Shown here: positions 1-64,000 of the stretch, piece by piece
How the letters are laid out: the number at the start of each line of letters is the position of its first letter
Numbering within the stretch: position 1 is the first letter of the stretch
From: Diaporthe sp. PMI_573
Taxonomy: Eukaryota; Ascomycota; Sordariomycetes; Diaporthales; Diaporthaceae
Length of the DNA stretch: 64,000 bases
NCBI GenBank assembly: GCA_021399435.1
Contig: JAJTUP010000032.1
Coordinates: forward strand, 248,001-312,000
Direction of reading: 5' to 3'
Made by a program: the position numbers and the translations under genes
Notes under the pieces: generated by a model
Told to the model about the DNA's origin: nothing
The model's database searches: none
The model's input: the letters and a program-made list of their open reading frames with translations, nothing else

Positions 1-1057
1 GAAGACCCTACTAACATACTTGGTCTCAGGATTATCGGCGCCGTGGATGGCATATACGAGTTCCACGTCAACTCGTTCAGCAGGCGGTTATTCCCCGGCA
101 TGGACATGCGATGAGACAGTTCGCGCGCGCGCGTGCGTGCGTGTGACAGTAAAGGCTAGCGAATCTGCGTGTGCCTGGTGTATTTCTCCCTCAACGGGGC
201 TGGGGGCGGGTGAAACTGGTGATGCTTTTTTATCCAGGAATAGGAGCTTTGCAAACGAACATTGGCGGTGCATCGGCGTTGGGAACGGGTAATGCTAGCG
301 GCACGGCATTTGGAAATCCCTCGTGTCTACAGGCGTTGTTTCTTGTTTCTTGTTTTCTTGTTTCTTGTTTCTTGTTTTCTTGTTTCTTGTTTCTTCAATT
401 GCTTTTTCTCCTCCCTCAAGGTTCTCCTGCATGTTGTCGCAAAATCAGCTCAACCCTGACCAAGGCCCCCTTTCTGATGGAGGGAGGTTTCTTGCCCCCC
501 CATTCTTGTCCCTAATCACTTAACTCTGATGGAAAGCATCAATTTGACAGAAAAGAAAGAAAAAGTTCGTTGTTTATAGCTTGTTTGGTCGCTTGCTTGC
601 ATGCCATCTGTGCACATGTTTTCTGCCATGCATACTCTTCCTGTTTCCATCTCGTGTATGTGTGAGCAGTACCGGTCAGGTGCTGGAGACCATGCGGCTT
701 ACATAGGTCAGATTGAGAATTGCTCCAAGGAGCAGAATGACTTCAACAGTTGATCTGTGATTGCCACGGGCCACTCCAAGATTAAGTGAGACTCCAGAAC
801 GTTGGTTCGTGGAAGCCAACCTATGTCTTTTGTTGTCTATGTCGTAGAACTATCGGGGTGCCAGCAAAGGCTGATGATGTCGACACTGGCCCCTACCATG
901 AGGTTGCTCGCAAGATCACTCAAGCGAGCCAACGCCGCGTTCCTGTTGACAGTAAACCGGCGTGGTGCTCTGTCCACCTCTGCTTCTGCATGATCAGCTA
1001 GCCATACCCTGATTAGCACATATGGACACACACACACACACAGCCACATCCCATCAC
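1..1057. other. Gene-free left edge
   Basis: I see no supported gene here. Short overlapping reading frames on both strands have no recognisable domain. The stretch holds simple repeats: a GC/GT alternating run near 120–145, a TTTCTTG-type tract near 336–402, and an AC dinucleotide run near 1024–1043 just beyond the 3' end of the next gene. Confidence 0.6.
336..402. repeat. Pyrimidine-rich TTTCTTG microsatellite
   Basis: About nine imperfect repeats alternating between TTTCTTG and TTTTCTTG lie in tandem. The tract is open in all three forward frames as runs of Phe, Leu, Val, Ser and Cys, which explains the apparent small reading frames here. No function is proposed. Confidence 0.85.
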
Positions 1058-2541
1058 TCATCTATACAACAACCCCTCAACCATCTCCCCAATAGCAAGC
1101 GAGCTCGTCAGCCCAGGGCTCTCGATCCCAAGCAGGTTAACCCACCCCTCATACCCCTCCTCCCGCCGAATAACAAAATCATTAAACCCCTTCCCCTCCA
1201 TAACAGCCTGCCTCGCCGCCAGCTTCGGCCGGATGCCCGCATAATCAGGCGCCAGCGCCCCGACGTCCACACCGGGCAGGTACTTCTTGATTTCCTCCGT
1301 GGCGAGCCCCATCCGCGCGCCGCTGACGGCCAAATCGGAGTCCGAGTCGACCCACTCCACGTCCGGGCCGAACCGCACCCGCCCGCCCATGTCGAGGGTC
1401 AGGTGCGTCCCCAGCCCGCCGGCGCCCGGCTCCGGGGCGGGGTATATGAGGGTGTTGACTCTGGGTTGGGACGCGGAGTAGGAGAAGTAGTTGCCCTTGG
1501 CGTAGTAGGTCCGCATGTGCCGTTCGGGGGGCACGACCATGTTGAGCACGTCGCACGCCCCCAGGCCTGCGGCGTTGACGAGCGTGTCGGCCGTGATGGT
1601 GCTCTCCTCGCCCGACTGCGCGTCCCGCACCGTCACCTCCCACCCGCCCTCGCCCTTCTTGCTGCCCCCGCTGCCAGGAATAGGCGCCACCCCCACGACG
1701 TGGCTCCCCGGGCTGAACGTCCCCCCCGCGTCCTCGAAGTGCCCCAGGAGCGCGACCATCAGCGCGTGGGAATCCACAATCCCAGTGGACGGGCTCTCAA
1801 GACACCCAGCCTCGGCACGAACATGCGGCTCACGACGCGCAAGCTCCTCACCGCCCACCCAGCGCACGGGGACCCGTCCCCCCAGCGCCCCGACGCAGTG
1901 ATCATGGACCTTCTGCAACGCCTCGCGCTGGCCCTTCGTCTGCGCGACGATAAACTTGCCCGTGTTGCGGTGCGGGACGTTGTGGTTCCCGCAGTACTCG
2001 TACAGCAGCTCTTTCCCCCTGATGCATAGCGAGGTCTTGAGCGTCGAGGCGCCGTAGTAGATCCCCGCGTGGATCACCTCGCTGTTGCGCGAGGATGTCT
2101 CCTGGCCCGGCTGGGCGTGGCGCTCTAGGAGGAGGGTGTTTGCGTTGCGCTGGGCTAGGGCGCGGGATATTGCTAGGCCTACTACGCCGCCTCCGATGAC
2201 CTGGGGTGGGATGTTAGCATGGTTGTTTTTTATGGTGGAAGAGCCTTGCCGGTCTTGGTGGGTTTGAAGGGGCGGTGATGGAGTGGTGATGAGACGGCGG
2301 TGTGCTGGGGGATGTAGACTTGAGCGTCCAGCGTCAGGTCGACGCTTCAACGACCACCCCCTCGAACCCATCACGAACCTCCCAGCCCAGCCAAACGAGG
2401 AAATCCACTCACCACATGCGCAAAATCAGCCCGCCTCGAGACAGTAGTCGAAAAGAGCCGGCCAGACCCATCGCATCTGGACTTCGTCCCCAGCAGCAGC
2501 TGCTGCGCCGCGAGCTGCCTTCTAGCCACCCTCGAAAACAT
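1058..2541 (-). CDS. Mitochondrial FAD-dependent oxidoreductase, L-2-hydroxyglutarate dehydrogenase-like
   Basis: Likely oxidises L-2-hydroxyglutarate to 2-oxoglutarate with FAD; the family is mitochondrial. There are two exons, 2413–2541 and 1058–2200, separated by a 212-nt intron (GTGAGT donor, CCCCAG acceptor, phase 0), giving 423 aa. Exon 1 (43 codons, MFSRVARRQL start) is Arg/Ser-rich with no acidic residue before about position 25, as in a mitochondrial presequence, and ends ...DFAHV. Exon 2 continues VIGGGVVGLAISRALA, the dinucleotide-binding GxGxxG motif, then the family signature ETSSRNSEVIHAGIYYG. The C-terminal part (DYAGIRPKL, GIESPGLTSSLAIG) also fits this family. The frame in exon 2 stays open upstream of the splice site, so a one-exon prediction would give a wrong, presequence-less N-terminus. 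Substrate is inferred from family resemblance only; other members of the DAO superfamily are possible. Confidence 0.85.
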
Positions 2542-3251
2542 TTTTGTTTTTCTCTCACTTTCCTCCCTTTCTCTGGATAGATCGCCCCACCTCTCACTCC
2601 CCAGCACTCTATAAGGCTCTGTCACGGAGTGGATTGGGAGTCTGTGTTCTCAGGGCACGTCTCAGTGTCCCCGGTGGAGTAGTGTGGATGACGCAATCGC
2701 AGATACCCACACCCGGGGAGACGAGGTCGGGAAGAGAAGAGATCTTAAAGGCCTTGAACCATGAGCAGTGATGTTTTTGTTATCGTTCTAGGCAGAGAAG
2801 GATATAAGGATGAAATTATGATGAGATGCCCTTTCGAAAAAGAGTCAATGGTCAGAAAGCCGTGCGAGATCGGAGAGGCTGATAAGGGACCTTCACTTGA
2901 TCGAAGCCGCTTGACCACTGCGAGTGATGAACACGCAATAGGTATCTCGCACCCGTTACTTCGGCACATGGACCATTGCAAGCAAGAATTGAAAACTGAC
3001 GACGTACAGATACGCACACAATGCACTTCCGATTTTCGTGCTATAGCTAGACTTTTCTATTTCCTTCCCATGTGTACACTCAACCTGTTTCCGTCAAAGC
3101 AAGTACAAAATCAACGCGCCGGAGTATGCGGACAGAATGGTATCTCATAAGCGCAAAACTCCTCCTACCACCACCAATGCTTTTCATATTACCATGCACA
3201 ATCCTGACCGCACATCCTCTCCTCCCCAGTGAAAGCGATACCGAGTCCCTA
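2542..3251. other. Intergenic region between two minus-strand genes
   Basis: Holds the putative promoter of the FAD oxidoreductase gene and the 3' region of the CHO2 gene. A plus-strand frame at 2761–3150 (129 codons) starts with ATG but has no signal peptide, domain or typical composition. I do not call it a gene. Confidence 0.5.
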
Positions 3252-6200
3252 CTACTCAGGGAACTTGTCCGTCGTGGGCGTGGACGGCCCGTTGGAGTTG
3301 GAGGACATGGAGTAAGGTGCCTGTCGAGCAAATGTCAGTAAGTCCAAACTCAAACCCAGTTCTATCAACAAACCCGAGGAAACATAAAACGTACCAGAAC
3401 CTGTCTTGCATTACAAACCCTCCAGGCCAACCTCCTCACGTTCCCATCCGCAGGGACCACCGCCGGCGCGAACTCAATGCCAAACATGTTGCGGATCGCA
3501 TACACCACCCGCTTGGCATATTTGCTGTCCCTTTCCACGTGGCTGCCGAAACGCTCGTCGACCGTGCTAGGTGCAATGTCGTGGTCGCGGTCCAAGCAGT
3601 TGCGCACGACGGGGAGGAGCGCCGCTTCAATCGATTCCTCATCCTCCTCCTTGAAGCGGCCGATGCCTACCTCGAACGGTTCGCTGACCGACATGACCTG
3701 GTGCGTGCCATCGTGGTGGTAGCGGAACTCGAACACGCCCTGCGTCCACCAGAGCTTGTCGCCTTCGAACACCATCTCGCCCGATACCAGGTTGGAATTG
3801 GGCACTGGCTCGTTCGATTTGACCACGCCGGTGCTGTAGGACTCACCGTAGAATTCTGGAGTGGTCGGAATCCAGCGGCCCAGGGACGGCACTTCAGTCA
3901 CTTCCCGGGACCGGTTGTCGGTGACCATGTAGAGTCCTACCCAGTCCTTCTTGCTGTGGTTTGCGGGTGCCATCCACTTGACGCGGATAGGGGCGCCATA
4001 CTCAAATACCTGTGTCTTGAAGTCCTTGTTCACACGGGCCGTGAGACTCTCCTTCCCGGTCGCCCTCTCGCCGACAGGAGACACGGCAGAGGTACCGGCG
4101 AAGTTCAGCGAGTAGTCCTTGGGGTTGAGGCCAGCCAAGTCGGGCGAGATCCGCGTGATGGTCAGCCGAGCTGGGTACTTGTTGAACAGTGCAGTGGTGT
4201 CGCGAGCGATGCTAGACACACCACTCGCAAGCATCGGGCCGGCAGTGGTGATGACATCGTCGACGAAGTTCCTTGTCTCATCCAGGACCTTGTCCACGCT
4301 GGAAGACCAGCCCTTGACTGGAGGAGGAAGGGAGTTCTTGATGAATTTAGTGAGACCAGCCTCCTCCCGGAGATTTCCAGACCCATACACCTTGTGCATG
4401 TGTGGTCTCTCGACAAATTCGATGTGGCCCATGGTAAGAATTTGGCTCAGGAGCGCGAACAATGCGATCGATCTGCTCCATGTGATCACAGCTGCGCCCC
4501 AGAGACCCGCCAGTCCTATTATGCGCTCCGGGTTGTTCAAAAACCGGTAGATGGAGTTGTAGGTCAGCTTCGCCTTGTGGTCAAAAAAGAAGTCGCCGTA
4601 GAACCAGCCAAACTCGCCCAGGCCGTCATAGACACTGGCGAATGTCCATATTTGCAGGGCGATGAGACTAATGCCGATGACATGCCTCAACAGGACCCAG
4701 CCATGCGCCCAGTCTTCTGGGAGGCTGTACATCTTCCAGCAGAATGCGCAAAAGGACGCCACAGAGAGAGTCATGCTGAAGTGGTACAGACCCTTCCACT
4801 GGCGCCATGCCTCTCCGGCGGTCTCTCCATACTTGACAAAGTGACGCGTTATCATCCTCTCCCTTGATTGAAGGGTCAAGAGGATGCCGATTCCTACACA
4901 AAACCACAGCTTCCACAAAAGAGCGTGCAGGAAGAACAACACCTGGTAAGGTGGAGTCGAGGGCGTGACAATTGCCAGCACTGCCACATAGATCGAGGCC
5001 AGGATGACAGAATAGTCTGTGGAACGGAACAGATCAATGTTCCGGAAGCCGATGAGGTTGTGCACGGGGGCCAGTGCCTCTCTAGACGCATCATCAACAG
5101 GCTCGGCCGGGACATCCTGCTCAGAGTCTGACTTGGACCTTGGGGCTGGTGGGTTGTAAGTCTTGTCGATATGCGGGTTCTCAACCACAACCAAGAAGAC
5201 AAGCTGGGCAAGATGCGCCGCAATCGAGATGAACAAGACCTCATAGCTGGCAGCCATGGCAGAAATACCGTAGTATCCGGCATAGCCAACTGTACCACCT
5301 GGAGTTAGCCATCACACAGTTTCAAAAGAGCACGCCCCACATGTCTTGTGGATAATTACGGCATTTTGATGGTCAGCCAAGGGCGCTGGCCGCTGGGAAT
5401 GACCGGAAGTATCGCACTGGCGTGCAAAAGGAGGCCGGGACCGGGCGTGCCCTTGGGAGGGCGGAGGGCGGAGCGGGCGCTGGGGAGTGCTTACTGCTGT
5501 ACATGGGATGCGGCGCCATCTCAAAGACACCGTCAAAGGTCAGCTCCTGGTCGACGAGGTAGAAGAAGTCACCCCAGTACCAGGCGAAGTCCTTCACTAC
5601 TCGGTGGGCATCAAGCTTTACCCAGACGTTGAACGCTAACAGCGCGACGCCTACGGCCCAGCGACACAGTAAGACCAGGGTGATTTCACCCTCGGGCACA
5701 TGGGCGCAGACAACGGCGAAGAGGCAGTAGGACACAAAGTCACACATCAGAATCAGATCGACGAGCCGGCGGAAGACGAGCCAGGTATTGTACTCGAGAG
5801 GAGCGTCCTCAAACTTGTAGTCCTCGGGAATCTTTGCCTCGAGCTCCCTCTTGAGCAGGCTGTAGAGCCATGGCCGGGGCTGCTTTCCGGTGGAAGGGTT
5901 GACAAACAGTCTCCAGCGTTTGGCCCACGTCACCATCAGCTTACCGTTGGACTGTTCATTGAGCAAGACGCCGATGCCAACGTTGTACGAGGCCCTCCAG
6001 AAGATGAAGACGGCGGCCATGACTGGCTTCTTGAGCTCGGCAGGCAAGAGGTAGGCAAGCAGGATGTGCAGGCCGAGGATCACGAGGACGACAGCATCGG
6101 AAAGGTTCTTGGGCTGTCGAGGGTCCAAGAGTTGGCTGACCATGTCGTGGGTGGTGGGAACAATGAAGACTGCGGCAGACAAAACAACTGGTTAGCCCAT

Positions 6201-6460
6201 ATTTCTAGAGTAGCCGGGAGACAGCACCGGATGGCACAACACGGCGTACCGGTTCCATCTGGAGTACGCCCATAGGTCTTGTTTGGCTTGTCATGTTCGC
6301 CAGGCCGTTGAGAATCATGGTTGACATCGTGACGCGGCGGCTCCCTTTCAAGAGGATGGTTAGAGGCCGAGTGTTCGGCTGACAGGGCGGGTTGCGAGGC
6401 CACACCAGTTCGCTGGCGCAGGGAGCCGTCGCCGGCAGGGAGGTCCGCAGCAGAGCTCAT
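3252..6460 (-). CDS. CHO2: Phosphatidylethanolamine N-methyltransferase (CHO2 type)
   Basis: Catalyses the first S-adenosylmethionine-dependent methylation of phosphatidylethanolamine on the way to phosphatidylcholine, in the ER membrane. Four exons can be placed: 6250–6460, 5495–6169, 3395–5289 and 3252–3320. Donors are GTACGC, GTAAGC and GTACGT, acceptors all end in AG, and phases agree, giving 949 aa, normal for filamentous fungi. The N-terminus is soluble and charged up to KTYGRTPDG, followed by two copies of a multi-pass membrane methyltransferase module. The first ends [18 protein letters not shown] (the exon 2/3 join) and the second carries [17 protein letters not shown] and [16 protein letters not shown]. 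The tail is a long soluble region ending [14 protein letters not shown] at 6460 is used; an in-frame ATG at 6478 would add six residues. No lesion is seen. Gene identity is secure from domain order and length; function is by homology. Confidence 0.93.
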
Positions 6461-9400
6461 CCTTGAGGTTGAAATCAAGGAATGCCAAGAGGTTTCGTTC
6501 GTTGAAGAAGGAAACAGAAGAAGAGGGAGGAGTTACTCCCTGTGGTCGACCATGAGAGGGGGCGTGGTTTTGTGTTTTGGTAAGATGAAGTACCGAGTGA
6601 ACGGTTGGGAAGATGGGACGTGGAGGTAAGACCAGGAGCTGGGGGTGGCAGTGGCAGGCATGACGAGATCAGGAGGGGAAGGAAGATCGGGCTAAAGCAG
6701 GAACTCGTGGCTAGTTCGGCTTGTGATATTGGAGCACGATGGAAGGTGCCCACCAGGGGGCCATTTGCTTGTGCGACTGGCTGTTACCAAGACATTCTAT
6801 GACTGTCCATTTGCACATGCCCCTGCCCCTTGCACTTTGCACCTCGCACCTAAACAAAACGTTACAAGCTTGCCTGGCAGCTTCATGTGGACAGGAAAAA
6901 TACGCGGTTGGATGCGGCTTTCCTGGGATGCAGCTTGGCCGAATATGCATTAGCTGATGGGAGGCCTGTCTCACACACACGTCTTGCTCCTTCTGTGCCG
7001 GCCACTTCTCGTGTCTTGCGCCCAAAATAAAAATAATAATAAGAGCGAGCACGGGAGAAAGACATGCAAGCTGTTCTGTCACCCAAAGCAACTCAAGGTT
7101 CTCACTACATGCAGCTCGAGGCCTGCTGCATACGCAGTTCGCAGTGCACCGTCATAGTTACAGCCTATATCGATGCCGTTGCATTGCATTAGACCTGGGG
7201 CAGGGTTTATTAGAGCCGAACTTACCCCTCACACAATGCACTCTTTTCTGTGAACGTGTTCTCTTCTCTTTTCGTGGGGGCATGGGGGTTTGTCTTAGAT
7301 AATTCCTTCGACGCGACAAATACCTCAGATTTCGAACCTGCCAGTCAGAGTCTTTCCGACTCTCTCTGTTGAGGTGGATGGTTGTCGCAGTATGGACGTG
7401 CCGAAGGAGCGAACGTCATCACGTCAGTGTCACATGCTTTTCTGGCCGTTTTGTTGGGGGGGCCCAATTCTGCAGTGTACCTGGCGAAACGGAAACTTCC
7501 GTCTGTCCGCCCGGTAAGGCGGCTAATAGCTAACACGGTATAGGTACCTCGAAGCTCTGAAACCACCACACCACTCCAGCGACAGGTAAGAAAAACCTCT
7601 CATAATTATTCTTTGAAGCGTCAGCTTCACTACTCGTCAACACCATGCTCTTGATTGTATTCGACATCAGGAGCCGGGGTGATCGACGGCGGAGTCGGCT
7701 CACGGCTGGGGGATATTCATCGCACTGATACACAGTAGCTCCAGAGTTTAGTGTCAAGCCTGCATCCAGCCGTGCGTTGATCCACCTGCTATTGTGGGCG
7801 CGCAAACCAAAGCACGGATGCCGCGGCCTCGGTGGAGCTTGTCAGAGCTGCCATTCGGTTCTGCTGATTTGGATCTTTCTTGGGCAGGAGTAACCCCTCT
7901 AGCTTCACGCCATAGTCTTTGCCCTGGAACTTGAAGCCACCTGTACACTATATACAGCTCATGCCCAGCTCGCGATACCCTCGGCATCGGCAACTTCCTG
8001 TTGTGGAGCTTGGTCCAGCAGAGCCGGCGATATTTATCCTCGACGCACCAGTCCTAAAGTCTGTAGTGAGCAGTGAGTGACCCTGGACATGTGGCTGTTC
8101 ATTCATCTGCGCTGCTTCGTACTCGCCCTTCTGACATATCTCTCCACACTTGGTCGTGCATCAAGCCCCATTGACCTCATCCGCGATCATGTCTGCGAAA
8201 ATCAGATTCCCTCATCCGACCAGTCCTCTGGATACTACTGTAGACTTTTGCTGTCCTGGAAGACCTGTTCCGAGCCCCCGATCACAGGGCCACTTGTGGC
8301 ACTGCTTAGCAGCTGCCACACTCTCATCGTCTCTCTTACATCCACGGGCCTCTCCAGGATCGTCAACATGAGCGGCGCTTCATTTGTATATGTCTTCTCA
8401 CGTGGGCACTTGGGGTCTACAAATACTTCATGCATCATCGACATCTCAGAACCGTCGTATTAGACTCATTGGTTGTTTTCCGACTGGATACCTGTGGTCA
8501 TTACATCTGGAGGCAGTCTGCAGTTTATATACACTTTACAACCTCTTCATTGTCCATAAAAGGGACCAGATTCTTGTCCTTAGTGATGCCCAGTATATCC
8601 TATAGGGTCGAAATTCCTGACGCCTTGGAATAAGGCCATGCAGAATTTTGCTCCACGAGAGAATTCGCGGATCCGTTTGGTTTGTTGCAGCTTAAGTCTT
8701 CGGGTGCGCGGGAGCCGCCACAATTGGTATTGAGGCATCGCCCAGTTCATGTGCGCCAGGGGATCTAGACGACGACAAGGCGATGGACACTTACATCCTG
8801 AGCCAAGAGCCACCTTCTCTGACTTCGAACCGGGGCGCGAAAGTAAATTCAAATCCATAAGCGTATGATACCAGACTGAACCAGTTGCCGTACGGCTGCA
8901 TACCGGCCAGGCCAAAGTGCTACATGTCTCACCGGTAGAAGGCGGGCGGCGTGATGGAGTATTTATGTAAGGCACTGAATGCCGCTTCTGTGTCTCCGAA
9001 TAACACAAAAATCCGGCAGTGTCTACCGAAACCCCTCCTAGTTTTTAATGAACAAAATTCGTGTTGGGTTCTTGCCATGCCCTTGTCACTGGTTTGCCTC
9101 TAAACTGTCTTTATCCAGTCCTTCAGTCACTCGTAAAACACATATTACTTGATTTTTTCAAGGGCTGCCACTTTCCTCCCAAAATTCACGATTCATTGCT
9201 ATAAGCACATGAGCTAGGACTACGTGTCACCTTCCTGTTCAATAATTATCTCTATATTTAACGTTAAGCTGTTCCTGAATCTGGAATGGTCCTGAGGCTA
9301 GAATGTGACCGTGCTAAAGTGAGGCGAGGGTAAGTTTAAAGTGAGCTCCACCGAGTTTGCCTGGTCTTCATTCAACTCTCCAAAATTGCAAGCTCGGCGA

Positions 9401-10419
9401 GCAAGCCTGATGTTGGGATGTGACCGGCAGCCCGGATCTTGGCCAGGTCAGACACCAGGTGCATAGCTCTCAAGGGGAGGGATTACAGTTCGATGGAATC
9501 TTAAACCACTCCAAATTATGAATCAATGTGAAATATATCTGTTATTTGTATAAGCAGTCAAGAAAATCTATCGTACTAGTTAGCTTGTTCCCTTGCTAAA
9601 GAAGGTTTTTCTACTTCTTGCGTTCCAGTTTACTTAACAGGATCAGGATGTCTAACCTTAGGCCTTTTGCAACTACAATCGGAAAAAATGCATGCCTTAC
9701 ATTTAGCAGAGCCCTGCTGGTAGCTTTCATTATCACTTACCATTATCTTCAATGAGGAGCATGCTATACTCTGTTGTGACCTTTTGATTTAGACATAGGC
9801 ACATATAAAATAGGTGACATGTGTCAAGATATTCTGCAGTTTGAGTGCCCATGCAGGAGGTGCAGAGCAGCACTCCAAACTTTGCTTTGACTTATATCCA
9901 GGTCGATATACTGATCCGCTCCTCTACTTTTTTGCACCAACATTTTGGCGCTTGGAGCTACAAATGTGAAGTGCTCGCCCCCGCGAGTTCTGCGTCTACG
10001 CTTCGAGACGAAACTAGACGCTAAATGACTGCTCAACTAGTATAAGCGGTAGTCTGTTCTAGTATCATCATCTGCAGCACAAATAAGACCTCATTCAGTA
10101 GTAGTATTGAGAAATATGGGGACTGCTGATTTTTTTTTCAATTTGGCTGGTATTATTGTCAAAGTCCGCAGTCATACCAAAAGTCATTTATTGATCAGAT
10201 TGCTTTCAATCTATGCATCCGGTTTAAGGCTTATACATAGAGCGACGCGTGACCATAACAACTTTTGTGAACCGAAGCTTCGATGAATGAGAATGGCAAA
10301 AAAATATGGTCTTTAGACACCACTCTAGCAGACCGTCAAATAGACCGCTCCTATACTACAATGTATAGTGTCCCATATGGACACTGACTAGAACTCAATT
10401 TCGAACATAATCTGAAGGG
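6461..10419. other. Gene-poor stretch, AT-rich in its second half
   Basis: Just upstream of CHO2 (6461–6800) is presumably its promoter. From about 7.2 kb, and clearly from 9.0 to 10.4 kb, the sequence is AT-rich, with many stops in every frame and short homopolymers. This is typical of old, mutated repeat DNA in ascomycetes. A 125-codon plus frame (ATG 8089) begins with a hydrophobic stretch, but overlapping frames are equally open and I cannot support it. No transposase, reverse transcriptase or terminal repeat was recognised. Confidence 0.5.
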
Positions 10420-10618
10420 TAGGTGGTTTCGTTTTTAATCCGTGTACGTACGCTTCTTAAGCAGTATGTAGGCGGTCCCTTCATACAGTGGTAAACGCTT
10501 AAACACCCCAGCGTTTTTTTTTTTAAAAAAAAAACAATGCCGATAACAGTGGGTTTAGAATACGATTGTGGCACGTGGCCCAGAAAACATAGACAGCCTT
10601 GTGATAGCCGCACAGACT
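10420..10618 (+). repeat. Left arm of a ~200-bp inverted repeat
   Basis: This segment (beginning TAGGTGGTTTCG) reappears as its reverse complement at 11690–11918, nearly identical apart from a few substitutions, small gaps near the inner end and a variable homopolymer core (a T run then an A run here). Shared blocks include CCGTGTACGTACGCTTC, GTAGGCGGTCCCTTCATA and TAGACAGCCTTGT. It ends about 180 bp before the start codon of the secreted-protein gene. Confidence 0.85.
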
Positions 10619-10797
10619 TTGAAGGGTAGGCTATGGACTATTGGCTAAATTCAGAGAGCAGCATATGTGGCTCTACGGGGTACAAATATGCTCTTCCTTC
10701 GCACCAGATGGCCTATTCACTCCACTCGAAACTATCAACCTTTCACACTCATTTACCATCAAGAACTACACTCCAGAAACACTACCGAATCATCATC

Positions 10798-11328
10798 ATG
10801 TCTCCCACTCTCAAGGCCATCCTTCTGGGTGCTGCGCTCGCCACAGCGAGCCCCATCGCCCACAACGCCACCCTTCCCCACCAAAACACCGTGAGCCTCG
10901 CGACCCTCCTGCCAGATGGTATCGCACCGGTTTTCATGTCTCAAGTCGCCGACCCAGCCGGCGAGCTCGAGAAGTGCAATATAGGCCTCTACCTGGCCTG
11001 CACGTCCATCGGCGGCGAGCACTGCGGCCCACTGCTGAACACGTCCGGCGCTTGCGGCCTCGACAGGCTGGTCAAGCAGATAGTCGGCTCGCTCCCACTA
11101 CATGTCGACCTCAGCTCCCCTATCACCGTCGACGACTCCGACGTCGTTAGCGACAAGGCCATCGAGGCCCACAACGCCTCCGCTCCCGCGCTGGAGCGCA
11201 GGCAGTCAAGCTCATGCGCGAAGAGCTGCGCGGCTTGGGCTGCGCTTCCCCCGTTTGGGATGTGGTTCGGAATTTGTGTTGCTGACTGCAAAGGCAGGTG
11301 TGCACGGCACGCCGGGCATTGCCCGTGA
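10798..11328 (+). CDS. Secreted cysteine-rich protein with a possible Kex2-released C-terminal peptide
   Basis: No family recognised. Single exon, 176 aa from the ATG at 10798. Upstream in-frame codons exist but lack the signal sequence context. Residues 1–18 form a secretion signal (MSPTLKAILLGAALATASP). Three N-glycosylation sequons occur (NAT, NTS, NAS). Four cysteines lie in the middle part (60, 68, 76, 86). A dibasic site, LERRQ at 132–136, precedes a 41-residue tail with six cysteines (140, 144, 160, 164, 168, 175) around a hydrophobic LPPFGMWFGI segment and ending basic. This layout (signal, pro-region, Kex2 site, six-cysteine peptide) is typical of processed fungal secreted peptides, including effectors and antimicrobial peptides; which one is unknown. 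It is better preserved than the AT-rich DNA on either side and is bracketed by inverted repeats. Confidence 0.75.
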   Translation: MSPTLKAILLGAALATASPIAHNATLPHQNTVSLATLLPDGIAPVFMSQVADPAGELEKCNIGLYLACTSIGGEHCGPLLNTSGACGLDRLVKQIVGSLPLHVDLSSPITVDDSDVVSDKAIEAHNASAPALERRQSSSCAKSCAAWAALPPFGMWFGICVADCKGRCARHAGHCP

Positions 11329-11689
11329 GCTGATCCTCCCGCAACAGACAAACGCACCGAAAGTTGGATACCCATGGTCAGAAAGGAGGGTGGCAGGAAG
11401 GGCTGGGACAGCTCTTGGTTTGCTCCCAAGTTACCTTAGCTTCTTCTTTGCTTTCTCTCAAATTGCCTTAGTGGCATGGATCTCGAATAGTTGAGCTTTA
11501 AAGACAATAAAAATCTTTATCAAACCCGTCAAGAACCATTCCATGATTGTGATGACCAGCCAGAGTCCAAGCTCTATGGTCTGTATTTGAGTAACGACAA
11601 GCGTATTTATGGACAGTCTATTAGTCTTGGGCTACTTGTGTCTACGGTTCTAGTCTATGGCGCTGCTAGAAGCTGGTCTCGATAGCCTC

Positions 11690-11918
11690 GTCTGTGCGGC
11701 TGTGACAAGGCTGTCTATATCTTATAAGCCACGCGCCACAGACAATGGTATTCTAAACCTACTGTTATCGGCATGGTTTTTTTTTTGGGGGGGGGGGGTT
11801 TTTTTTAAAAAAAAAAAAAAAAAATCGCTGGGTGTTTAAGCGTTTACCACTATATGAAGGGACCGCCTACATACTGCTTAAGAAGCGTACGTACACGGAT
11901 TAAAAACGAAACCACCTA
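11690..11918 (-). repeat. Right arm of the ~200-bp inverted repeat
   Basis: Reverse complement of the left arm at 10420–10618. Its homopolymer core is longer: a T run, about twelve G, a T run, then about eighteen A at roughly 11779–11824. The outer edge reads CGAAACCACC followed by TA. The inner edge begins near 11690, about 360 bp beyond the stop codon of the secreted-protein gene. Confidence 0.85.
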
Positions 11919-11979
11919 TTATAAATTTTCCGTATAAAGTAGTGAAATCACGTGTGCTTTTTCTTTTAACAGCCAAAAG

Positions 11980-14558
11980 TCAAGTCTGGCGCCTTGGTGA
12001 CAACACCTTTGGAGTTCCTGATCGGTCCGGCCTGCTCGATTTGAGCCACTCCAAACATCTTTCTCGCGCCGGTGCTGCATATGATAGTGCGGTCGATGCT
12101 GCCCACTGGGATATTGAATCGTTGAGGCGGCCGGCGTCAACAACAAGGCTGCTGGATCGCCGCGTGCCGACATTTTTCACGGACGAACCAGCTTTGTCTA
12201 CATGCCACCCCAACAATGCCTCGAATTCCCACACAGCCTCAGCAGGTAGGCTCCGTAACTCGTAGTTGTCCACTAATCGACTCAAAATCTCGCATATTTT
12301 CCACACCTCGGTCCGTGACTGCTCAAAGAAGGACTGGTGATCCAGTGAAGGCTCTGCTTCGCTCAGATTTTCAAGCTCAAGCCTCTCTTCCTGATCCAAG
12401 AGCATGCCATGCAAGCCCATTATTGCCAATCTGATGTGCTTTAGCGCATTCAGTCTGTCCAGGGAACCTAACTCAGCTGTGAGGTCCTTCAAGGCATTGA
12501 GGATATCATCGTGCCCCAAGTCGGGGAAGCTCAGATCGATGTCCAAGACCTCAGAGTCAATTCCAGGGTCTGCGGTCGACTCATCCATCTGGTATTCTGT
12601 CTCGATTGAGAATTCCGCATCTGAACCATCTTCTAGTACCGGGTTCCCGGAATGGTCATATCCAACCCGCGGAAGACATCCCAGTGCGAAATCGTGCAGG
12701 TGCTGGATTATGTGCTTATCGGCAATCGTTGATGGGGAATCCGCTTTGTATGAGCATAGAGGGCAAGACAAAGCCTCGCCAAATAGCATCACTTTTTGAC
12801 TGAGCTCGCTTAGCGAAGGTAGCTCAGATTCGGTCAGGTTGTCTGTATGGACAAGCCTCATGTGATCCCTCCATTCGTCTTCCCGGCCGTATGGTCCAAT
12901 AACAGGCGTGTGTGTGTCACCTGTATCGGCCGCAGCGCAATAGTCGCATACCCAGAAAGTCCTTCCATGTTGGTCAAGGAGATGTCTCTCCAGATCCTCC
13001 GATGTCAAGAAAAACTCGGTCTCAATTTCGCAGCATTCGAGGTAGCAGCTATAGGGTAAAATATCTCGGGCAACATGGCCTCTATCAGCTTGGGATCAGC
13101 AAAGCGTCGAAGATTGTCACTTGCACGGGGATTTGTTACCTCCACCGTGACTTATTTTTGGAGTAATCGTCCGGTAGATCTTCGCCACAGTATGGGCATT
13201 GGAGCCTATCATCGTGATTGAAATGGGGAAGAGACGGATACTCGAGGACAAACCCGACTTGGGTTCCTTCGGTGACTGCGGACGGTGTCGGTTCATGCCA
13301 ATTGCCTAAGGGCCCAAATGAGAGCTCAGAACCAATCTGAGTGGCAGTTCTGGTCTGCTCTGTTACCCAAGACGTATTGGTGATCCCAGAGGTTTTCGGC
13401 GCAAATTTTTGTTGTGCCATAGCAGTCTGAGGTATTTCCCTCGGTTCTGAGAGGCTTTTGGCTTCGTGTATTCTGGCCTGCTGCGCAGTTTCTGTTTTGA
13501 TGCGCTTTTTTGGAGCGCGCTTCTTTTCAGCGACATAGATTCTGTTCCTTCTAACTACATTGTCTTTTATGAGCCGTCGTTGAACGGTCGTCAGCCGGTT
13601 CAGGCCTGATAGCGTGTCTAAATTCTCGACTACGTGGCCCTGACTTGCATTATTTGTTTCATTCCTGAAGTCGTAAATGAGAATTTTGAAAGTGAGGTGC
13701 GCCTCTAAGTCACTAAACAGATATCGATTCTCGTCAAGTAGCTTGTCAGCATCCTTGTGGCGGTACTTCGTTCCTGAGCGGCGGAGGAGCGTTGATAGTC
13801 GGGCTAATTGGTTCAGAATGTTTTTCATGTAGGTAAGGTTCTCGGCCAAAATGGTGTCCACAGGATCAACAGGATTCACAGAAACTGCTGCGAGCGAGGC
13901 GGTCTCTTCTTCATCACTGGAGAAACCACAGAAATTTGGAAGGTCCTGCGAGCCAGTCTCGGCCGACGCACCTTCCAATGATGCGGCCGACAGATGCATG
14001 CTATCGGAATCCAGTCGAAGTATATATTCCTGATGAATCCGCCGCTGTCACAAAGGATTCGAAAGTCAGGTGGGGAGGAGGAGACGGAGCAAAAGATACC
14101 TCTCGTATGCCTTCAGGGGATCCGTAGACCGATGAATCCTTAGATTCCGCGAATTCTTCCTCCTTTTCAGTCTGCTGTTGGACTGGATAAACCATCCCGT
14201 CGCATGTATCAGCTCAGGAAATTCAGGGGCCCGTAAAGCAGGTGGACTTACGCTCGTTGAGACAACATTCAAGTGCCTCTCGTAGGCCATCCAAGAGATC
14301 ACATATTAGTTCGCGGATATCTGGCCGATCTTGAACCCGGTGATCCAATGATGCTTTGTTGTCATTCGCAGCCTTTATGCCCCGAACCCAGAGGTTGAAT
14401 TTTCCTTGCCTATCCTCGAGCCAGCTATTGTCCCCTCCTACCAATCTGGACATATTCTCGAATAAGTACTGGCATTCCAGGACTCGTTCGCGAATTGTGA
14501 TCGTTGCATCCATCCGGTGGGTGGAGGGTAAGGGTGTTGAGCAGCCTTGTTGAGGCAT
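11980..14558 (-). CDS. C2H2-type zinc-finger protein of the 'acuF-like' fungal family
   Basis: Role unknown; related proteins are numerous in filamentous ascomycetes. Four exons in consistent phase: 14252–14558, 14100–14182, 13140–14044 and 11980–13081. The introns are 69, 55 and 58 nt with good donors (GTAAGT, GTATCT, GTAACA) and CTGAC/CTGAT branch sites, giving 798 aa. Exon 1 has the helical N-terminal module seen across this family (LFENMSRLVGGDNSWLED, RPDIRELICDLLDGLREALE). The third and fourth exons carry a cluster of Cys/His motifs: CPYCGEDLP, CYLECCEIETEF, WVCDYCAAA with following His residues, and CPLCSYKADS. The C-terminus is acidic then helical. The frame stays open without an ATG back to about 14776, so an upstream exon is possible and the N-terminus is uncertain. 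It is transcribed divergently from the DUF7580–protease gene. Confidence 0.75.
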
Positions 14559-14913
14559 TTTTGAAGTTGAAGGCAAGGATTCGATGAGCAGGGAGATGTC
14601 GGGCGCAGTGGAATTATGTACTGATATTTTGGATATAATATCGACATCGGTCTCTGGTACGGCATTTGAAATGACAGGGCGGCCTGAGGTTTCCGAACGG
14701 GAAACAGGATTGAGATCATTACTGGACCGTGACTTGAATGCATGAGCAGCGAAGGCACTGGACAGATCAGGTTGATGTCAGCTCGCCGCATCCCCTGATG
14801 TAGGCTTTACCACTTTGAGAGATTCTCCTGCAGTCGTGCAACCCGGCGGCACTGCTGACAGGCGCGGCTTCTCGAGCGGAGACGCTTATAGGACCACTAT
14901 CTGACAACATTCC
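14559..14913. promoter_or_regulatory. Shared divergent promoter region
   Basis: The 355 bp between the first usable start codons of two divergent genes, the C2H2 gene (minus) and the DUF7580–S8 protease gene (plus). A shared control region is inferred from geometry. No specific operator was recognised, and part may be 5' coding sequence of either gene because both N-termini are uncertain. Confidence 0.4.
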
Positions 14914-17900
14914 ATGCCAGTGCTACGCATTCAGAGCCTATCCTTGATGCACGCAGCACTGTGTCTTTGCGATGATGGACATGTCCAACAGCAGGCAGCT
15001 TGCTGCTTTTACACACGACGCGACACAGGTGCTCCGCGGAATGTGCGCAGCAGCTCTCGAGAGCGGGGAATCAAGGCATTCTGCAGCACCCTTTCCGCCG
15101 CGCTTGCTGCAATTGACCTGTGGTTCGAGGAAAAGCTCCAGAGCGCTGAACAGGCGATCGACAACATTGGCGAAAAACGCCTGCAGAGGCTCTTATATAA
15201 CTATGAGATGTTGTGCAAGGTTTGCCTCACAATCAGGGACGTTGCTGGAGGCTATGATCCATGCTCTAACTGCATCTCCCCAGTGGCCAAGGTCTCCCAG
15301 CGTGTCTCCGACCGCAGATGGGGGCTTCTACCGCGGTCGTTATCCGGTCGTTTCACGAATGTTGACGAAGCCATTGTTAGCAAGCCAACCGGTCATTCGC
15401 GAAACTCTACGAAATTTTGCTAACGATCCCCGAGCCCGAAAACAACGAGCTGACCTTGTCAAACTTCTTACGAACTTCTCGAAGCCCAGAGGTGGCGTCA
15501 CCGGGCCCGACTTATCCGAGCTACTCGACAACTCTCAGAAGCCCGATGCCATAAATGATTCCCAAGCATACATTCGCAAATTATACTCTGCCCTGTCATC
15601 TTAGTGTATATGTCAAAGAGAAGGCCCTGAGAGTCGCATTCGGGCAAACGTGTCCTTGAGGGACTGCTGTCCAACGTGAGGAGGTCGAAGGGAGCATGAA
15701 CATCAGGATTTTCTTCCTGGATCATCCCCACTACCACAGCAGCTCCAGGGAAGCACAATGGCAAGATACTCGTGTATTTGTACAAACAAGACGGTGAGTA
15801 CGCCTTCGCTCCAGCGACTCTGTCCTGATCCGGCTGAATAAAATGGCTTTTAGAACGGTGCAATTTTCATGCGGGCAAGTGGAAAGCTCTTATGGCGAGG
15901 AGGAGCTCGCGGCTGGCCGACTGGCCTCCATTGACAACTTTTGTGAAATCATCACAAATAGGCAAAGAGGGCAGCTCAAATTGTCTGTGTCTGAAGCTGG
16001 TGTCTCTTATCAGGGCTCACAGGCTCCTGGTGATACATTCGTATTGGATGCCCCGAGCATCTCCTTGGCTGAGTTGATCACCAGCGTGAAGCTGTTCCAA
16101 AGGATGAGGCTCCTTCTATCATTCTATCTCGCCAGTTCTGTTTGGGCTTTCTACTCTACGGACTGGATGCGTTCGGGATGGACAAAAGACACAGTACATT
16201 TTATGTTCGAACGACGTTCCGGGGTACCCAAAGAAATCCACGTCAATGAACCATATCTTTCGGCTACATTCACAGCCCTCGAAGAGAAAGCTCAAGGGCT
16301 GGCAGAAAATTTCGGTTTCCGGTCACATATCTTCCCAAAGATACTGGCTCTGGGAATCATGTTGATAGAGATCGAGCTAGGTCTGAAAATCGAGGATTAC
16401 CGGGACCGCGACAGCCTAGGTCCAAAAGGAGATCCTACCGTGAATACGGACCATATCACTGCTACGAGGCTCCTCAATGCCCCCGATCTTTGGGAAAAGA
16501 TGGATACCTTCGGGGCTTTCCGGCAGGTTGTGGGGATATGTTTATCTCAGGATTCATTCCTCGGCTTCGTCAATGACCCAAGTGGGCTACGGGATTCTAT
16601 TGATAAGAAAATAGTCTACCCGCTTAGGGAGATGTACAAATACGCCTGGTTGGTCGATCCAGACCTTTCGAGCGTTCCGCATGTTCAGTTGGACACACTC
16701 GAAAATTCACAAACGCCCGGCGGCTCCACGTTGCTCCCTCACACACTTAACTCCACGCGTCCTCCCATCCAAGCTTTGAGGTAGGTTGTTCAAGGAAACG
16801 TTTCATTTATTTCTTAGCTTTCTCTCTTTTGGTTTGCTTTTATTTCCCTTTTCTTTCATTTTCATTACTCCTCCATCTTCTTTTACTACGAACCACGTAC
16901 TGAGATTAACATGTCATCCAGTAGACTCACATTGCCGTCGCCTCTCCCAGATGCTCCAATGTCAAACTGGTACGCTGAAGCATACATATGAACCGTGCGG
17001 TTGCAACGACAAATGCTTACGCTTGAGTCAATAGTTCCAATGTGTCATCTGATACATGGTTCGAAGAACTTGATCGATTAAATGCACTGCTACGCGGAAA
17101 GCCTCATGAGAAAGATGAGAGCTACAAGCCAGTCAAAATCGCGATACTGGACACTGGGCTCAGTGATGACTTCTCAGGCGCAGAATCGGTCAAGACCTAT
17201 AAAAGCTTTGCCGGTCTGGATGGCAACGACGATAATTGGCATGACGGAACAGGTCATGGGACGAAAGCTGCGCGTCTTGTGCAGAAGGTCTACAACAAGG
17301 CAGATTTATACATCGGCAGAGTCTTTGAGAATGCGCACGCAAGCCCAGATACTGCTACAGTGATGGCAAAGGCTCGTAATACCCATGCCTTCTGGTTCTG
17401 AGCTTTTATCATGGCTTATCTGATAATCTTCCAGGCAATTCGGTACTCCGCAGATGTTTGGCAGGTTGATATTATTGTGATTCCGTCAGGTTTTAAGTCT
17501 GAGGATTCAGCCATAATGGATGAAATTGATGCAGCCTACGCCAAAAATATCCTTATTTTTGCCGCCGCATCTAATTATGGGAATTTAACGGATATAGCCT
17601 TCCCCGGACGTCTTTATGTGGCAGGCAAAGTAATTTGCATGTTCTCTACGGATGCTAATGCTCGGGCGCTTTCGAGTTTCAACCCGTCCCCCTCATCAGC
17701 AGCAAGATACAATTTCGCAATACTTGGCGAGGGAATCACGCTTCCGCCGAAGACTGACGAGCGCCTTTCTGGTACTTCTTTCGCTGCTGTCATTGGGGCG
17801 GCAATCGCGGGTCGCATCCTTGATTTTTCTAGACACAAAGACATGTACAACAAACCTCGGAGGGTCGACATCTTGAAGAGGTTGAAAACTGTCCAGGGAA

Positions 17901-18070
17901 TGTCTGCAGTATTTAGCAAGATGGTACGAGGAGCAGTGGACAACCGGTACCATTGTATGGCACCTTGGAAGATTCTGCCCCCTCAACAAGCAACCGGGGA
18001 CAGAGTGTCGGAGCGAGCTCATGTATGTGAAACAATATCCAGGGCAATGGAAGATATGTATGGCGAGTAA
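14914..18070 (+). pseudogene. DUF7580–subtilisin-like (peptidase S8) protein, apparently broken; HET-Q2-like architecture
   Basis: The architecture is helical N-terminus, DUF7580 module, then S8 protease. Exons readable by splice signals: about 14914–15219, 15283–15793 (with lesions), 15854–16780, 16922–16969, 17035–17371 and 17435–18070. The DUF7580 part includes APSISLAELITSVKLFQRMR and ILALGIMLIEIELGLKIEDY. The S8 triad is intact: Asp in AILDTGLSD, His in GTGHGTKAA, Ser in LSGTSFAA, with the oxyanion Asn in AAASNYG. Lesions: an in-frame TAG at 15601–15603 after KLYSALSS; a net frame change between about 15640 and 15690 (upstream CICQREG...RIRANVSLRDCC, downstream EEVEGSMNIRIFFLDHPHYH); and a GC rather than GT at the donor after 17371. 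No plausible intron removes the first two. In Podospora, the S8 protease HET-Q2 activates the gasdermin-like HET-Q1; here the gene is tail-to-tail with a gasdermin-like gene. Assembly error is the main alternative to true decay. Confidence 0.7.
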
Positions 18071-18204
18071 AAATGGGTGGTACCTCGCTGTAGATATTCA
18101 AGTTCAAATGAGGCATAACTTCAAGCTCCGCTCCGGAAAATCCGCATAAAAGTCTGATAATTTCTACGTTTCCGGCAATGTTGGTTGCACGTAACCAAAC
18201 TCTT

Positions 18205-19090
18205 CTAGTCGGTAAAAACAAAGACTTCGCCATTCCCTGTAGTATACAATTGTACTCCATCGGTCTCTCCAGAGAATTCGTCCACAACTACGGATCCGAT
18301 GTCAAGTTGTTGCTCATCCAGGGAAAAGGTTACCCCTTTACTCAGCGGTTCGTGCGACCATTGTCTGTTGATTAGACCTTTACTGATTTTGGCAAGACGG
18401 ATGGCCCAGATGAAGTCAGACATCTTCTCAGCTGATGAGCTCGCTGATTTCTCTTTCGTCCGTGCCTCTTCGATGCCTGCCTCAGCAAGAAGCGGCACCT
18501 CGCTTCATTCAGTCTTGTTAATGACTGCGGTGATTTCATACATGGTTTAAAATGGAGGGTTTGACTTACACACCCATGCCACCAGACAAGCCCTTTGAAG
18601 AAGACTTTGAAGTTTGAAAAGCTGCACCTTTGGCAACCTTGATACCTGTTATCATGAACACTGAATGGGAGCCAAGAGCAGCTCGAGTCGACAAATAGGC
18701 AGACACTTCCTCGGTCTCGACACTTTCCGCCACATACTCAGCCGTGGGCTGAATAATAAAGGTCTCCGGGGCCTCGAACGTTCAAGAAGAACGCATACTG
18801 CGCTTGAGCACCGCGCCAATTTCGGCACGCACGATAATGCCAGCAGCCGCAGCAATAGGAACACCAGCGCTGAGGGAGAGGTCTGATCCTCGCCCATCCT
18901 CGGTGGTATCTGGCAAGTCGAAAGACTTCGTCGAGGAAATGGGCATATCAGGAGGGAATTTTAATGGGCCCCTCCGTCGATTAATGACATTATCGAGATG
19001 CTTGAGGTCCGGGATAATATGTCCAAGACATATGGATCCACTGTTGCCTCCAAGGCCATATTTGATTATAGTCGGTGGGGGATAATGTAT
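18205..19090 (-). pseudogene. Fungal gasdermin-like (HET-Q1/RCD-1 type) gene with a premature stop
   Basis: Read on the minus strand, the frame gives SICLGHIIPDLKHLDNVI, PLKFPPDMPI, LSLSAGVPIAAAAGIIVRAE, TFIIQPTAEYVAES, SVFMITGIKVAKGAA, then DFIWAIRLAKISKGLINRQW and KGVTFSLDE, about 265 codons in all. Exon 1 ends at 18570 (GTAAGT donor). A 67-nt intron follows, and exon 2 runs 18502–18205. The alternating strands, the SVFMITG and WAIRLAKI-type segments, the size and a short tail after the last conserved segment match my recollection of fungal gasdermin-like proteins. I could not run an alignment. Lesions: an in-frame TGA at 18784–18782, where relatives would be expected to have Trp, and no ATG at the expected start (ATA at 19090). 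An upstream exon could supply the start. The gene ends 135 bp from the S8 protease gene, tail-to-tail. Active relatives form membrane pores that kill the cell once their C-terminal tail is cleaved. Confidence 0.55.
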
Positions 19091-20381
19091 CTGGCGACGG
19101 CAAGCCTCGCGGTACCTTTCCCAACTGCCGAAAAGTAATCAGACAGTCGTACGTACTATAGCCCCTGGCTGAGGGGGCAGCGCCGCAATGGCGAGCTGGG
19201 ACTATCTCGCCCTCCGGCCGACCATAGCCGGCGTTCACCAGCTGCCTGGACCTCTTGTGCCTAATTTGGTTTGCACTGCTTTACTGGGGTTACATTAAAG
19301 GTTGGCGTAATTTCCTAGGACGCGTGATTATGATGCGATACTGGTATGCAGCGTCCGTCCGGGTCGCCGTAATACGCGGTGACTGGTATTGGGTGGGGTG
19401 GACCGATTACCTGGCTACTAAAAACAGCCGTTGAGGGGTGCTAACCAGTATCTATAGTTGCGACCGGAAGAGTGATGACTGGTCAGGAAGCAGTCCCAAC
19501 GGGAAAAGCAATGACTGGTAAAGAGGGTGTGACTAGTCCCAAGGGGAGAGCGATATGAGTGGCCAGGAGGCTCAAAAACCCCACCTAGGCTGGTTGATTT
19601 CACTCTTTCACAATTTTTAACTATAAGTCACTATTGGAATATCCAGAGGTCGCATACGTTTCATGAATTCCTTGGCTATAACATTGCATTTCATATTCAC
19701 GGCTCGTTGTATCAAAGCCTCCAGCCAGTGCCTATCTGCAACAGATGACGGAATTGGATGCGACGAGATGCCTAGGTAGTTGCTTTATATATTATATAAT
19801 GTCTTATCCAGGTTCTCTAGTATAACCCTATCTATCAGGAGGCTAATTTTGTCATGAATCAACTACTAACGCCTCAAGCACGTATTTCTAGGTACCCGTC
19901 ACATCTAACACCAAGACTTTCCGCACTATTTACAGTACATTTCTTCTCTTCGCACCAGTCTGAGCATTTCAAGTCCCGTTGTTCCTCTATAGCGTTATCT
20001 TTACTAGGTTAGTCATTAATCCGTTTAAGACTAATACGCGCCTCGTCCACTCCTAGTGAAGTGCACTGTCTATATTACCTCACCCACCCTTTAACCCGGT
20101 CGCTTTCCATAGGCGACTCATTCTTTGACGAAACCGGTCAGCTTCTCGTGACTATGACCCTGCCCCAGGACTCTGTTACTGACGCCAGAAAGGAAGGGTC
20201 CCGGTCCGTGGCGTTGTTTTGTCCAACAACCAGAAGCCTGTTGCTAGGCCGAGCTGCGGGGCTGGTCTACCGACGGCTGGCTAGATCGCCCGCTGCTTTT
20301 CTCACATACAGTCCAAAGGCGCGTACACGTTAGGCCTGCCCCTTGACGTATTAATAACTCAAGTATAGGTACCTTTTTCTT
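19091..20381. other. Gene-free stretch
   Basis: The first 150 bp may contain a lost or unseen 5' exon of the gasdermin-like gene. From about 19.6 to 20.1 kb the sequence is AT-rich with stops in all frames. A plus frame at 20061–20333 has no recognisable content. A short degenerate tandem repeat lies at 19471–19575. Confidence 0.5.
19471..19575 (+). repeat. Degenerate ~40-bp tandem repeat
   Basis: Three diverged units can be aligned by eye: 19471–19506, 19507–19549 and about 19550–19575. They share blocks of the type AGYGATGACTGGT and AGTCCCAAcGGG. Related GACTGGT words also occur upstream near 19380. The ORF in this stretch is not supported as a gene. Confidence 0.5.
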
Positions 20382-23300
20382 TTACCTCATCATTATAAAG
20401 CGATGTATGAGAACACGTGCGTTCCAGTTGTCCTGCAACGCCTGAGCGTCTACGGCGCCAAGTGTTGTTTCCGAGCCGTTGGGCAGTATCCCAGTGGCCG
20501 AGGTCCTGACAAAATCACGCACATATTGCCCGTCGGGATTGTGCTCTGTATCAAAGCGGGCCGAGAGCTGTGCCGCGGTCATTGTCGTCCTGTCTACGAT
20601 CTGTATATCGGTCGAGCGGCAGTTATTCTGCTCCATGATGAAGGCGTTGTTGCTGGCCGGGGTGCTCCAAGTAGGATTATGAAGCTTACTGGTGCCTGGA
20701 TAGCCTCTCATCTGCATCGACAGGCTGAAGCTATAGACTATGCTGTTGACGATTATCTGCCAGTCGACGGTGAACGGATCCCTCTTTTTCCCGCCCCGCT
20801 CGAGCAGTGAGTGGGTAGCGCTCTCGTCGCAGAACTCGGCCTCGCACTGATATTCGTCCGAGTCGTCGTCGGCGTACGGGTCGGCATCACAGCTGTATCC
20901 TGAGCCCTCATACTCGCACAGTACCTTATCGCACGTGTGCGTGTCGAAGGCATCATCGTTGGACGTGCAGCAGAGCGCTCATTTTCGGCTCCAAAGACAG
21001 CCAAAACGGTTGTCCCCAAGTTGATCGGTTCGCAATGTCACCTCGACAGCCGAGCATGTGTTGTCTGCACAGTCACCTTGACCGACCCAGTGGCAGTTCC
21101 GAAGTGGAGGCTCAGCTGTACTGCCGCAGTAGCGAGACATGTACTTGAACACGCTACAGCTTTGGTCGGGTGTGTCGATGGCTGTTGCAATCTCATTCTC
21201 ACCTGTCGGGCAAGTCGACTCGCTTTTCGTGCGGGACAAGCACAGTACGGTCAGTAACAGCGAACACACGTGAGAAATGACTGTCAGAGGACTCAAAACT
21301 CACCATCCGCTCCAATAACACTGGTCAGTCAACTCATCAAAAGAGTCCATACTGCAGCAAAAGTACTTGTATCCGCGGTTGCACTGGTCGTTATTCGCAC
21401 CAGACTCGAGGGGCCAGCCACCGTTGCCAGACTTGTACAGCGTGACTTCTCCCTCGTGGCATTGCCCATTGCAGTCGCCGCCGCCGCCCCCCGTGCCTCC
21501 TCTCCACATACACTTGTCCGGGGCCTTTTCTGACTGGCAACATATGGGCTGACCCCAGGTGCCCCCAATGCCCTTGCAGATACTCACATCCCAGCTGACA
21601 CGCTTGTAGCCCTGGCCGCAAGTCTGGGAGTATCCAAACTGGTCGATGTCGGCTTCGATATCAACGCACTTGTCGTGGCGGAAGCAGGTCGAGTTGAGAT
21701 TAACCAGCTCCACATCGCGGCCGCTGTCGTCCTCTTCGCCCTTTTCGCCACCAATACTCTGCACGCATTTGTCGGGACAATAACCACGTGAGCAGGCGAA
21801 GGCACAAAGGCCGTGCCCGTCGTCCTTGACTATGCCGACGATGGTATCGACGGTGGGATCGAGCCAGTCGAGTTGGCCACTGCCCTGAAAAGTGCAGGCG
21901 GCGATGGGACAGTAGCCGTGTCTGCAGGTAAAGCTGCAGAGAGCAGCTGAATCGCCGTCGCCGGTGCCAGAAGTGCATGCGGGCGGCTGGAAGGGCGACA
22001 CCATGGGCTCAACCAAGGGATACTGCGTGGTGCCGCAAGCCTCCTCCGGACAGAACCCCAGCGAGCATGCCGACGAGAACAGGCCGGCGTAGCTCGAGCC
22101 TCTCCCCTCGAGGGGGAACCCCGACGGCCCGCTCCCGTCTGGATACTCGAACTTGGTGCCCAGAGCAGAGCAGACACAGGCCCCGGGCGGACAGTACGCG
22201 TAGCTGCAGGTGAATTCGCAGAGCTGGCTGAAGTCGTTGGCGCCCCATCCGGCGATGCATTTCTGGCCTGAGAGCGACGGCACTGCCACACTGCGCGGAG
22301 CTGCCATCAGCTTGCCTCCCGTATAGGGGTTGAAGTTGTGGTAGCCTCCCTCGCCGCAGTTCCTGCTAATGTCCGGGCCTGTCAGGCTCATCACGGCCTT
22401 ACCGCCGCGGGTCAGTCTGATCTCGACGTTACCCTCGCGCCCGTCGAACGGAACACTCCCGTGGTAAAGGCCTGCGCCGCCCTCAGGCTTGTTCCTCCAG
22501 CTGCCCCTGTAAGCGGAACCACCAATGACGACTTGTACCTCAGCCTCTTCTGTGAGCAGGGCCGAGAAGAAGACCTCATTCATCACCAAGGCAGAGGCCT
22601 TGAACTCCATTTGGACCTGCGACGCCGTATTGCCGGTCGTTCCTCCGTCGTTACAGTCCCTGCGGTATACCCTGCGATACCAGAACTCGATGCCCTCCTG
22701 CGTGATGGTAGCCACATTGTTCTTGTACAGGTCGGCCGCAAAGGCCAGAGTGGTCCTCCAACCATCATGGGGGTGGTCAAGGGCGTAGTTGAACGGAGTC
22801 TTGCCCACATCGAAGGCAACCATCGCATGGTCCCGGACAGGGCCAATGTGGTGGGATTCGCCGTAGTCATTCTACGAGATGATTTGAACCCACTCGGGCT
22901 GCCACCAGTTCACCTGCACCCATCGTCATACCACGCGTGATCGCCGCGCCAAAGCCAGTTCTTACCGAAGCCCGGCATATTGGTGTAGAACCACGGCGAC
23001 ACGGGCATCATGTACGGCTTGCCGGCCAAGAACTGCTTGTACGAAGCATCGGTATAAGTGTCCATGTTGTGGTCGCCCCAGGCCCAGCCGGCCCAGCTAA
23101 AGAGCCCATCGACGACGCCGCCAGCCGCCTCCATGGCCTGCTTAGCCCCCAGCGAGCTCCAGCTGGGGACGAAGAAACAGTCCGTGGCGGCCTTGATGTC
23201 TATCCAGTCCTCAGCCTGGCCGGGGTCCTCGAAGGTTGATACCAAGGGCTTGCCCTCGTGCCGGAAGTGATCAGGTCTGCCGCTGTATTTCTGTATCATT

Positions 23301-23640
23301 TTGGTGACGGCATCCTTTGCCCAAGGGCCTTGACCCGCGTAGTCGAAGCTGAAGAACAGCTGGAAGCCCAGCTGCTCGGCCTTGGCGAAGACGGCCGCGA
23401 CTGACCTCTCGTTCATTTCCTCGCCCGCCGCCATGTTGAGCGCGAAGGCGTCGATGTGCGCCTCTTTTGCTTTGTTGATGTCATCTGCCCAGTCCGAGTC
23501 GGTATACTCGGCGGTATTTCCAACCTGGATTCAAGTCAGTATCTCTCTACCCTTACTCGCTCCATATGAGATAATTACCATGAAGTGTGCGAACACTGCC
23601 TTTGCCCGGACGTGGACGATCCATGGCAGTAATGTTGTTA
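20382..23640 (-). pseudogene. GH71 α-1,3-glucanase (mutanase) pseudogene with cysteine-rich C-terminus
   Basis: GH71 enzymes hydrolyse α-1,3-glucan of fungal walls and are secreted. Exon 1 encodes a hydrophobic signal-like segment (LLITTLLPWIVHVRAKAVFAHFM) and ends at 23579. Exon 2 starts at 23524 (VGNTAEYTDSDWADDINKAK) and carries the catalytic-domain features FFSFDYAGQGPW, PWFYTNMPGFGKNWLWRGDH and NDYGESHHIGP. After a β-rich domain come several Cys-rich repeats (CSYAYCPPGACVCSALG and CRHGYCPIAAC types), then an intron (21304 donor, 21222 acceptor) and a second Cys-rich module (NCHWVGQGDCADNTC). Lesions: no in-frame ATG for the signal segment (the nearby ATG is one frame off); a one-base frame change near 22930 after GDHAWYD; TAG at 22874–22872, where the family has Trp (IIS–W–NDYGES); and TGA at 20981–20979 before ALCC. 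Several independent breaks make a functional product unlikely. Confidence 0.8.
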
Positions 23641-25353
23641 TCAGCAAAGAAATCTCATATTCTTATAATCTTGGGCGCCATAGCTGACCCCGAGTTCAAA
23701 CTATTACGGCAAGGCGAGTAATAATGACATGCGGTACTGATCCCAAAGTTGATATGGTGAGGCAAAAGACACATATTTCACCACCCCAACTGAGGTCTAA
23801 GCAGTCTTATTTGATACTTATAGCACACTGATATCGCTCTTACTTGATGCTATACTGGTTCAGCAATATGCCCCTCGATGCCGAGGCTCCTTCTTCGCAA
23901 AGAAAAGGAATCCAATTTCGCCTACAACGAAATCTCTGCCGCTCCTATCGAACGATGCAACTGAGTGCAATTATGGTTTGCAGTAGGCTGGCCTTCCTAC
24001 GATTCTAGATGTGCTGTAGCTCCGGAGATGCTTGCCGTTCTCAACATCGCAACCGGCGCCGTACGGAGATGCTGATAGCACGGTTGCCTCCTTACTCACT
24101 GCTACGGCCGCGGGAGTGGCCACTCCTACGAGTGGCGAATTTGCAACCGCCAGCGAGGTATCATCTGCCGTGGAAACGCCGATGATATACCCGCTCCTGG
24201 AGCTGGGGACTTCTGCCAGCGCCGACACTGGAGTTGAGTTGAGCAACTAAAAACGTGGGCCCATCGATACGGCAAAGGAGGCAAAGGCCATGCATGGATG
24301 GTGGAAGAAAGGGGCTGCGATGGTACCTAGTTGTAGAATTAATGTTAAATTCTACGTTTCTAAACTGAGGTTTGTTTGTATGTAAAACGCTTGCAGACGA
24401 TAGCCAACCTTATTCTGTATACAGAATACCGAAACACTAACTATTGCATGTATATTCAAGAATGTCTTGTAGCCAGGTACCATCTGAGGTCCCATTGTCC
24501 GTCTCACTGCCGATCTCCTGCACAATGACAGCATTCAGCCAAGTGCTGGGAGGGAACCATCCAGCGGGATAACAAATTCGATGGCAATGGACTCATGCCG
24601 ACGCAGCTCAACACAGTCCCAATGATGTATCACGAATCCGAGCAGGGCATATCGAATAGAGCAAGTTAACTGGTTCCTCTAGCTATAGAAGTAACGAGCG
24701 GGAGAACGCCGCTATTTATACAATAGAGCGTATCAATGGTGGTGTGGGGCAGCCAATAGGGAGACCCGAGCTCGTGACATGATGATACTGTTTTAAAGTT
24801 ATCGTTTCGATATGATGACCACAGATATTCATTTACCCAGAGCAAGGAGCAAAGCTTAGTGCACAATGAAAGCGGACGAGAGCATGAGGCTACCTAATGT
24901 AGTGCTGTGACTGATACTCAAAGTAGCATATGCATTTCCAGATGTTAGAGTTGAGATGGGCTCAGTGGGGGACTTCATATACGAAGCGTAATATATTCTC
25001 CTGCTCCCCATGTTGCCGACGTTTTAGGGGCCAGCCAAGCCTAGCATTCCATTCTCCTCACTGGCCGTTAGCGCGTAGCTCGTCGTACCAGATGTGTGGC
25101 CGAGGATTCGGATCCCCATGGTGCGGGAGACGACCCCTCCCAGAGTACCGCGGATCGGCATCCAATACGTGCACCTGTGCATTGAATAAGCCAGCGTCAC
25201 TATGCATGGAGTACATATGCGGAGAGTGAAGAGGCGTTGCTAGAATTGACGCCCAAGACAACTACATTTTCACCCTTTGATGAATTGATCGTTTCTGAAA
25301 TTCACACGGAAGTAGCACCGTTTTTTATTCCAGCTAATATCGCATGATACAAT
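23641..25353. other. Gene-free stretch
   Basis: No supported gene. A Ser/Thr/Ala-rich plus-strand frame of about 70 codons at 24032–24250 resembles the low-complexity stalk of a cell-surface protein but has no ATG start, signal peptide or partner exon that I can find, so it may be a relic. The rest has stops in all frames. Confidence 0.45.
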
Positions 25354-26475
25354 ATGCCTTCTTCACCGGAGAATACCGTCGCCTTTATCGGTATGTGTGG
25401 ACCGTTAGTCCCTATGCTGATTTGACGACAAGCTGCTGACCAGACCTGGTTATAGGCATCGGCGTGATGGGATATCCGATGGCAAAGAACCTGCGAAAGG
25501 GTCTGGACTCTACGAAGACCTTACTCATCTGTGACGTTAGCAAAGAAGCTCTGAACCGCTTCCAGGCTGAGACGGCGGGCAAAGGGCCCGTCGAGATCGT
25601 GGAGAGCGGCTTCGAGGCGGCAAGGGCAGCTGTAAGTCGCCGTCAAGGCCAAAGAATCAGTGTCAAGGATCGCTGCTCACAGCTCACTCTCCCAGAACAC
25701 AGTCATCACCATGCTCCCCAACTCCGAGGCAGTCAAGGCAGTCTACCTAGACCCCAAGACCGGCGTCCTCGCGGGCGCGACATCAGCACCGTCACAGGGA
25801 GGAGAAAAGCTCATCATGGAGTGCGGCACGATCGAGACCGACACCATCCACGCGGTAGCAAAGGCAGCCGAGGAGGCCAGCAGCGCCTCCACACCCCTGA
25901 CCTTCGTCGACGCCCCCGTCTCAGGCGGTCCCATGGGCGCCGAAAAGGGCACCCTGACCTTCATGGTAGGCTGCGCCCCATCCGCGGCCGAGACCGCGTT
26001 CCCAGCTGCGAAATCCCACCTGCGCCACATGGGCAGCGAGGAGGGGGTGTTCCTGTGCGGCGGGGTGGGCGCGGGGACGGCGTTCAAGGTGATCAACAAC
26101 TACCTGAGCGCGATCACGTCGCTGGCTGCGTCGGAGGCGCTCAACATCGGCGTCAAGGCCGGGCTGGACCCGAGGCTGCTGACCGAGGTTATCAACGCGA
26201 GCGGCGGGCAGTGCTGGGTGACGAGCAAGAGCAACCCCGTCCCCGGGGTGCAGGAGAACGTGCCCAGCAGCCGGGGGTACGAGGGCGGGTTCCGCATCGA
26301 GCTCTGCGCGAAGGTGCTGGCCATGGGGTCGCGGCTGGCTGAGATGGTTGGGGCGCGGACGGTGTTGGACAGGCCGACGCTGGGGGCTTTTGAGGAGGCG
26401 ATGAGGGATGAGAGATACCGGGGGAAGGATGCTAGGGTTGTGTATAAGTGGTTGAATGAGAGTGAGAAGAAGTAG
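25354..26475 (+). CDS. 3-Hydroxyisobutyrate dehydrogenase / β-hydroxyacid dehydrogenase family protein
   Basis: NAD(P)-dependent oxidation of a β-hydroxyacid; in valine breakdown the substrate is 3-hydroxyisobutyrate. Three exons, 25354–25390, 25456–25631 and 25696–26475, with donors GTATGT and GTAAGT and acceptors TATAG and CCCAG, give 330 aa, a usual length. The nucleotide-binding motif IGIGVMGYPMAKNL (residues 12–25) is created by the first splice. The substrate loop reads FVDAPVSGGPMGAEKGTLTFMVGC, split here only by description; the catalytic Lys lies in TAFKVINNYLSA near residue 201. The C-terminal helical domain (KAGLDPRLLTEVINASGG) is intact. No mitochondrial presequence is evident, so a cytosolic or secondary-metabolite-associated member is possible. 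It is an intact gene amid accessory sequence and lies convergent with the helicase gene, 130 bp away. Confidence 0.9.
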
Positions 26476-26605
26476 ATACCGGCTGTACTGGTTCTCTGCT
26501 TGTGTAATCACCGGTCACTTATAACCTTTATTCAAACATAATGGCTCAACACGATGTTAATGGCAAAGTAGTGTTCCCTTTTCCTCCTTGCGAATCTTTC
26601 TCGGT

Positions 26606-28558
26606 CTATCGCCCGAACCTCTCCTTGTAAAACGACCTAACCTCATCATTCCCACCTACCCCCACCTCCAGCCCCCTGGCATCGCCCAAGATCTGGAGGC
26701 CCCGCAGGCTCGTGGCGCGTGACAGCGCAACGTATACCTGGCCATCGGCAAATGCCTTCGACACGTCGATCTTGACCTTGTCCAGCGTCATCCCCTGTGC
26801 TCTGTGGATAGTGAGGGCCCAGGCGGGCGTGAGGGGTAGCTGCGTGCGACACAGCAGCGAGTAGGGCTCGTCGTCACCCAGCTCGTTGACCTGGCACTCG
26901 GCTCGGATTTCGCGCTCGATGCCGTTGCTGAAGCGGACTATGGGCCAGACCGGCTCGTCGACGGTCTTCTCGTACGTCCTTATCTCGGACTCTTTGAGCG
27001 TGGCGTGGTCACCAGAGCCCAGGGATATCGTTTCTCCCCTCCTGTCTGGTGATGTCCATCCGACAATGACGCCCTGGCTGCCGTTGCAAAGTCCCCGGTC
27101 CAGGTCGAGGTTGGCCAGCAGGACGACCGGCATCCCGCACTTGAGCTCCACACGGCGGTCCATGGAATGTTCGTCGAGAGACTTTAATGACCCATCTGCG
27201 TGCTTCTCGCCTTTTTTCTCCAGGTGCGGATGCACTATCCTGTTCCAGACAAAGGTATCGCGGCACTGGAACGGATACGACTTTGTGGCCAGCTTCTGAA
27301 ATTCTCTCTCGTTCACGAGGCGGACTTCCTCCCGCGTCGGGTAGAGCTCAACAGCTCCTGTGGTGTTTGTTTCGTGATCCATCAGGAGATTGACCTCGTC
27401 CGGGGTGAATGGCTCACCCAATCGACACTTGTTTAGTAACGAGATGAACACTGGGTCGTGTTGCCGGTGGATTCTGTCCAGATACACGTGAGCAAAGTCG
27501 CACTCCTCCCACCCCTTGCTGCGGAAAGCCCACTGGTCGCCCGCATGATAGGTCGCCTCGCACCGACCACAATAGTAAGTCTTCCCGTCACCTTCCTCAT
27601 CCTCCTCCTCGCCCATCTCGCTGCCGCACTCGATGCAATGCCTGAAGGGCCTCACAGGCGGGAGCTGCGCAAAGTCCCCCGTGACTATGACCTGGACGCC
27701 GCCAAACGGGTAATCCAGCGCCGGATACCCCCGCTTGTGCCGCGCGGCCTTCATGACCTGGTTCAGACGCTCAAAGTGCAGGTTCTCGACCATGCTGATC
27801 TCGTCGATGATCACCACGTCGGTCCCCCGGAGCCGCCTCCGCACCGCCTTGCTGTTCTTGCTCCCCGCCGCCGCCCTCAGCCTCTCTATGCCGAGCTTGT
27901 GCGAGTTCGGGCTCCACCCGGCAAAGGACCAGGTCGTCGTCCCGTTGATCGCGAGCGCGGCCCTGCCGGTCGGGGCGAGCACACGGACGCGCTTGCCCAT
28001 GTCCTGCAGGCGCTGCACGATGGCGCGCAGCACGGTCGACTTTCCACATCCTGCTGAGCCCGTGTAGAAGACATTGCGGCCGCTCGCGGCGAGCTCGACA
28101 ACCTCTGCCTGCTCGGGGGAGAGCGGTGGGCCGCGAAAACGGAGGTGCGGTTCATTATTGCTGCCAAGCACCTCGGGTTTCCTTTCTGGTCCATCCCTTG
28201 CCGCCTTCTTTGCCTTCTTTGCCTTCTTTGCCTTCTTTGCCTTCTTTGCCTTCTTTGCCTTCTTTGCCTTCTTTGCCTTGTTTGCCTTGTTTGCCTTGTT
28301 TTTCCGGGCCTTCACCCCGCTCTTGATGCTGTAGCTTAACGCAGCCAGCTTTGGTCCTTTGAAGGGCTTAAGTGCGCGTGTGTTGGCATGTGCGTGGCCG
28401 GGGGTGGAGGATAGTCCACGGCGGTCCAAGGTAGAGACGCGCCGCACCGTCACGCCAAGATCTTGGTGCTGCTGCCGCAGCTGCTGCACCACGCGAAGTG
28501 ACAACCTGCAATGGAAAGAAACAGGTCCCGGGAGGGCCTGCCATCGAAAGGGAAGCAT
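26606..28558 (-). CDS. PIF1-like ATP-dependent DNA helicase
   Basis: A 5'-to-3' superfamily 1B helicase, 650 aa, single exon. The N-terminus (MLPFRWQALPGPVSFHCRLS) is basic and without acid residues for about 30 positions, which suggests mitochondrial import. Then follow an Ala-Lys-Lys/Ala-Asn-Lys repeat (about residues 89–120), Walker A GSAGCGKST near 170, motif Ia LAPTGRAALAI, Walker B VVIIDEISM and motif III VIVTGDFAQLPPV. After motif III a Cys4-type insert (CIECG...YYCGRC) appears, followed by the C-terminal RecA domain with LTIHRAQGMTLDKV and VYVALSRATSLRGLQIL. All helicase motifs are present and the frame is open throughout. Small PIF1-like genes of this sort are often multicopy in accessory fungal DNA; whether it acts on mitochondrial DNA, telomeres or a mobile element is unknown. 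Confidence 0.88.
   Translation of the reverse strand: MLPFRWQALPGPVSFHCRLSLRVVQQLRQQHQDLGVTVRRVSTLDRRGLSSTPGHAHANTRALKPFKGPKLAALSYSIKSGVKARKNKANKANKAKKAKKAKKAKKAKKAKKAKKAKKAARDGPERKPEVLGSNNEPHLRFRGPPLSPEQAEVVELAASGRNVFYTGSAGCGKSTVLRAIVQRLQDMGKRVRVLAPTGRAALAINGTTTWSFAGWSPNSHKLGIERLRAAAGSKNSKAVRRRLRGTDVVIIDEISMVENLHFERLNQVMKAARHKRGYPALDYPFGGVQVIVTGDFAQLPPVRPFRHCIECGSEMGEEEDEEGDGKTYYCGRCEATYHAGDQWAFRSKGWEECDFAHVYLDRIHRQHDPVFISLLNKCRLGEPFTPDEVNLLMDHETNTTGAVELYPTREEVRLVNEREFQKLATKSYPFQCRDTFVWNRIVHPHLEKKGEKHADGSLKSLDEHSMDRRVELKCGMPVVLLANLDLDRGLCNGSQGVIVGWTSPDRRGETISLGSGDHATLKESEIRTYEKTVDEPVWPIVRFSNGIEREIRAECQVNELGDDEPYSLLCRTQLPLTPAWALTIHRAQGMTLDKVKIDVSKAFADGQVYVALSRATSLRGLQILGDARGLEVGVGGNDEVRSFYKERFGR
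28204..28302. repeat. In-frame 9-bp minisatellite inside the helicase gene
   Basis: Eleven tandem 9-bp units: eight perfect CCTTCTTTG copies followed by three CCTTGTTTG-type variants. On the coding strand it is translated as repeated Ala-Lys-Lys, then Ala-Asn-Lys. Because the unit is a multiple of three, copy-number change would alter length but not frame. Confidence 0.95.
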
Positions 28559-31253
28559 GAACTCGGGGTTGATCGGGGTGATCGATCGCTCCAGATCTTA
28601 TTGGGCACGTCGAGGGCGGGGGTGAAGTTGATAGCTCACAACGAGAATAGGGAGGCTTGGCTATTTGTTGGCCACATAGCTATACTCGTTTGCCACGATA
28701 TCAAAAACCACGCTAATATTCGTTTGCATTCCACAGTATCAAACCCACACCAACAAGACGAGTATAGCCTGGCAAGTGGGCACCTGGGCTGATTAGTCCT
28801 GTAGGTACCGACTACCGACCTTTCAGGTACGGACTTGGACGTACTAGGCGGCGCGCAGGATACGCTTACCACAACAACCATAGTACCTAATAAACCCCCA
28901 TGTGGAACCCCTGCGGACTACATTTACAGGCATTACATCTTGAAAAGCTGCAGCGCCGATTATGCACTACTAGAAGTGCCGGGTGTGACGGTCCGTCTTA
29001 CACAGTATATACTGTTAGGAATGCCCCCGATCTGCGAATAGAAATCCTGGTCTTTCTAAAATTGGCCGGCACACCTGCTTTGCTAGCAGTAATCAAGCTT
29101 CGTGTCACCGGGCAGGTGGGAAAGGGAAACGAAAGGGGTCAGGGGTATTCTAAAATCGAATAGTCTACTTTTTCGTATAATCCTACTGGACAGCCTGACC
29201 GGGTGCATGAGATGGCAATTGATGGTCGAGACGGACATGGGAGGCACGGGCCTATCGCCACGACGTGGTGGATATTGTCGCTTCTCCCGCCGTGCTGGTG
29301 CCACTCCCCGAAACATGACCTCGGGACTGGGCAAATCACAAAGGCCGAACAGATGGGAGCAACGGAATCCTCGGGTTTGTTGTGTACATATCGTATGACA
29401 TTATGCTTCACTCGAAACCCGAGGTCAAGCCTTATGATGCTGGCTCGACGGACAGCATCAAACGGCCAGGCCAGGCACGCGGTGGGATGAGTGGCATAGA
29501 ATTGCTCTGCTCTGCGTGCTGTTGCGTTTGCACTTACACAGTATCCTCCTCGCCCTATCACGGGAATGATGCGGTTTGACATGACCATGCCGTACGAATC
29601 TCAGCCTCGAAGTCTCAGCGTCGTAGAATATCCGGGCTTAAGTGCTCTATTACGGGCTCTCGCTCATGGGCCCGTTTTGCGCCAGCCTGGTTCGGTAAGT
29701 AGGTCGTGCGGTGGGGATTCTTTCGTAGGCCAATCCTAGTCGGGATGCACATTGTGGGTCGTGGCACAAGCCGCATTCAAGCGGCAGCAACAACTGCATT
29801 TGGTTGCACGTGCATTTGTCTGTATCCTGCACTTGTCACTCCATGCGTTTGGAACATGTATGGTTTTCCCTCCGTAGACATTGTACTCCGGTACTCTGTT
29901 GGCTGCAGTCAGCCAAGTCGTCGTGGTACACGGACCACGAGTTCGTGGCAAGAAAACATGTCATGTCGCCAGGCTTTCCCCGGGCAACCCGGTCCACGAG
30001 CAGATGGCGACATGACATGCTGGCGCACGGATGATGCATGGCCTCTGCTATTACTCCAACGGTATATGTGCTTCAGTATGGGACGTACAAGTTCGGTGTC
30101 ATTTGTCATCGCACGGCTGAGGTGAGGTAGTGTCGTGAAGTAAGCAGACAAGAGGGCCGTTTGTATCCGTCACCCACTCTGAAGACGCGACAAGCAAGCA
30201 GCCCCCGCGAAATGAGTGGGGCCCCCAACAGTTTGACTCCAAGCCTTTGGATTTGCTGCCGTTTGTAGTAGTTCGGTGCGAGGAGGGGGGAACAAGAACA
30301 CGAGCTGGCTGGAACTCATCTGGTAAGAGTAGGGCAAGGACAAGTTTAAAATAAAATCAGGAAGAAATAGAGAAAGAAAACAAGAAAAGGTGAGCAAAGA
30401 TAGACCAACGGTTGCCAACCCTGTTTCACAGCGGGAAGGGGCGGGCCGTTCCCCCCTAGCCCAGCCCAGGCCCAGAGCGGGAAACCTTTACCTCGCGTGG
30501 ACCAAGTCGGCCGTCGAGCTTCTGCCCTTTGGGAGATTTGGGAGAGGAAACAGCCACCCGCATCGGCACCCACTACACCCACATCCAGGCGCCGATCAAT
30601 TGCCCGAGTTGCTCTTCCGCCTCGCAGCTCGCAGCCCACTGCCCACTGCCCCAGACCTGAACCATGTTGGCCTGACCGGTGTACAGCATGACATGCACAG
30701 CCAGTCAGTACTCATTGACTCAATTTTCCCATCTCTGCTGTCCAATCCGAGGACCACCTGCAAAGCATCACCCAATTGACCCTGCAAGAGGAGGAAAAAA
30801 AGAAAAGAAGACGGGGGAAAAACAAGAGAGAGACGGCAGGGGCGAGGGGAAGGGAAAACTCAGCGGCCATCGCCCATCGCGCACTGCCAGGCACAGCTTA
30901 CTCCTCTTTTTTTTCTTGCCTTTCTTGCCTTCTTTTGTCCAGTCACCTTCTCACCTGACACCCGATTCTTCACCACCCAGCCTCCCTCCCCTCCCTCCAC
31001 CCTCGCGACTGCCCATCCAACCAAGTCTACCGGATGCACCTACCTGTCGTTGTCTGCCTTTCCCCAGCCCATGCTCGGCTGCGCCCACCACCACACTCTC
31101 TCGGCCGGCAGCTGCCATAGCACAAGTCGCTCTTTCCCTCAACCTCCCCCCCCCTCCCCCATCCTCCCTCTGCCTCACGCCTGCTTCTTCTTACCTCTTC
31201 CCGTGCCACCCTGGCCGTCCTGCCCGCTCCCTCTCACGCCCTGTCGCCTTGAG
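28559..31253. other. Long intergenic region with structured DNA
   Basis: No supported coding gene in about 2.7 kb. The first part presumably contains the helicase promoter. The last 300 bp before 31254 is strongly pyrimidine-rich (C/T runs), as in promoters and 5' leaders of filamentous fungi, and fits the next gene. The notable content is the hairpin cluster at 29770–30019. Confidence 0.5.
29770..30019. repeat. Cluster of perfect hairpins
   Basis: Perfect stem-loops in order: 29770–29785 (GCCGC, 6-nt loop, GCGGC); palindrome TGCACGTGCA at 29805–29814; 29899–29916 (TTGGCT, 6-nt loop, AGCCAA); 29921–29940 (TCGTGGT, 6-nt loop, ACCACGA); and a 15-bp stem formed by 29957–29971 and 30005–30019 whose 33-nt loop contains a further CCGGG/CCCGG stem. 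No coding function is seen on either strand. It could be a structured RNA, a palindrome-rich element or a recombination scar. Confidence 0.6.
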
Positions 31254-32615
31254 ATGAGGGGCAATACCGTCGCGGACACTTGGGCGCGAATACCTGGCCT
31301 CTCGTCGTACTGGTGCCTGCAGATCCAATGGCGCGTCGACGAAGACGTCGTCGCTGCACTCACCGAGCCTCGCTACCCCGTCCCTGACGAGAGCCTCGAC
31401 ACCATCATCCTCGTCCAGACCATCTACCTTCTCCAGCTCTTCCTTCACCTCCACGAGTTCGATCCCTGCATCAAGGAGGGCGAACCGGACGAGGACCTCC
31501 TCCGCCTGTTCCAGGACAACCTCGCCCGCGAGTTCAACACCTCCTACGGCGCAACCCACCCCCGCTTGGACAGGGGGCCCTTTCCGGATGGCGAGTCCCT
31601 CGAGCGTGTCGTGCGCGGGCTTATGCTCGCCCAGAGGGAGGCCGGCCACCAAGAGCCCGAGCGATCCCGCTCCTCGCACTCGGACTCCCCTGACTATGCC
31701 AGGTCCAGGATGCAGCAGCTGATCGTACAGGTCGTGGCCGAGCTCAACAGGCCCGTCTACATGCACAAGTCCCGATACGAAGAGAGGCACGGCCCGCGGG
31801 CGGACGAGACGTGGGCTGCGCGCTTTGCGACGCGCATCATCCAGTGGCGATTCCACATGCGCAACCCAATGGTCCAGCCAGCCCTGAGGGAGCAGATCAT
31901 CCGCGTTGTCGAGGACGCCCACGCCCTGGACGAGGAAGGCCTCCAGGTGTACCGCATGCTGAGGACCGCCGCGCCCGGCTTCATCCACGTCGTCACCCCC
32001 TTGCAGCCCGAACTGCAGCCGGCACTGCGCCGGCCAAACTCAGCCCACCACGGGACACCCTCGCATCAGCACAAGAGATCAATAAGCAGCGCCGGCGGCA
32101 TGAAGGTGCAGCACATCCTGGCGTCGCCCCTGCCGCAGACACCGGACCACACACCTTCGGCATCTTCGCCCACGCCGCGCACGCCGTTGTTCCCTCGACA
32201 CGCCCAAGTGCCACCGCGACCACCATCGTCATCACATCACCATGGCGACAGCGTCAGCACCAAAAGGGCCTCGGTACACGAACTACCCTATCCGCCAGCG
32301 AAGCGACCACGATCGGCACACGACCGAGACGCAATCGCGGCCGACGGCGCACGTCCCGATCCGAAGAGAGAGGTACCGGCGGCAGACGAGGGGAACCCCG
32401 CGGGCGAGATTCCGATACGGGGCGGGCTGGCGGGCGACGCGGCAGGCCCCCCAAAGGCTGTGCGAGCAGAGGATGCGAACCTCCTCCAGCGCATACTGGA
32501 CGGCGTCACTGGGCTTCACCAGAGGATGGAAGGGCTGCAGCGGGACCTCGGCCAGAGGTTCGACACGCTGGACGATCGACTGCAGCGGCTGGAGGACTGG
32601 ATGACGGTGAGCTGA
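31254..32615 (+). CDS. Unrecognised protein with C-terminal coiled coil
   Basis: No family recognised. From ATG 31254 the frame gives 453 aa. The frame is also open upstream to 31050, but that part is Pro/Ser/Leu-rich and reads as a pyrimidine-rich leader, so I start at MRGNTVADTW. Residues 1–230 look globular and helical (IQWRVDEDVVAALTE, LIVQVVAELNRPVYM, WAARFATRIIQWRFHMRN). Residues about 250–400 are a disordered Pro/Ser/His/Arg-rich linker containing a basic patch (PPAKRPRSAH) that could serve as nuclear import signal. The last 45 residues form heptads (LLQRILDGVTGLHQRMEGL, RFDTLDDRLQRLEDW), a good coiled coil. High third-position GC and no intron. A nuclear oligomeric protein is a guess. 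Confidence 0.7.
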   Translation: MRGNTVADTWARIPGLSSYWCLQIQWRVDEDVVAALTEPRYPVPDESLDTIILVQTIYLLQLFLHLHEFDPCIKEGEPDEDLLRLFQDNLAREFNTSYGATHPRLDRGPFPDGESLERVVRGLMLAQREAGHQEPERSRSSHSDSPDYARSRMQQLIVQVVAELNRPVYMHKSRYEERHGPRADETWAARFATRIIQWRFHMRNPMVQPALREQIIRVVEDAHALDEEGLQVYRMLRTAAPGFIHVVTPLQPELQPALRRPNSAHHGTPSHQHKRSISSAGGMKVQHILASPLPQTPDHTPSASSPTPRTPLFPRHAQVPPRPPSSSHHHGDSVSTKRASVHELPYPPAKRPRSAHDRDAIAADGARPDPKREVPAADEGNPAGEIPIRGGLAGDAAGPPKAVRAEDANLLQRILDGVTGLHQRMEGLQRDLGQRFDTLDDRLQRLEDWMTVS

Positions 32616-34448
32616 AGTTTCCCGTGCACCTCTGGGGATCCGTCACTTTTATAGAGCGGCGCCAAGGCGAACCAGGGCGAGACCGAGCTGTTGTTTCTTC
32701 TAAGACATGTCTCTCGGCGCTAGTGCGCGGCTCTAAAATGATACTAGTGCTTCTGGGGGACTCTGACTAACTTGGCATTCATTGGGAGGGAAAGGAACCC
32801 GTATAGTCCGCGGGACTGGCTCCCGGTCATCATCTTCACAGGACCACTCGAGCGAGAGGCGAGTCCCAGGTTCCACAGCACTGGGACCCGGCAAGCGAGA
32901 GAGGGTCTGATGCTCCCTGGCGTATGGAGGGCCGTTCCGGCATAGAAATGGAAAGTTCGGTTTGAAAGATATACAATACTCGGCCTGGCCCCCTTTCCTG
33001 GTTCGGGAGAGGAACGAACAGAGATAAACGGATGGGCGGCGACGTTCACGGCTTTAGACGGGGGCGGACACACTGGCGCTTTGGCGGAGCGGACGGCCAG
33101 CCGAGCCCTAGCAATGACTGGGCGGAACGGGAGGGACATCATTTTATGATAGGACGCAACAACGGTGCCACACGGCCTTATGAGTGCGCTCACGCCCCCC
33201 TTTTCTCCGTGGGAGAGAATGGGCGTTACAAAAAAAAAAAAAAAAAAAAAAAAACGATAGCTTTATAAATGCCATCGATATCAGGGCCGGCCGCCTAGCG
33301 GCTGGCAAATATGAATAACACACACCCACGGGCAACCTCGGCCCGGAGCGAGATTCCGTGGCTCGGCCTTTAGCAGCGCAGGATTTCAAGCTCTCTAAGG
33401 GAAGGGGTTTATGTTTATTATTATCGTTGCGCCCTTTTCTTTTGTACCTCCCCCGGCTCCGAATGCGCGGCAGGGGGGAGGGAAATAGGAAGAAGAAGAA
33501 AAAAGGAGATGCCGTGGGACCGAGATCGCGCCGAAGGGGACGTTGGCGCAGGCAGGGATACCTGGACATGACATGGGATTCACTCATGGGATTGTTGCGG
33601 CTTCTTATCGGCCGGCTCTTATTGTGTTTATGGGATGGGATGGGATGGGGTTCCCTGGGCGTATTTATGGGGGATACGTCTGAACCTGGGCGGGATTACG
33701 GATTACGGTGGAGTGATTGAGGTATAGCTATGCGCTGCTCAACCGGGGTGCGGCCTCCCTCGATGCGCTCAGGCTGCCGACATGTATGCGACGTGTAGTC
33801 TGTTGGGAATGCAGGATGGGTTGGGGGGGTGATTCAAAAACAACCAGACACAGTAGTAGATCTTGACCAACCAAACTAGACATAGTTTTTGTCTTGATGT
33901 GGGGATAGTTGGGAGAGAGAGCAATGAGTTCTCGAGGTTTGGAGGTCCACGGGTATAATATGCCGGCTGCTGTGCGTCTGCCTGCTCTACTCGGATCGGA
34001 TCGGAGAGTTGGCCCGGTGGGTGGCATGATGCTTTTGGTCGCTGCTGGTAATTTGAGTGTGCTGGCCAAAAGACCTGGATAATTGATACGTTGGATTGGT
34101 TTCCTGGCAGGATATAAGAGCCGCTCCGTCACAATATGCAGGCAAACCTGCAGTGCTTGGATAAGTCGGCTGGCTGCTGGGTTGGTCAGCTGGCTGCCAG
34201 CTGGTTGCCGGCTATCTGCCCAGTTGCTACCCTGGTCCGGCCTGTGTCTGGTCCTCTGTCTGGTCTGATGTTGTCAGGAAACCTTGGGGGGAATAAAACC
34301 AACTTCCACCGCAGCTGCTGGGGCCTCGCAAGCAATCCTGGTCATATATCTGAATCCGGGTCGCATTAACAAACTGATGCTCCGGCAGCAGCCTGTCTGA
34401 CTCTGATGTTGAGAAACTGTAATTTTGGTGGCATTTGCTACCCTCGTC
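32616..34448. other. Gene-free stretch with homopolymer tract
   Basis: Downstream region of the preceding gene, then low-complexity DNA. A perfect 25-base A tract occupies 33230–33254. Short GGGATGGGATG-type runs occur near 33630 and GCTGGCTGC-type runs near 34160–34210. Frames on both strands here run through these repeats, and none resembles a known protein. Confidence 0.5.
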
Positions 34449-34456
34449 CAAATAAT

Positions 34457-35627
34457 CAGTGATGTTATTGGATTGGAGGCAATTTGGATTGGACTGGATT
34501 TGTCGGAAAATGGCTGGACTGGATTTGGGTTTCTCGAAGATTTGGACTGGATTGGATTGATTGGCAACCAGCTCCTGGAGCTCCAATGGTCTAACCTGAT
34601 AAGGCAAGAGCTAAGCCTAATTGAGTGGTCATGAGGAGTCTCCCGTCGCAGCTGCCGTCGCAGACCACGACACGACGCGCGAACTATCGTTCCGCTATTG
34701 GGTTAACATCCAACGCGTGCAGATTGCTACGCTATTAAAAGCACGGAGGCAAACGCGTCGCTCGCGACTTCAGCAGTCCTTCTACTGTGGCAGACGTGTC
34801 TGAACAGTCCACTCACCAGCTACACCATGGCCACTATCTCCAGCTATTTCGGTGCTGCCAGCGGTCGCCGTCCTGATTCTGACAGAGTTATTCTTGCTCC
34901 AACATATATTAGTCCTCGCCCAAACGACCCCGACGGAACCCTGATCGAACCCGACGAATTCAAGCTGAATGGGAAGCAATATGTACGCTACTCTGTTGTG
35001 GCAAAGTCCCAAAAGCACACCAAGAAAAGGACATCAGTCGTCTGGCAGTATGGTGAAGACATACAACTCAAGCAGGACCCGACGAAGACGTTCTGGTACT
35101 GTTATCTGTGCGAACAGCAGCAGCGCCAACAGGGACTTCCTATTTCCGGCAAGGGCAATTGTACTACCTTAAACCACCTGGAATCGAAACACCAAATCAT
35201 CGCTCACGGCTCCGGATGGACGTCATTGAAGCCAGCGAGTGCTTACGAGCTTGGTATGGTCGCCCGGAGCAGAAGGCATTTGATGACTCTGCCATCGGTT
35301 TGATGGAGGGTGAGGCAGGGAGTACAGTTGGGGCGGATGGGCTGGGTGAGGGAGAGGAAGGCGGCGAAGATGATGGAAGCGAGAAGAACATACTGGAGAC
35401 GCAAGTTGCTAGAGAACATGAGCTCCGTAGTTAGGTGGTGTCATAACCCAAGGACAAGAACAGTTCTACTCCAAGTCTGCTTATTCAGCGGCTCATTGAT
35501 TGTCCCAAAAGGGTAAAAATATGAACTGGATCGGTTCTGGATATCCTGGAGGCTGCCTGTCCCCACGTCTGGACTGGATTGGATCGAGGCTCGGATCCAG
35601 CTCCAATCCAATCCAATAACATCACTG
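34457..35627 (+). mobile_element. Non-autonomous hAT transposon (deletion derivative) with perfect TIRs and 8-bp target duplication
   Basis: A 21-bp terminal inverted repeat, perfect on both ends, starts CAGTGATGTTAT at 34457–34477 and is mirrored at 35607–35627. The 8 bases CAAATAAT directly flank both sides (34449–34456 and 35628–35635), an intact target-site duplication of the size hAT elements make. Inside the ends lie many subterminal GGATTGGA/ACTGGATT words in opposite orientation, as hAT transposases bind. The 1,171-bp element keeps only the ends of a transposase gene. The undamaged duplication and TIRs suggest a relatively recent insertion. Confidence 0.92.
34827..35434 (+). pseudogene. 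Internally deleted hAT transposase
   Basis: The frame from ATG 34827 encodes the start of a fungal hAT transposase with its BED-type zinc finger (SVVWQYGEDIQL, FWYCYLCEQQQRQQ, then LNHLESKHQI). Near 35195–35205 the sequence jumps, in a different frame, to what reads as the extreme C-terminus of the same kind of protein (RMDVIEASECLRAWYGRPEQ, 35207–35434), ending in an acidic tail. The catalytic RNase H-like core and most of the dimerisation region are missing. The 158-codon frame continues past the junction into unrelated residues. It cannot encode an active transposase, but the truncated DNA-binding half could in principle be made. Confidence 0.85.
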
Positions 35628-35635
35628 CAAATAAT

Positions 35636-38534
35636 GTTCCTTTTATGTAGGCCTGGGGGGAATATTATGGCACGACAAACTCAAAACCATCCTGGGTCAA
35701 TGACAGGAGAATTTATTTTCTTAAGTTTCGTAGAATTAGTGGGCTAGCGTCAATGAAGTTATATATCCCGTCAAGAAGTGTGTAAAATCGCAGCGGATTT
35801 AGGAAGCACAAGGATGTATTCGGGTGATCATTGATGATGTGCTTTTACTGCCAGGGATGGGGATTCGAGAACGATCCCAGTGATGGAAATCTGATAAACG
35901 CCAGTATTCACATGTGGAAGTGATGACTGTTCTCTCTCGTGTCTGACGATTCGGTCGGCTTGTTGGTTGGCCTGCTCGCCCCCGGAGGGTTTCTTGCTCT
36001 TTTTCATCTGCCCTAGTACTTAGTGACTTTGCAAGGAGTTAAATAGCAATTCCAAAGTTTGGCCTCGTCATGATAACCCATGCCCATACTTGGGCCTCGC
36101 ACCAATGTTATTGGCTTCTGTTGGCATGAGTACTTCGCTGTCAGATATGACAAAATTGTCCGGGGTGATATTCCAGTCAGTCAGGCATCACACGGTGCTC
36201 AGGCAGGACTCTCAGGCTCATGGCTACCTAATGAAAATAAACTTGAGGTCCATAGTGCTCTACTCGTGAGCATCGCCACCGGCGCCAGAACGGGAGCAGT
36301 GGCTGACTGGTCTGCAGATTCGATGAGATGCTCAAGGCTGTGCAAACTTTATCGATGCCATTAAGAAGGTGCCATGTGAAGGCGAGCTTGTGTACTGCCC
36401 GTCCTACAACCGCCCGGGCATGCCGGTATTTAACTACTACATGGAGCACCGGAGTACTCTGCTCGATTTGGAAAGACCATGCAAGGCTGGCGATAAGGAG
36501 GAGTGAAGGCCCCTGAACTGCAAGGCCCATACATCAAGCGGTGGGCCGTCGTGGGTTGGGGTCCATCCGATGGACAAGACTAACAAGCTCACCCACCCAA
36601 GTGGTTCCCAACATCAACGAGTTGAGAGACAGTTACCCCTGAGCAGACCCCGAGGGGACGGTCATGAATGTTGTGGGAAGCAGTGGGCCATGCAGCCATG
36701 GAGCCGGGCTCGTGTAAGTGCCCCCACACACATAAGTCCTCCGCAGTCATCACGGACTCTATCGTGTTTCCGGGCTCAGGCCTAAACCCCCTTCTAAAGT
36801 CCGCAGTCCAAGACGCCGATGCATCAGTATTGGCCGTCGGAGGGAAAAATGCGCCGACGGACCCTGCGCGACCGCCTTGGCTCCACCCAGGCCGACTCCT
36901 CCCGGGCGAAGGGCGCGGCGGTCTACCCTGCTCCGCCAGTGGCACGCACGGCTGGGCCGACCTCGACGTGGTGACGATGGTGGAGGCGATCGTGCCCGGC
37001 CTGGAGGGGCTGGCGTCGGGGACGCCACGGCTTATCGACGAGATGGTCATGTCGGAGACTTTCTAGGCCGGGAGCGGTGTGCATGTGCCGCGCATGTGGG
37101 AGCGTGGGCGGACATGCCCCTTCATGCTGATGTGCTATGGCGTGAAGCAGCGGACTGTTCTAGAAGTTTGGAGGGCTGCTCAGAGAGGTGGTGGCCCCGA
37201 GATATGCCCACCCGCGTGCGTGCGTGGTGCATGCTGAGAGTGGTGCTCTTGGCATGCTTGAGGTCATCCTTGACAAGGACTTGCCCAAGTGAGTGTTAAG
37301 ATGATTGTGTTCTGTCGACGTGGGATAGCAGATATATAGGTTCCCGGGGAATGGTAGACGAGCCAGCCGCCCAAGCAATGCTTTCCAAAAACTTCATCTT
37401 TTAATGACGTAAAGATATGAAGCAAAGTGGCTTGTTCGTCATGACAATTTTGCATGTAGCACCAGTTTTCTAGCTAAGTCTGTATGAAGTTGATTTATTT
37501 TAGTAATTTATTCATGAGTAAAAGGTCTAAACAATAATGTGCATTATGTGCACAACCTACTTATACACACATAGTGACCTGCTGTATTAAAGCGAATAAT
37601 TTGTTCTCAGCATATTGTTACTAAGCCTATTCAAGAATGCAATTAGATTTATTGAAACCAGGGACTTAACCATGTCAGTGGTGTGAATGAAACGCTGGGA
37701 GCATTTAAGCATATATACTCGAGGTCAAACGAATGTAGGTTGGGTTTGGGAGATCCGGGGCATTGGGACGGGGGCATTGGGACTTCTCGGTAAAAAATAC
37801 GCGTTCCCGGTGTCCTGTCGGGCCCCGGCTCTGAGACCCACGCAACAGGGTTTAGGCCCAACGTCAACGGACTTAATAATCCAGTGCACGATGATCGTCA
37901 CCGCCAAGGATGAGCCGCATCTTCCGACGACCATCGCTCACCTACATGAAGACTTCAGTCAGGAAATGATTGCTCGATACAGTATAGTCCATCATATGCC
38001 AACATGCGAAGTTTTTGCGATGGTGTGGGTACGGAAGCCCCGGGCTCTGCGGGAGATACCAGATTGACAGATGGCCCACGTGTACTGACACCTCTTTGGG
38101 TCGGATAAGTGATCACCCCGTCAGATTTGTGGCCATCACGGAACGTGATCGGTGCCGTGCATAGCCTTCTGTAGGAATATTGAAATATAAGCCTAGACTG
38201 ATGCAGACATTTAAATGGGTTTTGGCTGGGTTTCAACTGTGTCACTCTTCAGCCTCTTGCCCGCTGTAACATTACGACAGCCTGCTTGGATTCTTTCCTT
38301 AATTGTACATTTGAAATAGACTGGCGGCTTCACGGCTACTCGTAATTAATCAAACAAAAGACCAGGTTGATGTCAAGTGGTGAGCCTGGACCGAACCTAG
38401 TGATTCTCGGAGCCCCAAGAACTGGATACTGACCACATTGGCCCCCTTTACAGGATAGCAAGAAATACTTGCAACCACAGCATCAGCCAGATCTTTCCAC
38501 ATATACCTGAACATCGATTCTCCCAATCGACAAT
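35636..38534. other. Accessory stretch with coding-like relics
   Basis: No intact gene. AT-rich around 35.7–36.0 and 37.4–37.7 kb. Two pieces look formerly coding: a 57-codon frame at 36333–36506 (GCANFIDAIKKVPCEGELVY, PGMPVFNYYMEH), and a frame at 36668–37066 whose end reads GWADLDVVTMVEAIVPGLEG. I cannot assign either to a family, nor join them by splicing. The final 400 bp before 38535 should hold the promoter of the PDR transporter gene. Confidence 0.4.
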
Positions 38535-41500
38535 ATGAACACACCATACGACGACAAAAAAGAGAGCCAGTCGCCCGCCGCAAGCCAAAGGACCTTTGTC
38601 GACCATGAGGTAGTCTTCACAGACTCTGAGCCACTCCCGGGCGCGAGGCCCGCTGGAGGCAACATGTCATTTGCTGCACAAGACGGGCACGCCTCCTCAT
38701 CGGAGACCGACGACGAAGGAAACGATACCGAGTTAGATCGCCGTCACTCTATTGTGCAAGAGCTAGCTCGAGAATACACACGTCACTCCGTGGCCACCGT
38801 CGGCGGGGACCATACAGCCCTTTTCGGAAGCGATGACCCCGACTCGCCTCTCAACCCAAACGGGAAAAAGTTCAGCGCTCGCACATGGGCGAAGGCGATT
38901 TCAAATGTTACAAATGAGCACGGCTCAGGATACCGGACTGCCGGTTTCTGTTACCAGAACCTGAACGTCTTCGGGTACGGCCAAGAGACGGACTACCAAA
39001 AGGACGTGAGCAATGTGTGGCTCGAGCTCCCCGGCCTCACCCGCAAGCTCTTCTCGAAGAGGGGAGCAGAGCGCCGCATCGATATTCTTCGAGACTTCGC
39101 CGGCGTGGTCGAGGCGGGCGAGATGCTTGTCGTCTTGGGCCCTCCCGGGTCTGGCTGCTCCACCTTCCTCAAGGCCATTGCCGGTGAGATGAACGGTATC
39201 TACACCGATGAGCGCGCCTACTTCAACTACCAGGGCATATCTGCCAAGGAACTGCATGACCACCACGCAGGCGATGCCATCTACACCGCTGAGGTCGACG
39301 TTCACTATCCTCAGCTGTCTGTGGGTGACACCCTCACCTTTGCCTCCCGGGCCCGCTGCCCCCGGACTCTGCCTCCTGGGGTCACGGCCAACCAATACTG
39401 CGACCATCTCCGCGACGTTGTCATGGCCATGTACGGCATCAGCCACACGGTGAATACGCGGGTTGGTGATAACTACATCCGTGGTGTATCAGGAGGAGAA
39501 CGCAAGCGGGTCACCATTGCAGAGGCTACACTGTCCAATGCCCCTCTGCAGTGCTGGGACAACTCTACCAGAGGCCTGGACTCTGCTAATGCGGTCGAAT
39601 TTTGCAAGACACTTCGCTTACAATCAGATTTGTTCCGTCAGACCTGCGCCGTGTCTATCTACCAGGCACCTCAAACGGCATACGATCTGTTCGACAAGGT
39701 TCTCGTCCTTTATGAAGGGCGACAGATCTTTTTCGGCCGTACGACCGAGGCTAGAGACTACTTCATCAACCTGGGATTTGAGTGTCCGGGACGTCAGACA
39801 ACTCCGGACTTCCTGACCAGTATGACAGCGCCGAGTGAGCGCGTGGTGCGCCAGGGATGGGAAGACCGCGTGCCCAGAACCGCCGACGAATTTGCTGCTT
39901 GTTGGGAGGCCAGCAAGGAATCCCAGACCCTGAAGGCGCTGATCGAACAGTACAAGGCAGACCACCCCCTTGGTGGCGCTGACGCCGAGGCCTTTCGAAA
40001 CCAGAAGCAGGCGGTCCAGGCCAAGAGCCAGCGCCTCAAGTCTCCCTTTATGCTTTCATACGGCCAGCAAGTCAAATTATGCCTCTGGCGTGGTTTCAAA
40101 CTCTTGCGAGGCGACCCTAGCCTGACGGTGTTTTCATTACTTGCCAATACTTCTATGGGTCTCATCATGTCGTCGCTGTTCTACAACCTCCCGGAATCAA
40201 CCTCGTCCTTCTACGGTCGGTCTGCGGTCATTTTCGTCGCTATCCTGGCCAATGCCTTCTCCAGCGCCCTCGAAATCCTCACACAGTACGCTCAGCGGCC
40301 GATAGTCGAGAAACAAAGCCGTTATGCCTTTTACCACCGTTCAGCTGAGGCACTCTCATCTGTTCTGGTAGACATGCCATACAAAATCGTCAACACCATT
40401 TTCTACGACCTGGTCATCTATTTCATGACCAACTTGAACAGGGAGCCCGGAAACTTCTTTTTCTTCCTCTTGACTACCTTCCTGATGGTCCTGGCAATGT
40501 CCGGTCTTTTCAGGTCGATGTGGGTTTCCCCGTGCTCTTGCTGTCGAAACAAAAGCTAACGTGAAAATAGTGCCTCTTTGTCACGCACCTTGTCTCAGGC
40601 CATGGTCCCAGCGTCGATCTTGATTCTTGCCCTTGTGATCTTTACTGGATTCGTCATCCCAGTCGACTATATGCTTGGCTGGTGCAGGTGGATCAACTAC
40701 TTGGACCCTGTAGCGTATGGATTTGAGTCGGTGAGTCGAGATTTCGAGTCCTCTCGTTCGACAACAGGCTAACCCCACCGCACAGCTCATGATCAATGAG
40801 TTTCACAACCGTAACTATGAGTGCGATGCCTTTGTACCCAGTCCTGCTCTTGCTGGCTATGAGAACGTCACACTTTCCAACAGAGTGTGTTCCACGGTGG
40901 GCGCTGTTGCTGGCAGCTCCTTCGTCAATGGCGATGCGTACGTCAACTCCCAGTACAAGTACTTCAACTCCCACAAGTGGCGCAACATCGGCATCCTGAT
41001 CGGCTTCGTCATCGCTCTTCATATGGTCTACCTCTTGGCCACCGAGTACATCGCAGCCAAGAAGTCAAAGGGCGAGGTTCTCGTCTTCCGTCGCGGCGTG
41101 ACGGCCCCGACCAAGGCCAAGAGCGACGTCGAAGGCTCCGTTGCCGGTCCCCTCACCATTATCGAAGAAAAGAATGACGGCCCCTCTACAGATGTAGGCG
41201 CCATCGAGGCCTCTACCAGCGTCTTCCACTGGAGCAAAGTTTGCTACGATGTCAAGATCAAGACCGAGACAAGACGGATTCTCGACCACGTCGACGGGTG
41301 GGTGAAGCCCGGCACTCTCACTGCACTTATGGGCGTTTCCGGAGCCGGAAAAACGACGCTACTTGACTGCCTCGCGGACCGTGTCTCGACGGGTGTTATC
41401 ACCGGAGAGATGTTGGTTGACGGTAAGATTCGCGATTCATCGTTTCAGCGCAAGACAGGCTACGTCCAACAGCAAGACCTGCACCTTGAAACGACCACCG

Positions 41501-43143
41501 TTCGCGAGGCACTGGAGTTCAGTGCATTGCTCCGCCAGCCGGAAAGCACTCCCAGGGCTGAAAAGATCGCATACGTGGACAAGGTCATCGAGCTCTTGGG
41601 CATGCAAGAATATGCCGACGCTGTGGTGGGCATACTGGGCGAGGGTCTAAACGTTGAGCAACGGAAACGACTCTCGATTGGTGTCGAACTAGCTGCGAAA
41701 CCGCCCCTACTTCTCTTCGTCGATGAACCCACTTCTGGCTTAGATTCCCAAACCTCATGGGCGATTTTGGACCTGCTTGAGAAGCTTTCAAAGGCCGGCC
41801 AGTCGATCCTGTGTACCATCCACCAACCGTCAGCTATGTTGTTTCAACGCTTCGACCGTTTGTTGTTCTTGGCAAAGGGCGGCAGAACTGTTTACTTTGG
41901 AGACATCGGCAAGAATTCTGAGACTCTCACAAACTACTTTGAGAGAAATGGAGCCCCAAAGTGCCCTCCTGGCGAGAATCCAGCCGAGTGGATGTTATCC
42001 GCCATCGGTGCAGCACCCGGCACGTCGTCCGACGTTGACTGGCCCCAGGCGTGGAAATCGAGCTCAGAGTACCAGGCCGTTCAAGACGAGCTCGAAAGGC
42101 TCAAGTCCGAGGGTCCAAGCCAAGAACATTCTGAAGAAGCCAATTCTCCATACCGCGAATTTGCCGCTCCTCTGTGGAACCAGTTCTTGACCGTCACCCA
42201 CCGCGTCTTTCAACAATATTGGCGAACGCCCTCATATATCTACTCCAAGTTCATCCTCTGCTGCTCTGTCGCCCTTTTCATCGGCCTGGTTTTCCTCAAC
42301 GCGCCCTTGACCATACAGGGCTTGCAGAACCAGATGTTTGCCATCTTCCAGATCCTGTCCATCTTCGGTCAGCTGGTACAGCAACAGATGCCGCACTTTG
42401 TCACCCAGCGCAAGCTCTACGAGGTCCGCGAGCGGCCTTCGAAAACGTACAGCTGGAAGGTGTTTATGCTGTCGCAGATCGTCACCGAGATCCCCTGGAA
42501 CACGCTCATGTCGGTCTTTATGTTCATCTGCGTGTACTTCCCCGTCGGGTTCGACAGCAACGGCGACCCGGACCAGAAGCACGAGCGGGGCATCCTGATG
42601 TGGCTCCTGTTCTGGCAGTTCCTCGTCTTCACCTGCACCTTCGCCAACGCCTGCATCGCCATCACCGACACGGCCGAGATGGGCGGCAACCTCGCCAACG
42701 TCCTCTTCATGATGTGTCTGTTCTTCTGCGGCGTGATTGCCACCCCCGACGCCATGCCCCGCTTCTGGATCTTCATGTACAGGGTGTCGCCGTTCACGTA
42801 CTTGATCTCGGCCATCTTGTCCACGGGCCTGGCCAACACGGACGTGAGGTGCTCTTCGAACGAATATGTCCACTTCAACCCGCCGGACAACCAGACTTGT
42901 GGGGACTTTATGCAGGGCTATATCGCCCAGATGGGAGGCTACCTCGAGAACTCGGGCGCCACGACCGACTGCTCGTTCTGTTCTGTTGCGAACACGAATT
43001 CCTTCCTCGCGTCCATCAGCTCCAACTTTGATGACCGATGGCGCGACTTTGGCATCGGCATGGTTTACATCGTCGTCAATATTGCCGCGGCTCTCTTCCT
43101 CTACTGGTTGGTTCGTATGCCCAAGGGCAAGAAGAAGGCTTGA
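38535..43143 (+). CDS. PDR/CDR-type ABC transporter (ABCG full transporter)
   Basis: An ATP-driven plasma-membrane exporter of drugs, toxins or lipids. Exons 38535–40519, 40571–40730 and 40786–43143 (introns of 51 and 55 nt; GTGGGT and GTGAGT donors) give 1,500 aa, exactly the class size, in the order NBD1–TMD1–NBD2–TMD2. NBD1 has the fungal-type Walker [13 protein letters not shown] near residue 200, signature VSGGERKR and the degenerate Walker B region [17 protein letters not shown]2 has canonical Walker [13 protein letters not shown] near 897, a degenerate signature [15 protein letters not shown] and Walker [16 protein letters not shown]. These reciprocal degeneracies are the hallmark of the PDR family. 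Each TMD has six hydrophobic segments, and the large loop before the last helix of TMD2 has paired cysteines. No lesion. Substrate unknown; azole or xenobiotic efflux is typical. Note the long Ser/acid-rich N-terminus before NBD1. Confidence 0.95.
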
Positions 43144-44087
43144 GGCAGAGCGTCAGTCGGGGTGAGACAAATCGTCAATTTTTATTAATAGAATGGATCA
43201 ATTTGGGTTTACATAGATATAATAAATTCCGTTCTCTGCCATTTACCAGTCGATTACCGTCTCATTGATCAGCCCAATCCGTCGTAAACACTTGCAGGCA
43301 AGCACGCGCTATCAGCTAGCCCTTGGGAACCCAGTCTCGTATCTAGGTCTATTTAAGGAGTACACAGATATTCAGAGGTCTGTAAGATGGCGACCATATG
43401 AGATTTTCCACACGTGCTCGTTGGTTTCATTGGCGAAGTGTGTACCCGTGTTGGTCAAGATGTCGAGCTCACTTAGCCGTACTAACGAATCATGCATACG
43501 TACTGCATGTGGTTTTCAACCCGATAAATGAGGAAATTTGTGTTTACTCTTGGTTCAACGCTCTCACTTGCCAGTATATTATGTAGCCCGTGTATCGTCA
43601 GGGAGGAGTTTGCTCATGGTTCTTTGTCTCGATCTACACCAAATCAAGCAACCCAGCAACAAAGAAAATCGCGGTTCAATGCCCAAGGGAGCATGGCAGC
43701 CACATGAGACCACACCAAACACGGTTGCGGAGAGTATCACAGTCCACCACCCGAACACAATTTCGAAAGCGGATATAAGAGAAGAAGTAAAAAAGAAGCG
43801 GAACAATGATGATCCCTCCACGCTGCAAAGACAACCTCACATAGTCCTCGGCCTTGTTCCCTCCGCACACCAGTGCCCGGCTGCGCCGCCACGCCGGGCT
43901 GTCGAACAGTCCGCTGCCGCGTGCAGAAGGCATTTCTGAAGCTGGCGACTGCAAGTACGCTACTGGCCCAAAGGGACCAACATCCTGAGAAACTAGAGTG
44001 TGAAAGTGGCCCACGGGCAGAGGAACATCAAGCCTCCAAATGACCCTACGCGCACACAGCATGAAGGTTTCGACTGTCGTCTTCTTC
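43144..44087. other. Intergenic region between convergent genes
   Basis: Contains the 3' regions of the PDR transporter (plus) and the FTA2-family gene (minus). Frames on both strands are short and overlap, with no domain. Nothing else seen. Confidence 0.5.
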
Positions 44088-45701
44088 TTATTTTGTCCGC
44101 TGTCGCTTTTTGCTCTTCTCTTTAGCCTCTGACGTATCGGGAGAGGCGTCATCACCGCCGGCATCACCCGCGACGCCTTTATTGAAGTCATCAATGATTT
44201 TGAGGATGTCCTCGGCTCTCCCCTTGATGGTGCTGTTTCCTGAGGTGTCGTCCCCCCGCGTGATGCCCTCGGCCAACTCCCTGATATCCTTAAGCTTCTT
44301 GGCATCGAGGCCCTTGTACGGCGCAGCAGACCAGGACCACAGCATTGTGAACGGAGGGAGTTTAGGATCCGGGCCCCGATATCTAGGCCGGGACGACAAC
44401 GATATGTATGGCAGCCCAGCTGGGGCTCCACCGGTGCCGGTGTTGGAATGACGGGCTGCTTGGGGGTCGATAATGTCCGGCCGGGTCGACAACGGCGCGG
44501 ATGGCGGCTCAGTCGCGGCGACACCGCTGCCGCCGTTGTGATCGGGGTCGATAAGGTCCGGCCGGCTGATCGCGGGTCTCATCGTCTTCCATCCATACGT
44601 GGACGCGAGGACTTGCCATGCGTTGTTTTTCATCCTCTCCAGTATCGGGATCTCCACTTCCTCGTCCGAAGACTCGCTGGCCGACTGCTTAGGAATTGAC
44701 TTTGGCACGGTGTAGTACTTTTTGTCTACGGTCATCCGATAATCGCCACCGTGCTGCTCTATCATATTGTCGAACATGAAGTAGTCGTTCATGTCGGCCT
44801 CGTTTATACTTTTCTCAGCGTCCCACCCGAGATTGCGGTCGAGACGGATGTTGGGCACGGTCCAGGACGTGCTGAAGTCCATGATTCGACTGTCGACAAA
44901 GTTTCCTTCATGAATGTCGCGGTGCGTAATGCCGACTTTGTGCAGCGCGTTGATACACTCGGCCATAGGGTGGGCCTTGCTGATGTCGATGGAGCCCAGC
45001 TTCTTCGCGTCCGGGATGAACTCCTCTGATGCATATCAGTCACTTGCTGCGAAGCCTAAAGTTTTGCAGAACATGACAGACGTGGATCCGTAAAAGGAGA
45101 AGTATACTACTTACTAACAAGCGCGAGGATGGGAAATACCTCCCTACCGACGACTTGGGCGTCATCGACAGTCGGAGAAAACCAATCCCTGCGCGGCAGC
45201 CCGATCTGGTCCCACACGACCGAGCTGTAGGTCTTCTCATCCAGGGCGATATAACCATAACACTTCCAGGCTATGTGCTCAATGTTCATCTCCTGAATGC
45301 GGCCGTACGCCCGCGCCTCGCAGTTGAATGGCGAGAGCTGGTCGTTCACCAGTTGCAGGTCGATATTGAATTTCTTGAGCTTCTCAAGCTTGACGTCGTT
45401 TTCTTCATCGGCCCCGACGTGCCTAAACATCTTGAGCGCGTAGACCTTTCCGTCGATCTTGACCTTCCAAACGTGGCTGTGGACGCCGCTGCCGAGCCCC
45501 TTCACGAACTGGACCTTCTTGTGTTTCCCATTCTTGAACGGCCCCAGCTTCGGTCCCTGTGGTATAAAGGTCAGAAACTCTCCTGAGTAACTCCCATTTC
45601 GATGTCCAGGATGTGCTTGGGCTTTATGAGAACCATAAAGTGCGTGTACTTCACAGACTTACAGGTGTGTTCGGCAACTCGTTATTCGACTTTGGCGCCA
45701 T
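44088..45701 (-). CDS. Protein-kinase-like protein of the FTA2 (kinetochore Sim4 subunit) family
   Basis: Exons 45663–45701, 45115–45556 and 44088–45025 (donors GTAAGT and GTAAGT, acceptors CACAG and ATCAG) give 472 aa. The first exon encodes only 13 residues, MAPKSNNELPNTP. A kinase fold is visible: a glycine loop LGSGVHSHVWKVKI near 31–46, an ALKMF lysine near 56, a catalytic loop HRDIHEGN near 195, and DFS in place of DFG shortly after (RIMDFSTSW). The C-terminal 180 residues are Pro/Asp/Ser-rich with two near-repeats (RPDLIDPDHN and RPDIIDPQAA), then a helical segment and a basic tail (KEKSKKRQRTK). Many filamentous ascomycetes carry expanded genes of this family whose kinetochore role is unproven, so an accessory member is likely. 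The DFS change questions kinase activity. Confidence 0.8.
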
Positions 45702-46555
45702 CCTGTTGGGATTGCACTCGGTATTTTGCAGAATTTAGTGGATGTGTTCGACTATGTTTCGGAATTTCTAGTCAAAATTTGATCGAATATGGGGATTCGC
45801 CATCTAAGCCATGTGCATGTATCCGTTCATCCTGGGACAAAGAATCGTGCTTCTTTTGGCTGGAAACTTGCAGCATTGTTCTTGGCATCGAGAAGAAGTG
45901 GCACAATAAGCTTATACACCGGATCCGTCCATGCCTACCCCAACGATAAAGAAATTTGCAACGCCTCGGATAGCAAGAGACCAGTTCCTCTTGATGTTGG
46001 GTGGACGGACGAGTCTCCAAGGCCAACACTGGTTGGAACAATAATTATACCGTAATAAGTAACCGCAAGGAGCTATATGTTGTGAACCACGTCCCGTTTC
46101 TAGGCCGTTCATGGCCGTTCACACATGAATGTACAGAGTCAAAGATCGTCGTTTATGACCAATTTTGAGAGGTCGTCATCTCATATCGCGTAATTGTCGA
46201 GTACACTATCCCTGTACCTCGGAAAGATGATGACAACGTGGAGTGCGCCGGCTGCGCGGCGTGTTGGGCGTGAGTAAGCCTCTTGGGCAGATTTGGCATC
46301 TTCAGTGCAATTCAGCCCGGGGGAAGGACCCTGTGTCGCCCAAGGCTGAAATAGGAAAGAAGCATATTCAAGGAGATAGCCTGGATCAATGAGATTGTCG
46401 CCACCGGCTCCGCCACCGCGGTCTGAGTGGTGCCCGCTCTGTGTAACAACAATTCTGCCTCGGTAACAGCCCCCGTCAGCTCTTCTGCCAGGCTTCAGTC
46501 GATTTTCCCCAGAGCACCAAATACATGCTATTGACCGCAAAATTCGATCTTCCAG
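45702..46555. other. Divergent intergenic region
   Basis: Lies between the start codons of the FTA2-family gene (minus) and the HET gene (plus). No supported gene. A short direct repeat of GGCCGTTCA occurs near 46100–46120. Confidence 0.5.
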
Positions 46556-48945
46556 ATGCCCAAACCCATCCCGCGATATCGATACCACCAGACATTACTC
46601 TTCCAACAAAGAAAAGTTCAAAGACTCATCGAGGCACCAAGCAATATGGATCAAATGCCCGGTAATCAAACAGCGCATGCGTCGGATAGCGGACGGCCGC
46701 GAAGTCAGCCATCCCATCTTTGCCAAGCATGCCTGTCTGTACTCACCCAGGATGACCCGGAGCCTGATAAGTTATATCCTCACCACAACAATTTGAAAGA
46801 ATTCATCGAAGCCAGCCTGATGAGGTGTTACATTTGCTCCTACTTCCTGGCCGAATGTAGCGAGGACGCCCAGGAAGGACTTGATCTGCTGGCTAAGGGG
46901 AAAATGCCAGATGATACAGTCGTTCAAGAGGCCCATACAATATATGGCTTCAATTCCGGCACGAGAGCCGAGACACTCGCCCACATTCGAGACCATACGA
47001 TGGGGACGTTGAGCGAGGGCGAGTCGTGGGTTTCATTCACCAATTTAAAGATTGAAACTTATCGTATGTCCTCATCAATATCAATCTGTCTGAATCCAAT
47101 GTATGACGGCTACTTTCCCTGGACTACGAGGGTCTACGACAGTTGGCTTAAGAGTCTGTGGTTCTCCGTGTCAAGTGCGATGAACACTCTGTATCGACCT
47201 ATGATAACCACCCAGCGAGGTATGCTCATATTTGCACTAGCACCTTGAAGATAGTAATTGCTTAATAAAGCATAGGTATTGATGCTTTGGGGCTTATCAC
47301 CACCAAACTCCCTTCTAACACCGAATCGATGGAGACATGGTCCACCGTTAAAAGGTGGATTCAGCAATGCTCCAGAGACCACTCATGCTTGTCCCAAACC
47401 AATCCAGACTGGTATCCGACTCGTTTGGTTGAAATAATATCAAAAGAATCATTCAGAATAATCCGTTCCGACTCGGAATCATTTCAAGCAAAAGGGAGAT
47501 ACATCACCTTGAGTCATCGATGGGGTGACGGGGAGTTTGTCAAGCTTACAAAAAGCGAACTCTCAAACTTCAAAAGCGGCTTCCCGGTCAAGATGCTACG
47601 GAAGACATTTCAGGACGCTATCGTCGTTGCCCAGCGGATGAATGTCTCATATATCTGGATTGACTCATTGTGTATTATCCAAGACGATGATTCAGACTGG
47701 CAACGAGAATCCGCAACAATGGCCGAGGTATACTCCAATTCTTTTTGCAATATTTCAGCTGACTGGGGCGATCGGTCCAACGGCCTTTTCTTCGAGAGGA
47801 CACCTATCTTCGAGCCACCCTACAATCTCCATATACGTTTGAAATACCCGAAAACCTCGGTGCGGCCTGAATTGCCAAGACTGCAGCCAATTAGAAGTTT
47901 CTGTCATATTATACGTCCTAGGGGTTGGCCAGAGAGAGTGATGGAATCGCCTTTAAATCTCCGCGGATGGGTTTTTCAGGAACGGGTGCTTGCGCCACGG
48001 GTATTGCATTTCTCTCCTGAAGGCGTATCATGGGAATGCGGTCAAAGGCTTGCATGGGAGCGGGCGCCTCTGGGCTTTGACGACTCTGGCTATCTTGCCT
48101 CGTTTTACGGACTGTGGGACTTGGCCTACACGTGTTCGAGAATGGGACGCCTGAAGCTCCATGGAGCAATTAGAACGGTCGGCTGGCCAAGGCTTGTGGA
48201 GGATTATGCTAGGTGTGAACTCACTAAACAGTCTGACAGACTAGTCGCCATTGCTGGAATAGCCAAAGTCCTGGCTTCTGCGGTCGAGGATCAGTACGTT
48301 GCGGGTATATGGAAACGGAACTTGCCACAGGGATTGACATGGCGGATAAGTGAGGAGCGGAGATGCAGCCCTGTGACGCAATACTACACGCCTTCCTTCT
48401 CTTGGGCAGCTGCTGAGGGAAATGTCATGTGGCCACGGGTCAGCCCACGGGCTGTCAACAGTATATCAGCCACTTTCATCAAATACCGGAAGAAACCATT
48501 CACTCCAGCTCTCGATAGCACGATGGGGGCCGGGCTTTGGGGCCAGGTTCTCACACAGCACGTCTTCGGCCCTATGACCTCGCCGGAGGTAGAGGTCCGG
48601 GTGCAAGGGATGTTAAGGTCCTGCCGGCGGGTTCCGCTTCAGCGGGTTCCGGTTGACTGGCCGAGCCACTCCAGTTGGACCAACGCCTGGGCCTACCCAT
48701 CCACGGACATTAAAGACTCTTCGATAAATCCCTGTTTCGAAAATGGCACAGTCTTCGGCGTGGTCTATGACCGCGCTGCCGAGCGGAACGCGGAAGCGGA
48801 CACTACTGTGTATTATTATACATGCACTTCTTATACTCCCAGCGGGCACCTACCCACAGATCCATCGACCGCCGAGGATGTGAACGGGGTCTTACTTAGA
48901 TCAGTGGATAAGAGCATGGGTCGTTTGAACGTGTTGGTTACGTAG
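46556..48945 (+). CDS. HET-domain (heterokaryon incompatibility) protein
   Basis: HET-domain proteins act in non-self recognition; the domain triggers cell death when activated, though most have no tested role. Exons 46556–47219 and 47276–48945 (GTATGC donor, CATAG acceptor) give 777 aa. An in-frame ATG at 46646 (MDQMPGNQ) may be the true start. The N-terminal 210 residues have a Cys/His cluster common in this group (CQACLSVLTQ, MRCYICSYF). The HET domain, about residues 295–450, has its three blocks: RYITLSHRWG; WIDSLCIIQDDDSDWQRESA with MAEVYSNSFCNISA; and LRGWVFQERVLAPRVLHF. The C-terminal part is the usual variable region (WAAAEGNVMWPR and so on), with no WD40, ankyrin or NACHT module. 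Open and intact. Together with the protease/gasdermin-like pair it is the second recognition-type locus in the window. Confidence 0.92.
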
Positions 48946-49179
48946 GACATAGAAGTTCGGACGGCCTGGGCAGTGGATCAGACATACGCCTCTGGCTCGG
49001 TAACGAGCGTGAGTTGCCTGCTTTCTACGACGAAACCACGGGGCAACACACATTCTTCATAGTTTGAAGTATGCATCAAGAGAAATTTCTATAGCCCAGA
49101 GCTAGCCCAGAGCACTCGGAAGTTGCTCCTGACCCGATCGGTAGTGACCCGCGGGAACCGCACGAGGGGTTCAGCATAT

Positions 49180-49600
49180 TTGGTTTGTGGGTTTGACCAC
49201 AGCAACATTGACCCCCTTCACCTTCACCCCAAACACTCAGACGGCACTGATTTCCCGAAAAGAAGCGCTTCTCGAGTCTGTTAAGCCGTCTCGCTCAACT
49301 GAAACGACTGCATCCTGGCGATGTGGACTTATCCCATCCCGGGACCACACGCCGTCGTCCCGGACGTGATTTGGCGCCGGTAAGTAGCTGCTGCTGGTGA
49401 ATCGAAATTTAAGTGAGCTTCACCAATACTTACACTTTCCTCGCGAACAGGCGCAGTCAAGGCAGGCGACCGCGTGCTCACCAGGTTCAAGCAGGTCCAC
49501 GTCATCGGGCTTCTACCGCCGCGGCATGGCACGCGGGATTGAAGTCGGACAGGCTGCCGGAGGCGCGGGCGGCGAGCGAGTCGAAGAGTGACTGTGACCC
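49180..49600 (+). pseudogene. Relic of a medium-chain (zinc-type/quinone) dehydrogenase
   Basis: Fragments in different frames match the order of the N-terminal half of this family. AVSLN, an in-frame TGA, then NDCILAMWTYPIPGPHAVVP occupy about 49281–49365. An intron-like gap starting GTAAGT follows. KAGDRVLTRFKQVHVIG lies near 49455–49510, then TAAAWHAGL in another frame near 49515–49545. Relatives read RAVSLNYRD, KxGDRV and TPAAxxxGLGG in this order. The catalytic and cofactor halves are absent. This is a decayed 5' fragment rather than a gene. Confidence 0.5.
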
Positions 49601-51840
49601 CATCACCGTCGGTAGGAGGGTTTTGATGGCCAGCTTAGCCGAGGGTTGGAGCGGGCGGGACTCGAATGTGCTGAAGACATATCCGACAGGAACGCATTCT
49701 GATAGCCACATGTCGTCAACTTCAAGGCGAGGAAGATCACGTAGTATCTCATGAACAAGGCGGGTTGGCGGGCTTCGGACATGGGCAGACCCTGGAAGAA
49801 GGTCGACCGTCTTTGTAGCAGCCGGGGAGCAGTAGGTTCCTCGCTGTCTTCACCACGGTCCCAAGCACCCACCTCACGTACTCACGCACGTATTCGAGGT
49901 TCAGGCGCACACAGCTCCTGCACCTGGGGCACGTGTTCCTGGCACACTTCTTGTGTCCTGCGCGGCAACCCGTGCGGTCATGCTCGGTGCTTCCGCGCCT
50001 CCACGCCTCTTGACCTGAGACTGCTGGACAGAGCCTCAGGCATGTCGAACGGATTGTGGACGATGAGTGATTTTGGCGAAGAAGGCAACCATGCATTACG
50101 GACGGTAATGAATAGAGACCGGAATATTGCGGAGTGGGGCTAGGAGGTGAGGTGCACCAGGGGAAAGCTTGACTCGGCCGTGCCGTCAAGGCTTGAGCGT
50201 CCCGACCGGGTCAAGCACGGAACGGACGACCGTGTTCGGTCCAAGGCCGGCGGAGATGACGTCCTCCTGGTCTGTTATACGACCGAAGAAAATTCATGAC
50301 TTCCAGAAGTCGATCGTCCAGGGTCTTCACGTTCAACGGCGCCTTAGATCTGGCCCACAGTATATGTTTTCCTGCCAGATCGGGCCGAGCAGGGAAAGCA
50401 GTCGAGTTTGCATCGTCGTCCCTTTGGACACCAAGATGCATCCAGACCGTCGAAATTTGCAGACTCATTTCAAAAATGGTTCCAGATGCAATGCTAGACC
50501 GGCTCGCCTCGTGCACAAGAATTCCAACGAGTGGGAGTCAACGCAGTGACAACATAGACGTGGTTGTCTGCCCAGAAAGGAGACGCACCTCGCCATCTCT
50601 TGCATGCGACAACTGCCCCATTGCTGCACTGCAAGTCTCACCCCAGCGGCAAACAGACTCAACGACTGGCAGAGAGCCACACAGACCTGCCTGTCAGTGA
50701 AACCCAAAAGGCAAGAAAGATACCGTACCCATGAAAGGCGTTTACGAGGCCCAAAGAAGAGGCCAGGGCTGGGTCTTAACAGACTCGGATATAGCGGGCG
50801 GCCGCGAGCGACAGGGGTATTCCCGTCCAAGAGCACCCGACGTGGCACGCGTTTGATTGGAAACGTTCATGCTGTCTGTCTTCCTCTTCCCTCTTCCGGA
50901 TGCCATGTCAACAAAAAAAGCTCCACCACACCCAGCGAGCACAGTCATCAACCAGCAACCGCGATCAGCGCGACTCGACGTGGTGGGGCCCAGGGTATTG
51001 CAGTTCGAGCAGGGGGTTTCGATGGGCACGACGGCAGGACGGGGATGGGATGGGCTGGCTGCAGAAGCAGGCAGGTTCGAGTGGCCCACAACGACCAGAA
51101 AGGGTCTCCTTTGCTGCCGTGATGGCTCATATCACCAATCTCCCTGGTCTTATGTGGTCCCCTTCTGTCCCCCCCCCCAGCAGTCGACGCATAAACTCGG
51201 GAATTAGCGAGTACCGGCCAAGATGGACGCTCCAGTGTGTTCTTCTGGCTTCTTTCTCTTGCTCTGCGCTGCCCTCTCCTCTCAGTCAAACGCGGTCGCG
51301 ACCCACCCAACTCCAGCGCGTGCCCGCCCCTGACCCCGGCGCGCGTACAGAAAGAGAAGACAGCAGAGGACGAAGGGGCGGTCTATAGGTGACTCACAGT
51401 ATACCATCGCAGCATGATGGTTTGATCGGATATCAGGGGGCCCTTTGCCCGCCGTCCGCAGAAAAGTTTCTGTGGTTCCCTTTTTTCCCTCGTCTCGAAC
51501 TTCTCTTTGCGTCCGTTTTACACTATACATGCGTGCCTCTCTTGTTGCTTTCGCTAGGAACAAGAAATAACCGCTACTACTAGCGGTACAACATCGTGCT
51601 TTGCCTCTTCATCTATTTCCTCTTGCGTAACAAGGAGCAACGAGGTTAGAGATATCCCATCCCACCCAGCGCCACCTGATACGCCGATCCGCCCGCCCCA
51701 AACTTTGGGCCAGAACCACGGAGGCCAGCCACATCATAGTACCACCCTATCATCGAGGACACCCTAAATAAATACGAGGGACCCCTCAACAAACTTAAAA
51801 AACCCGGAAGGAAAAGAAAGAAGAACAAAAACCACCCCTA
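49601..51840. other. Gene-free stretch
   Basis: No supported gene. On the minus strand, 49502–49711 and neighbouring frames have coding-like composition (MWLSECVPVGYVFSTFESRP, SQSLFDSLAARASG), but the readable pieces change frame and I recognise no family. From about 51.5 kb to 51840 the sequence is C/T- then A/C-rich and probably the promoter and leader of the next gene. Confidence 0.45.
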
Positions 51841-52377
51841 ATGGGTTTCTTCTCCAAGACCAAACCAGAAATGGCCCGCGAGACCCCCAAGCCAGGCTCA
51901 AGCGAAGGCAGCAACCCGTCCGAGAACGGAGGAGCAGCAGCATCGACAGAACCCCAGCGGCCAGGCACATCGGGCACAGAGATGCTCCTCGTCAACAACC
52001 GGCAGCGCGCCTCCGTGCGGCTGCGCGACGCCCAGCGGAAAGAGCGCGCCTACAAGACCAAGAAGCGCAGCACGCAGGCGCGGGCGAACTGGGGCCAGGC
52101 CAAGCAGCACTTTAGCGAGGGGTTCGCGCACAACATGAACGGGGTCAGGCTCACGTGGCGGGTTGTTAGTTCGGTGGGGTACCTGTTCCGCGCCAAGAAT
52201 GATAAGCTCAAGAGTGAGGCGGAGGAGAAGAGGAAGATGAGGGCTGCGGATAAGCAGCGCAAGCTCGAGGAGAGGCTCAGGCGGGAGAAGGAGCTTGCTG
52301 AGAAGGAGGGTGCGGAGGGGGAGGGGGAGGGCGCTGCCAAGAAGGAGGGTGAGGGCGAGGAGGAGGCTGCTGCTTAG
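51841..52377 (+). CDS. Small basic protein with coiled-coil tail, unrecognised
   Basis: 178 aa, single exon, ATG in an A/C-rich leader typical of expressed fungal genes. It begins MGFFSKTK: Gly at position 2 followed by Ser at 5 would fit N-myristoylation, an inference only. Residues 15–45 are disordered (Ser/Pro/Gly). Residues 50–110 are basic (RQRASVRLRDAQRKERAYK) followed by a conserved-looking amphipathic stretch (FSEGFAHNMNGVRLTW). The tail is a highly charged helix (KLKSEAEEKRKMRAADKQ) ending in a Glu/Gly/Ala-rich run. No known domain. It sits at the start of the well-preserved right edge, next to eIF3g. Confidence 0.75.
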   Translation: MGFFSKTKPEMARETPKPGSSEGSNPSENGGAAASTEPQRPGTSGTEMLLVNNRQRASVRLRDAQRKERAYKTKKRSTQARANWGQAKQHFSEGFAHNMNGVRLTWRVVSSVGYLFRAKNDKLKSEAEEKRKMRAADKQRKLEERLRREKELAEKEGAEGEGEGAAKKEGEGEEEAAA

Positions 52378-53369
52378 GGTTGGTTTGTTCTGGTGTGATG
52401 GTGTTGGGAGTTGGGTATGTGTTGTTTCTTCAGCGACAATATTGCTGGGACACACGTACCTCAGAGCCTCCCAGTTACCCACCTGCGCGCTTCTCCTATG
52501 TCTTGTTTTTACTAACGTCTCTCCGGGACAAGAATCCCCCCTCCACTCACTCTTTTTCCTTACAAGTCATGTCTGCTTTTCTGTTTTCCTTTTCCTTGTT
52601 TATCTTGATTCCCCACTGTTTATTACGTCTTTTACGAGGCAACGATCATGACCAGCACAATCACCGAGAAGGAGAGAGAAAGAAGGGCTTGGACTGGTCA
52701 AAGTCGTCGGTCGGGCTCCCCAGCCCGGGCCTCATCACAGTCATGGCCCTCATGGAAGGGCCATCTTTTTTCCTATGTCAAACGTCACTCCGAGGAGTTG
52801 GACTTTTAGCTTGTTTTTCCAGAGATATCCAAGGTGGTTATAGCCAAGTGTGCGAGAGAGAGAAGATGACAGAGAGAGAATCTCAGAGAAAGAGTATGGG
52901 CGATATAGTGGATGGTAGCAGCAGGATCATGTTACCGGGATAATATCTAGTAGTTGAGGGAGGGGCAGATATAAGGTCGATCATTGGAATTCACAACGAT
53001 ATGCACCAATGCGCAATATGTCCTTGAAACCACGGAATCCATTTTCAACGGCCTGTTCAACTCAGATCTGACGTCTAATGATTCTGTAAACTTCGCCTGC
53101 ACATCCGATTTTTGTTGTCCTCGTAGCCATATAAGCCGTAAGCTGTCCCAAACCCACCCGTCGTTCATGTCGGGCCCTGTAACTCATCTCGGGCACTAGA
53201 GCGCGCCCCGAGTAGAGACCTCACGCATTCTTCCACCAAACACCACGTAGCATATACAGGCTCGCGGCACGAAAACGGTCAGAAAATCCCATGTTCAAGA
53301 CCTATGTCACCATGCAATCTAAACCCCCTTCACCCGAATTCCAGCAGCTCCTGAAACAGACCTGCCCAC
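52378..53369. other. Intergenic region between convergent genes
   Basis: 3' regions of the small basic protein gene and of eIF3g. Pyrimidine-rich to about 52.63 kb, then a purine-rich AGAGAGA stretch near 52850–52890. No gene supported. Confidence 0.55.
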
Positions 53370-54478
53370 CTAAGCGGCCTTCTTCGCAAACTCGACCTTG
53401 AGGATAAGGTGCTTGAAACCGAAGCCGTCCATCTTGCCGCAGGCCCTCTCGGCGTCGGTCCTGTCCGCGAAGCTGATGAACGCGAAGCCCTTGGCGCGGC
53501 CCGTCTCCCTGTCCTTGGCCAGGAACACGCGCGTGACGCGGCCGAAGCGCTCGAACATGTCGCGGAGCTCTTGTTCTTCTGCCATCTCGGAGACCTGGCG
53601 GACAGTTAGTATTTGTGTATCAAAACGAGGGGATCAGTCGTAAAGATTTGGGAGGGAGGAGGGGAAAAACACATACGTTCGTAACACGCAGCGTGGCAAA
53701 GTCGTCGCGCTCGCCAAACTTGCCGCCCATCCTCTCGCCCTCGCCCCGGGCGCCGCCGTTCCGCATCGCGGGGGGCACATACGATCCCTTCTTGCCGGCG
53801 CCGGCGGCGCCCGCACCGCCCGCCGCACCGGGAGTGGGTTCGTCGCCCATACCCGCAGCGACGTCTCCGGCGGCGGCCTCGCCGACGGGGGCCATGGTCT
53901 CCTTGTAGGGGCAGCGGGCGGTGAAGTGCTCCTGGGAGCAGATGCGGCACTTGACCTTCTTGTCCTTGAGCTTGTCCTTCATGCTCTGGGCGTTGGGGTC
54001 CTTGCTCTCGTCCTTGGCCTCCTGCTTCCAGTTGGCCGAGGGCCGGAAGATGATGTTCTCGCCGACCGAGGTGGTGTCCGCCGCGGGGCCGGCCACGTCG
54101 TTTCCGGAGAGGCCGAACTTGGACCACTTCTTGCGCTCGGCGACGCGGGGGTTGACGACCTCGCGGTGGGTGATGAGGCGGATGCGGCGGGTGGTCTTTA
54201 CGGTCTGGCCGTTCTCGTTGAGGTGGTACGAGATGATGGTCTTTGTGCCGTCGCGGTTCTGGATGGTCTCATCGCTGGGGAGGGCGGTGGTGGGTACTTC
54301 TTCGTTGTCGTCGTCGTCGGCCCAGTCCCTGCGAGGGTTGTGACATGATGTTAGGGGGCGAGCTCCCTCGTGGACACACACGCACACATGCGGTGCGGTG
54401 CTCGTGTCAAATGAGCGGTTCCGAGCATCAGGAACAAGCTGCTTACCTTGCTGGGTTGTTTGTGGCGGTGGCAGCCAT
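53370..54478 (-). CDS. TIF35: Eukaryotic translation initiation factor 3 subunit G
   Basis: An RNA-binding subunit of eIF3 acting in scanning and reinitiation in the cytoplasm. Exons 54447–54478, 53677–54328 and 53370–53594 (donors GTAAGC and GTATGT, acceptors GCAG and CCAG, consistent phases) give 302 aa, the normal size. The start [10 protein letters not shown] splices to [13 protein letters not shown]. The conserved middle includes [14 protein letters not shown], and a zinc knuckle [16 protein letters not shown] binds eIF3a/b partners in relatives. After a Gly/Ala-rich linker comes the C-terminal RRM: RNP2 is formed across the last splice (LRVTNVSEM) and RNP1 reads KGFAFISF. Intact, high third-position GC. 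Identity is secure. Confidence 0.95.
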
Positions 54479-55723
54479 GTTGGATGTGTGATCGTGTTTG
54501 ATTCGTGACCGGCTGGCTGGGTAGCTGGCTGGATGGCGGTTTCGTCGGGTTGTATGGGGGGTTGAGTTGGCGATAGTGTTCGGTTGGCGTTGGATGTGGG
54601 GTTGGATTTTTTTGTGATGGCCGAAATTCTGAACCTCGAACTCTGATATGCGGCAGCAGGGAGGCACAAGGCAAAGCTCCTTTGTGGGGCAATTTTGCTG
54701 TTAGCGCCATCCGTCCACGCCACGGCCACCTAGGCAGCTAGGGCGCCGACACCTCCTACAAGCTGCACCTGAACCACCCGTAGGGCGACATCCTCCAACA
54801 TTAGTCACCCCATGCACATCGTAGCCATACCATTTCATTTCCACGGCTTTCGACCGTGCTGTATCTACCGTGAGACTCGCCTCCATCAAGGCTACGCTAC
54901 ATGTGCTACAATTGTTCCGATGCATCTGGGCCCAAGATGACTCACAATCTCACTTGACACGGCCAGTCAAAGTGCTGTGCGTCACCGTCAGAAGTGCCAC
55001 TGGACATGACTGCCCGTTCATCCGATGGCTCGCTTAACATTCACTCACAAAAGCATCCAACTTGTCATATCGCCACTCAGTAGGAACAAGTCAGATAAAT
55101 ACTCGCTTACAAGAACACCCAGGCACCAACCAACACCGCGCGTGGCTGTGGTCCATCACCAACTTAGCTAGCCTTCTCCGTCTTGAAACCAAACATGCTG
55201 TGCTGTTTTCCCTGTATGTGTTTGTGTGACTGTGACTGTGTGACCATAGCTAGCCCTGGCATCTCCCAGGCGTGCTGCACGCACCGCGCTTGTCCTCTAA
55301 TATCCGGCCCAGATCTTCCCATTTCACCTTGTTTCTTACTAATAAAAAAAAGACACACAAGGCTCCAAATGAAGACAGAAGTAGCGCTCACTTGTTCCAA
55401 TGGGACGCCGTGGTTCCTGGTCCGTTCCAAGACCGTTTGGTTCCTTAACCCATTGCCTTCTTTTTTCCGTTTTCCGTACCGGCCCAAACACCACCGTTGA
55501 AAAACCAGACAAAGGAAAATTTTCGAGTTAGCGAAGCGAAGCGCACCACACAGTAGTGCTTTGACGGCGTTATATAAGATAGGAAGCCCCGCGCTACCAA
55601 TCCCCTTCCCTTCCGTTCCGTTGCATACCCCATTTCCCGTAACAATTCATCAATCGTACTTTGCGAGTTAAAACAAAAGAAACAAAAAGAAAAGGCAACA
55701 TTTGAATTGCCTCTGCGGTTCGC
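54479..55723. other. Intergenic region
   Basis: Promoter side of eIF3g and 3' side of the PH-domain gene. No gene supported on either strand. Confidence 0.5.
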
Positions 55724-58333
55724 TCATATCCCCCCTCCGACCAGCGTCGCGGGGGTCCTCATCCCCATCCTGGGCGGGATGCTGGACGACCTCCTCTTCC
55801 TCGCCTGAGGGATCGGCGGCAGCGCCTTGGTCGGCGGGGGCGCGGGGGGCGGCAGCAGCGGGGAGTTCTGCGGGTGCAAGTGCGGTATCTGCGGGAGGCT
55901 GCGCCTGTTGATCAGGACGGTGTGGTTGCTCCGCGGCGAGGATGCCCGGGACTGCTTCTGTGCCCCGTGTCCGGGGATCGTCAGGGCCGACCCCCTGCGA
56001 GTCCCGCGGTGCGGCGACCGCGATGCCGCCCGGCTGCTGTCGGCGGCGAGCTCCCGGTTCCGGCTGGTGGTGGGGAACATCGAGACCGACCGGTGGCGAG
56101 GGGACACCTTGACGCTGGGCAGGCTGCACATGCTGGCCCTCTTCTGGGCCGCTGCGGCCCGGATGATGGGCGACCGGCTCCTACCCGAGCTCTCGTAGGT
56201 GTCCATCGACGACATGCTCCGGGGGATCCCCGCCGGGTCGTCTGCTCCGTCACGCAGGTAAGACCCGCTGAATGCGGAATGGGTGGGCAGGTCGAACTTT
56301 GGCGTCTCGCCCCAGACCGAGTCATCGGCGGGGCGGAGCGTGTTCATGCTCGCGTACTTGCGCGGGCTGTTGTGCACCGATACCTGGTAGCTCGTCCTCA
56401 GTGAGCCACGGCTCGAAGCTCGTGAGGAAAGATCATACTCGGGTTTGGGGTTCCCAGGTGTCCAGCCTGCGAACATCGACGGCGAAGTTGGACGTTGTGA
56501 GGCGCCGGTGCTGTCGTCGGTCTTGAGAGGACTCCGTGGCGAGGGCGACAGTTTCGATGGAGAGGGCGTGTCTGCTACAATCGACAATGGTCTAGACAAG
56601 CCAAGCGCCGAGGGAGGAGGACGCCGCATCCTCCGTGGCGGCCGCCCCGATGCGCCGTGGGCAGTGTGGACGTGGACCGCGTCCTGCGTTGCGGAGCGGC
56701 GACGTGTCCCCGAGTACGGGAGGCTGAAGTTGGGCGGCTCCTGGATGGAGGACAGGGACGAGTGTGCCCTGTGCGCTACGGGGGTTGCGGTTATATCATG
56801 GACCATGTTGTTGGCCCGGTAGGACTGACGTCGGTCTTCGATCTCTGCAGCATTGGGCCGGCGTCGAATCTCGGTCTCCTCGGCCAGTGGGGTCGGCTCG
56901 TCAGAGTTGCTGATCAGGCTCCCGAAACTATCGCGAATTGGCGAGTTGGACGGCGATGAGTCGGACGTGACAATGGTCCTGGCTGCCGACGTGAACGAGT
57001 ACCGGTTGGAGCTGTCCCGGAGGCCGTCGAGCTGCCGCCCGTCCTGGGAAACGAAGCTGTTGGTCGTGGAGTTGTCATCGAAACTTCGATCCAGGGGCAA
57101 CTCCGTGAGCGTCGCGTCGAGGTGCAGCTCTGGCTCGTCGAAGGCGGCCGGGGCATCCCACCGTGTCTCTGGGCTGCTCACGGCTGGCCCGAACCTGTGC
57201 GGATCTCTTACCACCAGTGCCCTTTGGCTCGAGTGAGATTTCAGCGGGGTGTGTTCTACGGGCTCCTTTGGCGCCCCCGTCTCTGTCACAGGCCGTTTGC
57301 CTCCCAATGATTCGATCTCCCTTCGCAAGAATGACATCCAATCCTCCATGTCGTCAACATTCTCAAAGACCATCAAGATGTCGGAGGCCAGGCGCTTCTC
57401 CTTCTCCCGCATCCCGAACTTCCCGAACAATGACCTGGTGTCCTGGCTTACAAGAGCTCCTTCTTCAAACACTGAAGATACTTGGAGTACCCAGTGCTTT
57501 CCCGGGATGATGTCGCTCGCGAAAGCGGCCGAGTCTTTGCACAACTGGATGACCTTCTCAGGCAGGCGGTCATGAGTGCCATCGCCGCTGTACTGCAGCA
57601 GGTACCCCGAGGTGACCAGGATGTACAGCTTTGTGGTCCAGTCTAGCCTGACGGATGAGCTGCTGCGCCTGTGCTTCTTCCGTGCCATGTCCGCGAACAG
57701 GGCCTTCTGGTCACCAAGGTCCGGGTGGTTTATGTTGCTGTTGATGATCATTTCTCGCTTTTGGTGCGCTCGGAGAAGGCTGTCCGCTTGGACGCAGGCT
57801 GGCAGGGTTGCGGTCCGAGCAGCCTGCGGGTACGCCTGGAAAAGAGGAACTGGATCCCAAGTGGCAAGTGATCCTCGCCTCTTAGTTGTTGGTCCGAGGG
57901 GTGACTTTGGTGCCATGAAGGTTGTTGGTGACTTGATGGTTGAGGTCCGAGGTCTGAGAAAAGGCCCATCAGCTGGCAGCGGTGCGAGGTGTGTCTCTGA
58001 CTGCACTGCTGTGGGGCGCAAGCCGTAGGATGGGTTGCCGTCCTTGTCCACGGTGATCGACTCTCGCTTCCCAGCCCTCGCGACGTTCCGAGCCGCTCTG
58101 AACTCATCAGCTTCACCCGACCCTCGGTGCCTGGCGAAAATACTCCTGAATCCCAGCCTCGACTCCCTCCTGCCGGACCTGGCTTCCTTGGTAGCACGCA
58201 GTGGGATCCTATTTTCCATGGCGGCTGTGATATCAATGTCCGGTGGTCTCTGTCTCCGCGAGAGCGCAGGCCGAGGCTCGCTCTGAGTTCCTGAGATGCT
58301 GCTGGCAGGGCTGGCTGTGTCGAAGTCCGTCAT
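55724..58333 (-). CDS. Large PH-domain protein
   Basis: 869 aa from ATG 58333 (MTDFDTASPASSISG). The frame is open a further 50 codons upstream but that part reads through a GT microsatellite and is taken as leader. A pleckstrin-homology domain lies at about residues 230–345 (LDWTTKLYILVTSGYLLQY, HWVLQVSS, then the C-terminal helix with the typical Trp, MEDWMSFLRREIESLGG). The rest is long, Ser/Pro/Arg-rich and predicted disordered, with numerous RRxS-type sites (KRRGSLATW, RRSSSSVRL), which suggests heavy phosphorylation. Such proteins are conserved one-copy genes in Sordariomycetes and probably bind phosphoinositides at the cortex; the exact role is unknown. The C-terminus is Pro-rich (LPPPAPPPTKALPPIP), a possible SH3 ligand. 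No intron and no lesion. Confidence 0.88.
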   Translation of the reverse strand: MTDFDTASPASSISGTQSEPRPALSRRQRPPDIDITAAMENRIPLRATKEARSGRRESRLGFRSIFARHRGSGEADEFRAARNVARAGKRESITVDKDGNPSYGLRPTAVQSETHLAPLPADGPFLRPRTSTIKSPTTFMAPKSPLGPTTKRRGSLATWDPVPLFQAYPQAARTATLPACVQADSLLRAHQKREMIINSNINHPDLGDQKALFADMARKKHRRSSSSVRLDWTTKLYILVTSGYLLQYSGDGTHDRLPEKVIQLCKDSAAFASDIIPGKHWVLQVSSVFEEGALVSQDTRSLFGKFGMREKEKRLASDILMVFENVDDMEDWMSFLRREIESLGGKRPVTETGAPKEPVEHTPLKSHSSQRALVVRDPHRFGPAVSSPETRWDAPAAFDEPELHLDATLTELPLDRSFDDNSTTNSFVSQDGRQLDGLRDSSNRYSFTSAARTIVTSDSSPSNSPIRDSFGSLISNSDEPTPLAEETEIRRRPNAAEIEDRRQSYRANNMVHDITATPVAHRAHSSLSSIQEPPNFSLPYSGTRRRSATQDAVHVHTAHGASGRPPRRMRRPPPSALGLSRPLSIVADTPSPSKLSPSPRSPLKTDDSTGASQRPTSPSMFAGWTPGNPKPEYDLSSRASSRGSLRTSYQVSVHNSPRKYASMNTLRPADDSVWGETPKFDLPTHSAFSGSYLRDGADDPAGIPRSMSSMDTYESSGRSRSPIIRAAAAQKRASMCSLPSVKVSPRHRSVSMFPTTSRNRELAADSSRAASRSPHRGTRRGSALTIPGHGAQKQSRASSPRSNHTVLINRRSLPQIPHLHPQNSPLLPPPAPPPTKALPPIPQARKRRSSSIPPRMGMRTPATLVGGGI

Positions 58334-61300
58334 GTTGAAAGATTGTGTGTGTGTGTGAGTGTGTAAGAGAGTATGTGGTTGAGATGATGGTCCAAAATGG
58401 TAGCCTCGGGGATATGGGTTACCAGAGGGGCGGCTCTTTGTATAGTATGGCTTGGTCACGAGGTGACTGACACCTTGATGCAAACGAGGGGATGACGCAG
58501 ACTCTGAGACAGATCATCCGGTGGGAGGCTGAAAACTGGTTACGAGCAGGATGATGGGGACAAGTAAGGACGCCGAAGTGAGAGTAAAAGCGAGTGAGAT
58601 GTCTGAGCGACGGATGAGACAGGTATCGTGGTGCAGGAGGGACAGTGAAAAGGCGGGCTCAGCACGAGGGGCACGAGAGACACGAGAGCAGGTAAACATC
58701 ACAGGCTGAGACGTATCATCGGTGAAGGAGGACGGCCGCTGGCGTGTGGAATGTCTCTTGCAGGTGCTCGAGTGGTGCAGAGTCCAACAGCGAGGGTCTC
58801 ACGAGCGTGATGAAAGGAGGAAGGAAAGAGGAGTGTGTCGTCGTCGGGGGCTGAGAGAGGGAAGGTTTGTGTGTAATATGAGAGAGTTACAACCAAGGGG
58901 GGAAAACAAACTCTCGGTGCGTAAGAGAGTTGTGCGCCAGCAGCAGCTGCAACGACTAAGGCACAGTCCAGAACGTCGCGGGGATCAAAAGAGGAGTTTA
59001 TCAGGCGATGATATAGCACATATGACCACATTAATATCGAATGGCAGCTCTGGGGAAGAAAAGAAAAACATTGGCCGAGCGAGTCGACGCTGGGAGATGG
59101 GAAGATGGGCACAGGCTCCGAGGTCGAGGCTGGCGGGCTTCGATGGGATGTCCCGGCTGGGTGTGGGCGAGAGTGAGTGGTACTCGCTCAATGCTGCTGC
59201 TGCTGACCGAAGTACCACCCGGAGCCTGCGGCAGGGCAGAGGTACAAGGGTACGGGGATACAAGCCTGGAGATGGCCCGGGGTTGCAGATGAGGTACGTA
59301 CCTCCAAGTACCTCCGTACCTGGTATCTGGGCAGGGCAGGCTGCTGTAAGGTTGGCGGGGGGTCCAACAATGCAGGGACCAGGGCGCGACACACCCTGGC
59401 CGTCCGGCGCCCGCATTCACAAAGTGGTAGCACCACCAGCATCAAATATTGCAGCTGCTATGATGATACTATGACACCTACTATTTACGCGAAGGAGACA
59501 TAGGCTGTAATATTACACAATATATCACATAGTGATCAAGTCGGTGTGGGTGGACGTGTGAAATGAGGAACAGCAGAAAACTTGGGACGAGAGACAGAAA
59601 AGCTACGTGGTACACAGTAGAGAGAATCTCTGTTGTGGTCGGATAAGGTTGTGATGGTGATCGAGATGTGATACTCAGGGACTGCTCGGGGCCACGAAGC
59701 CGTCCTGCCTGGTACGCCGAGCGTACCTAGGTACTGCGTCAGTGGTGGGCGTGTGCAGCTCAGGCTCTGTGCAGGGCAGCCCGAGGGCGCCTTGTAGGTA
59801 GATAACCTAACCACCCACCCTTGCAACCTTGTCCAGTAAGTGACGCACCAATGTAATGTAACCCATCTCTTCTTGCTGGCAGGGGGGGCCTTTCCAAAGC
59901 TGGACGTGACACCTGGTTTGATCCGCTACACAGTACGACGGTACAACGGGCCTTGGAAAGGTGGAAAGAATGTAAGAAAGAGCGAACGAATCTGTCAAGA
60001 CTCATCTGAGCACCGGTCTTTGCAAGTGCAATCAAACCGCCCTTGGCCATTTCAAAGTCAGCAGCAGGTAGTAGCTCTTGGGCTTATTTGCTTGATATTA
60101 GTTGGCTGCGCAGCCATCCTTGGGTGCAGCCGACAGGTAGACAGCCTGGCGAGCCTGGCCCGGTTTTTAACATTGCAGTACTTCCATGGGCCACACGCCG
60201 GCGCGAAGTAGCAATGATCTCATCCTTTTCTTTCCCGTCGCGCCGCACCACTGACCACCACCACTCTGCAAGGATGCCCGCCGATTCTATCTTCGCAAAT
60301 CTGACTTTTCGATCTGAGGTCCGACCACTCACGCTCTTGCATGAACGACACGACGCGCTCTCTTCCTCCCACCAAAGGCGCGTCCTGCCAGTCCTGCCAG
60401 TCCTGCCAGCCCGCCCTGCCAGGCACCACGGAACCCTATTTGCTCGAGCTTGAGCTGCAAGTGGCGCGAAGCTATTCCTCCTATTGCTTACTGCATGCAT
60501 ACTTATTAGCTCTTAAGTCTATGGTTAGGACCCTGCCGTTTCTTGTGGGTTCACAGGAAACCCAAGCAGCCAGGGCAGCTCAACAAAGTCCGAGTGACCC
60601 AACTAGAGGGGACGGAAAGGAGAGACGAGATGCATCGCAAGAGGGCAAGAGGGGCCCTGCCAATGCCCACGCCACGGCACGCCATGTCTTCTTTGCGCAC
60701 CTTGGCACATCCATCCAGCCTACAAGGCAGCAAAACAGCAGCAGCAGGAGCAGCAGCAGGGGGAAGGGGGCGGGACGGGCTGACGGGCTGACGGGGCGGG
60801 AAACTCCATCAGCAGCAGCAGCGGCAGCAGCACTACCAAGTCTAGCAACAGCCAACTTCTGCTTCGTGGACCCTGGCTCCCCAGGAAAAGTTTTCGCCCG
60901 TCCAACCCTGGCCCATGACGATGGTCGTGGCCATGGCCGCGACCGCGGCAACGGGATGGGCGAACCCGTGGGTATTGGAGAAACGCAGCGAGACATCGCG
61001 GCCGTCAAACTGTTTCGGCGCTGGAGGACTCCCCGGTGCTCGGCTGCCACCACCTTGCGGCTATGGAATCTCGGAGAAGACCCGTCCCGCATCTGATTCC
61101 CAATTGACGGCTGACTGAACATGACATCAATTGAAACGCAACTAGACTGACAGGCGGCCTGACTGACTCTCTCTCGCTTTGACGGAAGAGTCACAATCTA
61201 CAAACCAACCCCGCCCTCTGCCCTGCCGACGGCTCCCGATCCGGAGCCTTCGCGGATATCGAAACGAGATCCTACATGGTAAAACACCCCACTCGAGTGG

Positions 61301-64000
61301 CACCACGACCCCATACTGCCCTGCCCATTTCGAGCTCTGCCGTTGTTCCAGAACCCAGAACCCATCATCAGTACCCACTGGGTCATGGCTGTGTGGTGGG
61401 ACCCGCGCCAGCACTGCGTAATCTAATCTGCTGCGTAATTCAGTACGGTACACAGGGCCTCTTCTCGTGCCTTCTCCTCGTCGCCAGCTCTTGAAGTGGA
61501 GTTTGCTTTTGTCATAGTTCGCGCTGTCGACGAGATATGGGTCCTCGCTGATTGCTCGTATCTATCTTGCTTTTCCCCCCTCGTCGCGCCCACAAGGGCT
61601 TTTCCTGTCTCCCCGCTGGCCACATCCACTATAGTGTCAATATAGTGTTCACACACACAGGCGGGCAGACAGGTCACACTCCGTACGGAGCACACTAGTC
61701 CCAGGGCTTTGGAAAATGAAACTCAAATCAGGCCGTCCCGCAGATGTCTGCAGATGCGGCCCTCAACGTGGCCTCCTGCCGGGACAGTCGATATTATTTC
61801 CTCTTGCGGGATCCTTGCAACACGCACGCGCGCACGCACGACGCACGGCGGTAGTTGAAGCATAGGCTTGATCAACTGCAGTCCCAGCCAGATTAACCTG
61901 ACTGCAGAGACTGACTACTGTTAGACGACTGCCACAGCCCCTGACTACGAAAGCCAAACTGCCTCACACAGATGATCGTAGGCTGTGGGCTGTCGGCCGT
62001 GGACCGTCGGAAGGTTTGGGCTCGGGATAGGACGAGGGGGTCCTGTACCCTGTCTTTTGCACACCATGTACATACTGGAATCTTGGGGACGGGGTCACAG
62101 AAACAACCTGGATCCGGTCCCGGCGTTGCGCTGAACCCACCCGTCAACCCACTACCGGGCCCATGTCTGCCACGAAATACAGGGGCCGCACGGTGCTCTT
62201 GCTGAGACGGCCGCGGAATCTCTTTCAGCCTCTTCTTCTGGGGTGGTTGACTACAGTTGTCTTTCGCCAGTTCTGTGTATCGGCGCACCAGCTCCCAGCG
62301 ACGACCAAGCTGGCGCACACGCATGGAGGGCGGGGAGGAAGAGCGGGTTCAAGATCAGCGATCCGAAGTCTGCGACTGACAGGTCTCGGCAGCTTGCACA
62401 CGCGCTGACGCGCCGACCCCCGCCGCCTGGGCGGGGAACAGTTCGTGCGACGTGAAGGAACGAATAATGCTGTACTCCGTACCAGTTCTGCAGACAGACA
62501 AGACAGAACGAACATGGGATGAGACGAGACAAGGCAGTGAGGGCGGCTCTGATCCGGTTCTAGGTGCAATCCCTACCACTCAACCTTGGTCGGCATCTAC
62601 TGTACTCGCTGTCGCTGCTTGATGATCATTCGTAAGCACCTGGGGCGGATGCGATATTGCGTAGTCGCTGGGGCCATACCGCAGTGGTCGCATGCACCTC
62701 GCCTGCGAATAAGCAGGGGCTGCAGCAGCAGGCTGGTCGGGACCGAGTTGAGCGCCTACTGTGTAGCTACTGCGCAGCCAAGGGAAGAAGACGAAAAGAA
62801 GGAATTCAACGGAACAAGGGGAGAGAACAACAACCGCCCACTCATTTTTCACGAGATGAACTGGCAAGGCCACGTATCCGGCCGGGCTCGTTTTGCGTCT
62901 TCTTCTGCGAGACCGTGCGCGGCAAAAGAGACCCCGTCACGATGTTCTCGTCGGCAAGACAACAGCTGGAGTACGCACGCCTCTTCTCTTCGAATGTCTC
63001 TCGCTCGCTTACCAGGGTCGCACCGCGTCGAGCTATTCCTTTTCCAACTGCAAGATCCCGCTGGTTCGACTCAAGATTGCGGGTTGTGCGACGCGCTCCC
63101 TGGGCCGCCCTCATGGGGCACACGCGCACTGGTTGATCTCTTGCATCCGCGCATCTGCTTGTCTGGGACAGCTCACACCCCCTCCTCCTGCTCCTGCTCC
63201 GTCCGGAAATTTCCATCTTACCCCTCGCCCCCCCCCCCTCCTTCGTGCTGCTACACCCTCCGGATCTCATCATCCATCCCGCCGCATCGTGCCGCCGCGA
63301 ACAACTTTCCGGGAGGATCATTTGCCAACCACGATTTTCTTCGTCCTCTTGGGTCTTCCCTCCTACATGCCCCCGAGTTTCACGAAGCAGCTGGCAGAAA
63401 CAGGCCCAACCAGTTTACCATCTCACTCGGGACAGACTCCCGATATGGTCGTATTGCCCCGATGTCACACAGGCATCAGGGCTTCCCTCTTCCCTCTTCC
63501 CTCTCCCGACTGCCGCTCTCTAACTTTCCTTTGTGCTGCTCCCGCCCGCCTATCGCAACAATAGGGTCGGTATTCTAGCTTCACAAGCGTCCCGTTCCAG
63601 CCCGGCCGCTCGCCCTATTGTGCCCGTGATTTGGGTATGCACGTCCCGGCACTCGTACCGCAGATCCCTTCGTAAAACTGGTATGGTACCTGCAGTAGCG
63701 CCATTTACAAAGGAAAAAAAGGTTGGGGTGTGCCCTCGAGAGGAGTGTTTCCACCCACAATCGAATTGTTCGGTACTGTGGGGTCATTACTCACGGCAGT
63801 ACCAAAACTTACTCAAGGACCAGACGTCGTCTGCTGTGTACTACCACCCTGCCAGAGCTCCCACCCCCAGGTTCGGCATCTCGACCGCAGATCACCTTGG
63901 CTTGTGTTTCGAAACGAGCGCCATCGCAGTATCCAGCAGTTTAGTATTTGGCCTAGTGCAATTAGATGCAAAAGTTTGCGATGCTTTTTTTTTTCATATG
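58334..64000. other. Right edge without a convincing gene
   Basis: 5.7 kb upstream of the PH-domain gene. A GT run lies at about 58341–58371 in the leader, repeated GTACCT/AGGTAC words occur near 59291–59320 and 59720–59735 (including the perfect palindrome GAGGTACGTACCTC), and CAG/GCA repeats occur near 60730–60840. Long C/T-rich stretches around 60.2–60.5 and 62.9–63.6 kb look like promoters or leaders of a gene beyond the window. Frames of up to 330 codons (for example 62586–63578) are low-complexity Ser/Pro/Arg translations with no domain, overlapping equally long frames. Confidence 0.5.
58341..58371. repeat. GT/GA microsatellite in the PH-gene leader
   Basis: Alternating GTGTGTGT with GAGT interruptions just 5' of the chosen ATG on the minus strand, where it reads as a CA-rich leader. 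It translates as a His-Thr run in the upstream open frame, the main reason for rejecting that longer start. Confidence 0.8.

What the first reader, a model, noticed from the sequence alone, without database searches (positions are those of the whole stretch)
14914..19090. Linked S8 protease and gasdermin-like genes, a HET-Q2/HET-Q1-type cell-death module
Seen: a DUF7580–subtilisin gene with an intact Asp/His/Ser set (stop at 18070) lies tail-to-tail, 135 bp apart, with a two-exon minus-strand frame containing SVFMITGIKVAKGAA and DFIWAIRLAKISKG. That second frame is split by one stop and lacks an ATG, so ordinary ORF calling misses it. Known: fungal gasdermin-like proteins (RCD-1 in Neurospora, HET-Q1 in Podospora) cause cell death, HET-Q2 is an S8 protease that cleaves HET-Q1, and such gene pairs are widespread. 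Inferred: this is the same kind of two-part recognition and death system. The N-terminal helical and DUF7580 modules would be its sensor side.
Basis: partly seen in the sequence, partly recalled or inferred. Interest (0 to 1): 0.9.

Follow-up and report, generated by a model that had tools for sequence, protein, structure and literature searches.

The report
Three-gene fungal gasdermin death cassette
In a Diaporthe fungus, a gene of the gasdermin family (proteins known for punching holes in a cell's own membrane) lies beside a protease gene predicted to switch it on, in a copy that is likely broken; similar pairs recur across the genome, mostly with a head-to-head zinc-finger-like gene that is likely the sensor of a modular cell-suicide system.

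Summary
All three open pieces of the minus-strand gene (18205-19138) match the solved Neurospora gasdermins RCD-1-1/RCD-1-2. The gene lies 134 bp tail-to-tail from a DUF7580-subtilase (S8) gene that keeps its Asp, His, Asn and Ser motifs. The genome is Diaporthe sp. PMI_573.

Protease-clustered gasdermins are already published for fungi, so the pair itself is a new member of a known kind. The window copy is probably dead: an in-frame TGA and no ATG in the gasdermin, and an in-frame TAG plus a frame change in the 5' half of the protease gene.

Ten also carry a zinc-finger-like gene head-to-head with the protease; at other loci its relatives hold NACHT or TPR arrays. The same head-to-head pair also occurs on DUF7580 genes without S8. 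DUF7580 is predicted to have a kinase-like fold. Similarity suggests, without proving, that S8 travels with the gasdermin and DUF7580 with the zinc-finger gene. I read this as a sensing half wired to a killing half. Sensing, cleavage and death are inferred, not shown.

The parts
18785..19138 (-). Gasdermin, N-terminal piece (P0001); no ATG before the homology
   Evidence: RCD-1-2 E 6.4e-13, RCD-1-1 E 6e-7; C192 gasdermin E 3e-10 in the genome
18782..18784 (-). In-frame TGA inside the gasdermin frame
   Evidence: Stop between two pieces of one frame, collinear with P0003
18569..18781 (-). Gasdermin, middle piece (SVFMITGIKVAKGAA)
   Evidence: RCD-1-2 E 5.2e-7, RCD-1-1 E 7.3e-6
18505..18570 (-). 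Gasdermin intron, about 66 bp, GTAAGT...AG
   Evidence: Read from the sequence; the exact ends are inferred
18205..18504 (-). Gasdermin, second exon (DFIWAIRLAKISKG) and C-terminal tail, stop included (P0002)
   Evidence: RCD-1-1 E 1.1e-5; C192 gasdermin E 2.6e-5 in the genome
18071..18204 (.). 134-bp spacer between the two convergent genes
17402..18070 (+). S8 protease domain, second exon (oxyanion Asn, Ser), stop included
   Evidence: PF00082 E 4.9e-4, below cut-off; S8 of C192 E 6.2e-26 and of 10 more loci; motifs
17027..17401 (+). S8 protease domain, first exon (Asp, His)
   Evidence: PF00082 E 0.026, below cut-off; S8 of C192 E 6.9e-14; motifs
15798..16784 (+). DUF7580 open frame
   Evidence: PF24476 E 1.7e-18; fold prediction on relatives
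14905..15797 (+). 5' part of the protease gene in several frames, with an in-frame TAG (15602-15604) and a frame change
   Evidence: alignments to the C194 gene weak (E 0.03), partly by eye
14223..14777 (-). Zinc-finger-like partner gene, first piece
   Evidence: Relatives at C194, C61, C152, C163, C12
13136..14047 (-). Zinc-finger-like partner gene, middle piece
   Evidence: Relatives at C194 (E 1.9e-25) and C12
11980..13095 (-). Zinc-finger-like partner gene, piece with Cys/His motifs
   Evidence: 16 other genome matches, 11 within 5 kb of a DUF7580 match; Pfam C2H2 only E 0.044, below cut-off

Best explanation
Window 11980-19138 holds a fungal cell-death cassette of three neighbouring genes in which a DUF7580-S8 protease would cleave, and so fire, the adjacent RCD-1/HET-Q1-family gasdermin, with a head-to-head zinc-finger-like gene as its likely sensor partner, and this particular copy is likely dead. 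Shown: gasdermin homology of all three pieces; DUF7580 and S8 domains with the catalytic motifs; the tail-to-tail order; the in-frame TGA; recurrence of the cassette in the genome. Predicted: DUF7580 has a kinase-like fold without visible catalytic motifs, hence a scaffold or sensor. Inferred: in intact copies (for example C192: P0003 with P0005) the partner, which at some loci carries NACHT or TPR arrays, would detect a trigger and engage DUF7580; the fused S8 domain would then trim the gasdermin's short C-terminal tail; the freed domain would open pores and kill the hypha, in incompatibility or defence. The similarity pattern (S8 with gasdermin, DUF7580 with zinc finger) fits a killing half and a sensing half exchanged separately, but rests on few loci.
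For: Gasdermin; paralogue P0003 vs RCD-1-1 E 1e-31. Protease; paralogue P0005 has DUF7580 and S8 above cut-off. Recurrence: 11 of 13 DUF7580-S8 loci with a gasdermin; profile of eight of the others hits seven PDB sequences at E<=1, all gasdermins, RCD-1-1 1.2e-18, HET-Q1 2.2e-12; 8 of 8 non-query gasdermin hits within 3 kb of an S8 match. Third gene: 11 of 16 non-query matches within 5 kb of a DUF7580 match, all 11 divergent; found at 10 of 12 DUF7580-S8 loci in hand; NACHT at C163, TPR at C12 and C213. DUF7580 fold. Halves. Known mechanism of HET-Q1/HET-Q2 and of a CHAT-gasdermin pair: PMC12881547, PMC10989679 (passages and one section).
Against: The window copy is interrupted in two genes, so nothing may be made from it. 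No cleavage, expression or cell-death data. Two of 13 DUF7580-S8 loci (C32, C185) show no gasdermin, and C202 no zinc-finger gene. Five of 16 zinc-finger matches are not near DUF7580. Pfam's C2H2 match to the window gene is below cut-off. Foldseek finds no kinase at E<=0.001. S8-gasdermin co-variation fails with plain identity (0 of 4 locus sets at p<0.05), and leaving out the window or C194 makes S8 and zinc finger correlate. Gasdermin tree: window+C194 is not rejected (p 0.17).
Confidence: 0.7

Rival explanations
1. An ordinary two-gene protease/gasdermin cluster of the published kind; the zinc-finger-like neighbour is incidental.
For: The two-gene kind is the described one; 5 of 16 zinc-finger matches are not near DUF7580; C202 and C32 lack the gene.
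Against: 11 of 16 non-query zinc-finger matches lie within 5 kb of a DUF7580 match (binomial tail 5e-24), all divergent; their similarities co-vary in 16 of 16 tests.
Confidence: 0.2
2. The window genes are functional: the stops are sequencing errors, or are passed by RNA editing, read-through or unrecognised introns.
For: The S8 exons and the DUF7580 frame are open with kept motifs; no reads were available to check the assembly.
Against: Several independent faults: TGA and missing ATG in the gasdermin, TAG and frame change in the protease. The TGA lies in a stretch collinear with P0003, leaving no room for an intron.
Confidence: 0.12
3. A het-Q-like incompatibility locus in which a broken gasdermin with a kept protease is one allele facing an intact gasdermin in other strains.
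For: Same protein kinds as HET-Q1 and HET-Q2; the S8 half is kept.
Against: Both genes lie side by side here and at ten other loci, while het-Q1/het-Q2 are idiomorphs. The protease frame is also interrupted. No population data.
Confidence: 0.1
4. The gasdermin serves secretion or another non-lethal role of the pore, and the protease tunes it.
For: PMC12881547 section 21 suggests roles such as secretion as open questions.
Against: The two characterised fungal systems are lethal; nothing here points to secretion.
Confidence: 0.05

Closest known systems
Protease-clustered fungal gasdermins and their Q2L proteases (Clave et al. 2022; known here only through the reviews PMC10197012 and PMC12881547)
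   Same: Gasdermin gene next to a multidomain S8 protease gene; protease as predicted activator.
   Different: The reviews' passages name ANK, TPR, WD40, NLR and kinase-like partners of the protease, not DUF7580, and two-gene units; here a head-to-head zinc-finger-like gene recurs. The original list of 18 architectures was not seen.
HET-Q1/HET-Q2 of Podospora anserina
   Same: Gasdermin (278 aa) and S8 protease (388 aa); homologous parts.
   Different: het-Q genes are idiomorphs at one locus; here the genes are neighbours, and the protease has a DUF7580 domain and a longer N-terminus.
RCD-1-1/RCD-1-2 of Neurospora crassa
   Same: Closest solved gasdermins by sequence.
   Different: RCD-1 death needs two antagonistic gasdermin alleles, not a neighbouring protease.
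Head-to-head paired NLRs of plants (sensor and helper)
   Same: Divergent neighbouring genes; one would sense, the other execute.
   Different: The executor here is a DUF7580(-S8) protein, not an NLR, and the partner carries NACHT or TPR only at some loci. PMC12258605 calls head-to-head NLR pairs rare in Sordariales (13 of 225 two-NLR clusters).

Membership tests
Fungal gasdermin (RCD-1/HET-Q1 family) | Sequence homology to RCD-1/HET-Q1 over the pore-forming domain | tested here: met
   All three window pieces match RCD-1; the profile of eight other neighbours also matches HET-Q1 and bacterial gasdermins
Fungal gasdermin (RCD-1/HET-Q1 family) | Open reading frame with a start | tested here: not met
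   In-frame TGA and no ATG in the window; met by the C192 paralogue P0003. The window copy is filed as a likely pseudogene of the family
Fungal gasdermin (RCD-1/HET-Q1 family) | Pore formation and cell death | not testable with these tools
   No experiment
HET-Q2-like (Q2L) S8 protease | S8 domain with Asp, His, Ser | tested here: met
   DTG, GHGT and GTS motifs, similarity to S8 at 11 loci; Pfam score of each half below cut-off
HET-Q2-like (Q2L) S8 protease | Gasdermin gene within 10 kb | tested here: met
   134 bp apart
HET-Q2-like (Q2L) S8 protease | Cleaves its gasdermin near the C-terminus | not testable with these tools
   No experiment
het-Q incompatibility locus | Gasdermin and protease as idiomorphs, alternatives at one locus | tested here: not met
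   Both genes are present side by side; definition from PMC12881547
Kinase-like (pseudokinase) fold for DUF7580 | Fold match to protein kinases | tested here: inconclusive
NLR receptor (zinc-finger-like partner gene) | NACHT or NB-ARC domain | tested here: not met
   The window piece 11980-13095 has none. Met at C163 (NPHP3_N/NACHT above cut-off); of six partner ORFs scanned, one NACHT, two TPR, three neither
C2H2 zinc-finger protein (partner gene) | Pfam zinc-finger match above cut-off | tested here: inconclusive
   zf-C2H2_4 E 0.044, 15 bits against 27; zf-Di19 E 0.05 at C158 and C46; Cys/His spacing by eye
HeLo-like membrane domain (DUF7580 genes without S8) | HeLo/4HB helical bundle | tested here: inconclusive
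   First exons of two such genes (L042, L043) predict as helices (pLDDT 79.8) without a significant PDB match; the resemblance is recalled

The most novel reading that the evidence does not exclude
Fungi have their own head-to-head paired death receptors: a zinc-finger sensor gene (with NACHT or TPR arrays at some loci) is divergently paired with a DUF7580 pseudokinase executor gene, and the executor's weapon is interchangeable: a fused S8 protease that fires a neighbouring gasdermin (pyroptosis-like), or a membrane-active N-terminal helical domain of its own (necroptosis-like). The sensing half (zinc finger + DUF7580) and the killing half (S8 + gasdermin) are traded as units, and the window locus is such a chimera, C194-like in front and C192-like behind, now decaying.
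Probability: 0.4. Interest if true: 0.8.

Novelty: new variant of a known kind. Interest (0 to 1): 0.6.

Why it matters
What triggers the sensors of these fungal death pathways is called a major open question (PMC12881547 passage). A recurrent third gene beside the protease names a concrete sensor candidate that can be deleted. A 2025 survey found fungal head-to-head NLR pairs rare (PMC12258605 passage); a search for NLR-NLR pairs would miss a pair in which one side is a DUF7580 protein. If one front end feeds both a gasdermin and a HeLo-like output, pyroptosis-like and necroptosis-like death in fungi would be two outputs of one receptor design. No Pfam model caught these gasdermins, so Pfam-based annotation would miss them.

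Tried and rejected
Pfam for the gasdermin: no family at E<=1 for the three window pieces or for P0003, and only sub-threshold chance matches for the eight other neighbours; the PDB sequence search gave the identity instead. Repeat-induced point mutation as cause of the stops: not supported for the window genes; the bulk indices of L034 (C202) and L024 (C61) do point that way. HeLo identity of the first exon of non-S8 DUF7580 genes: no significant match by profile or fold; kept only as a lead.

Half-swapping. Supported with BLOSUM-weighted distances and pairwise scores; S8-gasdermin not with plain identity. In leave-one-out, removing the window or C194 makes S8 and zinc finger correlate (r 0.63, p 0.003; r 0.50, p 0.03), and DUF7580-zinc finger falls to p 0.057 without the window. 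Trees: S8 window+C192 98/95 and window+C194 rejected (p 0.005); gasdermin window+C192 86/90, window+C194 not rejected (p 0.17); zinc finger window+C194 89/89; DUF7580 window+C194 66/0 and window+C192 not rejected (p 0.39) with C192 in, window+C194 88/95 with C192 left out; with C192 out of the S8 tree the window is unplaced.

Papers (searches of the held open-licence library only): no hit for DUF7580, 'oxidoreductase acuF', fungal+gasdermin+C2H2+NACHT, HeLo domain+C2H2+fungal+heterokaryon incompatibility. The main text of PMC12881547 holds neither 'DUF7580' nor 'zinc'. Clave et al. 2022 is not held, so its architectures were not checked. Related fungal genomes could not be searched: the genome collections here are prokaryotic or viral, and this genome has no relatives held.
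Full report
WHAT IS IN THE WINDOW. The window is 64 kb of an 83.7-Mb genome (C144:248001-312000). Two proteins encoded on contig C192 are database entries of Diaporthe sp. PMI_573, on a contig of the same length as C192, so the genome is that fungus. The minus-strand frame 18205-19138 consists of three open pieces. Each, searched alone against the PDB sequences, matches the Neurospora gasdermins: 18785-19138 RCD-1-2 E 6.4e-13; 18569-18781 RCD-1-2 E 5.2e-7; 18208-18504 RCD-1-1 E 1.1e-5 (where two sialidases also appear at E 0.3). Between the first two pieces is only a TGA at 18782-18784, in the same frame, and the paralogue P0003 (275 aa) runs collinearly on both sides. No ATG precedes the homology. 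A GTAAGT...AG intron separates the exons (read).

THE PROTEASE GENE. DUF7580 at 15798-16784 (E 1.7e-18) is followed by an S8 domain in two exon pieces. Each half alone falls below Pfam's cut-off, and the window's S8 was not listed in the whole-genome Pfam search. Its second exon matches S8 pieces at 11 other loci, best C192 E 6.2e-26, and DTG, GHGT, AAASN and GTS are present. The annotated paralogue P0005 (808 aa) has both domains above cut-off. The donor between the two S8 exons is not a GT at the position suggested by paralogues (by eye). The 5' part looks broken: an in-frame TAG at 15602-15604 and a frame change before 15759, judged against the C194 and C46 genes (the 5' alignments are weak, E 0.03, so partly by eye).

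RECURRENCE. The genome has 28 DUF7580 matches, counted as 27 loci. Twelve, the window included, have an S8 match next to them; at a thirteenth (C185, L019) an S8 start is visible in the sequence. Twenty kb around ten of these and 10 kb around C192 were read. Beside 11 of 13 lies a gasdermin: the window, C192, C61, C213, C152, C163, C194, C46, C12, C158, and a broken one at C202. C46 is the weakest on its own (E 0.0098). C32 shows none in the fetched stretch; C185 has none in the whole-genome gasdermin searches, and its flank was not read. A profile of eight of these genes, with the window and C192 left out, hits seven PDB sequences at E<=1, all gasdermins: among them RCD-1-1 1.2e-18, RCD-1-2 2.3e-16, HET-Q1 2.2e-12 and two bacterial gasdermins near 1e-4. 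Profile comparison with the window/C192 group gives probability 97.6. Because most were found by looking beside proteases, the fair count is that of non-query hits of whole-genome searches with the window piece P0001 and with the C61 gene: 8 of 8 within 3 kb of an S8 match, about 0.05 expected. One of the eight (C1) sits near an S8 gene with no DUF7580 match beside it. A profile search of the protein database listed 33 relatives, the named ones from Diaporthe, Fusarium, Trichoderma, Mytilinidion and Whalleya; only the candidates sharing most words were scored.

A THIRD GENE. Upstream and divergent from the protease lies a gene in pieces 11980-13095, 13136-14047 and 14223-14777. I call it zinc-finger-like: Pfam's C2H2 match is below cut-off (E 0.044), and the Cys/His spacing is judged by eye. 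With its largest piece as query the genome gives 16 other matches; 11 lie within 5 kb of a DUF7580 match (binomial tail 5e-24), and all 11, like the window, are divergent from it (strands). Seven of the 11 neighbours are DUF7580-S8 genes; four (C207, C79, C136, C112) have no S8 match. Five matches (C209, C172, C164, C147 and a second C158 place 22 kb away) are not near DUF7580. Local searches find the gene at 10 of the 12 DUF7580-S8 loci in hand (C192 mainly by its 5' exons, since the motif exon lies at the edge of the fetched stretch), not at C202 or C32. Of six partner ORFs scanned at these loci, C163 carries NPHP3_N/NACHT, C12 and C213 carry long TPR arrays, and C158, C152 and C46 carry neither. 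At C207 and C136, the only two non-S8 loci whose upstream exons I examined, the DUF7580 gene starts with a hydrophobic stretch in an exon predicted to be helical; a HeLo-like identity is my recollection and was not confirmed.

TWO HALVES. By tblastn the window's S8 and gasdermin N- and C-terminal pieces are nearest C192 (the short middle gasdermin piece scores best at C152), while its DUF7580 and all three zinc-finger pieces are nearest C194. Mantel tests over ten loci (nine for zinc finger) show all four families correlated. With the young clade C61/C213/C152 reduced to C61, S8-gasdermin (r 0.62, p 1.5e-4, 8 loci) and DUF7580-zinc finger (r 0.56, p 0.009, 7 loci) remain and the four cross pairs do not (r -0.05 to 0.22). 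Over four distance variants times four choices of loci, DUF7580-zinc finger has p<0.05 in 16 of 16, S8-gasdermin in 12 of 16 (failing in all four with plain identity), and no cross pair in any. Leave-one-out weakens this: without the window, S8-zinc finger rises to r 0.63 (p 0.003) and DUF7580-zinc finger falls to p 0.057; without C194, S8-zinc finger reaches p 0.03. The contrast thus leans on these loci, as expected if the window is the chimera, but also as expected of a fragile result. Trees agree in direction, but only S8 window+C192 is strongly supported. I treat exchange of halves as a lead.

HOW IT MOST LIKELY WORKS. From the published HET-Q and CHAT-gasdermin cases (reviews read in passages and two sections) and this anatomy: a trigger sensed by the zinc-finger-like partner is passed to DUF7580, the fused S8 domain trims the gasdermin's short tail, pores open, the cell dies. 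Only the parts list and the linkage are shown; trigger, contact, cleavage and death are inferred. The window copy probably does none of this, since the frames of two of its three genes are interrupted; whether its remaining protease half is made is unknown.

NOVELTY. Protease-clustered gasdermins are known (about 80% of fungal gasdermin genes, about 63% with S8). I found no paper naming DUF7580 and none joining fungal, gasdermin, C2H2 and NACHT; the library lacks most subscription papers and Clave et al. itself, so this is a limited statement. The recurrent head-to-head zinc-finger-like gene, and the same front end on genes without S8, are what I consider new.

Noticed in passing
window 47269-48942 (+): A HET-domain gene (PF06985, E 2.6e-27), another incompatibility-type family, about 28 kb from the cassette.
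   Followed up: no
L028 6608-8470 (C46): A 621-aa transposase-like frame (recalled look, no family search) lies between the S8 and the gasdermin gene of C46; that protease frame ends before its Ser motif.
   Followed up: partly
L034/L035 (C202) and L022/L023 (C158): C202 looks like a broken near-copy of the C158 protease-gasdermin pair; its DUF7580 match has 12 stops and L034 has indices that suggest repeat-induced point mutation.
   Followed up: partly
L036 3916-6408 (C12) and L032 3256-6108 (C213): Partner genes with 11 and 14 TPR_10 stretches; those of C12 look nearly identical to each other by eye, as in fast-evolving fungal receptors.
   Followed up: no
P0003, P0001, P0002: No Pfam-A family matches these RCD-1-like gasdermins even at E<=1: a gap in annotation.
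   Followed up: partly
window 11980-19138: The cassette's G+C is 0.49-0.50, while 25 of 32 2-kb bins of the window are above 0.51.
   Followed up: no
window 26609-28597 (-): A 663-aa frame with PIF1-like helicase domains (PF05970, E 1.2e-27), possibly from a mobile element.
   Followed up: no
window 38511-43140 (+): PDR/CDR-type ABC transporter in two frames.
   Followed up: no
window 19360-19560: Several spaced copies of a TGACTGGT-like word just upstream of the gasdermin gene (by eye).
   Followed up: no
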